A stretch of 64,000 bases of DNA from Hypomyces perniciosus. Its lineage: Eukaryota > Ascomycota > Sordariomycetes > Hypocreales > Hypocreaceae. Of this stretch, positions 1-64,000 are shown one piece after another; within the stretch, counting starts at the first letter, position 1; every line of letters starts with the position of its first letter. Below the pieces are notes generated by a model that worked only from the letters and a program-made list of their open reading frames with translations, did not search any database and had not been told where the DNA came from. The stretch covers positions 1,240,001-1,304,000 of the forward strand of contig SPDT01000004.1 of the NCBI GenBank assembly GCA_008477525.1. The letters run 5' to 3'. The position numbers and the translations under genes are program-made.

Positions 1-184
1 CCGGGGAGGTATTTGGATACACACACATAGAATCGATACACAAGGATAACAGATCCTTCGAGATAGATGCCATTATACATAGATGATTAAGAAAATCCAT
101 TATCCTGATATACTCCAGCTCTAATTACAACATGGCCATCTCTCCTTTTGAAACAACTTGTGCTGACTTTTATCTCCCAAGCCA

Positions 185-1710
185 TTATTCAGTCTTCTTC
201 GGCTCAGACGGGACTCCATACCAGCAAAACAGCATCGCCACTAGCAGAAAAAGGACAATGGGATGAAGCACCCACGTACCAGCAGCCTGTGCGAGCAAAC
301 CCGTAATGAACGGTCCCACCGCGCCGCCCATGGCACCGCAGGCACTGATCGTTCCCATACCACTCACCGCGTCGCGATGCGAGAGGCCACGTAGAAACAC
401 AGCTGCAGAGCAGGGGTATATGGGCCCCAGGAGAAGGCCGACAATGGACACAGCGACCGCGTTACCGATGATGTTTGGCACCGCCCAGACGAGAATCTGG
501 AACGCAATAGCGCCGATTATAAGTCCGTACACGAAGACCTTCTCGCCAATCTTCTGCGCCGGAGCTGTCAGGAAGAAACGGCCGATGGTAATGCCGGCCC
601 AGAAGCCGGAAGACACGTAACCGACCGATGAAGGGTCGCCTCCGCGGGTGTTGATGAGGAAGGAGATGACCCATCCCGAGATGGATACCTCGGCACCACT
701 GTATGCAAAAATGAACGTCGATCCCAGGAGAACAACACGCTGCTTCAGTGTTGCCATCATGTTTTTCAGGATCGAGCCGCCAGCCAATGACTCCCTCTCT
801 CGCATTGCTGCTCCCTGCTCCTTCTCATACCGCCAGAACGCCCAAACAGACAGCAACAGCGTGACAAATCCCATTCCCAGAGTGAGGAAGTAGTAGCGGT
901 TCCAGGTCGCGTGTGCAACGGTCACAATAGCCGTGGCGATAAGGGGACCCGTCGTGCCGCCAATGCCGTAGCCCCCATGCAGCAGGCCCAACATGAATGT
1001 TCCGTTTTGTAGGCTGTTGCAGAAGATGTTGGCCAAGGAGACATTGAGAGCAACGCCGAAGCCCACAAAGAAGAATCCGGCAACGACCACACCAAACGGC
1101 GCGCCAGCGACAATCGGAATGTATGAGCACGCCACCAACCCCTGTCCCAGACCGAGGAGCTTTGCTCTCCCAAGCTTCGCTCGCAAGCCGTCGAGGAAGA
1201 CGGCTGCGAAAATAAAACCAAGCGTTTGGCCCACGAAGATTAGTGACACCACAGCATAACCGATGTTGTAATATCTGAATCCTTGGTTAGTTGTGCTCAT
1301 CAGACCGTTTGCGGCATCATGCCAAGGACTTACTTCTCTATGTAAGGGATGAGAGCACCAGGTGCGCTATCGTTCAGAGCATTGCTAAAGTTGATCAAAG
1401 TCACTGCAAGCAGTCGGAATCTATTCATATACGGGTCCCAAACGCTGGGCATGGCCTCCACAGCATCAGCAGAGGGTATCGGGCTGGCCGGTCTACTCCT
1501 CTCGAGATCATCATCACTCTGTGGCGTGACGGCACCCGAAGCCACCCCGTCATTGCGTGGTACCCTTGGGAGTTCAATCGAGTCTCCTTTGTGAGGAGCA
1601 CCAGGATATGTCCTTGGGACAGCCCTCGCCGGTGCTGTGAGTGGAGTAATATCCTCCTCTTTAGGGTCGGACTTGACCTCCACGAGGTTACGCAGCATCA
1701 GTGCGTCCAT
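185..1710 (-). CDS. MFS transporter, fucose-permease/Bsc6-like
   Basis: Membrane carrier of the major facilitator superfamily, substrate unknown. Two exons join: 1710..1334 and 1274..185, with a 59-nt intron (donor GTAAGT, acceptor TTCAG), giving 488 aa. The first ~100 residues are a hydrophilic, Pro/Ser-rich cytosolic tail. The membrane part starts at FRLLAVTLINFSNALNDSAPG, and the exon join gives PYIEKYYNIGYAVVSL, a motif typical of fungal carriers of this subgroup. About eleven to twelve hydrophobic segments follow, ending in a short charged tail (SEPKKTE). The start ATG at 1710 is the first in frame. It is divergent from the eIF1A-domain gene across a ~0.9 kb spacer. The family assignment is firm; no transported compound can be read from the sequence. 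Confidence 0.9.
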
Positions 1711-2620
1711 CGTGGGGATTATGGATATGAACTGTCAACACTGGATATTATGTATATTTTGCAGACGAGCTGTAAACGAACGAAAAAATACTATAGGCGC
1801 AATATGAAGTTTGTGGTATCAAGGGAGAAACTTGCGCCAGCCCCAACCAAAGTGAGCTTGGGAGCTAAATATACGCGCCATGGCTAAGCTGTACTCCGTA
1901 GGAACAAATCTTTTCAAGCGTTGTCGGCACGGAATAGCTTCTTTTGCTGACGGCGGAAAAAAAGATGGCGCCCAATAACCCATGTAGTCGTGTCATGTGG
2001 TCGAAGAGGTCCGATGGTCGTCGCCATAATACGATTGCGGGTCAACGATGTCGGTCCGGGATGGGTTCCCATAGTGGCGGAGAAACTCACAACACCAACA
2101 CGCTCTACTATATGAAATCCCCCGATCGTGGACAGTGAGGCATCGGGCTTGTCTCACAAATTGGACAAATCCTACCGCCACCAGCCGAGGTCCAGACCAA
2201 TAGGCGAGGAAAATGTATTCGCCTCACTTGCAATCCTAACGCCGTTCTGCATCGACGGAGATCGCCAGGGTCAACGGGCCGGGGCAAGCCATACAGAGGA
2301 TATCCACTCCGGAATTCCACCGATTGGAACGGCAACATGTCTTAGATCGATGTGGGATTGGTTGCTGATGGTGTCGGTGACGGTCCTGAACCGGACCCGC
2401 CAAACGAGGAAATTCCGCCCGGTTTCTACCAAGTGATTTGTTGAAGCTTGAACCTGGTCTAAAGCTCCGAGCTCCGGATGGCGTATCGTTATGACGGGGA
2501 GGTGGCGTCTAACGGTGTATGCCCCTCCATCCAAGACCCGCTCTATTACCGTCCCCCACAATCAATTTTGTCATCTTCTTGTGCACATCGCTTCAGCCAT
2601 CGGGGATTATAAACGTCGTC
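1711..2620. other. Divergent intergenic region
   Basis: Promoter space shared by the MFS gene and the eIF1A-domain gene. It contains one copy of the recurrent TACTCCGTA element near 1892. The short open frames here show no family features, and no RNA gene is visible. Confidence 0.6.
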
Positions 2621-3081
2621 ATGGGTCGGCCAAAGCGCAACGTTCTCGCTGCGGCGCAAGAGGCGCTGTCCCCTCCTGATGCTCTAGAGCCCAATCAGAC
2701 CATCGTGCGCGTCATAAAGCCGGAAGGAAATAACTTGTACACCTGCGAGCTGCCAAACAAGAAACCAGTGGTCCTCGAACTTGCCCAACGATTTCGCAAC
2801 ACCATCTGGATCAAGCGCGGGGGATTCGTGTTGGCAGAGGGATATCCGACAGACACTCGGGATACCAGGGCAGCTGGGGAAATAGTCAACATCGTGCGCG
2901 ACGAGAAACAATGGCGAAAGCAGTCCTATTGGTAGGGCCTGGTTGCCAGATCGATATCTGCATTTGTGCTGAATGAAACTCTAGGCCGAAAGAATTTTCG
3001 AAAACCGATCTCGATATTAGCGATGACGAAGACGAATCCAACGTCGGAAAGATGCCCCCCAGCGATGACGAAGAGGACTGA
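2621..3081 (+). CDS. eIF1A/S1-like domain protein (EIF1AD type)
   Basis: Small RNA-binding OB-fold protein related to eukaryotic EIF1AD, a nuclear relative of translation factor eIF1A. Exons 2621..2931 and 2985..3081 give 135 aa; the 53-nt intron has donor GTAGGG and acceptor CTAG. The ATG at 2621 (MGRPKRN) was chosen because homologs start there; an upstream in-frame ATG at 2519 would add 34 residues without domain features. The OB fold spans about residues 25-90 (NQTIVRVIKPEGNNLYTCEL, then IWIKRGGFVLAEGYP). The second exon supplies an acidic tail ending DDEED, which is lost if the intron is missed. The gene is convergent with ALG3, with only 46 nt between stop codons, so the 3' UTRs probably overlap. 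Confidence 0.88.
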
Positions 3082-3127
3082 GGCAGCCCTGTTGTGCCAC
3101 TAGCCTCGCTACTCGTTTGCGAACCCA

Positions 3128-4547
3128 TCACCTCCTCTTCTTAGCTTCAGCCGCCTGTGTTCGTTGATCTGAAGGAGTGCTTTTCCCTGAGCCGAAATAT
3201 GCCATGGCAACTGTAATCGCAAGGATATTCACCACAACGGCTGAGCTGACGATGGTGCTTGGGAAGACATTCCAGGCCCATTCTTGCGCTACCCACAAGG
3301 GGACAACAATAGCCAGATTTGGCGAAGCTGTCCATAGCAAATACGGCGTCGCCCAAGCGAGATAGGCATAGAATTGGTAGTGGAGCGACCTGGCGAAGAG
3401 TAGGCCGACCACGTTGGCGGATAGGATGGCAGACATGACATATTGGGGGGTGACAACTCGGTTGGACACTTGGACCTCGGGTGACACACCCCGAATGAGG
3501 CATGCGACAATGTTGGTGATACTCTGTTCGGCAGGTCGGAGCCATTTGGCCGAGATGAAGATGAGAAGGACGATGGCATGAAGAGCGAGCAATATCGTAG
3601 CGAGCGAACGGCTGAGGAACAGTTCTTCGCCTAACATTCGCCAATTGACCGTCCACTCGAATTTGAATTGTCTCGAAAGCTCAAACGCCCGGCCAAGGTA
3701 TCCTGCCCAATTCTTGGTGATGAACGGGATAGCAATGACCAGCTGCACCTGCGCCATCAGCCACGCCAGCCGTATGCTGCCCCAGAAGCCTCGTCCTAGG
3801 AACAACACAACCGCAACGGCGGGAAGGACGAGCAGGAGTGACATCTTGATTCCAAGTCCCACGGTGTATGCCAGGCTTCCCAACGTCCATGCTCCCCGCT
3901 GAAAGAAGAATATCGCAAGCCATAGGAAGAATGTGGCGAAGCAGTCATTGAAGCATCGCAGAACAAAGACGCTGTGGAGTCGCTTCGAGAGGATCAGGAG
4001 GGGAAAGATATATGGCGGAACCTGAATTTGGCACATTTCTTAGTCAGGGATCTTGTCAGGTCAACAAGAGACATTGGAACCCACCTTGGCTTTCCAGTAG
4101 CAGAGCATCACCAAACTCAGTGTCGCCATGTATAATACACCAAAGATTTGCTGGGCCAGAAGAATGTTTTTGCCATTGTTTGTCAAATAGTACAGTCCAG
4201 TGTATATGTAAACGTGGGCAGCTGGGTAGACCAGCGGTCCAGTGCCACCCTCAATCTTTGGGTAGTCGCGCTCTCCATTGACGAATTGCGTGACTTGTTC
4301 CATGTATGCCACCCAGTCGATCTCGGTGTCTAAGGATATAATCGCATTGTTAACGTTCGGGATTGCTCCAGAGCTGCATGTCTCGGTGCCACTGACAAGG
4401 GACTTTCCAGATAATCAGGCCGCAGAGCATCGCGTCCGCCAGCCAGAGAGCCAGCGGGATAAATTTGGACAGCGAATGACGGCCATTGGCAACGTCGAGA
4501 ACAAATCCTAACGCCTGCTTAGGCATCGACTTGTCGGATTGAGACAT
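3128..4547 (-). CDS. ALG3: Dol-P-Man:Man5GlcNAc2-PP-Dol alpha-1,3-mannosyltransferase
   Basis: ER membrane mannosyltransferase of family GT58. It adds the first dolichol-phosphate-mannose-derived mannose to the lumenal N-glycan precursor. Three exons (4547..4397, 4329..4085, 4021..3128) with introns of 67 and 63 nt give 429 aa. The first join creates [16 protein letters not shown], the family's diagnostic N-terminal loop, followed by [15 protein letters not shown]. The later [26 protein letters not shown] motif and about ten hydrophobic segments are also typical. The tail is basic (EAKKRR), consistent with ER retention. Length and motifs match functional fungal Alg3, and no key segment is missing. 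Two copies of the TACGGAGTA-type element flank its promoter near 4713 and 4735. Confidence 0.95.
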
Positions 4548-4797
4548 GGTGTGCCTTTGACAAAAGCCTCGGCTTCTAAAGATACGCAAACGCAAAGGGT
4601 GTTGGTGCAGGAGTGCAACGTGGAGCTTCACGAAATACTCCGTACATAGCATCGGAAAACGCTCACTAAATTTCCCCGAGACCCACATTGAATGGACATA
4701 CATACATACAGAGTACTCCGTACCGACAGCACGGTACGGAGTACTAATACCGAAACCCACGATGCTGATTCTGGGACTCTCGATGCATCGTGATTAT

Positions 4798-6077
4798 TTA
4801 ATCCCACGAAAACAGCTTCGGTTCTCCATCCAGATTTTCTCCCCGTCTCTTGCGAATCTCATTCACCAGTTCCACAACTCTCTCAGCACAGCCATACGAT
4901 CCTTGATATCCCCAGCCCGCATGTCCGTAATTGTGGACAATCGAAGTCTCCTCGTCCAAAGCCTGCTCTTCAATCCTCACGCCGCCGTGTCGATACGGCC
5001 GCAGTCCAACATTGTGTCTGATGACGTCGAGGCCCTCGATGCCCTTGCCCCCAGCAAGAGCTGGCCAAACTTGCACGACTCGCTTCATGATGCGCAGTGC
5101 CACGTTGGGGTCGGGGACCGACTCCCAATTACCCAGGTCGTAGGTGCCGCCGAGAATAGTGCCTCCGCCGGCAGCGCGCTGCATGATGTAGATCATTTCA
5201 AAGGGGCTATCATCGGTGCCTGACGTGCCAATCATTGGGTGACATTCGTTCCGGATGAGGACCGTTTGCGCGCGAGCAGGAGTCATGGTTGTATCCAAGA
5301 CGCCCCCGAGCTTGAGAGACCCTAAGGCTGTTGCGTTGATGATGACGGAAGCTGGCTCGCCAGTATGGCTCAGGCCCTTGGCATCGCTAATGTCCGACAG
5401 CACTGCACGCTTGAACACAACCCCATTCTTGAGACACTGGCCAACGAGCCATGCGAGGTAGATTGGTGTGTTGATGCACACGCTCGTGAACTCAAATCCG
5501 GATTCATGTTCGGGAATCAGTTCATCCGGACTTAGCTCACGATAATCTGTGAATACAGACTTATACCACGGGTTTTCTGCGAACAAAGGCATCGTAGATA
5601 CAAGGCCTCCAGCTTCCATGTCTTTCCGCCGTCTAAACATGCGAGCTTCTGCGAGGGCCATTTATTAGTCGCACTGAACACACAGGACCCATAAGAGCGA
5701 ACTCACTCTGAAAATGGATTCCGGCCTCGGGAACGTCTTCAGTCAATCGCCTTAGTTCAGGCCATGTCCGACTCTCCCATCTGCTCTGCTCCTCTAGAAC
5801 CATCCTGCGCGTCTGCTATCAGTTCAATCCCATCGAGTAGTGCTGCATCAGAAGAACCCACGGCATCACATTGGCTCCGGCCCATGGCGATGCATATTCG
5901 ATGTCATAATCACCGGGCATATGTTTTGCAACCACCGTGATCTTGTTGGCCTTGCTTTTGGACAACAGAAGCGCTGAGGTGAGGCCACTCACGCCGGCCC
6001 TTGGCGATGGTTAGAAAGAGGGGCATTTAGCACAAATAAACCAGAGCTCACCCGACTACGACGATTGTGTTTGCCAT
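4798..6077 (-). CDS. D-amino-acid oxidase (FAD)
   Basis: Flavoenzyme of the DAO family that oxidises D-amino acids to imino acids with H2O2 release. The proposed exons 6077..6052, 5999..5870, 5812..5707 and 5648..4798 give 370 aa. The first join creates the FAD-binding motif [16 protein letters not shown]. The middle contains YASPWAGAN and [13 protein letters not shown], and the C-terminal region has the family signature [15 protein letters not shown]. The second intron is uncertain: a TGA and a TAG near 5820 force its removal, and donors at 5869 (GTGATG, 57-nt intron) or 5857 (GTTCTT, 45 nt) both keep frame; the first is used here. The protein ends FSWD, so no PTS1 peroxisomal tripeptide is seen, which is unusual for a fungal DAO. 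It lies 0.56 kb downstream of, and on the same strand as, the Lys2-like enzyme. Confidence 0.88.
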
Positions 6078-6635
6078 TTTATTTCGCAACGAAGATAATA
6101 TGAAATCAGGTCGACTTTTCTTGCCGGCTAACTGAAACCTGTTGACATTATCTCGAGAGGTATTCGGTAGGTAGTACTTTATACCTACGGAGTGCTCCAT
6201 ACATCATATGGTGCGCCATGTGCGGAATCATGTGCGGAACCATGCGGAGTCATTAGGCTCGGCATGCTACTATCGGCGCTTTCTTTGGTGAGCGTCCGTA
6301 ACCCTTCTCGTTTATGACCCCCTAATGCTCCGAGATAGGCGTGCCACCTATTGATATGATATGACAGGTGTCAAGGCAGGAAGTTGTGCTAAAGAACAAC
6401 TATGACTCTCATCCCGGTTAATTATCTACAAGCTGAATTTACAACAATGTCCAAATCCACAACGCAGACGATTCTATTACCACTTTCATAAACTTACAAT
6501 CACATTTCATTCATGACCTTTTTTGGATATTTGATATAGCCTTCTCAAGTTTTGCTGGATCTATAGACTATGTCTATATACTACTCTAATTTCTTAAACT
6601 CATATCCTACACAGCAACCCTCGTGGAACCGAGTC
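6078..6635. other. Spacer between Lys2-like enzyme and D-amino-acid oxidase
   Basis: It holds the 3' region of the Lys2-like gene and the promoter of the oxidase. A near-match to the recurrent element (CTACGGAGTGCTCCAT) lies at about 6184. No gene is seen. Confidence 0.55.
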
Positions 6636-9600
6636 TTACGCCTTTGAAGACCTGCCACCAACGCGACTTGCATCTAAAGCCTGTAGTCTCGCCTCGTCGA
6701 GCTCAGGCAAATCTCGCTGTCCCTTCGTCGATGGTGCCGGCAGGAAGCCAGTTGCAACAAGATACGCCAGATACATCCCACGAGTCTCAAGATCAACGGC
6801 ACTCGCAGCTAGAGGGTCCTCCTGGTCCTTAGCATACAGCTTCAACACTGCTGCAGCATTGGCATCGTCTAGCTCAGGGGCAATCGTGTTCGTGGGCAAG
6901 TCTCCCACCACGAAGTGAAATAGCGGGAGCAGGGCATACTCCTCCTCCCCTGCGTTATCACTGACATATTCCTTGACCTTTTCTGTCCACTCTTGGTAGG
7001 ATATCATTGGTACGGAGTACCCGTACACTTCCAGAGCACCAATCCACTCGTTCATTGTCGGTCGAGGATGGCCTGTGACCTGAACCACGCCAAGAGACTT
7101 CCCAAGAGCAGATGGCAAATGGAATGCTGCAGCAGTGACAATGCGACTGACTTGAGTGACAGGGACCGCGTTGACTGTGTTTGCAATGTCAGGACGCGCT
7201 CCCACCTGCAAACATCCCTTCCATAATCGAACCAAGAAGTCGTCCACCACGGAGATGCCTGACGCTGAGTCGCCGGTGATATAACCCGATCGAATAATGG
7301 CTCCAACAAGACCTCGTCGCCCGGCTTCGCGAACTATGAACTCACTCGCCCACTTGGCCTGGCCATACCCGTTGCCGAGACCCTTGCGACTACCCTCCAG
7401 GTCATCCGACTCCAGCACACCGGTCTCGGACTCCCGCGAGAGTCTGACGTAGTGCTCGCTATCCAGTGTTGAAGTCGAGCTGACGAATGCCAGCCGCTTG
7501 GCCTTTCCAGTAGCGCAGAGACGGATACAAGCCAGTGTACTGAGCACATTGGCTGCCCGCAGACTGGAGTATGGCAGCATCCAGTTAACCTGAGCGCCGT
7601 TGTGAATAACAACATCTATCTCATCGCAGAGGCGATTCCATGCGCCCTGTGATAGACCGAGCTGTGGCTTGGAGATGTCGCCTACGACAACCCCAAGTCT
7701 GGATGAGGATACATATGTTGGGGACCATAAACCGTAGGCCTTGAGTGTGGTCTCGAGTCGAGCGAGACCTGCTGATGAGTCCTTGGCTCTTACATGTGCA
7801 ATAACGCGCGCCTGGGTAGGGCCCTCGAGGAGTTCATGTAGAATGTACGAGCCTAAAAACCCCGTAGCACCAGTTAAGAACACAGTAGGGGTAGTATTGG
7901 TAAAGTCATCAATCGCCGCTCGAATGGTTCCGGGAAGTTGACGAACGAGATCCCTCGCATCTGCCGCGTACGCCTCGTCTTCTGCCGTTCCATCTCCAGG
8001 AAGAGGCATCGCATCGAGGCGCAGACCGATAGGATCCCGGGCACGGTCAATCTCCGCGGCAAGGGCCTCAAGAGTCTGTGATTTGAATATCACGCTTACT
8101 GGTGAGTCAAGATCTTTCCATTCTTTCTTTATATGGAAAAACATCTGCTGTGCAAGGATGGAATGGCCGCCTTCATCAAAGAAGTTGGAATCCGGCACGA
8201 ACATTCGTGCAGAGCGATTAGGAAGAACCAATGCCCATATCTTGGCTAGTCGGGTTTGTGTGTCTGTCATGTTAGCAGCCATGGATGAGGCCCTCCTTTT
8301 GGCGAAAGCAGCAAGATCCGCCTCTTCGGGGAAAGGAAGTGAGGGCTTGTCGACCTTGCCATTCGGATCTCGAAAGATGTTAGTTCGTACACCCAATCCA
8401 TGGAGGAGAGTGTCTTGACTTACTCAACGGCATTCGAGCCAAGGGAATTAAGATGCTGGGAACAGCGTATTTAGGGACCTTGGCAGCCAGGAATTTCTTA
8501 CAGTCTTCAGATAGGGACTTGAATCGTCTCAACATTATGGGCATTGTCATATCCTGCATATCCTGTTCAGCCAATCTCTCATGGCCTTGCTGCTGAAGGT
8601 GTTGAAACCATCTCTTTGTCTCGGGGACAAAGTATGTGACGAGCGTCTGCTCCTCATCCTTGTCTCTTCGAACAATGGTGATGTTTTCACACACGAAAGG
8701 GTGCTGTGACAGGTGTCCATCGATCTCGCCCAGCTCAATCCGAAAACCGCGGATCTTGACCTGCGAATCGACACGGCCAGTACATTCAACGCTTCCATCA
8801 GGTCGAATTCGCCCAAGATCGCCTGTTCTGTAAACACGGTCTCGCGGTCTCTTGTAAAACTTTCTCCAGGGCTCTTGAGCCCCAGAAGCTTCCTGTTTCT
8901 CATACTCCTGAGTCCATTTGGTTGGACCAACGAACCAGTTAGGTAGAAATTTGGATCGGTTAAGTTCAGTTGTTCTTTCATCGTCTCCAAGGTATCCCTC
9001 TGCAAGCCCAGCAGCTCGGATAAACAGTTCCCCTTGCTCACCCACTCCACAGAGTTTGTTCCTGTCTTCGCGATCGACAACTAAGAGCTGAACATTCAAG
9101 ACACCCTGGCCAACCGGCATCACATCTGGCAACAGATCCAGAAACGCAGAATCGTCGGCCTTGCTTGGAATCTCGAAAAATGACACGGCGCGCTGGGACT
9201 CCGTCGATCCATAGTAATTGATGACGGTAACGTTGGTTGCAAGATCGCGCAACTTTTGACAGTCCTTCTTGGTGAGGAGATCGCCGACAAAGAAGGCATT
9301 TCGAAGAGACGGAATTTGTGCTGTGGCACCGCCGACAAGGATCTGACCCATGGCAGGAGTCAAGTGAGTTACTGTGACATGGTGCTCCCTCATCCACTCA
9401 GCGAGTAGCTCGTAAGCGATTACGTCTGATGGAGGAATGACGATTTTGGCGCCCAAGAAGAGCGGGGTGAAGATGTCTCTCTGATTTCCAGCAGTTGGTT
9501 AGACTTAACTCTTACATAGTTATGATGGATTGCCTCACTTGAATTGGGTCGTGGACAATGCCAGACAGCATAGTGAAACTGTCTTCTTCTGAGAGGCCAA

Positions 9601-10537
9601 ATCTCTCTGTCGTCCAGGGGAAGTAATATGTCAATGAGAAATGGCACCCTTGGACACCCTTTGGCTTCCCCTCAGATCCGCTCGTGAAACTCAGAGTTGG
9701 AACCGAATCTGGTCCGACAAGAACGTCGGGGACAACCTCTCTGCTGAGGAACTGGGGCTCAAGGCAGTCCTTGCCCTCAACATCGCCTCCCTTAAGATGC
9801 CCATCGTCGAGAAGCTCCAGTGCCGGAACAGTAGATTTGATATGTAGGTTGCTTGCGATGAAATCTGTGACAGTGTCTGAGAGCTTGTCAAATTCCTCAT
9901 TGGCCTTTCGAATACAGACGAGGAACCCGGGATTCGCAATCTCCAACAAAACCTTCTGGCGCTCTGGGGGATACTGTGGATCAAGAACACTGACGGTGGC
10001 ACCAGCTTTGAGAGCTCCCATATAGGCAACCACGAGGTCAACCCTTCGCCATTGTCAGTCAACGACACGAAAGGAAAGCACAAGAAGAACCGACCCCCGG
10101 TAAGCGTATATCATGACAACATCTCCCACTCTACACCCATGAGCTAGAAAATGATGCGCTAACTGGTTAGAGCTCTCATTGATCTGTCGATAAGTAAAAG
10201 TGCGCTGAGCAGTCCGAGGGCCCCCGGTTTCGACAACACATGTTCTATTTGGAGACCGTTTCGCATTGGAAGCAAATATCTCGTGTATAGCTATGGTAGG
10301 GGGGGGGGGGTATGTCAGAATCTATCCAAAGAGTAATAAACTCGTGTCACTGCCTACCTCCACGATATCCGCCCCAATCCAGGTTGATTGTCGGGTCAGG
10401 GAGTGTAAACTGAGTGATGCTATCACGCGACATTTCAAGCAGGGAAAGTCTCGATGGATGTACATTCTCTCCCATCCTGTTGTTGGTAGTTGCCACAGTA
10501 TATATAGATAGTCAGAATCCTCCAACTTGGTGAGCAT
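6636..10537 (-). CDS. Lys2-like adenylation-thiolation-reductase enzyme, N-truncated
   Basis: Large NRPS-like carboxylate reductase closely resembling alpha-aminoadipate reductase (Lys2). It would adenylate an amino or carboxylic acid, load it on a phosphopantetheine arm and release it as an aldehyde with NAD(P)H. Six exons (10537..10527, 10476..10358, 10290..10095, 10043..9539, 9480..8424, 8368..6636) keep frame and give 1206 aa. A-domain motifs: LSFTSGSEGKPKG (~226), YYGSTESQRA, YRTGDLGRI, QVKIRGFRIELGEID, NPNGKVD (~630). Carrier motif DEGGHS puts the attachment serine at ~699. The reductase domain has FLTGATGFLGSY (~793) and YGQAKW (Tyr964, Lys968). Authentic fungal Lys2 is nearly 1400 aa with a condensation-like N-terminus; here upstream frames hit stops at once, so that part is absent or decayed. 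The 11-nt first exon has a weak GTTGGA donor. It is therefore a paralog or a partly eroded LYS2. Confidence 0.83.
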
Positions 10538-13500
10538 CTTGAGAAAGGAAGCACAGATCGTGGTTTACTCAGACGCAATAAGTCTCCGAGAGTCAAACTA
10601 GGGTCCGATTCCGTCCATTATTGCGGAGCACAAAGAAGATCTCTCTCTTACATAGATGACTCACGGACCGCGCCCGAGTTAAGTGTAATTATAGGGCCTC
10701 GAAACACTTTGTAAGTGCAGCTTACAAATTACATGGCCATCTTTCGCAGTGGTCGTTGTGAAGCCAAAAGAGCGTCAGTCGAGATTGACATGGGGATTTT
10801 CCGATGGTTTGAACCACCATTGGGGCCTCCTTAGATATAAGTTTCCAAATAAAGAGTTGTTCTAATATTAAAGGAGAAGAAAAAAGTAAAGGTTATCCGT
10901 TCCAATCAAATGCTCTTCATACAAACCACATAGACAGAGCAGTTGAAGCATAATGTAACCCTAACCCTGGGCTGCCTTGCAGAATCACACCGACCTTCAA
11001 ATAATAGCATTTAGACGAGCTCCAACCGCCATTTGGAGGTAAATATATGCATGCTCTGTGAATACGGGGGGGGGAAAATCATGAGATTCCAAGGGTAATT
11101 GTACCCAAGGTAGTGTGCTCATAACTCTCCTCCCGCAATCGGACTGGGAACATGGAAGTACGATCGGAATAAAAGGCTAGTCGCTTAAGATATCTGCAAT
11201 GTTCGTTATTGTCCTCCGGTCTACGAAGTACATGTGGTACAGAGTACAAAGTAATAATATTAAATTAATTGGGATCTACTAATAGGACGGCTCTACCCGT
11301 ATGACAACGTGACAGGCCTACCATGGGATGAAAACAATGGCAGCAGCCACGTTGGAAGGTTTCGCTATTATGCCTCTGCCATGTTTTACACTTGGGTAAC
11401 ATATCCTCTTGGATAATTGGTTGCACAACGTAGAAATGACGGCGAGGTGCATATTGCCGTCATTGGGAGGGCTATTGCTGCAGAAGCTATCCCTGAGATA
11501 CGATGCTCGGAGCAACATGTAGGATTGGCGGAAAGCGGGCGGAGCAGCACGAAGCACGTATGTATGAACCACACGTTACTCGCATGTCCATCAATCAGAA
11601 GCTACCGTAGCCAAAGGCAGACTTCCGTTGGGCTTCAGGTCGCATGATGCCTGCCTTTGGACGATCGCAGGCAATTGGCATCTGCAAAAGCAAAGATCAC
11701 TTAATAGGAGACGTCACATGTGACAACAGGCCATTGCGGCGCTCGTGACACCAACCAGGGACGACACGACACAAGAAATATCCACTTGGTCGCACCAAAC
11801 ACAGGCACAGAACGAGCCGCGCAGGCAGTGCAGAGTGCAGAACTGCTGCAGTGTTGACTTGTCGGCTGTATGTAATTTAGGCACGTCGAACAAAAAGCAA
11901 ACGCCAGCGAATCTCTGTTGAGCACTGCATGCACATTGCATGGTTGATTGGGTAGCCGTGGAGAGACCAGATGCTGCGTCGTACTCCGTACTTGTGCTAG
12001 TAATATGATCTGTAACCAGTAGAGCTGCAGGGTCCGTCGACATGGGATGATGGAACCCGGTTTGTCAGGTTTGTCATGACGTCTCCGGTTTTCCCAAGAG
12101 AATCAGGCCAGGTCGGAGGCTGGCCAGCCAAGGTAGGTGGTATTCTAATATGTAATAGTGGTGGTAGGTATCCCAATGATGCGGATGCTTCCAGCGCAAA
12201 GTCAAGAAGAGCAGGGGTTATATGATAGTGCTAATTGTACAGTGTGCACTGTACGGGCACGGAGAGGTCCTGTCAGACGTGATTTTGCAGTATCGGTGGG
12301 GCCGGATTTTGATGAACGATGGAAAAATTCAGGCAGCCTGACGACATGATAGCTGTCACGGAGATGTCCTCGTATGCCAACGCCTTCTTCATCCATTACC
12401 CAATTTTCCGTACATATGTACTCGTAGTAGTACTTCGTACAGATACGGGAATGTAGACCTCGGGTAGTGGCCTTGGAAGGGCATGTATCAGCAGCTAGCT
12501 GGCGAATACGAAGTCTACTGCGGGGACAATGAATGGTTCAAAAGTGATACGAAGTCGCACGCATGAGTCAATATTGCTACCTGCTATTACGAAGTACACC
12601 CACTGTACGGAGTACTGGGTGCACGTTGCGTCGTGGCGGGAGCAGAGATAGGAGGAGGTGGACGAGAGTATGTATGGACGGCTTCCCCGGGCGACCGATA
12701 GGAGAGAATTGCTTCGGAGCGGCGTTGTCAAACCCGATATCGCAAGACAGCAGCAGTATCTAGCATTCGCTGTCGTCGTCGTCGTCGAATAACGTTCATG
12801 CCGGCGTGCTCTAGATAGCTGACGCGACGGAAGATTACCTAGCGGGCGTGCAGCAACACGGGGACGTCAAAAGGGACGAGTGACAGTGGTCAGAAACCCA
12901 ATGAAGCGGCTCGGGTACGACGCCCAACAGGTGGGTGGCGTTGGATCTGAATCAGGGTCGTAATCGGCGGGTCGGAGGATAAGAATTCGTCAAGCCGTTG
13001 AGCTGGGGAAAACAGTCTCGTGGAAAAGGAGAGACTGGGAGAAGAAATGATCTGTTTCACGAGGGCAGATCTAACGATTCTGATCCGTCTCGGGTCGACC
13101 GCCTCTTTCAAAAGCAAACCAGAACCCGTCCAGTCATGATTCATGGCGTCTTCCAGTCTCTTGATTTTTCGAAGAGATGGGAGGAAGGCTTGGAACTAAC
13201 GAGTTGGTGAGAGCTGGCTCTCAGATGGCCGCGTCCACGCTAGGAGTGTGGCTGCGAGGTGGCAAGCCCCAAGACGCACGATTGGAGAGGCTTGGGAGGT
13301 TGTAAGTTCATGACACCTCTTTGGGGAGAGATGAGGCTGGGCGGGCGACGCCGTGAATGGCCAGCTCGTCAAGTTGCTTCTGTAGCAGGCCATATGATCT
13401 CTTTTCCCTCTCCAAGCCGGAAGGTGATAGCTTTTTCAAGCAATCTATTTTCCTTGGGAGGAAATGGACTCGAGATTCAAACTCGCTCGACCTTGGGCGA

Positions 13501-15351
13501 TAGAGCGGTCGGTGATGGTGTGTTAGCGCGGTTGACAATGCTACTCCGGACCTGCACTACCATTAATGGATGACCTGCTGATGATGCTATTGTTAGTAGA
13601 CTAGCAGTCGCCGGAAGAGTTGGATCGAAAATAGAAGCCCGGGATCAACCCTGCATTGTCATCATCGATTATGTACTCGTATGCTGTCTCGCCGTTGGGC
13701 ATTGCATACGGAGTACGAAGTACGAAGTACAGTACCAAAGTATGCACTCCAGCCACAATTGTACGGCGCAGTGGTGCAGAGAAAAGACCGTCCGCACTGT
13801 GGATGAGCTCACACTCACATGAAACCTTTGCAGGCAAGTTGGTGCCCAGGCCCAGGCCCAGGGCAAAAGGGCAAAAAGGGCTTCCCAAGCTTCCATTGTT
13901 AGGTCCATTGTTGACAAACCCTGCCACCCCGCTTTTCGCCCCTGTGCGGCGTGTACCTGTCCCACACCACCAGAGTGTATAGTGTGTGCCAGGAGGTGAT
14001 GTGATGGAAAAGTTGGAACAGGTACGGAGTACAACTCGGGAGTATACTGATACGGTAGGGAGCGCATATAAGTCCTGCTCTCTCTTGATCTGGCCGCGGA
14101 TTACTAGACATGACGAGAATTATGTAGAAAATCTCAGCAAGAAAGGAATTACAAATCAATCAACTTTAGCATCCAGCATCGGTTTTATCCGGTGTCTTCA
14201 TGTGTCTCTGCTAGCAGCAGCAGGTCTTATCAGTTGCGGTAAGTAACGCCACTCTGATGTACCTCATGTACCCCGTACGACCCGATCTCAGACAGCAACC
14301 CAGCAACCCAGCCATTGGAGAGCCTGCCACTGTACAGGTAGTGAGTGGTATTTAGGTAGTGGTAGGTACGGAGAACCTGGGTACGATACGAGCCAGGTCC
14401 TGTGCCAAGACGCATGCTCTGTTGGTAAACTGGGTGCGGCGTGGTAGCTCTCACCTCAGCATGGCTTCGAGTCTGTAATATTTTTATAAAAAAATCTGCC
14501 CATGTTATTTCCCCTTTGCCTCCTGAACAGTCGGTCCAGAATTGGTCCTGGCGCATGCTGGGTTTTCTCTCTCCTCCGTGCCACCACGCGCTAACATCAC
14601 CAGACCAGATCGCCAGCCAGGCGATGAAATGCGCACGCACAGGCTTTCGAACAGTGGGGGGCTACCCATGCCCTTAGGCCCTGTCCACTGCCCTGTCCAC
14701 TGCCCACCACCCACTGCCAGCGCCCCCCCGGCCCTTCCAAGTGCCACCTCCAACCACTAAATTAACGCCATTGCCTCCCGCCCTCCACTTGGCATCTTCA
14801 TTTCAACCCTCCAAACCACTTCCACTTCCACATCTTCCTCCCGGTCCGATCTCTTTTTCTCCCTCTTTCACCTGAGGCCCGAAATTCAATCCCCATCTTT
14901 ACACACGTCATATCATCTTGCTTGTTATTCTGCAAGACTGATTACCACATAAGGTACCTACTATTAATACCGCATCAGACCCGATTCTGCTTCGTGTTTT
15001 GCATTTTGCATACCACACAACGGCCGAGACGATGTTCTAATTCCTAACTCCCAGCGCTGCGCTACAAAGCACGCCTGGTTTCACTACCGACGGCTGGCTT
15101 GCTCAATCCAAAACCGACCAACTGCCGCCACCTTCATCCCAAACTTCAGCCGACGCGCCTTGGGGGATGTGTTTGCAGCTCGTGATTGCCTCATGCGCGT
15201 CTATTCTCCCTTCGCCATTGCTCTTCACAACTTAGACCAGCATCATGCTACCTCACGGCTTACCTGATAGCGATTCAAGAACAAGGTATACACTCAAAAA
15301 GACGACCTCGGAGTAGAGGCATTGCCGTCACGGCGCGCAAAAGGCATAAAG
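10538..15351. other. Large gene-free region (4.8 kb)
   Basis: No credible coding exon was found on either strand; the open frames are short and lack family motifs. It contains four copies of TACGGAGTA/TACTCCGTA (about 11982, 12604, 13708, 14023) and related TACGAAGTAC strings near 12433 and 13723. The last ~600 bases before 15352 are pyrimidine-rich and look like the promoter and 5' UTR of the next gene. Two degenerate frames just upstream of 10537 (encoding FDSRRLIASE, then a stop) resemble the missing Lys2 N-terminal part. Confidence 0.55.
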
Positions 15352-17781
15352 ATGGCACTGTGGCTCTTTCGGCGCGGGAGCGGCCGCAAACGCTCTCGTA
15401 GCGGCGCTGCGCTCTCTGATACAGAGACTGCTCCGCCCAGAAACTTGACAGGGGGGATCGTCAGGACAGAATCCAAGAGGAAACAGCGCGCCGAAACTGC
15501 CAAGTTGACCCGGCGTGCGCGCACGTACAGCTTCTCGCCCGACCGTCAAGACTCGATTCACGTCGACCGAAGTAATCGGGGTCCTGATATCGCTGGTCAG
15601 AATGGGCGACCAACCGAGGCAAATACTCAAGACCCTGCTTGGGATCAGGTCCCAACACTACACCACAAACGAAGCAGCAGTCACCCAGTGAGGAGGAAAA
15701 GCAGTAAGAGGAGGCGGGAAGACTACAGCCGAGAGGCTGAGATCAAGGCCATGAGCACCTTTACCCCCATCCGATCGGCTACAGATGCTTGGGTAGCAGA
15801 TCGCCCAATGACCGGTCATAAAAGAGCAAAGACGATGGGTGCCGGGAGAGCATGGGACAATCCCGCCTCCGAGCTCTCACTACCTATCGCTGCATCGATT
15901 CATTCTACTCTCTCGTCCGACTCCGAATTCGTATCATACAGAATATCTACTCTCGACTCGCTCGCACCAAGACCAACCTTGCGGTGTGCGCCAGGACCAC
16001 GATTATTATCATCGCGCGCTTCGGTTCCTACGCGATCAGGTTCGAACAAGAGGACCTTGGCTGATCGAGTGCCGATATCCGAGGAGACGCTGAAAGCGCA
16101 CAAGCGTATCGACGACCTCGCCGACGATTTTGATGCCGGTGAACTACGAGAACTCATGGAGAGGGATGCCAGGAGACAGGAGAGACATCGGCAGCGGGAG
16201 CGAGAAAAGATGGAGCGAAGACTAGCCCGCAAGGCTGAAAGACAAAAGAAAGAGGAAGCTGAAGCAAGAATAACAGGAACGCCACCTCCCGAGAATCTCG
16301 AGCGAGGAGTCATGGGTCGAGAGCTGGTTGGTGTATGCATCGACCCACCATCAACCGTGGTGACGTCCTCCAAGCACCGAATTCCTCCTGAGCCAATGTC
16401 AGACGTTGAGGAGGAAGCCCCCGACAGCTCGCACGGAGAGTCCCAGAAGCAACCACTCGAATCGTTCCACCGGACAGATACGGCACCACTAGATCATGGC
16501 GTGGCGCAACTGACTGGAGAGTCTTCGCATCACATTACCGAAGACGACAGACCCATTTCTACATTACCGCCTAGTTTCAAGATCGAGAGCGTGCTGAAGT
16601 CGAAACAATCGAAATCAGGGTCAACGTTGAATTCCGATCGGGAAAAGCCAGCTTCAGCAATCGATGATGATGCGGCCACGCGTAAGGATTCCATTGCTAG
16701 TGGCAAAACGAACCGCCTGTCGTTCACTTCATTTCTCAGATGGGGTCTGAGAAGTCGTCGCAACTCCGGCGGCCCATCATCCTTCTCCAATACTTCCCGC
16801 GAAGAGATGGCTGCAGCTGCCGCTGCCGCGCAAGGTCAGGCACAGACATTAACACAGACACACGCGAGAGGTGAAGATGTTCCATCCAGTCCACCACCGT
16901 CTTCAGGTAACTACCTAGCGAGCAAACCAGGTTCGGGAGTGCCTAAGCGAACACGGTCTCGCTTCCGAGAAGACCTCCCAGAGCTTCCACTGTCGCCACC
17001 CTATTCACCTGGAGCGGAGCCTCCGCTGCCCATTGTGACAGAATACAGGTCTTCTGAACTAGAAACAGCGCCACTGAGTCCTGTACAAGATGACCCGCCA
17101 GCATCTGGTCCTCGGCCGATAGATATCCCACGTCGGACAGGCACTTCTGAGACGATGTATGATGCCCATCCTGCAGAGCAGTATCTTTCCCTGTCTCTCG
17201 CATCCATTGATTCAGAGGCCTCCTGGCTCTCGGGGCGGGTCAGTAGCCAACGAAGATCAGCTATTCGTGATAGTATGAATCGACCCAAGCGGCGAGATAG
17301 AGATCACGCAGCCGAGTCACTGAGCAACAGCACGCAAGAGGACCTTACCAATCCTGGGGATGACTCGCACGCTAGGAACTCTACCATCTGCCAGTCTGGA
17401 GAAGGTCGCTTCAGCAGTGATGAAGATGCACTGATGGAAGACGGAGAAGTGAGATGGGGCGTGGTCGATGCCTCTCATCCACAATTAATCTCTACACATA
17501 GACACGACCGGGATACCTTCCATAGTCGCGAAGGCCTGCTAAACATCGATTCAGGGGATGAAGAGGATCTCGAATCACCGATTTCTCCCATCTCTCCAAC
17601 TTCCCAAGGGACTGAGGAGAAGGTTGACTTGCAGCACGCCAGAAGCGTGTGTGTTGGTCCATCCCATGCCCGCAATTACAGCGCCGGGAGTGCGAAACTT
17701 CTGGATATTGGCTCGCCAGCGTCGTTTGACTACAGAAACGGGAGCCAAGAGGAAGCAAACGGTGGACAGCTCCACTCATGA
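15352..17781 (+). CDS. Large disordered conserved fungal protein
   Basis: Function not recognised. One uninterrupted exon encodes 809 aa starting MALWLFRRGSGRKRSR at the ATG at 15352; in-frame codons upstream lack an ATG. The protein is rich in Ser, Arg, Pro and acidic residues. It has basic clusters (SSKRRRED, KKEEAEA) that could act as nuclear signals. The best-ordered part is a charged helix at about residues 245-310 (IDDLADDFDAGELRELMERD followed by a long Arg/Glu coiled-coil-like stretch). An alanine run (EEMAAAAAAAQGQ) and SP-rich segments (SPISPISPTS) suggest phosphorylation. I believe similar proteins are widespread in Pezizomycotina, but I cannot name a function. A long pyrimidine-rich leader precedes the gene. 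Confidence 0.82.
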   Translation: MALWLFRRGSGRKRSRSGAALSDTETAPPRNLTGGIVRTESKRKQRAETAKLTRRARTYSFSPDRQDSIHVDRSNRGPDIAGQNGRPTEANTQDPAWDQVPTLHHKRSSSHPVRRKSSKRRREDYSREAEIKAMSTFTPIRSATDAWVADRPMTGHKRAKTMGAGRAWDNPASELSLPIAASIHSTLSSDSEFVSYRISTLDSLAPRPTLRCAPGPRLLSSRASVPTRSGSNKRTLADRVPISEETLKAHKRIDDLADDFDAGELRELMERDARRQERHRQREREKMERRLARKAERQKKEEAEARITGTPPPENLERGVMGRELVGVCIDPPSTVVTSSKHRIPPEPMSDVEEEAPDSSHGESQKQPLESFHRTDTAPLDHGVAQLTGESSHHITEDDRPISTLPPSFKIESVLKSKQSKSGSTLNSDREKPASAIDDDAATRKDSIASGKTNRLSFTSFLRWGLRSRRNSGGPSSFSNTSREEMAAAAAAAQGQAQTLTQTHARGEDVPSSPPPSSGNYLASKPGSGVPKRTRSRFREDLPELPLSPPYSPGAEPPLPIVTEYRSSELETAPLSPVQDDPPASGPRPIDIPRRTGTSETMYDAHPAEQYLSLSLASIDSEASWLSGRVSSQRRSAIRDSMNRPKRRDRDHAAESLSNSTQEDLTNPGDDSHARNSTICQSGEGRFSSDEDALMEDGEVRWGVVDASHPQLISTHRHDRDTFHSREGLLNIDSGDEEDLESPISPISPTSQGTEEKVDLQHARSVCVGPSHARNYSAGSAKLLDIGSPASFDYRNGSQEEANGGQLHS

Positions 17782-19131
17782 TGATCATACCAATGATGGG
17801 CCACAGCAGCAGAGGAAGAGTTCTCAAAAAGAAAAAAAAGCGCCGTCGATAATAACTATGACAGTTAACGGCACAATTGTGTTTCCTTTGTCGCTCCTTT
17901 CCATATTTTCTCGAAATGGTACAAAACAGAAAAAGATTGCGGGAAAAAAAGAATTCTAGAAAAAGTTTGAAAAGACAAACGGGAACTCTGAACTCTGGCT
18001 GCCCATCATCACACATATACCATCATGCACAGGGGATATGTCACTTGAAAGTTTAACTTCGCGAGCACCTTGTTGTTTAATACGGCCCTGATGAATCATG
18101 GCGGGCGTTGGATTGTTGCATTGTATTTTGGGTTCTCCCTGTTCTTAACGCACATATACCAGATTTGATACCCGCCTGTTGCCGAAGAGAGATCTTTGAC
18201 TCCTTCGCACTGTCATTGTGTTTTTTCGGGGAAACGGATGCATTTAGCCGGAGGGCATGGGCTATCTGGCGAAACGGGCATGGATATGCTGGTTGCTGGC
18301 AATTTACCCTTTTTACTCGACTGGAATACGAAGTACTACTGGATAGGGTATCATCGCACTGGATTGCCTCCCTGTTTTGCAGGGCATGGATTAGCTTTCT
18401 TGGTGGCATGGTTGCCCAAGTGTGATCTCTGGCAAGCTTCTGGAAACATTTGGACACATGGGTGCATGGTCTCGTAAGCGATGCATGGTTAAGATGGCAA
18501 TGGGGGTGATTTAATATGATTTTAATTTCCTCTCTTCACCAACAAACGCAAATAGAGGCTTCATTCTACATGGATGGGGTCAAACCTGCATGGGAAGCCT
18601 GATCGTCTGGGCCATGGGCTCATTTGGATAGCATGGGGGATATGTACATAGGTTTTTACCCTTTTCTTGGCCATGTGGCATAGCAAGGGAGGAAGTCTGC
18701 AATTGAAAAAGGATTTCAACGTTGACTTAAGGATATGATGTGAGATTGTAAATCGAGATGAATGTTGAATGCATGTGCAGCAGAACCTGGGGTAATACAG
18801 CCTGATGGCGAGTGAACCAAGGCAAGAAGCCCAAATGATATATATGTATGTATGTATGTATATATATATATGTAAAAGAGATGGTATATTATAAATACAA
18901 GCTTGGGTCTTTACTCGACATCTTTTCAGCCCAATTTTGTGGTTTGTTTGACAATTCGTCTCTTTCCTCCACCCAAGTCGGAAGCTCGGTGCGTGCTTAT
19001 CTAATTCCGCGATCTTTACTCATCTATCGCCACAACCAAAATGATAATAACTTGACTCTCCCATTGTCTTCGCCCAACACACATACCTTGCCCCCTCTTT
19101 CTTTGCTTTTCAAAAAGAACTGTCCTCCATC
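17782..19131. other. Intergenic region with TATG/TA microsatellite
   Basis: It carries the 3' flank of the disordered-protein gene and the promoter of the thioredoxin gene. An imperfect TATG/TA repeat spans about 18838-18872. Repeated CATGG-type words are common at 18230-18700. No gene is supported. Confidence 0.55.
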
Positions 19132-19727
19132 ATGTTTCCGATGCGCTTCTTCAGACCTGTGTCGTCACTGGCCCGCCAGGGCGTCGCGTCGAATCGCCTG
19201 TTCCACTCGACACGTGCTTCTCTGGCTGTGCATAATATCAAGACGTGAGATTTGCCCGCCTATCCGCTGATTCGGATGATTTGACACTGAGACTGAATTT
19301 GCTTTTTAGGGTTGGAGAGTTTAGGGAGATTCTTAAGACACAGGACAAAGTCCTGGTGGATTGCTTCGCAGCTTGGTGCGGGCCGTGCAAAGTCATTGCG
19401 CCTATTCTAGAAAAGTATGTCCTCTCACATCCTCCTTGTCCATTTCACATCGGCTTTCTCTTCAAAGGCGCTTTTCTTTTCTTTTATGGGATAGGGGAAG
19501 GGCACGTTGCTAATGGATATGTGGGCAGGCACTCGAATGAAGAGGAATTCAAGGATCAAGTCCACTTCGTCAAGTTCGATGTGGATGAGGTGCCGGAGCT
19601 GACCCAGGAGCTGGGTGTGCGCGCAATGCCGACTTTCTTTTTCTTCAAGGGTGGAGAGATGGTTGATCAGATGGTTGGAGCCAATCCGCCTATGTTGTTG
19701 CAGGCTCTGAGGCGGATGAATGTTTAA
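19132..19727 (+). CDS. Mitochondrial thioredoxin
   Basis: Small disulfide reductase of the thioredoxin fold. Exons 19132..19244, 19310..19414 and 19529..19727 (introns 65 and 114 nt) give 138 aa. The N-terminus (MFPMRFFRPVSSLARQGVAS, then NRLFHSTRASLAV) is basic, Ser-rich and free of acidic residues, as expected for a mitochondrial presequence. The active site WCGPCK lies in exon 2 (DCFAAWCGPCKVIAPILEK). The cis-Pro loop (VRAMPTFFFFKGG) and the end of the fold are in exon 3. The length after removal of a ~30-residue presequence fits a single-domain thioredoxin. Reading through either intron gives frames without sense, so both joins are well supported. Confidence 0.92.
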
Positions 19728-20384
19728 GCCTTGAGAGGTAGGGGTGGAAGAATAAGTATGGTTGGTGCATGAAATGAAGCTGATGTGCTTATGAGATTCG
19801 GAATCACAACGTGCTCAAGTGCTTGAATGTATGGAAGCAAGATGTTAATGATGAAGAGTTGCGATGGACAACCTAGCGATAGCTCGATTATGAACAGACA
19901 TGTTCCAAGGAACAGCCCTAATACAAGAAACATATCATATTTTTATTTCATCTTATATTTTGGCCAATTTTCTTAACTTTTTACCGTTATTCTGACCACA
20001 GATTTGTCTTTAAGTTGATATTGTTGCAGGTGGTTGCAGAAAGTTGTTCCAGACTGTGAGAGAGAGACGGTCAAATCAGCGATTGCAACACGCCAGGATT
20101 TTTAATTAAGAAAAATACTTCTATAAAACAACAACAGAACTTGTATCGACGATCCTCATGAATCAATTAAACGTCAATAGATGTATCCTGTGAACATCAT
20201 TCCAAAAGCCGTTGATGAGTTCAATCCCGGTCACGTGATGTGAAATATGGCTGTTAGGCGGTGTTTCTCCAGCAACGCACCCAACTTGTTTATCAAATCC
20301 ACATGACAAGGGAACATCGCAACTCGTCGCAAGTCCACCAGATCAGACTCAATCGCGCCCCCTGCGCACAATATCCTCCTCAAA
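19728..20384. other. Intergenic, NUF2 promoter
   Basis: AT-rich spacer between two plus-strand genes. A TCACGTGA palindrome (E-box-like) at about 20232 lies ~150 bases upstream of the NUF2 start. No gene is seen. Confidence 0.5.
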
Positions 20385-21855
20385 ATGGCTTACAATCCGA
20401 GAATGAGCATTATCCCAACCGCCCAGCAACAGACACGATCACGAAAGAAGGACGATGAAGCCGACGCGTTCATGCGCCTCCCGGACCGCGAAATCGTGGG
20501 ATGCATCACAGACATCGGCATCAACTTCACCGTCGCAGACCTACAAAAGCCCAACCCTGCGCATGTCCAACAAATTTTCGAATGGTTCGCCGAACTGCTG
20601 CTCAATGCGACACGGGAGACTGTTGAGCCGGCGATGCGCGCTGCCGCAGATGATGTTTGCGGCGAGTTTTCGGATGTGATACCGCCTGATACCCGCAACC
20701 TGATGGGATTCTATGTCTCCCTTCGCAGGTTGTTGGTTGAATGTGGCGTATACGACTTTGGTTTCAACGATTTGTATAAGCCGACGTACGACCGGCTGGT
20801 GAAGATCTTTAGCTATCTGATCAACTTTGTGCGATTCCGGGAGTCCCAGACGAGTGTTATTGATGACCACTACAACAAGACCGAGTCGACCAAGAACAGG
20901 ATAGAGACACTTTATGGGGAGAACCAGGAGAATGAAGGGAGACTGGAGGATATGAAGCACAATCGTCGGGCTATGGAATCCCAAGTGCGGGAGAAGACTA
21001 TGAGGAATGAGAATTTGAAGAAACGCCTATTGGAACTTCGACGGAATCAAGAGAAAGTCGCAGAGCGTCTGGAGGAAGCAAAACAGAAGAAGGGCGAGTT
21101 GACGGCTGTGCTGGAGCAAAAGACTCAAGAGAAAATTACGTTGAAGCAAGAGAGCGCCAAATTGCGGCCATATGTGCTTCAAAGCCCTTCAGCTTTGCAA
21201 GACAACTTGACGGAACTGCGCGAAATCCTGAACAATGACAAGGCCCATATCGACGCACTGGACCGACGAGCACGAGCCCTACAGACTTCGGCTGACTCAT
21301 TTGGTGTGGTATCATCAGACGTGGCGTCATGTATCAAAATCCTGGACGAAATCTCCATGGAACTCGCAAAGGAGGACGAAGAAATGGCCAAAAACACCAA
21401 GCAGCGTGAGGCATTGTCAGAAAGGGGGAACAATGCCCGCGAGGTGGAAAGGGCAGAAGCGATGCTCAAGAGACAACTATCCAAATGGACCGAGCGAACG
21501 GAGAGGCTTCGTGAGCAGAGTAACCAGAAGGCGCAGGATGCCAAGGTCAAAATGCATGAGTTGCGTGCCATCCATAAGAAGCTTACGGAGGAGCACACGG
21601 ACAAGGGCAAGGAGATGGAGATTCGGAGGGTGAGGATTGAGCAGACAGAGAAGAAGGTATGTCAAGTGCTTTTTTTTTTTTTTTTTTTTTTTTTTTGCTT
21701 TGTGGAGTTTGATGTAATGGGATGCTAACTGCGGACAGATGCTTGATCTCAAGGAGAATATTGAGAACGAGGTTCATGCAGCTCATGATGAGTATCTGAA
21801 GATGGAGTCTCATATTAAGCTGTACATCACGGAGATGGAGCAAACGATTGGATAG
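20385..21855 (+). CDS. NUF2: Kinetochore protein Nuf2
   Basis: Subunit of the NDC80 complex that binds microtubules at kinetochores. Exons 20385..21656 and 21739..21855 give 462 aa. The N-terminal calponin-homology-type head (about residues 25-160) contains [20 protein letters not shown] and [20 protein letters not shown]. The rest is long coiled coil ([20 protein letters not shown] and onward), which would pair with Ndc80. The second exon ([20 protein letters not shown] to TEMEQTIG) completes the C-terminus. The intron contains a run of 27 T that serves as an extreme polypyrimidine tract. The ATG at 20385 gives MAYNPRMS; a second ATG six codons later is possible. Confidence 0.95.
21670..21696 (+). 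repeat. T27 homopolymer in NUF2 intron
   Basis: Twenty-seven consecutive T inside the 82-nt NUF2 intron, 42 nt before the acceptor. Such a run is unstable in replication and may vary in length between strains. Confidence 0.9.
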
Positions 21856-22087
21856 ACTTGTTAGTCAGGCGTGGTGTGGTGTTTTGTGTTTATGTTTTAT
21901 GTGTTAATGTCCAGCTATGAAGGGATGAGGGAAATGAGGACAGAGATACCACGGGTTTGGCGTTGAGGTTGGGAGGCTGTTAAGATCTGTTTGATATCAG
22001 ATCACTGTTATGATTTTGGAGTAATGAAACGTGATGGCAGGAAGACACGCCATTGCATTGTCGCCCTGTTTTCTTGATCGAGCTATA

Positions 22088-22807
22088 TCAGGATGCTTCA
22101 TCCTGAGCCTCAAACTCAAACCAGCGATTCAACACTCTTCTAATCGAGACGGCCCGCCCGCTCCAACTCCCATCATCCCTCATAGAGCTACCGCTCAAGA
22201 GCGGGACATTCTCATCGAGAAACTCATCCAAGACATCATAGCCCAGTGCCCCTCTAGGTTCCACAATGGCAGCCCTGAAAGAGTTTCTCGCAGCGGCCTC
22301 GATGAAGCCCGCGGCTGTGACGCCGATGCCTTGGGCGGACCACTCGCTTCCGTCGCGGTGAAGTTCGAGGAAGCCGTAGACGAGGAGCAGAGGCGTTGGA
22401 GCTCTACTCTTGGTATTTGTTGTTGACATCAGTGTTGATGAGGAGGGCGTATAGTTTGGTGGCGGCGGTATTTTAGAATCTATAGAGGAGAAGACGGAGA
22501 GATAGGCACGGAGGTGTGTGACGGTTGGGATGAAGGCGAGGCGGATGTGGCGAGAGACGGCGATTTGGAGGAGTGAGGCGTGTTGTAGAGGATGAGTCGG
22601 CGGAAGCGGTGTTTTATCGTCATTTTCTGGATGGGTCGTCGGATGGAGAGAGAGTTGTTGTTTGACGTCTTCGACAAGAGCGCCGATGAATGTTTGTTTG
22701 GGCCATCCGATGAGGATTGTGGTGGGATATCGTTGATATGAGATGATGTATGAGAGAAGCTCAGAAGGAGTGGCGGGTGCGAGAACGATGGGTCTTGAGG
22801 ATGGCAT
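22088..22807 (-). CDS. Conserved fungal protein of unknown function
   Basis: Not recognised. A single exon encodes 239 aa with a clear ATG at 22807 (MPSSRPIVLAPATPSELLSY). The order of elements, a hydrophobic strand with IGWPKQTF, a middle linker rich in Pro and Thr, then LLLVYGFLELHRDGSEWSAQ, suggests a small alpha/beta fold. It could resemble the Walker-less RecA-like proteins of fungal repair complexes, but no P-loop is present and this is only a guess. It is convergent with NUF2 (232 nt between stops) and divergent from AP-3 beta. Confidence 0.7.
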   Translation of the reverse strand: MPSSRPIVLAPATPSELLSYIISYQRYPTTILIGWPKQTFIGALVEDVKQQLSLHPTTHPENDDKTPLPPTHPLQHASLLQIAVSRHIRLAFIPTVTHLRAYLSVFSSIDSKIPPPPNYTPSSSTLMSTTNTKSRAPTPLLLVYGFLELHRDGSEWSAQGIGVTAAGFIEAAARNSFRAAIVEPRGALGYDVLDEFLDENVPLLSGSSMRDDGSWSGRAVSIRRVLNRWFEFEAQDEAS

Positions 22808-23114
22808 TATTTAGATGGATGTGAGATGCTGCCTAGTATAGCCCCAGCAACATGAGATATAGTATATCATTCCATGGTGTGTCGTATTTGAGATTGATTT
22901 TTCAGATCGAGATGAGCATCAAGTTGATCATTTACAACTGACTGATGGTGTTAGTGAGCACAGGCACTAAACCCAGTACAGTGCCTTTGGTGGGCTGCCA
23001 CCACCAATTGCGCACGTCATTCCTCCCTCCATCATCTTCCCCCACGCGACCGCCAAAGAACCTCGGACAGCTTCACTTGAAAGCTGTAGAGGCATTTCGC
23101 CTAGGCCCCTTGTG
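22808..23114. other. Divergent promoter of unknown protein and AP-3 beta
   Basis: A 307-base spacer between two divergently transcribed genes. No gene or repeat is seen. Confidence 0.5.
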
Positions 23115-25573
23115 ATGGAATCCATATCGAGGATCTCGGGCCTTCTGGAGGCTGGTAAGAAACGGCCCAGGCACTCATGTTGCTTACCTGTTGGTTGCTT
23201 GAGCTGACGAGCTTCTGTCCTGTTCAGCGAGAGAGCTCACCCTCGATGCTGCCCAAGCTACGCGCAATGCACGCCCAAGCGCCAGGCTCCTGGACCGAAA
23301 CCAGATGCGCAAACTCCTGGATAGCCGCAATGAAAGAGAAGTCTTAGAGGGTCTGCGACGGGTCATCGGGGTTGGTTGTGCCTGTGTCCCCTGAACGCAT
23401 GTCGAGCTCTATTCGCTAATCGTGTCTTTCGCAGATGATGTACCGCAACCACAAGACACTGCCATTCTTCTCCTCTGTCGTCAAGAACGTGGCCTCGCCG
23501 AACCTTGAGATCAAGAAGCTTGTCTACATCTACCTCATTCACCATGCCGAACAGGAACCCGACCTCGCCCTCCTCTCCATCAACACCATCCAGAAGTCCC
23601 TCTCCGATACGAACCCGCAGGTGCGAGCGCTGGCCCTCAAGACCATGTCTGGCATACGAGTCCCAGTTATCAGCCAGATCGTCTCTTTGGCCATCAAGAA
23701 GGGCGTCGCAGATATGAGTCCTTTGGTTCGCAAGGCCGCCGCCCTAGCCATCCCGAAATGCTACCGGCTGGACCCAAGCCAATCCCCTCAGCTGATTGAA
23801 TATCTGGCAACGCTCCTGGGTGACAAGCAGTACTACGTTGCTGGTGCGGCAGTGTCCGCCTACATGGAGATCTGCCCCGAGAGGATAGATCTAATACACA
23901 AACATTACCGCGGCTTGATCAAGAAGATTGTCGATATGGATGAGTGGAGCCAGCTGTCTATGCTGAGACTAATGACCTACTATGCACGAAGATGCTTCCC
24001 CCGGCGAGCTCAAAGCACCGATATTCCCCGAACCCAGCCCCATGCACCAAGCAGTATCGACGACTTTTACGGGGAATCAACGGGAGTCAAGCAAAGTCAT
24101 ACGACATCATTAGACTCAGATTTGGCTCTGCTATTGAACGCCATCAAGCCTTTGCTACAAAGTCGGAATTCAGGAGTTGTCGTTGCGGTTACAAGATGCT
24201 ATGTCGATGTTGGAACCCCAGAATACGTCAAGCATGCCATAGGGCCACTGGTGGCGCTTATGCGGGGAGCTCAAGACATACAGCAAGTTGCGCTGTACAA
24301 CATCGTTTCTGTGTGTTTGATGCGCCCACTTGACTTTGTCAAATATGCGAGCCACTTCTTGGTCCGGGCGACTGATACTGCGCCTGTGTGGGAGCTGAAG
24401 CTTGAGGTCCTGGCCATCATCTTCCCTCACAGCCCCATTCATATCAAGAGTCTCATTCTAAAGGAACTAGAGCATTTCTCGCAAGGCTCCAATAAAGCAC
24501 TTGTCCGAGAAGCAGTACGGGCCATTGGGCGCTGCGCGCAATCCGATGCCACCACGGCCCCAAGATGCCTGAAACTGCTCTTGGGTCAAATCACCAGCTT
24601 GGACGGGACCTTGGCGGCAGAGTCTCTAACTGTCATTAGACATCTGATCCAGCAGGATGTGGAAGGACACGTGGGAACCGTGGTGCGATTGGCCAAGAAC
24701 CTTGACTCGGCAACAGATGCTCAGGCTAGGGCAACCATTATTTGGCTGGTTGGCGAGTTCTCAGGCCTAAATGGAGAAGACAACATTGCTCCAGACGTTC
24801 TGCGCATTCTCCTCAAGGACTTCGCGAGCGAATCTGAGGCAGCAAAGCGGCAAATCTTACTCCTTGCTGCTAAAGTCTATCTTCATCACATAAATCGGAA
24901 GAGCGAGGAAGAAAAAGACAGGACAGAAAGCGATGATCCTCCACATGAGGACGAGAAGCATCCCATAGAGCGACTCTGGGATTATGTCCTGCTTCTCGTC
25001 AGATACGATGCTTCGTATGACCTGCGAGATCGAGCACGGATGTACCGCGCCTTGCTTGCAGTGCCTCAACTAGCCACCTTGATGCTTCTTGCCCCGAAAC
25101 CGGCTCCTCAGGCCCCGAGTCCCTCGGAGTCGAGAAAGGGATTCTTGCTCGGCTCGTCAACATTAGTCTTGGCTGGAGGAGGTGGTGTCCACGGTCTGAG
25201 AGGATATGAAACTCTCCCCGACTGGGTTGAGCCAGGCAAGGAACCAGACCCTCGACTGCGCGAACCAGATCGAGATATCAATGCTTCTCGTTATGATACC
25301 AGTGAGAGAAGTGCCGTGACCGCCAGTGAGAGACTTGATGATGCTGCCCGAGCTGCGCCAATCAAGACTAATGGCCTTGGCGAAGGTGTTGGCACGAAGA
25401 CCCTGGATGACTGGCTAGCTGAAGAGGAGGGGGAGGAAAGCGAGGAAAGCGAAGAAGAGTCAGAAGAAGAGGAAACTGACGAGGATGAGGATGAAGATGA
25501 GGAAGAGGACGAGGAGGAAGAGGAAGAAGAGAGTGACGATGACGGTGGGACTGATAGATTGGTCAAGTCATGA
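23115..25573 (+). CDS. APL6: AP-3 adaptor complex beta subunit
   Basis: Large subunit of the AP-3 clathrin-type adaptor that sorts cargo from Golgi/endosomes to the vacuole. Exons 23115..23154, 23228..23370 and 23435..25573 (introns 73 and 64 nt) give 773 aa. The join between exons 2 and 3 yields LRRVIGMMYRNHKTLPFFSS, and the adaptin trunk continues as VKNVASPNLEIKKLVYIYLI, nearly invariant in fungal AP-3 beta. HEAT-like repeats fill residues ~60-570. The C-terminus (~690-765) is an almost uninterrupted Glu/Asp tract ending GGTDRLVKS, standing in for the acidic hinge of animal beta-3 subunits. The second intron has a weaker GTTGGT donor. Confidence 0.94.
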
Positions 25574-25853
25574 TCCCAATTAGACGACGATATGATACGA
25601 TAAGGCCTAACAGACCGTGTATACTGCCTTTCGATACTCTATACTAGAACTATTCCTGGTGATACCAGCACCAAGGGAATCAATAGCATTTCTTACTAAA
25701 AACGACTCCTGATATTGATATCTAATGAACCCCTTTCCCCAACGCCAATCTATAAAGCCAAGATGCAAGGACGTAATAAATAGCACCCATCCCCTCCCTC
25801 CTCTTAACCGTTCTTCTTCCCAATAAAGGAGAGCAGACAGATGAAGTCTCACT

Positions 25854-26675
25854 CTAAACCTTTGCCCCTTCGCTCGATGAGCCGGCTTCCTCCTTGCTCT
25901 CCTCATTCGCGTTATTGCCGGCGTTCTTCTTGCCCTGGCCGTTGCGCATCTGAGGGAAGAGAAGACCAGGGTGGTAGAAGGTGAGCAGGTATGTAGCCAC
26001 GAGCACCAGAGAACTGTCTAGGACGAGGAAGCTGGTCTGGTCTTGCATGATATGGTTGCCCCAGCCGCCAGCCATTTCAGCGATTCTGGTAAACAGGGTC
26101 AGAATAAGGTCCAGTAAACTTGCATGGGGATGTGTGAATAGATGCTTACCGGTAGATGCATCGGATCGAGATGGCAATAAACGCACCAGAGACAGCATAC
26201 CCGAAACGTCTGAACTTGGTGTCATTCCACAGCTTCAACGCCTCGGTGCCCTGGGCCTCCCTCGAGGACATGTACTTCCTGATCCTGACATAGTAGTCCA
26301 CGCTCAAGACGCCAAACACCAGCAACACCACGACCTGCAGCGCCACGCCGGCGATGATGGCGCGGTTACCGCCCTGCTGCAGCTGCGGGTTCGGGTTCGT
26401 GCGACCCGCTGCGGCGGCGATGCCTCCGCCGATGGCTTGCACGATGAGGCAGCTCAGGTCGGCGGGCAGGAAGATGACGGGGTACCACCTGGGAGGTATG
26501 CGTGAGACGGAGGGGTTGAGGGCGAGGGCGATGTGCTTGAGGGTGAGGTAGATGGAGATGCAGATGAAGGTTGGGGCGAGGATGATGCAGACGATTTGCA
26601 GCTGGAAGGCGTTTTGGTCCCAGGGGTTGTGGTTCATGAGGATGCGACCGATGTAGCCTACGCTTGACGTATCAG

Positions 26676-26710
<35 letters not shown>

Positions 26711-27020
26711 ATCTATAGACTTGCTCGTCTGTCTCGTGTTGTGTTGAGGACATGTAGATACGGGTTCTTGTAGGAAACATACCAGCTGTTTCGAGTATCA
26801 ACCCAATACAGAGACCAGCGCCATACGACCACGTTCTCTTCCACACAGCCAGGGAAATCGAGGCAATGGCGCAAATGCCAAAGGCTACGGTGAAGAAGAT
26901 GCCTGATCCGAGGTTCGGGTAGTAGCCCAGGACTGTGGCCTCGACGGGGCAGAAGGCCGTGACTTCTTTGCAGTCGAAGAAGTTCCTATGAGGAGGGGTG
27001 GTGGTGTTTGTGCCAGACAT
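25854..27020 (-). CDS. RTA1-like seven-TM lipid-translocating protein
   Basis: Multi-pass membrane protein of the fungal RTA1/RSB1 family, linked elsewhere to sphingoid-base export and azole/7-aminocholesterol resistance. Exons 27020..26783, 26657..26150 and 26085..25854 (introns 125 and 64 nt) give 325 aa. Family hallmarks: YYPNLGSGIFFTVAFGICA at the start, ETAGYIGRILMNHNPWDQ across the first join, CIILAPTFICISIYLTL, and FRRFGYAVSGAFIAISIRCI before the second join. Seven hydrophobic segments are visible, with a Glu/Ser/Gly-rich cytosolic tail. MSGTNTTT at 27020 was chosen as start; an upstream in-frame ATG nine codons earlier is possible. The first intron carries a TA/TG microsatellite, and a (TTG)n tract lies ~140 nt upstream in the likely leader. 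Confidence 0.9.
26680..26712. repeat. TA/TG dinucleotide microsatellite
   Basis: Runs of TA followed by about eleven TG units inside the first intron of the RTA1-like gene. Potential length polymorphism. Confidence 0.85.
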
Positions 27021-27159
27021 GGTGATTCTGGCTGGCTGCCGCCACAATGTCTCGGGGGAGTAAGATACTAGTTGACGGTTTCGTCTTTTCGATCTTCACG
27101 CTCGTATTTCGAGAGTTTTCGGTATCGCAACTCGCTCAGAACTATCCCAGTTCCACGAG

Positions 27160-27197
<38 letters not shown>

Positions 27198-28432
27198 AAT
27201 AATAACAGTGAGGAGAGAAAAGAGAGTACCAGGCGGATTGCGAAGGAATAGTAAACAGGACGAACGAATACTAAGTACTATTGCATATACGACGAGCAAG
27301 GGTAATCCAACGTCTCCAAAACCAGCAAAACAGAGTAAACCAAAACGGGGACAAAGTCCGGGACCCATTAAGTCCGCTTGGTTGAATTGTCAGCTCTCCG
27401 GCCTGAAACTATGTACATACGCGTATACTCGTAGTCTCCGTACTCGTAAGTGGACAACGGGATGTTCAGGATCCGTGTGGGTGGGTTCGTTGGTGGAGCT
27501 GCAAATCAGAAGTCATATTCAAAGCTTCCGTCATCATCAGCCTCACACAACCCTGCCTCTATTAACTAGACAGTATCGCCCACCTTTGGACAATCAGCCA
27601 TATGTCGTACTTCGTATGTGTGTTGGTCATATCGCGAGCCTCAACATCCTGTCTCGGTTAGCCTCTCATTTCATGGTAGTAGTACTTCGTAGTAACACAC
27701 TGTGTGAGTACTAATCAATCCTTCAGTGGAGAGACTAATTAATACGCGTATAAAGCAAAAGACGAAGGAAAACGCCACCAGACGGAGTAGTATGAGATAT
27801 TAATTCATAATGTCAATCCCGGCAAGATTATGAATCCACGGATCCGGAGTGTTGAGATCCTATCCCTATTGATCAGCTCTCCCGATCAATACGCGTATAG
27901 AGAGAAGGGAGAACAAAATAAGAATGGAGGGATGCCTCGCGTATGGCAGAACCCGGCCTTACCGAAAACTCGGCTTGACTCATATCGAACAGTTCGGGTC
28001 CGGCGTAATTCATTCATCCACTACTCTATGCGGACTTAGTATTGTTCCTGTCCGGCTCACAGCCTCCCTCACAGTGTGACGGACTTACAAGGGCCATGCA
28101 TCGAGGCTACGGAGCATCATGAAAACGGTTTAATACGATATGCTTAAAAGAAACTTCGTATTCTCGCCAAGATTATGGTTGTATGCTTAGTCATCTAATT
28201 AATAATAGTCCGTACACTATTTCTAGATCAACATATCAATCAGTCCACCAACGCCTAGCAGGGAGTCAACCCTATATTTATCAGACCCTCCGCATGCTTT
28301 ATCGGAAATGCCGTACTATGGGGGTCTCTCTTCGATATCAAGATTATTAGTTGGTTATAATCTATGCGTACTACTATCAGAGAGACAGGCCGGAAGCCTG
28401 CTTGACCTTATCACAGGACATCGCATCGCCCT
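27021..28432. other. Intergenic region upstream of RTA1-like gene
   Basis: It contains the (CAA)n tract, several TACTTCGTA/TACGAAGTA-like strings (about 27607, 27680) and the 3' flank of the HIBADH gene. Short open frames have no family features. Confidence 0.5.
27161..27203. repeat. (CAA)n/(TAA)n trinucleotide tract
   Basis: About twelve CAA units followed by TAA units. On the minus strand it reads (TTG)n in the probable 5' leader of the RTA1-like gene. Confidence 0.88.
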
Positions 28433-29714
28433 TCACTCCTCTTTGCCTCCCAAATAGCGATACACGACCGAAAAGTCTCGTCCTTCACAGTCCTCCCGCT
28501 TTGATGCTTGCTCATACACATCATATCCCGGCTTAGACATCGCCAATTGCGCTCCCGCCTCTTCAGCGGCCAGCATGGCCAACCGAAAGTCCTTCTTCAT
28601 AAGCGCAATGCCAAAGCCGCCCCGATAGTCACGGCTAGCCGGTGCGTTCTCAACAACGCCCTTTACGGGGTTGTTGACTTCGCTGGGCCAGCATTTGCCC
28701 GTGCTCACATTCAGCACATTAGCCAGCGTCTTTGGGTCCAGACCGCATCGGATTCCAAGATTCATAGCTTCGGCAGTGGCGATGTTGTTAAGCGCCAACA
28801 GATAGTTGTTGGCCAACTTCGCCGCCAGACCAGCGCCCTGGTCGCCGCAATGCAACACTTTACGGCCCATCAGCATCAGCGTGGGCTCGATCCGAGGAAC
28901 AATGCTCGACGCTGCGCCCAACATGAACGTCAGGGTGCCTGCTGTAGCGCCAACCACGCCGCCCGACATCGGCGCATCTACAAACGTGCCTTGTCCAGCA
29001 TCAGCAACGGACTTGGCCACCTGTCGCGACGTTGACGGGTCGATGGTGGAGCAATCGATGAAGACGCGATCCTTCTTGGGGAGCGAGTCGGTCAAGATGG
29101 ACTCGTAAACACCACGCACATGGTGTGGCTCGGGTAGGCAGGAGATGACAGTTTCCTATTACCAGCCATGTTAGCAACACAGCCGTAACCTGAGTGGCGC
29201 AAATGATAGGAGTGAAGTGTGTATGATGTTTCAGAGGATTAGCTATAGAAGGTAATAATCATAAAAGGGCCAGAAGCTGTCTAGACTTCCGGCCCCAACT
29301 TAGATCATAGATAGAACAATATTGTTCATCATGTACATCGAGGTGGGGATGAGTGGCTGATTATTGGGGCAATGGCTTACAGCATCCTTGGAGGCATCCA
29401 GCGCACTCGCAGCAAGCTCGACCGAAGCTCCCGATGATGTGGCTTTCATTTCCGTCTCGAGGCCTTTCATAGCCTCGGGATTGACGTCAAAGATGGACAC
29501 CTTGTCGGAGGGCTTCAGCTTCGACTGGACATTCTTGGCCATCTGGTATCCCTGTTCAACTTCTGTCAGCTCGTGTTCGGTTATGCATCAATGGAGTGGA
29601 AGACCCTACCATCTGGCCAAGACCAATGAAGGCATAGTTGTCGAGCCGCCTCGGCGTACTTGCAAACCCCCTCTTCTGCACCAAACTCCCCAGACGCGTA
29701 GCTACGACTCTCAT
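28433..29714 (-). CDS. 3-hydroxyisobutyrate dehydrogenase, mitochondrial
   Basis: NAD-dependent beta-hydroxyacid dehydrogenase of valine catabolism. Exons 29714..29610, 29551..29381 and 29155..28433 (introns 58 and 225 nt) give 332 aa. The N-terminus MRVVATRLGSLVQKRGFAST is a mitochondrial-type presequence. The Rossmann glycine motif is created by the first join (AFIGLGQM then GYQMAKN). The second join gives ETVISCLPEPHHV. The substrate-binding loop DAPMSGGVVGATAGTLTFML and the catalytic-Lys helix AGLAAKLANNYLLA follow. The C-terminal FSVVYRYLGGKEE is usual for the family. The 225-nt second intron is long for this genome. Confidence 0.93.
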
Positions 29715-30763
29715 GTTAGGCAATCGACAGCAGCAGGTACAGGTAGTGTGTGCCTCAGCTCTAGAAGCTCCATCATGCAAGAGGACGTCAGGGGAGGCGG
29801 GCAAAGAGGAGGGAAGAAGATAAAGACATGTCCATGTCCGACTTAGGACATGTGGGGGTGGAGTTCACCCCGGAAAGCCGTCCATTGCCGCTGCCAGCCT
29901 TTTCGTTGAGGAGAAAGCCTGCGGCTAGATCAAGTACGAGCGTTGAATGGCAGAGAGTGGAAGGGAAAGGTAAACCCGAGAGGTGGCTGAAGCGGCGCAT
30001 TTAGTGGCGGCTCTGTAGGTGGTGTGAGCGTTGTACTGGTCGATGACAGCGTATTCTGCCGCAGAATTTTGCACCAGAGTGCACGTTTCTGCAGAGATGG
30101 CCATTGAAGATATCCACAAGATGGATACTATTAGTCCTCTATTGCTGTTCATGAGACAACCAAGTCCAGGTAGACCATATATATATCACACCATGAATCC
30201 AATGCTGCATTACATTTGTGATTTTTTGAATTTATTTGTTTTATGGGTATTACACTACTTCGTACTACGGAGCATTTCCTCCCTCCCTCCTCCTTCATCC
30301 AATACTCCTAACGCACCGGGATATTCCATTCAGAAACCAGTAGCCTTAAAACGCTTCACGAACGACCGGCAGACCAAGACATTCAGTCATCCTCCCTGTC
30401 GTAACTCGCAACTAGGCGGCTAGCACAACAAACCCTCAATCTCTCCTCTTTTTACCAAAGCGTAATCCGCCGCCACCAAATAAGCCAGTATACGGTATGG
30501 CATCTAATAAAGAAAGGACGTAGTATAGGGAAAGTCGGAAGTGGAAAGAAAAACGGGGTATGTCCAGGGAAAACAAAGGAGAATAAAAGCTTGAGATGGA
30601 GGTATTCATCTTGTCAGGGTAGAATTATGCGAGGGTAAAAAAACGACACACTGAGAAAAAATAAAACATGAAAAAAAACGATAGCTGCGCCGTCCCAATC
30701 CTCTCATCAGCCTCCATAACTACCAAGACCGTCATCTTCCGCGCCAGATTTCATGTTCCTTCG
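29715..30763. other. Intergenic region
   Basis: Promoter of the HIBADH gene and 3' flank of the Bqt4-like gene. It has a short TA run near 30180 and A-rich tracts near 30640-30680. No gene is supported. Confidence 0.5.
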
Positions 30764-32165
30764 CTACAGGAAGTTTGCAAGCCATGGAACAAGCGCTCTG
30801 AAAAAAAACTGTTAGCTTCTCGACAACTTCTCGGATCTCTGTGAAATGTGGTCAACTTACCCAACTGCAACTGTAGCGCCAATTCCGAATAAAGCCCTCT
30901 TTTGTATCCTGTCTTTCCGTACCTCGACTTCTGTCTTTACCTTCTTTACCCGTGGCTCTTCCTCTTCTTCTTCTTGTTCATCACCTTCTTCCTGAACTTC
31001 GCCTTCCTTTTTAACTTGTGTTTTCTTCTCATCATCCTCTACCGTGATATCGGCGGCCTTGCGCTTACTCTTCTTCGAAGATGATTCAGCTTCCTCAACT
31101 GTCTCTTGCTCCTCGAATTTGCCCTCTGCTTCTTTCTGCTTTTGCACCATGGCTTTGGCAGTCGCCATCATCTGGGCAATCTCGTCCGCGCTAGGCGGCT
31201 GGCCAGCAGCGAACAACGGCTCGTCTTCGGTAACGGTTTGCTTCGTCTCCACGTCATCGGGGTGGTTGAAAACCTCCTCATCAACGTGAACATTGGCCTT
31301 GGATTCCTCCTTGGACTCAAAAATAACAGCGGGGTCAAATTCGGTCGACTTCAAAACGATCTCTTCGTGTGTCTCCTCCTTAATATCGCCGTTTACCGCC
31401 TCAGTCTTCACCGTAGTCGCCTCAACAGCTTCTGCTCTGGCTCTGGTAGTGCGCTTTCGAGGCGACGCGGGTGCACGCCTGGATTTAGTTGGGCTAGCTG
31501 ATCGGCGACTGCGAGTGCTGCGGCCTGAAGGTGTGGCAGGAACAAGCAGGGCAGGTGCCTTGAGTCGATCGAATTTGGGTGGTGCAGTAATATTCTTGTG
31601 CGAGGAATCAGGCGGTTGCGTGGTAGAAATCTTTGCTGGGTCGAGAAGAGCCTGGATCCAAGTGCCGATGTTGTACTCCTCTGCCAAAGCGATCGCCGCC
31701 TCCGGGGGAATCCAGATGTTTCCGGCGGTCTCTTCGGGGCTCGTAGTCGGCATTGCTTTGATGAACTTGCGCTCAGTCTCCTCCTCTGATGCCTCAGCGT
31801 AAGGGAACGTAGCCTTGAACATGCCAGTTGCTGAAATGTATCCGTCGAAGCTTCGGCGCATCAGGAAGTAGCTATTCGGGCTCGATTTGAAAATTCCAGA
31901 GACGATGCCCTTTGGCAGTGGCGCGCGAAGATGCGCGTAATCGAAGAAGCCCAAGGCTCCGACTTCAACCTCCTCGCTGCCAACCATCTTGGGTGTGAGC
32001 TTCGTCTGGCCGAGACGCCGGCGCGCGACAAGTTCCGAATCTGCAACAGACGTTAGCTCGGCGCATTGATTAACTAGATACATGGCTTCATATACATGGA
32101 GGGACGTCCTCGATGAGGAGCGGATTGTGCTTGGAGGGCAACGATCTTCCTGCGGCGGGAGCCAT
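30764..32165 (-). CDS. Bqt4-like APSES-domain inner nuclear membrane protein
   Basis: Related to fission-yeast Bqt4, an inner-nuclear-membrane protein that tethers telomeres to the envelope. Exons 32165..32096, 32040..30861 and 30797..30764 (introns 55 and 63 nt) give 427 aa. The N-terminal join gives [19 protein letters not shown], leading into an APSES/KilA-N-type fold (about residues 40-150: [40 protein letters not shown]). Then comes a basic SPTKSRR/SPRKR segment and a long acidic region. The 34-nt last exon completes a C-terminal hydrophobic anchor ([12 protein letters not shown] continuing [10 protein letters not shown], then stop), as expected for a tail-anchored Bqt4. Without that exon the anchor would be cut in half. 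Confidence 0.88.
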
Positions 32166-33934
32166 TGTGATGTTGGTTAGGACAAAGAAAAGTGATGGGT
32201 GTTGCGGCGCAAAGCGTGTCGGTTGGGACTCCCGAATGAAGAGTGGCCCGCTGCAGAAGAGCGAGGGCAGTGAGAGATACGAAGCGCGCAACGGTTATCA
32301 GTCGATGCCTGCAGAAGGGAGTTTTTTGTCAGTCTGGCTCTGACTCTGGGTAGTTGTGCGGGAGGAGGTCGCATACGGGTGCAAGGGTCGGGATAAGATG
32401 GCGAAGGCGCGCGTCAAAGTCGAGCAAGCCACCAATGCATCCAATAGAAAAAAAGGATGATAGGCGCGATCTCAACCAAGAGTACCAAGGATGCGTCGCA
32501 GCATCGGCCGTATGAAAAAAAAAAATAGGCGAAAGAATGCCTGCGAGATCCGTCACCCCAGGAGAGCCGGCAAATGAGAAAAAAGGGTGAGATGGAAGAA
32601 GATTCGCTCGCGATTCAGCGGGTGTGAGAGGGAAGGCCAGAGTCGCGCGCAAATTGCACCTCTAGCTGGGGGACCAGCGGCACCTCCGTAATCCGCCCGT
32701 TCTTGGGAACAGCCGTAATGCAGAGAAATGTTAGACACGCTCAGACACTGGAAGTGGATGGCGGCTACCGCGGCGCGATAATCAGGTACACTATTCTCAG
32801 GCGTAGGAGAGGCATATTCAATGTAGCATGCTAGCGCGGGGGAATACTGCCTCGTCCCGGCAAAATGTTGGGGATGTCCAGGGTGGTCCCTCCTCTAGCT
32901 CCAGCCTAATGAACACAGAACTCGTCTCACAAGACCCAGTCCACCTAGAATGGCAGAACGTATCCAAAACAACCCTGGAGATGGCCTGTACCGTGCCTAC
33001 GAGTACATACCACTTGCATATGGAGTGCATACAGCGAGTAAAACCGCCAAGTCCCCATCTGGATCCTGCAGTCATCGGGTGCCAGGAGCCGGTTTTCATA
33101 CACCCAAATGGATATGCTTCATGGACCTGAAGCACTCAATACCATCGGCTATCTCCACTCAGCCAAGGCCCACATGAACAAATCAAAGAGCTCCAAGTCA
33201 GCAAATAAAAATAGTAGTGCTGGTTTAACTCGTCCATACGAAGTAGTAGTACAATGGAGCCCGCCCGACCCACGATCTCCCTCACCATGGAGATTCCCAC
33301 GAGGTTCCGTCCCGAACATTTAGACGTCCGACTTGTATAGGGTAAGGCATCAACCCAAGCTCAGATCATTAATGGGCATCCATTCTCGGTCATTAGTTAA
33401 CATTGGACCGTGAAAGAGGAGGTAACGCGTCCTAGACTGCTCTCCTGTCCCCTAAAATGATAGCTATGGCCTCACTGCAAGCTTACCTCCCACAGGCCTT
33501 TAGTGCAGGAGTCACTGCTTTCTATTCCATAGAATTCTAACCTAAGCTCAAGATCAGCAACAGACATGTCATATCTTCTACACGAAAAAAAACAAAAAAA
33601 AACAAAAAAAAACAATTCTGTTAATAATACATAAATTCATGCCGTTTCCAGGACTCATATTTGTCTTCATCCCGAAACTCCTGCAAAGCCCCTGATGCTA
33701 AAGCCCCCCAATCCAGCAACTATGCCTCCGCGTCCAATCACGGCAATGCATCAAGCATGACCCCACTAGAACCAGGCGGTGCCCCTCCATCCATCATCGA
33801 CTTATCCGCCTTTCACCACGCTTGACCGACTTCAACGTGCTCTCTCTCTCTCCTTTTGATTCTCCAAAGATCCGAGAATTGTCTTGATTTTCATCGAACT
33901 CTCCCCAGAACCAGCAAAACGACCCGCAAACAAG
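32166..33934. other. Divergent intergenic region (Bqt4-like / RDI1)
   Basis: Promoters of two divergent genes. It includes an A-rich tract of three A8-9C units at about 33582-33612. Short frames lack domain features. Confidence 0.5.
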
Positions 33935-34958
33935 ATGGCTTCCCACGATGATGATACCATGCCCGAGGAGACTCAGGGCTACAAGCTCTCTCAGCCCAAG
34001 CAGAGCATGGCGGAGTACCACCAGATGGGTACGTGATATTTGCTTCGAAGCCGCCCCAACCAAGATGAAGCTGCGGGGGAGATACAATGGCTCTTCTGGC
34101 GATCTTTGCAAGCTTGTCAAACTCGATGACCAGATTTATCTGTTGTCAAACGTTACGAGCTTCATAAGCGGGGGCTCCTTGCTTGCAAGTGCCAAGATCG
34201 AACTCTACCCCTGAGGCGGCGGTCTCTACAGCTCAACTACACAACCCATACCCATCGATTGCCCTCGAACTTGATGTTTTGAGTTCCCCATCTTTAACCA
34301 ACCAACTAACTAAATTGTGTTAAGATGCTGGAGACGAGTCCCTCCAACGATACAAGCAGTCCCTCGGTCTTGGCGGCGGCAAGGACCTTTCTGACCCTAA
34401 CGACCCCCGAGTCTGCATCATTCTCGCCCTGACCATGGACTCCCCCGGCCGTGCTCCCGTCACTATCGACCTTTCCGCCGCCGGCAGCGAGAAGACCCTC
34501 AAGGACAAGCCCTTCAAGATTAAGGAGGGTGCCAAGTTCACCATGAGCGCGCAGTTCAAGGTCCAGCATGAAATCCTGAGCGGTCTGCACTACGTCCAGG
34601 CTGTCAAGCGCAAGGGAATCCGAGTCTCCAAGGACTCTGAGATGATTGTTCGTGGAACCTGAAGGTGTTGGTTTAATCTAGGTTATTGGTACTGACACTA
34701 TCTAACAGGGAAGCTACGCGCCAAATACCGAGAACCAGCCCACCCACGTCAAGAAGTGTAAGCATTCAATATTACCTTGTTAACAAAAAAAGGAAAATTA
34801 CTGACACTTGCTCCCCTCCTCTCTTAGTTCTTGAGGAAGAGGCTCCCTCCGGACTGCTTGCCCGAGGCACATACAGTGCTGTCTCCAGCTTTGTCGACGA
34901 TGATAAGAAGAAGCACCTCGAGTTTGAGTGGAGCTTCGAGATTAGCAAGGACTGGTAG
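33935..34958 (+). CDS. RDI1: Rho GDP-dissociation inhibitor
   Basis: Cytosolic chaperone that extracts prenylated Rho/Cdc42 GTPases from membranes. Four exons (33935..34028, 34325..34647, 34709..34757, 34828..34958) give 198 aa. The N-terminal regulatory arm is [20 protein letters not shown], with [17 protein letters not shown] across the first join. The immunoglobulin-like beta-sandwich includes [20 protein letters not shown] and [20 protein letters not shown], then [19 protein letters not shown], and ends [14 protein letters not shown], the expected C-terminus. The first intron is 296 nt, the longest in the window; the second has a weaker GTTCGT donor. A perfect 54-bp tandem duplication lies just after the stop, in the likely 3' UTR. 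Confidence 0.94.
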
Positions 34959-35409
34959 TTAGTTTGCATGCAACGAGTTGCGCGGGTGTCCGAGAAAAGA
35001 TTTCCCATTCGTCTTTCTTTTTAGCTGTTTGTTGTGCCATGAGATACGAAAAGATTTCCCATTCGTCTTTCTTTTTAGCTGTTTGTTGTGCCATGAGATA
35101 CGAGGATACCTGATCTATACAACTCGGAGACCAAAAAAAAACCACAGGAAACCAGGATTGCGATTCCTGATGCAGAAAACATAGCAAAAATCTTGAACAA
35201 TACATAACTCATTTGATCTTGGGCGAAATGAAGAGGCCGAATGCCGTGCAACGATGCTCAACGTACAATGCACACCGTACGGAGTACTCTGTACCTCATA
35301 CGGAGTACTGGTATGCAATTTTATCATGTCCCCCCGCATATCCGTTTGGTTATAATACACATACGAGTAAAATATGGCATCCACCAACCTCGACATAAAT
35401 CTCGTTATG
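34959..35409. other. Convergent intergenic region RDI1 / PPG1
   Basis: Shared 3' flank of two convergent genes. It holds the 54-bp tandem duplication and two closely spaced TACGGAGTA copies (about 35278 and 35298). Confidence 0.6.
34994..35101. repeat. Perfect 54-bp tandem duplication
   Basis: Bases 34994-35047 and 35048-35101 are identical by eye (each starts GAAAAGATTTCCC and ends CATGAGATAC). It lies 36 nt after the RDI1 stop codon. Confidence 0.93.
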
Positions 35410-36594
35410 TTATAAGAAGTAGTCGGGCAAGGAATTTCCATCTGCAGTCTTATCCATCCCCGGCTGCATATCCTTGTGCTGGTCATTCTCCGGTGCCGCG
35501 GCAAAGACATTGAAGAACCGCTCTCCCTGGGTATTAACCTCCAATACACTGGCCATGTTACCGCATCTATAGCAGTAATTAGGGGCACTCCATACGGTGC
35601 TTAGTCGATCGTCGTAAAGGACCTGGAAACCCTCTTGGCAAAGTTGGTGGGCGCGGAGGATGTGCGACATGTTGTTCACGGCCAGGAATTTCTTCACAAC
35701 CTGTGCGCCGAAGGTGTAGCCAGCGCCTCGCGGTGAGAGGGAGAATTCGTCTCGGTCGGGGTCTGGGTCAGACCAAACCAAATCAGCCATAGGCCCTTCG
35801 TGGGGGATTTCCCGGAATCGGTCTATTATCTTGATCTGATCGATGGAGTGTATTGAGGGAGAGAGGCCTAGCGATGATTGTTAGAATGTTGACCAATATT
35901 TGCAAGAACATGATATGTACGCACCTCCATGAACACAGAATATCTGGTTATCAATGACAACGCTCAATGTTAAAAAATCGAACATGTCTGTGAAATAATG
36001 CCACACGTTGGCATTACCGTATTTGCGTGAGCATTCGGTATAGAACCCATACGACTGGGTGACGCCTCGCGATTCATGGTTCCCGCGAATCAAATGCACG
36101 CGCTCGGGGTATCGTAGTTTTAAACAAACAAGCAGAGAAATCGTCTCCACGCTGAACATGCCACGGTCAACGTAGTCGCCTGTGTAGCCCGACTGTCAAT
36201 ATCCCATGTAGAACACCATACGGGGAAAGGTGAGGCGTAGCGTACCTAGGAAGAGATAGTTCGTGTCAGGACAGTAGCCGCCAATCCTGAATATTTCGAT
36301 GAGGTCGTAAAACTGCCCGTGGATATCTCCGACAACGGTGATCGGCGCCTTGACGTGGACCACATTGCTCTCGCGCATGAGAAGCTCTTTTGTCTTGGCG
36401 CATATTGCTTCGATGACCGACTCGGCTAGGAGTTCCTTTTTATAGAGACGAGAGATGCACTCGTCGAGGTCGACGGACGCTGTCTCAAACACGGTCCGTA
36501 GTCAGTTCCTGAATCATCGTAGAGGGGCTGGTTGGCTGGTTGGCTGGTGGGGATGGGGGCCAGGGAAGCTTTGCTCACCTGGTAGACTCGGCAT
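35410..36594 (-). CDS. PPG1: PP2A-like Ser/Thr protein phosphatase Ppg1
   Basis: Catalytic subunit of a PP2A-type phosphatase; in yeast, Ppg1 acts with the Far (STRIPAK-like) complex. Four exons (36594..36579, 36479..36246, 36179..35925, 35867..35410; introns 99, 66 and 57 nt) give 320 aa. The 16-nt first exon supplies MPSLPA before [20 protein letters not shown]. Metal and catalytic motifs are intact: [17 protein letters not shown] (formed by the second join), RGNHESRG, and HGGLSPS (formed by the third). The protein ends in DYFL, the carboxymethylation tail of the PP2A family. ESNVVHV and [20 protein letters not shown] favour Ppg1 over PP2A, PP4 or Sit4. A GTG-start reading at 36492 is an artefact of the first intron. 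Confidence 0.94.
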
Positions 36595-38191
36595 GATGTC
36601 CTACAAAGCGGACGGGTTTGAGGACTTCGAAGCTGAAATGAGCGGACGGTAGTACCAGGCTGCTGCACGCCGACTTCAAGTCATTAACAGCAGACTGGGG
36701 AGATGTCTGCAGCGTGCGATGGTGGTGATTGGAGGGGTTCCGGCCAGATGCACCAACATGATCAAGAGACGGACAAGGCTTTGTTTTTTTCGTACATGGG
36801 GCGCGCTTAGGCGAGACGCTGATCGCCCACGCAGCGCTTGCGGTGTGAAAGCAAGGCTCTGGCGATGGCGATGGCGACAGTGGCCGTTGGAGTTTTGTTC
36901 ACGAGGGAGTTGGTTATGGCCATGTCAAGGTTGTTCGATAGCCGCAGCTCTGGTAGTCGCTCCATTAGAAATTGGAGTTTAGGTGGGTTGTCTGCCGCTA
37001 GCGGCATCACAGTATCTAACACCTAGCAAATAATACATAGCCTACGTCCTGTGGTAAAGAATGTAATTGCGAGACTCAAAAATAAGCCATCAAGAGTCTC
37101 TAAAAAATTCCTATTTTCCTCAAAGTTGGAGAATAATGGACTCATGTGTGTTTGGCCAAGATTGATAATCATTGAGTGTCTATGGAGTACTCCGTATTGT
37201 GTGATTTCGTTCGTTGATTTATTTACATGGATTGTGGCGCCACGGCTGCAAAAAGATGTCTCACAAGACAAGCCACACTTCTCCGGAGAGATGATGGAAT
37301 TGATGAGCTGAATTGGAAGAAGCCGACTGTCCATCTTGACCGCCAATACGAAGAAGTACTTGTCGCGAATAAAAGGGAGGCCCTCATGATTCTGAAACTT
37401 CAAAATAATGCTCTATTATTGATGAACCATTGTTGTTCTGTTGGGAGCCACAGTGTACAAAGCAGTTCGCACATGCTCATGACTATTGTGCGTCTTGGTT
37501 CGAATGACTATTCTGCAATTCCTGAAACTCAACCACCTTCAATTACAATCTCCCCACGGCGTTGTTCTTTCACCGAATTCCCCGTATCACTGTTCTTACT
37601 TCTAAGCGCCCGCCTGAGATTCACGTCACACGGCTAAGCTTCGGGGGCAGCCCAAACTCACCCAAAACAACATCTGGCCCGTGCACTTCCTCACGTGGGC
37701 GACTATCTATCCAACGCGACTCGTTCACATCCCGTTTGTCTTTCAACGGTGGGCCAGCCGCTCTGCGAGAATCATTATCATTTTTCCTTGTTCAGAGTAC
37801 CGATCCCTGGACTGTCGGGTTGGCGGATGAGACACGTTTCACACAACTGGACGTGGCCTGGGGATGGGGTTTCTAGGGGGTTATCACTATCAGGCCGTTT
37901 TATCCCAACAGAGGTATGTCTCACCTTTTCGCAGCGTGAACTTGATGAACGCTTCATTTTCATGGGCCTCCGACTTCTCATGATGCTGATAAAACCATCT
38001 TAAAGCAACGGGACGCCTTTCCCGCATACACTGACTGAGGATTTGGCCGAATCAGCTGATCTTCATCCATCCATCGCACTATTATAAATCGCGGCATTCG
38101 TTATCAACCGTTGTTAGTCGCTCTCGTCAACTGTGTGCTCCAGCGAGCGCACAATCCGAGAAACTTCCTTGGAACGCATGAAAGTTGGGAA
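36595..38191. other. Divergent intergenic region (PPG1 / zinc-knuckle gene)
   Basis: Promoters of two divergent genes, with one TACTCCGTA copy at about 37185 and a TCACGTG site near 37690. Small open frames (for example 37227-37637) show no recognizable domain. Confidence 0.5.
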
Positions 38192-40261
38192 ATGTCAGAA
38201 TCCACGTCTGCGTATGCGAGTCATCCTGAGGAACCGCAGTGTTATAACTGTGGTACCAAAGGTCATTGGGCAGTTGCGTGCCCGGAACCGACAAGAGAAA
38301 CTCCTGCGTAAGACCTCCGTTCAACCTGAACAGTCAATACTCGCAGATGGTTGTGTTTACCCAGTGCCTTGACTAACTCATATATAACCTCTAGTGGCCT
38401 CGCTGCTTGGAGGAACTCCGCCCACGCTGCTCAAGCAAACAACAGGGGTCAGCACGGCGGCTCCAGAAGATCCAACAAGGGGCCTATCATTTCAAGGTAT
38501 GCGCCTCCGCCGTCTCTAGGTCGTGGTGTGTCCCAGTTTCCACCACCTCCTACGCATCACCAACATCCTGGACCATCATATCCAGCGGCGAATCCTCCGT
38601 TTCAGCCGCCATATCCCCAATATCCTCCACCTCCACCTCCAACTGCACATTACCCTCCTGGTTATCCTTCACCAGCATATCCTCCACCACAGTATTCGCC
38701 ACCTGTATCCTATGGACCGCCTCATGGTGGACCGCCAGGCTACACAGGCCACCCCCCTGGACCGCCAGCTCCAGTGCCATATCCTCCTGGATACGCCTCA
38801 TATCCTCAGGCCAGACCACCGGATGCACTTGGCTACGGACCTCATCCTACCTATCACGCACCATACCCACAGCCCCCTTCATATGGTCCGCCACCGCCAC
38901 CACCAACACCATCATATCCTCCTCCTGGAGGACCAACACCATTCGTGATACCAGGTGTACCTCCTCACAAACCTCCGCCCCTCGCCCATCCTCCAACCCA
39001 AACTCAAACTCAAACTCAAACTGTCCATCATTCCCTTCCACCAAAACCACCGAAGAGCAGACATGACCATCATCACCGTGACCAAAAGCACAAACGGAGA
39101 CATGACCGTCACAACAAACATCGCGACAATCGGCACAAGGATCAGGATCCTCACCAGCGACCATCGAAAAACCAGAAGTCTCAGAATGGAAATAACCGCT
39201 CCAAAGCAATGACTGGACCATCCCCTAAAGCTGCACCACCCGTTCCAGTTAAGAAGAAGAAAGATGCTTCTGGAGATGTCCAGTCTCAAAATGCCTCCTC
39301 ACCGCAACCTGACAGCGACAAGCACACTGAGTCTCAGGAGCCCAAGAACGAACCGAAGACCGAGCCTCAGGGCAAGGAAGATGTGAAAGCGGAATCGGCG
39401 TCCGGAAACAGTAGTGATGACGAATGGGGCTGGAGTCAATCGAACATTTTCAAAGAACCGGAAACATCTCACGCTCCCGATGAGGTCGGTGCTCCCCTTG
39501 GGGGAATGTACAGCGAAGACGTGCTTTTGCCTCGGAAATGGAGTGCAGATTGCATCGAGTCGGCGTTTGTCAAGCCCGATAACCTCGAAGAGTTTAAGAA
39601 GTCAATTCGTGACTCAGCGCACTGGCATCTAGTCAAGCTTGATCCAGCATTCGTGCAGGATGGGAAGCTTTCTAACGGCGATCCCTTGCCTACGCTAGAA
39701 TCATCTGACAAAGAGCAGCACTCTTCTCAGAATGACGGCCCTTCAGGCGAAGACGAAGAAAATAAAAAGCACAAGCGCAGCGATGATCATCTTGGGGACG
39801 AACGGGACCAAAAGAAGCCCAGGACGGTCACGCCGTCTGCTGAAGATGTAGGGGGTTTGGCTGAGGAAGACCATGCAGGATCTCGGCAAAACTCGCTCCA
39901 AGGACCAGATCGGAACCCGCCGTCGCCAGAACAGCAAGAGAGTGATCAAATACTACCAGAACTAAGACCACCGTCTCGCTCGAGAGAACGACATCAGAGA
40001 CCAAATAGATCTAGGGAATCGAGGAATTCATCGGTTTCTAGTCGATCATCCGATTTGAACTCTCTCGAGGCTGAACTTTTGGGACGACCGTCCAAACCCA
40101 GATCCTCCAGCGATGCGGATCCGCGCCAACGTCAAGAACGTCCACCTAAGCCAAAGCGGCGTCGTCGACACAATCCAGATTCAGCATATGGGTAAGTTGG
40201 AAGCATGTTTAAAGAAGATCAAGAAGATCAAGCAGCTAACCAACGAAGTCGCCGCTGGTAA
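38192..40261 (+). CDS. CCHC zinc-knuckle, proline-rich RNA-associated protein
   Basis: Likely nuclear RNA-associated protein; exact role unknown. Exons 38192..38307, 38395..40191 and 40249..40261 give 641 aa. The N-terminus holds one zinc knuckle (CYNCGTKGHWAVACPEPTRE, spacing C-x2-C-x4-H-x4-C). A long Pro/Tyr-rich segment (~90-260), a His/Lys/Arg-rich stretch (RHDHHHRDQKHKRRHDRHNK), an acidic region with DDEWGW, and an Arg/Ser-rich tail (SRSRERHQRPNRSRESRNSS) follow. The conserved-looking C-terminal block is ADCIESAFVKPDNLEEFKKS. The last exon is only 13 nt: a perfect GTAAGT donor at 40192, a CTAAC branch point and an AAG acceptor add RRW before the stop. Reading through instead stops at once after SAYG. 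Confidence 0.85.
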
Positions 40262-42130
40262 TCACCAATGTCAGGCGCCCTTGTTTCTGGACATCCAAAC
40301 AAATCACCTAGACTTCCATCAAGACTTTACTGGTCGCTCCCGTGTCGACGTGTGTTCCGAGGTCAATCCCCTCGGTATTATACAACTACCTCAAGATTGG
40401 TAGGCGTTTGTTTTACTCTCCCTGTCCTTAATTCGACCTGAGGGCGGCATCCTTCCAGTCTTGGTCTGGACGGTAAGACTGGCTTATTATCACGACATTC
40501 ATGCCTGCTCTAAGCCGAGGCCGATTTTCTTTACTAGTATCACGATCTTCATGACCTTGCATGGCCGGCGTTTTGCTAGACTTCACGAGGTATGCGTGAA
40601 TGGGTTTCAAATACTTTCTTCTGCTGCTTGTTTTTTTTTTTCTTTCAATCCCTAGTTTTGGGGTATATTTCATGTGGTATGCCTGAGTCCGAATCCGTCA
40701 GTCTTCCTCGCTATAATCAGGATAGTGAGGCTTCATTTTCTTTAAACCTTTTGATGACAGGACGCCTTTCTTCTTTCCCTCATATCCGATGGGTACCGTG
40801 CCTTTCCCCTATCATACCAGAGACGTGATCCATGAACTCCCAATAAGATCTCATCTGCCCTCTTCAGACCTCCCTTCGCAAAGCACTCGACGAATACGTG
40901 GCGGTGGACCGCTTTTGCGAGTGCTCATACCTACACCTCCCAATCATAGATGGCTCTGTCCCTTACATCAAATCCCTCCCTACCCTTAAAACAAACTCTC
41001 CTGCTGAGAGCATGCCCTTGACATATTTCTCGTTTCTTTCTTGAACGACGGCCCTATCATGGTCTACTCCAATATGCTCCACTCGGTTGAGGTAATATAC
41101 CAGAGCGATAATCGCCTTGTAGAGGGTGCGGAAGGCAGCCCAACGGAGATGCTACTAAAAGTGTATCGGGATGATACTTTGACCCATCCTGGAACGGCGT
41201 TGAGGTGATTTACGATGGATATCAAGTAATATGCATTCTTCCACTCCATTACATGGACAGCCGGACGTGGTCTTGGTACTGACACGCGGTGTGTGCCCTT
41301 CCTGGGCTGTGTATGCGCAATATCAGCAGCATCCAGTCTCGTGAGGGCTTGGGAATCGAGAAGCAGTCTTAGCTACCTTCCACATTAGCTGACCAATGCC
41401 TCGGGGTTGGAGAAAAAGTTCGGGGAACATATATTTGTTGAGGCCGCCTCGTTGCTCAAAGCGGATTTTCTGTTATTTTTCCACTCCAGTGCTGATATCA
41501 GCATCGGCGAGTAAGATGTTCCGAGATTGTCAACTGTGCGAACGGGAGAAATGATTTAGAGGTGGGAGAGGTAAGTGAGTAGCTTGGCTGTTGTGATTCT
41601 CGAGGCCATGGTGAGGGAGTTAGAGATACCCTATATAGAAATAGAGTTGGTTATTTTTTCCTAATTGAGTTCCACTGTACTCCGTATGTGTTGGGGGAAT
41701 TCGTGTGCCGGATCTAAAAGCATGTAAGACTCGCATTTAGGAGTAGTATGTGGACATAATCAGATAATATTGACATACTACTACGAAGTAGGTAGTTCAT
41801 AATGTTGTGTGACGTCAACTTCCCCGGATTGCCGCTGTGTTCCTAATTTTCCCCACCCTACATTTTGAATGCACTGATTAAATGAGAATCTCTCTTCCCT
41901 GCTCGTATTGAATAGGCAGGCATAACTGTCTGGTAAGCCAGAAAAAATGTAGATATTCCATTAAAACAATTGACGACATCTTTCTCATCAGCAGGCAAGC
42001 AGCCTATCTAATGCAGTAATTAGAAAGGGTTAATCTGGTCTACCCTGTAATCCATTTTACTATACGGAGGGCGTTAACGTGAATTGACTCAATGAAAGAG
42101 GCAAAAGAGATTGACAAAAAAAGATATGAT
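40262..42130. other. Intergenic region with no supported gene
   Basis: 3' flank of the zinc-knuckle gene followed by AT-rich DNA. It holds one TACTCCGTA copy near 41679 and a TACGAAGTA string near 41782. No exon with family features is seen on either strand. Confidence 0.5.
42116..42122 (-). terminator. Pol III oligo-T terminator of tRNA-Trp
   Basis: Seven consecutive T on the minus strand, 8 nt beyond the tRNA discriminator base. No run of four or more T lies inside the tRNA gene itself. Confidence 0.75.
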
Positions 42131-42326
42131 TGAGGAGCACCCGATTCGAACGGATAACCTTCACTGTCATATTTTGTTAATATCAAAGGCCTTATTTAGT
42201 TAGGCAGCCTGTTGTAGCCACTTACGGAAATTCCAAGACTGGAATCTGACTAGGTGGGAATTAGTCAAAGTCATTTGTAAGCAGGCGAGAGAAGAACATA
42301 CCGCGCTACCGTTGCGCCAGCCCCCC
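42131..42326 (-). tRNA. tRNA-Trp(CCA) interrupted by three introns
   Basis: Read on the minus strand. The 7-bp acceptor stem (GGGGGGC with GCTCCTC, two G-U pairs) is complete, with discriminator A. A box TGGCGCAACGG and B box GTTCGAATC match consensus, and the D arm (GCGC/GCGC) and T arm (ATCCG/CGGGT) form. Between base 26 and the variable loop lie: insertion 1 (42301..42250, 52 nt, GTATGT...GACTAAT...CCTAG); a 24-nt segment 42249..42226; insertion 2 (42225..42164, 62 nt, GTAAGT...CCTAACT...GACAG); then TGA AGGTT. Joining the segments gives stem TCAGA/CCTGA (4 of 5 pairs; A31-C39 mismatched), loop TTCCAG with anticodon CCA at 42243-42241, and a canonical 10-nt intron TCTTGGAATT whose TGGAAT complements ATTCCA of the anticodon loop. 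Both extra insertions look spliceosomal. The alternative is a decayed tRNA carrying an insertion. Confidence 0.75.
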
Positions 42327-43294
42327 AGTTGCTGCACGACGCTTTCAAGTTCCTTTATAATAGAGGTAGCCAGAAAGTGGTGTTGATGCGATGTGATTCC
42401 TGCCCTGTGCTCCGAATGTCAAAGCGAAGTTATTCAACTAAAACGCAGTAAACAGTGGAAGTGACTATCTAACGTAGTCAAATGGGTTGCTGCGGTTATG
42501 AGTACGACCTGGGGTGAGAATTCTTGCTCCCTGCGGATGTTCCAGGGACGTTTGAGAGCGCACCGGAACTAGCAGAGATGTGCATTTCTCCAAGAAGACA
42601 GGTCGTGGTCATAGGATAGCGAGGTAGACACCTCTAACTAGCTGGGCTTGACTTTATAACACAGTAACAAAAAAAGAGAAAAAAAAAGAACATAAGAATA
42701 CTCTATCACACAGTATTGTATAAGCTACCGAGAAATCCTATTGGCTTAATACTTCGTACTCCTCCTGCGTTCTCGTTAGGGTCAGGCAAATAATCACCCG
42801 GACGCTAACAAATAGTGGCGCAGTAGCTCCCGCTTTTGCATTCCTCGTTGTTTTCAGGGTCTCTGATGGAGTAGAGATCTGCATGTTATTACAAGCTTGT
42901 TTTTGACTGTGGCGATTGGTAGTACATATAGTACATACCTACTGCATGTACTTCGTACGTATGTACATTGCAGCAGAACGCATTTCCGGCACTTATTTCC
43001 GAAGGGATAGATGATGTGACGAACAGCGTTTTGATGGACTTGTTTTAGGGTAAATCCAACAAACAATACTTGGTACTCTTTAAGCTTGCATCCAATAAAA
43101 TGAATTCATTACAAGTATCAACTACTTAGGTACCTAATACTGCCGTCGTGACGCAATGCTCGCTAACTCGACTCGCTATCTCGGAAAGAACATGAATGGG
43201 ACCTGCCGTCAGATAGGCAGTGGTAGGTAAAAGAGGAAAGAGAGACGGAAGGAAGGAAGCACAACAAGAGCCTCTAAAAGGATGGATACAGAAA
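42327..43294. other. Intergenic region between tRNA-Trp and Zn2Cys6 gene
   Basis: AT-rich DNA with TACTTCGTA-type strings (about 42751 and 42949). No gene is seen. Confidence 0.5.
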
Positions 43295-45236
43295 TTACAC
43301 GATCAGACAGTCAAACCCCATGCCTTTGAGGCCTTGGAGCCAGTTGACTCCAGTTTCGCAATTGCCATTGCCTGCGTCTTGCATCTCCCAAGTTGCCTTG
43401 AGCATCTCAATGGCGGTGAAAATGTAGCCCCATGGACAAGTCTGCCAGATTCCCAGGAGACGCTTCATCGCCCACGTGCGCTGCTCAGCATCGCGCGTTT
43501 CTGCACCAGCGATAAAAATTGGCCATGACGTGGCTTTGAAGTATGGGTCATCCTCGCCGATCTGACTGAGATGGCTGAGAATGTCGCTGACAAGGAACTC
43601 TGTGTCAACTAGTGGGATAGCTCGCACGAGTGGCAACGCCTGGAGGATGTACAGGCAGACGGCCGAACGATGCGCAGACGCAACATGCTGGCGACTCTCA
43701 ATGTCCCTTACATTGGGGTTTCGTCGCAGCTTGTCTGCCCACGCCGGTATGTCAAAAGAAAGGGCTTTGTCAATGAGGGCCAGAGCCTCGTCTGCCGCCG
43801 ACAGCGACCAATCGGTGCCTGGACTCTCGTACGAGAGCCGAGAGGCTTCCAGGATAATGTGAAGAAGCTCCGGCGGGCAGGAGAGATAGCTGTTCACCTC
43901 GACGCTCTTCATCACCGGTATCAGCTCCGAGGCATACCGGGCGATGTTTGCTGCGAGGCCCTCGGATGCTAACGTCGAGCCTAGGATATGGTATCTGTGG
44001 GTCAGTGAAGCAGATGCTGTCAGTTTCATACGACATGATATCCGTGCTACAACCCATGTTGCATACGCGGATGTGGGGCCATGGGCACATCACTTACATG
44101 AAGCAATCAGCAACAACGCAGTCGCGCAGCATCCTAGTTGATTCATTTCCACGACCTCTTGGAGTAAGGAGAGCTAAGATGTTGCTTGCCCCTGCCAGGT
44201 GGGCCCTCCAGCTCTTGCCCTCGGTCTTCTCAAGGTCGATCAGGTCGAACTTGATGAAGAAGTGCATTGCAGCAAGTGCTACCTCACTGCCTGCTGGGTC
44301 CAGGGTGTCGAGCACCTCTTGCAGGTGGCCCATGGCCTTTTGCTTGGCTGTTAGAGCATGGATAAGAGCTTCCCGAGTGACGAGGTCCCTGGATCGCAAC
44401 TGAGCGAGGTATCCCCCAGGATCGGTCAGCCCTGTAGGAATGGCCGTGATGGGACGAAATATGTTGGACCAGTGGATAGCAGAGGTGGCGACGAGGATCT
44501 GAAGGAGCAGGGGATGCTTATTAGTCAATGGGATAAGCTCTCGGAACGGGTTTGTTCCCGGCTCATCTCGAGCGACCAGGTCTTTGCAGACGCGATCGGC
44601 GACTGAGTGCTTGCATTAGTATCAAAGCCTTTCGTTTGACCAGTCAGTGACGGATGATCTGCTTGCTAGCAACTTACAGTGGGCCAGGTAACGTCGCGAA
44701 TTGCGATCGAGGTCCTGGAAGAGAGGGTCCGTCAAGCTGCTCAGTGCCAGCGGCTGCAACTGCCGGAACTCCGCTGGCAGATCCTGGTTAGTGGTTTTAG
44801 GATTTGGGGCGGCCGACATCGCAGCATCGCTCCTAGTAGTATTGTCGGCATGCGGCGGCGACGGGTGACGGTTGGGGGCAGAGCCGCTCTCACTAACAAA
44901 TGATCCATAGGTATGATGACTGGGGTCAGGGTTGGGGCCAGGATTGGGACCAGGGCCGGTACCAGAACTTGGAAAGGGTGGAAAATAGCTGTTCAGGGCA
45001 AAGGAGGAACCCGAACCCGCAGAACTGGAACCAGGAGGGCCGCCGATAGGGGTCCTGCGACTTGCTGATGGCTTCAGATTTCCCTGCGCGTCAATCGCCT
45101 GTGTCCAGACGAAAACCTTGCCGTAACCAAGGCACTCCTGCCCCGAGACCGCACATTTGTGGCAGGTTGGCCACGAGCGATCGCAGCGCAGGCGTCGACG
45201 ACGACAGTTGTGACACGGTTTGCCGTTGCTTGGCAT
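43295..45236 (-). CDS. Zn2Cys6 fungal transcription factor
   Basis: Binuclear zinc cluster regulator with a fungal-specific middle domain, of the group that includes Neurospora acr-2 and yeast Uga3. Exons 45236..44678, 44602..44098 and 43994..43295 (introns 75 and 103 nt) give 587 aa. The DNA-binding cluster is at the N-terminus: CHNCRRRRLRCDRSWPTCHK ending in the sixth cysteine, CAVSGQEC (spacing C-x2-C-x6-C-x5-C-x2-C-x6-C). A Gly/Pro/Ser-rich linker with PGPNPGPNPDP follows. The effector domain starts near FADRVCKDLVARDEPGTNPF and includes HPLLLQILVATSAIHWSN. It is divergent from the MFS efflux gene 1.8 kb away, a common arrangement for a pathway regulator and its exporter; the link is inferred. 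Confidence 0.9.
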
Positions 45237-47027
45237 ACGCTGCTAGCTAGACTTGCTGTGACCGGGTACCGGGAATAATGGATGAATGAATGAATGAATG
45301 AACGAAAGGGGCTCGGGCTATCAGACGGAGTCTCCGGCCTCGTTTGTGTCAGTCGTCCAGTGCTGCGCGATCGGCAGCAGTTGGGCGGGCGACGGATAGT
45401 CGATGAGGCTGGGCCGTCGTCACGCCTTTGATAGCATGAGCATGATGAAAATCCCCGATGGTTCGTTTTCTTGGAATCTTTGCTCACGTTGGTGTGTGCG
45501 CACGCGCGCGTGTGTGTGGAGAGGCAGGAGAATCAAAAGACTATGGTATGTATGTATGTTTGGTATATGCCATGTATGATGCTGATGCCTGAACAGCTCG
45601 CGATGATATTAGGGCCATCACCATCACGGAACACGGTGAGGTGGCGTGCCGAGTGACCAACAGCAAAAGCCGGGCAGAAGATCCGGCCCACCACGGATTT
45701 TGCACGCGCTCTGCCAACCAGAGTCTCCCAACCACCCACGCCACTATTACACAATCTCAGATGGTTGCCACCTAAGAGCTGGGTTCTTTCTTCTGTCTCC
45801 AGCGCACCTAAACGGGAAAGCTCTTGACATCTTGTGCGTCCGATGCGCGGCGAAGGGCTTGGCGGGACCTGCAGGACTAGCTAGGGGTGAAGACCCGAAA
45901 AGCTTGTCACCATGCCCGTCACAGGTCGTCCATCCAGAGGTCACACCACTGCCCAAAACGGTAATCGGTCAACCTATCTCGCAGTGCCTGGGTAGGGGTC
46001 TGAGTCGATAAATCCGAAGAAACCTAACGGCAGCCCAACCAGAGACAGGGACCCTGAAGAGCCCGTTGGTGCTTACTCTCATGGTGGTTATGAGTTTGTG
46101 CAACGTGCAAGATCAAGCAACAAGCACTGGATACTGGGCATCTCCCGCGGACTCTCTCCTATCCAATGACGACTCGACGGCGATTACATGTATTATCATG
46201 TAGTATTATTATGTTGGAATGAGCCAAGATGGAGAAGAAAGGGATGAGACGGCAGGCCCTAGTGCTCGCTCAAGTTCCGCCCAAGCCCAAGCCCGCCTAA
46301 AGGTAAACCCCTGTGATGGGGTCACGATGCCTTCAAATTTGCTTGCCGTTTGGGCCACATTTGCCGGGGATCTCATCAACCTGCACCTCATTGTTCCCCC
46401 CACCGGCTGGACAGTGTTGATTCTGGAACGAGGTCCATGACACATCGAATCTACCCCTCGATTCTATATTCAGCTCCTTCCAAGAAAATAGTCCATGGTT
46501 CTGTCATTCTTTCTCCAATATCTCAATCTACTCTCTTTCCGCCACCAAGGTTGTGGGCCCCCCGGTCAGATATCTGGAGCTACTGTCTCCAAAATCTTTC
46601 CCAGATGGGAAACCCTCAGACATATCCTGCGTTTCACACCGCCGCCGCCATGAGATATTGTGAAGGTGGGAGGGGATGGGCAGGGCGAAAAGAAAGTTGG
46701 TGGAGAGCGGCAACGGAATGCTCTTCATGAGACTACGACCACACGGGTGATGACGATAACGCATAGCTATGGTGTACGGACCTGGGGTAAAATCCATCGG
46801 GGGGTGAAAATTCCTTTGAGCTACGGCCCGTGTCCGTAGAGAAGAGAATATATATAAAAACGATGGCGGCAGAAGGTTTCATGATGCTTGATACCATCGC
46901 CAAACAACCCGCAACCCGCAACCCGCAGCCTTGATTGCCTCCAAGTCCCTATATCGCCATTTATCAAGTTCTTTATCGCTCCTCCCCAAAAATAAGTCAA
47001 TCTCGGTTTTTCTTGGTCCTGTTTGCA
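45237..47027. other. Divergent intergenic region (Zn2Cys6 regulator / MFS pump)
   Basis: Shared promoter space. It contains a (GAAT)n microsatellite at about 45279-45301 and a TATATATA stretch ~180 nt before the MFS start. A small open frame at 46219-46440 has no family features. Confidence 0.5.
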
Positions 47028-48875
47028 ATGTCTGAAAAGGACAAGAACTCGCCATCCCGCGATGCTGTCGTCAATGTGACAGAAATGGCAGCTGAAGAGC
47101 AGCCCCAGACTCTCGATGTCGAGAAGCTTGGGCGCCAGCGTCCTGCTGTCTTTTCTTCAACTTGGATGGAGGTCGCATTTGTCATCTCTGTCCTAGGCTC
47201 CCTTTCTATGTCGGTGGGTCTCCCATAAGCACCTTCTTCCCCTCAGACATTCACATTCCTGAGGACCTGTCTGAGAACACCTATGTCATATATGGAGTGC
47301 TAACACGGGATATCAGTCTTTCGTCATAGGTGGCTTTCAGGTCGTCCTCCCCAATTTGCTTGGACCCTTGAACATCCCCGTCGAAGCCCAAACTTGGCCG
47401 TCAAGTGTTTTGACCCTGGTGGCTGGCGCATTCCTCTTCCCCCTCGGCCGTGTGGCGGATATGTACGGCGGATATGTCTTGTTCAATGCTGGCATGGTTT
47501 GGCTGTCTGTATGGTCCGTCATTGGCGGATTCTCACAGAACTTCACCATGCTTGTCCTTTGCAGGGCTATGGAGGGCCTTGGTGCCGCGGCATACCTGCC
47601 TGCAGGCATCTCGTTGCTAGGCCGAATTTATAGGCCAGGACCCAGAAAGAATCTTGTCTTCAGCATTTACGGTGCCATTGGACCGCTGGGCTTCTTCTCG
47701 GGCCTCATTGTTGGTGGCATGTCGCAAGATCTGCTGTCCTGGCGCTGGTTCTTCTGGCTGGGCGGCATTCTTGCTGGACTCTTCTCGCTTGGGTCGATCT
47801 TGACGGCTCCTAGTGACTACAAGGAGGCACGGAAGATGAATGTCAAGATGGACTGGTATGGAACCTGTACCACAGTACCGGGCCTGTTGCTGGTCGTGTA
47901 CGCCATGACCGACAGCGCAAACGCCCCCAAGGGCTGGGTTTCACCTCAAATTCTCGTGACGCTAATCCTCGGACTCATGTTCCTTGGCGCGGCAGTTTAC
48001 TTCGAAGGATGGGTGGCCGAAGCCCCGCTGATCCCGGCAGATATCTTCCGAGTCAAGTACATGAAGAGGATGCTTCTAACCCTCTTCATCACTTGGGGTG
48101 TCTTTAACATCTATCTCTTTTACGCAAATTTCTAGTGAGTCAACCAAAATCGCATCTTCCCCAATATGTAATGGTCAACTAACAGACATGCCATAGTATC
48201 CAAGTCATTCTCGAAAAGTCGTCGCTTTTGACAGCCGTTTATTTCGCTCCTTGGGCTGCTGGCGGCTTTGTCCTTGTGACTATGGGAGGCTTCATTCTCC
48301 ACATCTTTTCCGGCAGAGTGATTCTCATCATCTCTGGTGTCTCAAAAGTCATCGCTATGCTCATGTTTGCTCTCATGCCATCCAACCCCAATTATTGGGC
48401 ATGGATCTTCCCTGCTATGCTTGCCGAGACTGCTTGCGTCGACGTGCTGTGGACAGTGAGCAATGTTTTCCTGACGACGAGTCTGCCCAAAAATCGCCAG
48501 GGACTTGCTGGAGCGCTCATCAGTCTGATGCTGTTTTTAGGCGGCGCTTTCTTTCTTGCTGTTGTAGATGTGGCCAAAGCCCAGTTTGTTACAGCCGGGA
48601 TGGATTTGAATCAACAGTACAAGAGCATCTTCTGGATCGGCGTGGGGCTTGCAGGCGTGGCGTTGATCATCTGCATCTTTCTCCCGATTGAAAGAGCTGA
48701 CAGTTCCCTCACTGTCGATGAGAAGGAGCGACAGAATAGTACCAGCAGTGGCTTGGACTCTGATGCGGAGACCGCTAGCAACACGGATGAAGCTAGAGTG
48801 GTAGAGATGCGAGGCGTGGTCGTCGATCCTATTGACGAGCATCAAGGTGATAGAACGCCACAGCGCGTGGCTTGA
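47028..48875 (+). CDS. MFS drug/metabolite efflux pump (DHA2-like)
   Basis: Plasma-membrane proton antiporter of the drug:H+ family with probably 14 transmembrane segments. Exons 47028..47213, 47317..48134 and 48197..48875 (introns 103 and 62 nt) give 560 aa. The first join gives LGSLSMSSFVIGGFQVVLPN. Motif A appears as LFPLGRVADMYGGYVLF, and motif C-like glycines as YGAIGPLGFFSGLIVGG. The second join gives YANFYIQVILEKSSLLTAVY. Both termini are charged and cytosolic; the C-terminal 60 residues are acidic/Ser-rich. Substrate cannot be read. It lies head-to-head with the Zn2Cys6 regulator. Confidence 0.92.
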
Positions 48876-49339
48876 GCACGAACATGACGGGATGGACTGA
48901 TGTTATGATGATCTGGTGGCACTATTGGGGTGAATTTTTCTGGGTTTCTGGTGTAGCGATGGCGTTCTTTTTCGGGCAAGGAGTTGGGAGCAAAAATTCG
49001 GAAGGCATATCGACGTTATAATTTCTAGGCTTAATATCATTATTCCACACTTATACCTGATGCCATGAACATTTACAGTGACCTCTTGACCTCTTACGGA
49101 TTGCTCCGCGTCCATGACAAGAACATTGAGATTTCTCGCGCAGCCGCACTTTTGAATGGAATATCTTAGAATAAAACCCGTCAGATGCATTACACTTATA
49201 TGAGTTGCCCATCTAAGGCGACGACGCTGGATGTGTTTGTCCATAATCTGATCAGGTGGTGTTGGGCACAAAGCGTTAGGTCAGGTGGAGTGCAGGTTTA
49301 TAATGAAAAATGAGTCGTCCCTTGGCATAATCAGCTCAA
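48876..49339. other. Spacer before tRNA-Thr
   Basis: 3' flank of the MFS pump. No gene is seen. Confidence 0.5.
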
Positions 49340-49421
49340 GCCCGCTTGGCTAAGCGGTATAGCGTGTCACTAGTAATATCTGGACATGACAAGGTGATCA
49401 GTTCGACTCTGATAGTGGGCA
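49340..49421 (+). tRNA. tRNA-Thr(AGT) with 10-nt intron
   Basis: Complete cloverleaf: acceptor GCCCGCT/AGTGGGC (one G-U), D arm GCTA/TAGC, anticodon stem TGTCA/TGACA, anticodon AGT at 49372-49374, T arm ATCAG/CTGAT, discriminator A. Ten extra bases (49376-49385) after position 37 are the canonical intron. A T5 run at 49426-49430 is the Pol III terminator. In contrast to the tRNA-Trp gene, it has no further insertion. Confidence 0.92.
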
Positions 49422-50473
49422 ATTATTTTTGCCATTTTCTCCTGTTTTCTATAAAACTGTGCTAGAGATCATAATAGGCTGACTGAAGCCACCACCAAGC
49501 ACATACGACCATAACTTTAGGTAGTGTAAAATTCGGGCTCCTGTCAAGCTCTTTTCTTGAGTTTAATTCATGTCTTCCTTTTTTTGCCTCCCAAGACTCC
49601 AAATTTGGAGTCATATGATTCCGTTTTTGGATCAAGTGACCTGACTACCACCGTTTTATCATGGCGGCAGTTCCGATATCGGTGGTGCAGCACATTGGCG
49701 ATCCATAGTCAGGCTAGGTCGTATGATTATAGATGAGGCGGAGCGAGCTATGGAGATTAGATCATTGATACTGGTACTTCGTACTCGGTCCACGTAGGCG
49801 CGACACGCGTTTTATCGCTAAATTACCGGGTAACTAAAATACTAGGTTACTCCCTTGTTTCGTTTTTGCCAAATGTGGTGAAGTTTGCTACCGTATGAGA
49901 TCAAGTGGTCTCAAGGCCAAGGATATTGCCTATGGCAAAGCATTGCTTATATGGGATTCTGCCAAGGTCTTATTTTTAAGGCAGGCGTTTGCCATTTCTT
50001 GTGCTGTCCTCCTACCTTTAATGGTGTCTTACCTTTACTGGTGACTGGCCGTAACGATATGCACCCCTCATAACAGACTGGACTTGGCACCTCTCGTCCT
50101 CATCTGTACTTTGTCGTTGACTTCAGGTGATCTCCGCCCAATATTGGAAAAAGGGCTGACACAGAAATTGTGGCCAGACCACTAGTCGGAACCATCATCG
50201 AAGCTCTAAAGTCCAGGTATAACGGACTTATTGCCAGATCCTGGTTCATTGGGATTGTCCCTGCCTGGAAGCTTGACAATCCGGTAAGGCAGTCAGTTAT
50301 CATGATTGGTGATGGGAAAACAGTTCGTGCTAAAACGCATAGTTCACGGTATAATAGACCGATGATATTTATTAGAGCCACTCAACTAATCAGTAATGAC
50401 AGGATAAAACGTATTGCGGTGCAAAAGGAGTTTAGCGCCTTTACCTATAATGTTATGCTCTCCTACGGAGTAC
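49422..50473. other. Start of the gene-poor accessory region
   Basis: AT-rich DNA with no recognizable gene. An open frame at 50170-50532 (120 codons, plus) has no family features and overlaps the last exon of the secreted-protein gene, so it is not called. One TACGGAGTA copy lies near 50465. Confidence 0.5.
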
Positions 50474-52861
50474 TTAGATGCACTTTAATCCAGAGCAAGA
50501 GCAAGATACTCCTGGTGGTCCTCCAGCACTAACTATTGCTCTTCCCACACAGCCGTCCTTAAATGTAAGAGGCAAATTGAATGAAATAAAGTATTCCGCC
50601 GCATACTTGCCGATCTTATTCGATGATCCGTCCGCTTTTGTATCAGTCGTTTTGCCAAAGGACCAACCTGTGACTGCACCACAGCCCATAATCTGCTTCT
50701 TTAAACTTTCCCCATTGTTAGAGATCCAGCCCTTGGCCCAAATAGTGAACTTGAGAAAATATGTCCAATTCGTATTCGTACAAGTGGCGGCTGGCTTTGG
50801 GTTATAATAAGGATTTGCGACTTTTATATGGACCGCAGTATTTGTGCAGCACCCTATCAGCTTATTACCTGAATCTCGAAGGCATTTATCAGATTGAAAA
50901 TAAACGTCGCCGTAGTTTGAAGGCCAAGTTGCAGTCGTTGCACAACCTGGAGTTACTATCTTGTTGATAGTATCAGCGCCATCGAAGCCCGCGTAGATTG
51001 TGGCTGTGGACCAAGGTCGGTTTTGTGATGCTACATCTGCAGACACCCATTAATTAAAGAATCCAATAAAGCTTATCACTAACTTACTATAAAATGATTG
51101 ATAAGGATATCCACCCTGGCAGCGAGGGCTATCATTGACAGCGATACACCCGGCACTGCTCACATGCTGCGGCGGTTGTTAGTATTTCTCGTCAGTGAAT
51201 ATAAGAGAATTAATACGACATACTACATTTGTACCGAGAGGGTTAGGTTTTGGCGTCGCCTGAGGCTGACATTATGGATCCGTAGAACCGTCGACAAGAA
51301 CACATATCCTGCCATTCGTAGTGATTGTGTGACTCCCTGGACGATGGACTGAAGTAGTCGACGATACTACAAGATCCGCGGGAATAAGGGGGTTCTTCGG
51401 ATAGACAAGATTGGTAATTTTGTAAGTGTAACCACTCAGACTCTAAGTTCCCCCATATTTGTTATCATGAAGGATACAAGTATGGATCAGGCTATTTAAA
51501 GCTTCAGGACAATTTTCCAGCGGGTGGCTAGCAGAGGGCCTTTTAACACTAATCTCTAAAGAGCCATGGTTGAAGTGGGTTTCCAGAGGGCCACTTGACG
51601 AGCCAAAAGTGGTTGCACAAATGGCGCCGATCTGGTTATTCAGTGCCTGGGCGACATTTGAAGGTGATGGCCCATGAGTAGGGATATCCTGGTAGCACTG
51701 TAACGTTCCAGATGGTTTTGGTGGGGTATGACTTTGGCTGGACACTGTAGACCTTATCGAACCGTGTTTGGTCGTCGTTGTAGGCGAAGGGTGAGGTGGC
51801 TTGGTACTTGTCTGTCGATTCGACGTTTGTGTGTGTTGGGTCACTGAGACTGTGTTGAGAGAAGTGGGAATTCCGTCACCATCTTCGCCCTGATCATCAT
51901 CGGGCCTAATGGTAACCGTTGCAGCATTACAAGCGACAATTGTTGTAGACGTCTTTCCCGTAGCACTGCAGCGAGAAATGACGGAGGTGCTTGTGGTCAA
52001 GCAACTACTGGAGCTGGGGCCTAATGACGTGCATGATACAAAGGCGTGCGTGACGGTGGTGGGTGAGCAGGTTGTTGTACGTGATACTGAGTGGCCTCCT
52101 TGAGGTGTTGGTGGGGGCAGATATGTCTGCCATTGATCCTTCGAACTAATAAAATCAAGGAATTGCCATGCTGACCCCACTGTTCCAGTAGTAATGATCG
52201 CTAGTAAGCGAGATCTCGAGTCTGCCGACGGGGTCGTAAGTAAATCGTGTATTGCTTGCAAGCCAGTGATAACAAGAGTGTTAAGCGAGGAGGAGGCTCT
52301 TTGGAAGTTCGCCCACGCCTTCAACCCAATTGTGGCAACCACCTCTGCTTCAGCGAGTTCAGAGATAAAGGCTCCGGCAATATGTGCTTCCTCAATAGCG
52401 TGATTAACCAAGGTTTGAAGTTCCTGAGTTGAGTGGGTTGGCAGCGCAATCACTAGGTGTGTTGCTGACGCGTATAATTTAGCAACACTCGATGCATTGA
52501 CAAAAAATGCGGAAAGAGAGGATGAAATTTGCTTAGGACTTAATGTTGGCAGGGATTTCATCTCACTCGCTGTATGGGTAACATGGGGAGCAGTATTGTT
52601 GACAGGAGGTTGGTGTACAGGAGATGGTGAGAGCGAGACTTGGAAGGTTGGAGATGGTGAATGAGACACGTATGAGTTTGAAGCTATACCTTAGTTAACA
52701 AGATTGAATAAATCCATTTGCATCATAAGTGAAATACCTTTAGTATGCCCATCCCACACCGTAGTATTTCTATACCTAGTAAAAGATATAGTGGATGCGG
52801 CGTGAACACTAACAGTGTTGCAATAGAGGAGAAGAAGAATGGAAAATAATATAGGATGCAT
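50474..52861 (-). pseudogene. Secreted Cys- and Ser/Thr-rich protein gene with two in-frame stops
   Basis: Four exons (52861..52738, 52689..51227, 51166..51088, 51036..50474; introns 48, 60 and 51 nt, all GT-AG) keep one frame for 743 codons. The frame is broken only by TAG at 51445-51443 and TAA at 51274-51272. Exon 1 encodes a signal peptide (MHPILFSILLLLYCNTVSVH, then A). Residues ~240-330 are a Ser/Thr/Pro-rich linker. A Cys-containing domain around the first stop has CYQDIPTHGPS and LENCPEALNSLIHTCILHDN. The C-terminal ~220 residues hold about ten Cys, including CLRDSGNKLIGCCTN and a terminal CSCSGLKC. Family not recognised. Both stops are one C-to-T change from CAG and CAA, the RIP pattern, although the TAG could also be recoded by A-to-I editing. 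It is divergent from another secreted-protein gene 1.2 kb away. Confidence 0.72.
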
Positions 52862-54065
52862 GGCTGAGTAGAATGAATCGTTGTAGTTGTTTGATAAATG
52901 AATTTCTGAAATGTCTGGGAGGAAGGGATAATCTAAGAGTGCAAAGGAAGGATTCAGTTAGCATTATATAGGTATAAATTCCTCCATTCCATAGATATCT
53001 GTACTAATAAGTGACATATTGGATGTATTTAAATTCTGCCGCGTTAACCTTCCAATATCTATCTCTCGGTAGTTAATACGGAGTATCAAAAGATAAAATC
53101 GGAGCTTTGTGACACAGCCTCAATAGCAGATGTCAGTGTTCGCGTTCTGTCGGTTTCCGCATTCAGCCAGGGCAATATACGCTCTTTTTCTTTCACACCC
53201 GCCCCCCTGTATGTTGAATACGACTCAAAAGCAACTCCTGTTGCGTCGTCGCCAGCGTTATTGCGCACCTTGTTGAGTTCCCAGAAGGGCTACGGAGCAC
53301 AACTATTAACATTAGCACACAACTTTATCCCATAAGCTCCGAGGTATCCCCTTACTGTGAGTAGCCAGTCATCAGCCTCTGTATCAGGTAATTGTTTGAA
53401 GGAAAGAAATGTAGTCTCCTTCGTTCTTATGCCCTCAGCTTATCCCATTATTCTTAATTAAAAGTCTATACGTGGTAAACCAAGAAATGGTAACATACCC
53501 AAAGCAGAGAGTCCAACTTTATTAGAGAGCTCTAGTCTGGAACATGCATAGAACGAAAGTTTCAGCCATGCTAATTTATTGAACCACAAATCTGTTGTAT
53601 TCCGTCGATATGTCCCCTAACCAACCTCTTACAAGTCAATACTCTTAGATATCTCTCATAATTGCGTGAGGGATTTATGTAATTAGTTGTATTACGGTCC
53701 GATTGTAACGGGCGCAGTTAAAGGGGGCAAGCATCAGACTACACTCTGACTTTGATCATTGGTTACTATAACGTTTTGTTATGTACTTGTAGACAGACAA
53801 CCATATTAATCCCCCTGTTCATAGACGCCCGCTTCCTGTAAGCCATCACGTTCCAAGTCAGAGCTAGCGGGTCTACCTAGATGTGATACACTCTGTCTAT
53901 GTGATAGTCGCTTATAGGCTAGGTTGGGTCAATGATTTTAGCAGGTTGCATGTTCATGGTAGAGCCCCGTCCTGAAGATAAATACTGTACTATGTCCTGA
54001 CATTTGAAGGAGAAGGACAAGGACTTTGGAGTACCTCATTCCATCTAACATTCACGGATTACAAA
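52862..54065. other. Divergent intergenic region between two secreted-protein genes
   Basis: AT-rich, with one TACGGAGTA copy near 53079. No exon is seen on either strand. Confidence 0.55.
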
Positions 54066-54932
54066 ATGATTGCCACTATCTTTATTATTTGCCTTCTGCT
54101 TCATCAATCTATGCTTATTCAAGCACTCTCATATTGTGACGCAAAAGCTAAGGGAGCTAAAATGCTGGCTACGCTTCAAGATGCGTCTGCACAGCAAAGT
54201 CGATTTCATTATGATGGCGGCGACTTTAAGGCTTATATGAGCACCCAAGGTTGGGCTTTACAAGAATGGGATTCAACTGTACGTCTTGCATAGCTTTGCT
54301 GAGGATCCATCCACTTACATGTGAAAGCAACCATCGATGTACAAGGACAGAGTGATTGCTCAAAATAAGAAAACAGGTACAGAGAGTGTAGGTTTTATCT
54401 ACTGGCTAATGCTATATACTATGCTTATATTATAAACCGCTTTAGGGCACGAACGCATTTTATTCCAATTACTATAATCCGAAAGAAGGCAGCATCACTG
54501 CTGTAAATCTACTGTCCCCTGCAGTAGCGGTAAAGAGGGGCTCTAAAGGGGGTGTGCCTCCATTAACCACTTGGTCCGACGTTTCTTTTTTGATATATCA
54601 GCATATAGCAGCATCCCAAGGCGTCTCGATCACGAATCTCAATCAAATTGTGCACAAGGATGTAACCAATGTTGACACAAATGAGATCATCGCGGCAGTC
54701 TGATTCGTTGGGCGACGAGGCACTACCCTGCCCGCCAAAAAGCCCCGGTCTTCGATTCGAAGTCAGTACAGATAATGGCAAGGCGCTGTTAGGAACGCCT
54801 AACGCACTTGGTGCTGGGTGGCTTTTGGCACAACATCGTGCGGCGTTACCAGGGAAGGGCATTAAATCGGTCCAGTTTTACAACAATATGCCACCTTACG
54901 TATATAACACGCTAATTATCCACATTGGCTAA
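54066..54932 (+). CDS. Small secreted protein of unknown family
   Basis: Four exons (54066..54278, 54328..54387, 54446..54649, 54699..54932; introns 49, 58 and 49 nt) give 236 aa. The N-terminus MIATIFIICLLLHQSMLIQA is a strong signal peptide. The mature part starts near LSYCDAKAKGAKML. Exon 3 includes AFYSNYYNPKEGSI; exon 4 gives EALPCPPKSPGLRFEVSTDN and ends YNNMPPYVYNTLIIHIG. The third intron (GTGCAC...GGCAG) is my inference: reading through it stops at a TGA, while splicing restores a frame that stays open to the natural end. I do not recognise the family; it could be a host-interaction protein, but nothing in the sequence proves that. Confidence 0.7.
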
Positions 54933-57250
54933 GGTAGTTCTTGTATTTGGCTATGTTGTATAGGAACCTTTTGTGGACGGAGAGGTACTAATAGGTGGTT
55001 TTGTAGTATTAGTGCTTAAATTGAGAGATTTTGATAGAAGCCCATGGTCCTAAGTCAATAGCAGCAGGTGGCCTTAACATGAATTGCGATTGACAGAGGC
55101 TATTCCAGATGAGGAGAGCGGAAGAAGCAAAAGCTGCAGCTATTTTACTCCGGTAGCTGTCCTCGGCATTTCTTATGAGCCTAGGGGCGCCGGATCTGAC
55201 TGACTCGCATATATCGTACAGAGTATTAGTTATCTACTCCGAGTTCTGACGCCCCACATCTCCATAAATTCTAATAAACAGTCAAGCTTACTGTACGAAC
55301 TATATTAAAAATACATATATAATTAAAGCCATGCGCAATACCTAGAGATAAAAAGACATATTTGAAAATAGTAAATACTGCCTATAACAGTATAATTTTA
55401 CCTATTACGAATGAAAATTCAGATACTATTCAGATACCAGTTAAACAATACTTAGCTGGGTTAAAGATGTTTTCTACAAATTTCGTAATAAAACATGGGT
55501 TTCGGGCTATTATTAGTATGCTAATTAGTAGAATGGAAATAGGGGAGCCTTCATCGTATATATTTGGTAAGTACGGAGTAGATGTGGGATACGTATAATA
55601 CGGGATACGTTGGTTTAGACCTTCGGGGAAGGGTAACTAACTAAAATTAAGAGGCTTGCGGTAATTCTATATTAGGGTTGACTCTCGGCACTTGGACAAT
55701 GCATTTTTTATTACTATTTACGACCACTCTGTATCTAGGTACAACAGCCTCGTCTGGGCAACAGGTCGGTAGGAGCCAGGGCTGTTCGCTACGTTTCGCT
55801 GGACAAAGGAAAGTTTTGTGTGTTTTCAATCTATGTCTTGTAGAGGGGGGCCGTACGGGTTCGCCTCCTCCACCAGCTTCTGGAAAGCCTCGCTTCCCTT
55901 GGGTCCTAGTAGGAATGTGACTGGACTCTCGCCTCTAGGCGTTTCGGGGAGGAAGCTCCTCGTCATGCGGCATTCGGCAAAGTGCCCCGGGAGCCGCATC
56001 TGCAGTGGGATTGTGTGTTGTGGCCAAAACGGTCGTGATAGCTTTGGAAGTCTCCATGACCAGACCTCTCTGCTAGCAGCCTGTGTAGGATGGGTCGGGG
56101 GAGTTTTAGTTCCGGGGGGTTCAATGGTGCTCCTAGATCCCACGGTTGGTAGCTTTCCGGAGCGTTTGCCTCCCAGTATTTCTCTTGGAGAGTCCTTATG
56201 GCCTGGTACCGAGGACACGAACACCTTGCAGCTTGGACAATGCATATACATACTACGGAGTATATGCTTAGTCCTTCTAAGGATCGCAACCTGGTGTGCC
56301 CGTCGGACCGCACGTTTGATTTTCGCAAATGCCATGTCCATATGCAGGTTCTCTTGATCATTTCCTAGGGTGCGATGAGGGAGATGGGGTGCATTACATC
56401 ACGCTCGCTGACTGCCAGCATATACGGTGTCGACTGGGATACCATTTGCTCAGGGCCTTTTTGTTAGTGCGGTCTAATTATTATTACCAATGACGTTTGC
56501 GGAGTCTATTACACTACAACTTGTTGAGATTAGTATGTCTAGGTACTTTACAACCTCCGTGTTTATAGGGTGTTGGGTATATTCTTGTTGGATATAATAA
56601 GTGTATAGGTACTGAGAAGCTGGAAGATTCACGAGATTGAGGAGAAGCCTAGTAACTTGCTCCTTTTTGTCAGAGTCTGAATTGATTCGTTATTTTCGCT
56701 GTTATACATCTCGTCGTGATACTAATGATTTACCCCAAAATCCCTTATATTGGTTATGCCGTAATAGCCGGCGAGCAATTCTTCCTTACGCCTCGTGTCA
56801 CGTATCGTATACCGTATAAACTCAGTAAATACGCTGACCGGCGAATGACGCTACGACGCTCAGTAATGCTCCGAATGACATATGATCGGCAAATTATTGG
56901 CTGCTCCACCCGTTTCTGGATTGTATTTCCATCATACCCATGTCTATCGTTTTGACAACGCTACCGGTAGCTGCCAAGGTTTCTCAAACAGATGGATCCA
57001 AACAGCTCGGTTCGGTTAAAGCGCCCGTCTACAGAATCTTAGGCTGACATCCTCTGAGCGAGGCCGGGGTATGTGCCGCTAATCGCAGTATGCACCAGCG
57101 ATGGAGATGAAGATGATGCCAACGCAATAGCCTGAATCATAAAGCTCCCAATTAACAGTGGTGCTGATGTTAATGATACGGGAGGCGGAATGGAATGGAA
57201 TGGCATTGGAGAGCATGTCAAGGAGGTAAACTAGACCCGATACTCCGTAC
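54933..57250. other. AT-rich accessory stretch without a clear gene
   Basis: Mostly low-complexity AT-rich DNA. TACGGAGTA-type copies lie near 55571, 56254 and 57240. The segment 55820-56350 is more GC-rich and open on both strands; see the separate minus-strand entry. Confidence 0.5.
55826..56341 (-). CDS. Doubtful ORF in a GC-richer island
   Basis: A 171-codon frame starting MDMAFAKIKRAVRRAHQVAI and ending in ANPYGPPLQDID. It is locally more GC-rich than its surroundings, and the opposite strand is open too (179 codons). Pro/Arg-rich composition and a CPSC pair are visible, but no family is recognised. It may be a relic of a gene or mobile element, or chance. Confidence 0.25.
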   Translation of the reverse strand: MDMAFAKIKRAVRRAHQVAILRRTKHILRSMYMHCPSCKVFVSSVPGHKDSPREILGGKRSGKLPTVGSRSTIEPPGTKTPPTHPTQAASREVWSWRLPKLSRPFWPQHTIPLQMRLPGHFAECRMTRSFLPETPRGESPVTFLLGPKGSEAFQKLVEEANPYGPPLQDID

Positions 57251-57876
57251 ATGGCGGCGACATCAATGCCGAAGGCGGGCGTTTTGGAACGGCACTTCAG
57301 TCAGGCTGCGGTCAGTATAGGTCGAGGATTGAAGAACGACAAAAAAAAGGCAATCATAAAGTTGCTTCTAGGCAAGAATTCTCGGGCCAACCAAGCAAGC
57401 GGGATTTACGGATCTGTATTTCACGCCGCTTGCGATTATACGGATATCGAGGATGCGCGCTTATTCTTAACCATGGCGCCGATAGTATTAATGATGCGGG
57501 TGATGCCGACAGCTATGGAACTGCCTAGAAGAGCAGGGTTCGCCGCCCCTGACCGATTCAGTATGCCCTGCTCGGCGCTTCTACAGATCAATACGACGGC
57601 AGAGATGCTTTTATTGAGTGTGCATGTCAGCCAAACCACAAGGACGAAGCCAGATGGATGATCGAAGCAGAAAATGGAAAGCAAGTGGAAGTGGAAGAGT
57701 CCGACTGGTGCGTGTCTGGAATTGAACGCACAAGCAGACGACTTCACTTGCGGTGCAATAGAAGAAGGATAATGACAGCTGCAATTGTGAGTCGTGAATT
57801 GGGGGAACTGGATGAGGCAAAATATTGTCTAGGCAAGCATTTCCAATGGGGGGTTCAAAGGAGGGACGGATCCTGA
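57251..57876 (+). pseudogene. Frameshifted ankyrin-repeat gene fragment
   Basis: The frame from the ATG at 57251 reads GIYGSVFHAACDYTDIEDAR, typical of fungal ankyrin repeats. Around 57460 the repeat consensus moves to another frame (LILNHGADSINDAGDADSYG), which then meets a TAG. A third stretch (57660-57876, EARWMIEAENGKQVEVEESD) stays open without joining cleanly. I see no intron that repairs this, so it is read as a decayed NLR or ankyrin protein fragment. Confidence 0.65.
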
Positions 57877-58924
57877 GAGTGACAAGCTGCTGGTGGCGCG
57901 TTGCAAGGATTCTTATATGTTGGTTTTGAATGATTTTAGATGCATGCTATAGATTGATATCTGGGGGAGAGTTTTGTATATAGTCTTTGAATGTTGAATA
58001 AGATTGTGTTTTATATAGAGTGATGCTACCTAAGAACGAGAGTGTCTGGTTTCCCCTGATCAATATATGGAGACTCAAACGTGCCTTGACAGTCCAGGTG
58101 AGGCAGGGGCATGAACACAAGCTCCCTCAAATCGCTAATAATGAGAGTATTGTGTATGACAGCGATGTGCTATCTGGCTACTAAGCCGTTACATCTGTAT
58201 AATGCCTCTCTCAATGCGTCCCTTCCACGTTCTTAAAAATAAACCTAAGGAGAGCGACTTGCAGAGATAGATATCTTGTCTAGCGACTGTTCCGGCTCCC
58301 TGACTATTTTGCTTTTAATGCTCATCTTATCTATCTATATGAGAGTTCGCCGGGCCCGAAATGGGTGAAAGAGTCGGTTATCTCTATTAGAGTTCAACAA
58401 TAATGAATCACCCACAGCAGATCTATCGTGGGCCTCAGATGCAGTGACAATAGAGTGAGACGTTTGTGTCAAATGTATTACGAGTATTGCTGATCCGTTG
58501 GCTTTATGGCTGCACTCAAAATTGCCTCATCTGATCACTTAGTGAAGTCAGCTAGTGGAAGATTAATGATTAAAAAGCGGAGAAGATAATACGGAAATGC
58601 TATTTGGTCGGCTAGGGGTCATAGATACTGGCTCGGAATATACAAATTCTAGAGTTAAGTTCTTGGCTTGTTGTCCCAACGAATGACGCAGACTAGTATT
58701 ATATGAAGCAGGCTAGTATTATATGAAGCATCATTGACACTAGATGAGTCTCTGAATTCGCATCCTTAGCCCCAAACTTAAACAGCTATGCCATCCATCA
58801 TTTATAAAGTACAAAGGTCAGCAAGCTTCCGCAAACTTATATAAGACCCTCCTGAGGCCTCCTCTACACTTCTCGCTTTTCCCAACAAGACCCAAGACTA
58901 CAAGCTCTTTGGGTTTCCCCAAAA
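57877..58924. other. Intergenic region upstream of F-box-like gene
   Basis: AT-rich. A perfect 20-bp direct tandem repeat (unit begins CTAGTATTATATGAAGCA) occupies about 58693-58730. TATA-like strings TTTATAAA near 58801 and TATATAA near 58838 precede the start at 58925. Confidence 0.55.
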
Positions 58925-60604
58925 ATGTCTGAAGAAAACCTCCCTGCAATAGTATCTGGTCAAATGCATTGGGGATCTATCATCCCGGAGATCCGGCTGA
59001 TGATCCTGAATGCCCTGGTTCAGGACGGACGAAATTTAGCCCCCTATGCCACTGTTTGTCGAGAATGGCAAGCAGTGGTTGAGAAGAAGAATTTCGAGCG
59101 ACTTCATTTGACACCACCACGTCTCAGTGGCTTCGGCGACATGGATTATCGATTGAGGCCACTGGTGAAATACATATGGCTTTGTGTGGAGCTCCAGGAG
59201 TACGACTGTTCAGAGTGTGGCCGTGAGGAAACGGATTCATGGTGGGAAGCCAACACTGTCATTATCGAGAAAGCCATTGGAGAGCTTTTGATGGTTTTGA
59301 GCAAATGGGAACCAAACGGGAGCCTATTGCTGGACATCAGTGTCCACTCTCCCAGCGACTCCAAGCACCATCTCAAGTATATACAATTTGGAGCCAATGC
59401 CATTCTGGAGTTCAACGACAAAATGGAAACTGAGAATATTCATGATCCTCAACATGGTTGGATCAATGGCACGCAGGTCTCTCTTCCATCAGAAAGCTCT
59501 ATTGACCGACTCTTCGAGGATATTGAGATGCATGAGGAATTCTGGGACGCTCTGCCAGAAGTTAAAGCGGTGACAGGTCTTCTTCTGCGTCGACAAAATC
59601 GTCGCCGATGGGATGGAGTATCGGTGAAGAGACTTCTGAGACTTCTCCCAAACCTTCAGGACTTTTTTCATGAGCCGTGGAGAGAATTGAGTCGGATGGG
59701 TCAAAAGTGGACAGATGAAAGTGAGTTTCCGAAAAGGCGCTGCATAGGACACGACTCATACTAAGTCTAGACGACAGATAGCCAGGTTTTATTCGAATCA
59801 CTTATTCCGAACAAGTTAAGGAAGATGGTGCTTTTTGAGGACTTTAATGATAATTATGTCTCTCAAGTCAAGAGATCGTCGGTGGGCGTGTTTGGTCCGG
59901 AACAGGTTCGAACAGCAGACTTGGCTGTTAGTAGAGCAGTCGCGGAGGCAAGCCTCTACCTTGAACATCTCTCGGCGTCATTCATCGTGGATGCTAGATA
60001 CTTCTTCAAGTCACGGAGGCCAACTTGGGTTTGGAGCAAGCTGGAATCGCTCGTGCTCACCTCGAAGATACTAGTTCCAGGTGGGGATCGCAAGGAGATC
60101 AACGATATGCTTCAGATGGCGGCGGGTGCAGCCATGAAGATGCAGCGGCTGAACTCCATGGAGATATGGAACGGTGGGAAGGGCTTGGCTTGTGTTTTCA
60201 GATACCAAGCATCCAAGGATTGCCACTCTGCAACCATTACCTGGAAAGGGAACTGGAATTTCCCGCTAGAGACTCACGTAGTTCAGTCTTGGGAAAAGGT
60301 TGCTCGCAGATATGCTGGGTGTGAGCTCCTGGTTCTCAAAAGCCTTCTAGAAGTCGAGGGTATTGAGTCTCATGGACATGCCATCAAGCATTTGAAGCTT
60401 TTGCACCAGGTCGTCGATACTGTTTCGTTATGGCAAATCCAAAAAGAGGCTAGTAGTGTCACGACCCTACCCTCTTCTGGTTGCATAAAGGGCCTTCCGG
60501 ATACATGGCTATGGAATAACATACCAATAGGCATATCCAATACTGAGTGGAACCAATTAAGGGAATATATGCGAAATCATCTAGTAATGAAACAATATAC
60601 CTAG
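58925..60604 (+). CDS. F-box-like fungal protein
   Basis: Exons 58925..59720 and 59778..60604 (57-nt intron, GTGAGT...CGACAG) give 540 aa. The N-terminal ~45 residues resemble an F-box: IIPEIRLMILNALVQDGRNL, then APYATVCREWQAVVEKKNFE. F-box proteins recruit substrates to SCF ubiquitin ligases. The remainder belongs to a lineage-expanded fungal family (possibly the DUF6546 C-terminal type, from memory). It includes NWNFPLETHVVQSWEKVARR and a hydrophobic ISHLKLLHQV-like strand pattern (AIKHLKLLHQVVDTVSLWQI). The 3' end abuts a transposase relic only ~40 nt away, so the last few residues may have been altered by that insertion. Confidence 0.78.
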
Positions 60605-60643
60605 ATAATTGGATAAATAGAATTATAAGGGTAGGCATGTCGG

Positions 60644-61402
60644 TTACCCCCGACAAAGTAGCTGCGTTGCATGAGAGGTGTATGCCGGTAAATAAAGGAG
60701 TTGGACTTTATTTAGCCAAGCTGTATATATAAATTCAATCGAGATATAAGTTTTTGCGCCGTTAAGGGTAAAGAGACGCTAAAGATTAAGAGGCGGCTTT
60801 ATTGACGGCAAGAAGAAGACCTATTTAAACTATTTCAATATAATCCTGCTGTTGGCCTAGCCTATTAGGCTGCATTTATAAGCCTAGTTAGGAAAAACGG
60901 TTAGAAACTATTGGCCTTGGAGGTTCTTTCCTGTAAAAACTATATATGGCTTTAGTCGCTGCCCCGAGGCGCTTATATATTCGATAATTATAGCCTATTC
61001 GCGAGAATCGCTATCCGTGACCTTGCTTTCCTTTGTTAAAGCTAACCCAACCACCTTGCCGAAAGAAGTCTCGCCTTCTGCGACACCAGTCTCATCAAAA
61101 TTATAGATCCTCGATATGCCAATGCCCTTAGACTTGATTTGATAATTTAGGCGGTTGTAGAATTTACGGAGGGCTTCTTTTTCGGTTAAAATCCAATTAA
61201 TAAGAAACTCTTTTTGCACTGGGGATAGTCTTTAACTATCAGCTTTGGCTTCTTGGATTGGAAGACGACCTAATAGCCGGTCTCGTAGCGTGGATCGTGG
61301 AATTCCAACCTCTCGGCTTGTTTTCGCGATTGAGGCGCCCCTATGGACTCGGTGCAGTCCTTCTTCAATCATATGCTCTTTATCGGTCTTGGGGGATTTC
61401 AT
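60644..61402 (-). mobile_element. RIP-mutated pogo/Fot1-type (Tc1-mariner) transposase relic
   Basis: One minus-strand frame can be followed from MKSPKTDKEHMIEEGLHRVH (61402) to the block LNKVQLLYLPAYTSH near 60690. Parts seen: psq-type helix-turn-helix (ASIAKTSREVGIPRSTLRDR), start of a CENP-B-type HTH domain (SPVQKEFLINWILTEKEAL), then a jump, probably a deletion, to YNFDETGVAEGETS containing the first DDE aspartate. A TAA stands at 61234, and seven TAG codons fall between 60997 and ~60785, each where relatives carry Trp (EWA, GQWF, NWA). TGG-to-TAG is the strand-complement of CpA-to-TpA, the RIP signature. The second catalytic Asp is also changed (LNGAKTY in place of the usual LDGHGSH). 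No terminal repeats or TA duplication were located. Confidence 0.85.
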
Positions 61403-61828
61403 AATGCCGGTTGCGATGCGTTACGATGAAAATTGGCTGTGTAATTGCGGTTGTTATTTTATCGAGATAGTGTTGTTGTTGCATCATTCATGACGTGGCG
61501 ACCTTGGGGGGGTGGCGAAGTTGTGGGTCGGCACTCTATAAGATACCTACCTAGGTAGTATGCATGCTGCTATTTGCTTGCCATTCTAGTGCATTTGACA
61601 AGGATCATAAGGCATTCAGCAAGGCTTTTAGGTCTACCGAGCTTTTTCCTAGTCAGGGGGATTTTAGGCACCATAGTATCCACTTCTCAGACGTAAATTC
61701 GGCTCTGGTGCCTAGGATCTACTTGGTTGTCCAGCGGTATAAAATGCCAGACTTAAGACGGCTTCCTCTCATCTCAATCTCAATCCACATCAACTGATCA
61801 GTTTCGCATTCAAGGACTAGTATATACA
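61403..61828. other. Promoter region of the NACHT/ankyrin gene
   Basis: It lies between the transposase relic and the NACHT gene. A GGTATAAAA TATA-like box at about 61736-61744 lies ~90 nt before the start codon. No gene is seen. Confidence 0.55.
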
Positions 61829-63888
61829 ATGCAGTCGAACCAGGGCAACCGTCTCCTGGGGCAAATCTTCCCAGGTGCTAATGGCAAACAAAGACAGCCA
61901 GACCTAGACCACGAACGTCTTCCCTCGTCAGCAGAGTGGTTCCTTAAAGACCAACGCACGAGAGACTGGTTGGATGGCCGTGGTGCGCCCCTTCTTTGGG
62001 GATTTGGACCAGGTGAGCAGGCTAGTCAAGATCGCCATCTAGTCTCTTGTAATGTCCTGACTTGCAATTGCAGCTGCTACTGGGAAAACGTTTATCAGGT
62101 TAGTCAATCGATATATTTGAACGATGGAATCGAATCCTCACAATAGTCAGCTCTGCCCTCGCATATCATATCAAATATTCAAAGGATTCAGGCAGAGTCG
62201 CACTAGCTACAATCTATCTCGACAGAGATGACCAACAACGGATAGTTGCAGACTTTGGTTCACCCTTAGCCTCTATAATGAGACAACTCGTTGCTCAGCT
62301 GCCTGCATCATCAGACATTCTTCTTGACATTTCAAAAGCCAATGATCCTCCAATTTTCACCTGGTTTGAACAGCTTGGTTGGTGGCGCAAAATTGGCACA
62401 GCGTTTGACCAAATCTTCGTTATCCTTGATAGTCTGAATGCTTGCAGTACAGAGGCATTGAATGGTCTGCTCGCCGTCCTCATTGGACAAAACATAGAGA
62501 TGTCGAGATTTCGAATCTTCGTGACCAGCCGACAAGAGTCAGAGCCGAGCGTCGGAAACTGCAAAGTTTCACTCATCAAGGTCCGTGCCAGCGATGAAGA
62601 TCTCCGATCATGGATTCTCCATCAAATCAGCAATCCAGGTAGTCAGACAAGTGGTCAGACTAAGGACACATCCTACGAGGGTCAAGTTGTGGCGGAAGCC
62701 ATCCATTTGCTCGACGGACGGTACGTGCAGGACAGTCAAGGCTAATAAATATTCGCTAATGGAAGCAGCTTTCTTCCCCTTCCTTGGAAACTAAAACCAG
62801 CAGCTTTGTTAGAGTTTATCCGCGAATGTTCAGGGCTGGCAGCTGCCGAAAACAGAACAGCAACTCTATGCGGGAGGATGGCATCAGCCATAGAGCGATT
62901 TGAAGGCGGAGATGTTGCTTTGCAGATTCTCAGCCTGCTATTTACAGCCAACGCATTTGGTTGTGTCTTGTTGGTCACAGACGCAATAGAGATCCTCTCC
63001 CACCTCGGTATACGACAAGCAAGCGGCAGACCTTACACCGAGAAAATTATTATGCAATTGCAGGACTTTGGTCTTTTTCAGTGTGGGCTTGAGAGCCGCG
63101 AGATGCGTATACAGTCCCCTATACTCGACGAGTACGGGCCACTTTTGAACGCAAGACGGATTACAAGCAGCATGATCGCGAGAGCATCAATGCGGTTCTT
63201 ATCGCAAGATGCATTCAGGAAGGGTGCTTGCCCCTCTTCTGCCGAGCTCAAGATGCGTTTCCAATCGTATCCCTTTCTTTCATATGCATCACTAACATTG
63301 TCCTGCCACCTGTTTCGATCCAATCCACGGGAGATTATCAGCGACTTCCTCAAGTTTGCGTCGGATAGCGGCTGTATAGATACTTACTTGCAAGCTGCTA
63401 GAGCATGGCCATATCATAATGTTACGTTCTATGAAGAACTTGAAGGGTCCGAAGAGCGATGGGATATATACCCTCGTGGGTTCGAACCTTTGCATCTTGC
63501 TGCTCACATCGGACCCAGTGACTACGTTATAGATGCTCTAGTCGAACAAGGTTGCAACATCTCCGCGTGCACAGACTCTGGGCAGACAGCGTTGCATATC
63601 GCAGTCGACAGCGATGCAAGTTCCGACATTGTCCTGGCCCTTTTACGCCATAAAATCGACATGTCTGTTGCGGACAAGTTTGGGGATACAGCCTTAAGTA
63701 TCGCAGTCGAGCAGGACCAGCCTAGAAATACCGAGTTGCTCATTCAGAACGGTGCCTTGCTGTACGGTCCATCTGGAAACGAACTTCTGGCCTTGGCGAA
63801 GGAAATGGAGTGTGATGAGGTCGTGAAAACGCTTGTTAAATGCGGTGTCGTATCGGAATCGGATGTCAAGGGGTTTCTTGAACAATAA
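61829..63888 (+). CDS. NACHT-ankyrin NLR-like protein
   Basis: Fungal NOD-like receptor architecture: P-loop NTPase plus C-terminal ankyrin repeats, linked in other fungi to non-self recognition. Exons 61829..62012, 62074..62098, 62151..62720 and 62769..63888 (introns 61, 52 and 48 nt) give 632 aa. The first two joins build the P-loop WGFGPAATGKTFISS, preceded by RTRDWLDGRGAPLLW. The Walker B position reads FVILDSLNACST, lacking the acidic residues of the usual ALDEC motif, so hydrolysis may be impaired. A sensor-like FRIFVTSRQE follows. Ankyrin repeats (~510-610) include FEPLHLAAHIGPSDYVIDAL and GQTALHIAVDSDASSDIVLA. There is no N-terminal effector domain and few repeats, so it is short for the family. 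It ends 112 nt before the window edge. Confidence 0.85.
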
Positions 63889-64000
63889 TGCGATTACCTA
63901 TCGAGCTTAGAAGGAACTATTTGCTGTTATCTAGTCTTATTATAGGCTACTTGTTGCATATGTTGGGTCGTGAGCTAGGAAGCGTGTCGCATAGGCAAAT

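Follow-up and report, generated by a model that had tools for sequence, protein, structure and literature searches.

We suggest that the nuclear tRNA-Trp(CCA) genes of Hypomyces perniciosus are transcribed by RNA polymerase III (Pol III) into pre-tRNAs from which the extra introns would be removed by the spliceosome and the canonical intron by the tRNA endonuclease. We consider this the best reading, with a probability of roughly 0.82. One of these genes, called copy D here, lies in the analysed window, a stretch of 64 kb from one contig, and its four relatives (copies A, B, C and E) are found elsewhere in the genome. The exon structure, the signals, the pattern of conservation and the result of the search for an uninterrupted tRNA-Trp gene, of which none was found, can be read directly from the DNA.

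When three inserts are taken out, the sequence of copy D on the minus strand, from 42326 to 42131, reads as a nuclear tRNA-Trp(CCA) gene extending from G1 to the discriminator A73, and all features given for it below lie on this strand. Exon 1 (42302..42326, 25 nt) contains the 5' strand of the acceptor, bases 8-9, the D arm and base 26, and is identical to the corresponding exons of A, B and C at 25/25 positions. Intron 1 (42250..42301, 52 nt) is inserted between bases 26 and 27 and is of spliceosomal type (GTATGT ... CTAAT ... TAG), with position and signals that are common to A, B and C. Its putative branch site CTAAT (42260..42264) is located at an identical distance from the 3' splice site in A, B, C and D, and the 26/27 boundary of copy D can slide by one base, owing to a G at both ends, with the product unchanged. 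The first part of exon 2 (42239..42249) provides the 5' strand of the anticodon stem and the loop with CCA up to base 37, and is followed by a canonical intron of the tRNA-endonuclease type at 37/38 (42229..42238, 10 nt), which pairs with the anticodon region. Bases 38-40 (TCC, 42226..42228) separate this intron from intron 2, another insert of spliceosomal type between bases 40 and 41 (42164..42225, 62 nt; GTAAGT ... CTAAC / TTAAC ... CAG), which is not present in A-C. Exon 3 (42131..42163, 33 nt) comprises the 3' strand of the anticodon stem, the variable loop, the T arm, the 3' strand of the acceptor and A73. Box A (TGGCGCAACGG, 42309..42319) and the core of box B (GTTCGAATC, 42143..42151) were read against what we take to be their consensus, and a T7 run of the Pol III terminator type (42116..42122) starts 8 nt past the gene. 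In addition, a degenerate eukaryotic 28S rRNA-like fragment (Rfam RF02543, 24-26 bits against a cut-off of 50) is present directly upstream of copy D on the opposite strand, at 42343-42520 (+) of the window.

The joined copy D is a 72-mer with a 7-bp acceptor, a 4-bp D stem, a 5-bp T stem, 4/5 anticodon-stem pairs and A73, and its single mismatch is A31-C39. ARAGORN, run with artificial flanks, called it tRNA-Trp(cca) only when both long inserts were removed; as long as one or both of them were left in place, the call was Glu, Gly or Val. Together with the paralogues, the joined sequence and this call confirm the preliminary description of a tRNA-Trp(CCA) gene carrying two spliceosomal-type introns besides a canonical one; the intact arms, the discriminator A, the T7 run 8 nt downstream and the complementarity of the 10-nt intron to the anticodon region (4/4 pairs in the central helix) were all seen again. 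The splice signals had been described as textbook, and here the branch site of intron 2 needs a correction: its CTAAC is 36 nt away from the 3' end, and a closer candidate, TTAAC at 13 nt, is non-consensus. As to how often such signals arise, all three were present in 22 of the 2,301,966 segments of 48-65 nt in the window (9.6e-6; both strands, true introns included). A stricter definition of intron-like strings gave 13 in the window, three of them mutually overlapping and one being intron 1 of copy D, compared with 6.0 (sd 2.6) in 20 shuffles.

When we searched the genome assembly (44.0 Mb in 23 contigs) with the gene itself, five places were found, namely A to E, and an anticodon-arm pattern with up to 3 mismatches allowed returned the same five places, each with 0 mismatches. 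A D-arm pattern, likewise with up to 3 mismatches, gave 7 matches, comprising A-D, two Arg(CCT) genes that were confirmed by ARAGORN, and one place that we did not take as a tRNA. The idea that copy D might be the sole tRNA-Trp gene is thus superseded, as it has four relatives in the genome. Copies A, B and C form a cluster within about 1.6 kb of contig C10, a contig other than that of copy D, where A (start 1440536, plus strand, 26/27 insert of 55 nt) and B (start 1440762, plus strand, 54 nt) are in tandem and C (start 1439363, minus strand, 54 nt) is inverted. Each of the three has a canonical intron of 9 nt and none has a 40/41 insert. Their T-runs are T9, T6 and T7, located 2-5 nt past the gene end, so that each of the four intact copies A-D has retained box A, box B and, 2-8 nt past its end, a run of T6-T9. 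After removal of the long inserts, ARAGORN called A, C and D as tRNA-Trp(cca) and returned B as undetermined. With the intron taken as an insertion, copy A scored 33.5 bits in the Rfam tRNA model, more than the cut-off of 29 bits, whereas at E-values up to 0.01 the model found neither B nor C on the same locus, nor D or E. Copy E (minus strand, match at C16:3746748-3746973) is on the contig of copy D, about 2.5 Mb off, and is decayed. Both long inserts have counterparts in it, each without its 5' GT; its exon 1 is 2 nt shorter, in the D arm; and exons 1 and 3 are altered. The loss of the 5' GT from both introns together with the shortened D arm in this copy is counted in favour of the best reading.

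The mature sequences of A and C are identical (72/72), and B agrees with them at 71/72 positions; since all three lie within about 1.6 kb, gene conversion could contribute to their likeness. Copy D differs from A at 8 of 72 mature positions. All of these are in stems and every altered pair is still a standard one, three of the altered T-stem pairs in exon 3 having changed on both sides. The first 48 mature bases of D are identical to those of A-C, although these exon blocks are parted by diverged introns. In detail, the bodies of intron 1 are largely diverged, since only A-B and A-C are alike above shuffled sequences (7/500 and 3/500 shuffles as good), and the other four of the six pairwise comparisons among A-D are at chance. 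What stays constant in intron 1 of A-D is GTATGY, YAG and a CTAAT whose spacing to the 3' end is the same in all four. A 5' splice site GTRWGY and a 3' YAG are found in 5/5 introns (A, B, C and the two of D, D1 and D2) and not in the decayed E. A pseudogene would be expected to show exons decaying like its introns; the exons of A-D are conserved, and those of E are altered. Exact removal of the long inserts restores the tRNA sequence, and intron 2 is the only one of them that is present in one paralogue and cleanly absent from others. A-C have an uninterrupted TCCTGA where D has intron 2, so that the splice predicted in D matches its own paralogues.

The preliminary description had offered four options, one being that intron-like insertions killed the gene. 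Death of the gene is unlikely for A-C, and for copy D it is judged the less probable outcome. The form of this option that survives best is that the spliceosome processes A, B and C into functional tRNAs, and that copy D is a pseudogene killed by its second intron-like insertion. Its paralogue E has decayed, it stands on another contig than the A-C cluster, the second insertion has the weaker branch site, and the weak LSU rRNA-like fragment adjoining it hints at a rearranged site. However, the 48 unchanged mature bases and the eight differences with pairing kept speak against this, as do the splice signals, box A, box B and T7 of copy D, which are all intact, and we regard death of this one copy as doubtful. 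The A31-C39 mismatch, previously held to be a point against function, is no evidence against copy D, because A, B and C share it, although for the family as a whole it is still weighed against the best reading.

The Pol III and spliceosome reading also depends on which machinery would remove the extra inserts. At the canonical 37/38 intron, the central helix of the bulge-helix-bulge has 4/4 pairs in A, B, C and D. When the same strict geometry (4-bp central helix, 3-nt bulges) was applied to the long inserts, no such motif was found at 26/27 or 40/41: the central helix at 26/27 has 0, 2, 0 and 2 of 4 pairs in A, B, C and D, and that of intron 2 has 0, or 2 with the canonical intron still present. 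Other bulge offsets gave at best 3, 3, 2 and 3 of 4 pairs at 26/27 in A-D and 3 for intron 2. The signals of the tRNA inserts resemble those of what we take to be ordinary fungal introns, and conservation of GTATGY, CTAAT and YAG is not expected of introns cut by the endonuclease. It has nevertheless to be weighed whether the tRNA splicing endonuclease could be what cuts the inserts at 26/27 and 40/41, which would make them non-canonical tRNA introns like those of red algae, nucleomorphs and archaea. In favour of this, the 26/27 boundary can be shifted to 25/26, the other bulge offsets allow up to 3 of 4 helix pairs, and archaeal introns at 25/26 as well as eukaryotic non-canonical introns are described in passages of a review (PMC4090602). 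With the strict motif missing and the conserved splice signals to be accounted for, this option of the preliminary description loses ground, and we consider it improbable.

We also folded the RNAs, and folding was dropped as evidence, as neither the spliced nor the precursor folds gave support. The minimum free energy structure of the spliced 72-mers is not a cloverleaf; with the canonical intron kept, copy A folds to a cloverleaf and D does not. In the precursors, for which every intron was placed in the exons of copy A, the share of shuffled introns that let the arms form equally well was 31, 20 and 12% for A, B and C, and, as a poorer result, 79% for intron 1 of D.

A spliceosomal intron appears to interrupt each of the two U6 snRNA genes detected in this genome, just ahead of ACAGAG (L222:1449-1605 and L223:1442-1596, near C3:1700161 and C4:5851670). 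The two genes read AAACGAT, then an intron of 60 or 58 nt with GTAAGT, CTGAC or CTAAC, and YAG, then ACAGAGAAG, and a box-B-like GTTCGAACC lies inside each intron. The 5' exon was identified from what we take to be the U6 sequence, as the Rfam match itself begins inside the intron. With this precedent for an intron in a Pol III gene of the same genome, action of the spliceosome on a Pol III pre-tRNA would be mechanistically plausible.

Transcription of the tRNA-Trp genes by Pol II rather than Pol III would be an alternative, given that the spliceosome ordinarily works on transcripts of Pol II, as is also stated in one study (PMC8527467). Against this, box A, box B and the nearby T-runs are retained in the four intact copies. 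No T run longer than three is present in any tRNA intron (A, B, C, D1 or D2), a feature that we dropped as evidence for Pol III since T5 occurs in just 4% of 54-mers and its absence is accordingly weak. Overall, we consider transcription by Pol II improbable.

The preliminary description had proposed a genome-wide check for normal tRNA-Trp(CCA) genes, several of which would, on the sequence side, make copy D an insertion-disrupted pseudogene. In the pattern searches of the genome, no intact gene of the same specificity without the 26/27 insert was found. When box A followed by Y32-T33-CCA at normal spacing was searched genome-wide, there was one exact match, with no T loop nearby. One mismatch allowed, the pattern gave 45 matches including the exact one, and 28 of them end in CCA. 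Six of these 28 have 3-4 D-stem pairs, and in none of the six is a T-loop motif present in the following 120 nt or so; the D stem was the sole ground for discarding the remaining 22, apart from the exact match. Arg(CCT) and Arg(CCG) genes, along with three strings that by anticodon read as Cys(GCA), came up with the same one-mismatch pattern and serve as its positive control. A search of the genome with the 72-nt spliced sequence found A, B and C only and is insensitive, because copy D, although known, was not among its results. In the Rfam search 62 tRNAs are listed, but it is no census, since just 63 of 2316 candidates were scored. Based on these searches, all nuclear tRNA-Trp genes found in the assembly appear to carry the 26/27 insert (decayed in E), within the limits of patterns that assume a 7-base D loop. 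That all five copies are dead, with an ordinary tRNA-Trp gene unassembled or missed, would exploit exactly these limits of the D-loop assumption, the spliced-sequence search and the Rfam scoring, but it is extremely unlikely in view of three clustered copies that keep 71-72/72 mature bases alike while their introns drift, of the Arg and Cys genes recovered, and of an assembly in so few contigs.

The mitochondrial set has its own tRNA with a TCA anticodon; ARAGORN calls it SeC when the standard code is applied, and we read it as the mitochondrial tRNA-Trp. As separate observations on the assembly, contig C8 (4.19 Mb) starts, in positions 1-20000, with a mitochondrial-type tRNA set, and contig C17 (145 kb) contains parts of the mitochondrial tRNA set about twice, with matches about 75.6 kb apart; perhaps these are a mitochondrial concatemer and a nuclear copy or a misjoin. 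The Nuf2 protein (447 aa) had its best named matches among hypocrealean fungi, with identities of up to 89%, and none of the 120 matches listed out of 1198 was identical.

We then looked for similar inserts in other isotypes and other organisms. Patterns that ran from box A, with a D loop of 7, 8 or 9 bases, to GTRWGY gave 5, 2, 0 and 0 matches in the genome. The 5 matches are A-D and one place without tRNA features by eye, and the 2 further matches were judged to be chance, from the matched strings only. No other isotype with an intron of the 26/27 type was found by these patterns. Elsewhere in the genome, a 15.3-kb stretch (L053, contig C2) consists of tandem units of about 2.9 kb, each with a tRNA-Lys(CTT)-like gene (47.7 bits), with five matches on the contig. 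Among viral and prokaryote genome contigs, an exact 22-mer had no matches, and neither had an exact 21-mer among viral contigs. An exact 18-mer, searched in both collections, matched 23 + 114 stretches, at least 137 in all, most of which by eye are prokaryotic tRNAs or chance matches, and GTRWGY followed the match in 0/137 among the matches listed. One of the stretches examined, L154:4983-5055 (-) on a contig of a Maritimibacter MAG, is a eukaryote-like intronless tRNA-Trp followed by a T-run, and is probably contamination.

Based on these observations, we propose that copy D is one member of a tRNA-Trp gene family in which every member found would have, at 26/27, a spliceosomal intron of the U2 type (decayed in E), and that copy D would have a second U2-type intron between 40 and 41 besides the ordinary one at 37/38. 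RNA polymerase III would transcribe these genes from the internal A and B boxes to the T-run, the spliceosome would remove the GT-AG introns, probably in the nucleus, and the tRNA splicing endonuclease and a ligase would remove the 37/38 intron, in an order that we infer; copy D would then contribute functional tRNA. Of the four options in the preliminary description, cross-talk between Pol III and the spliceosome gains most, because the 26/27 insert is in all five genes and no gene without it was found, because exons are conserved while intron bodies drift, because boxes and T-runs are kept, and because the U6 genes appear to have introns. We consider it likely that all cytosolic UGG codons of this fungus are decoded by a tRNA whose existence depends wholly on the spliceosome cutting a Pol III transcript, with all nuclear tRNA-Trp genes carrying the 26/27 intron, the 40/41 intron gained within the family (or lost in the others), and two splicing systems acting on one pre-tRNA.

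If this is true, translation would depend on the spliceosome through a tRNA and not through mRNA alone, tryptophan decoding would be coupled to splicing capacity, and the spliceosome would handle short Pol III transcripts beyond U6. The introns of tRNAs and of mRNAs are taught as separate systems with separate machines, and an isotype that needs both would break this division. As close paralogues differ in whether they have the 40/41 intron, the family would also offer a clean example of how an intron is gained or lost in a gene whose product has a fully known structure. Genes of this kind can escape tRNA annotation, as ARAGORN and Rfam at its gathering score called nothing in the 64-kb window. 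For tRNAscan-SE 2.0, the part of the publication on non-canonical introns describes their search for archaeal tRNAs (PMC8450103).

We found no report of spliceosomal introns in tRNA genes in the open-access literature searched, in agreement with the earlier statement that no fungal nuclear tRNA with such introns was known. According to passages of a review, insertions in the D and T arms of eukaryotic tRNA genes mostly hit one of many synonymous genes and are taken as marks of pseudogenes, with nucleomorphs and Cyanidioschyzon as exceptions (PMC4090602); here, in contrast, all synonymous tRNA-Trp genes found are interrupted. The same passages describe several introns per tRNA gene, some of them outside 37/38, in Cyanidioschyzon merolae, nucleomorphs and Crenarchaeota, and in this respect the present genes are alike. 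However, the introns of archaea and C. merolae are attributed to the tRNA endonuclease and bulge-helix-bulge motifs, and splicing in nucleomorphs is left open there (PMC4090602), whereas the long inserts of the present genes lack the strict motif and have spliceosomal signals. As in canonical nuclear tRNA genes, A-D each have one 37/38 intron, of 9-10 nt and paired to the anticodon region, but here it is one of two or three introns per gene.

The U6 snRNA gene of fungi such as Schizosaccharomyces pombe is likewise a Pol III gene with a GT-AG intron and a branch site. U6, however, is a component of the spliceosome, and for its intron one study favours an origin by reverse splicing close to the catalytic bases (PMC10484740), while a tRNA has no such link; moreover, the box-B-like sequence is contained in the U6 introns of this genome but in none of the tRNA introns. 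The nuclear rDNA of lichen-forming fungi is also described as having short spliceosomal introns, which the spliceosome removes from a structural RNA that is not a Pol II product (PMC8527467). Those introns lie in rRNA genes of the repeated rDNA transcribed by Pol I, whereas the introns described here lie in tRNA genes, and in every tRNA-Trp gene found. We class them as spliceosomal introns that sit in a new kind of host gene.
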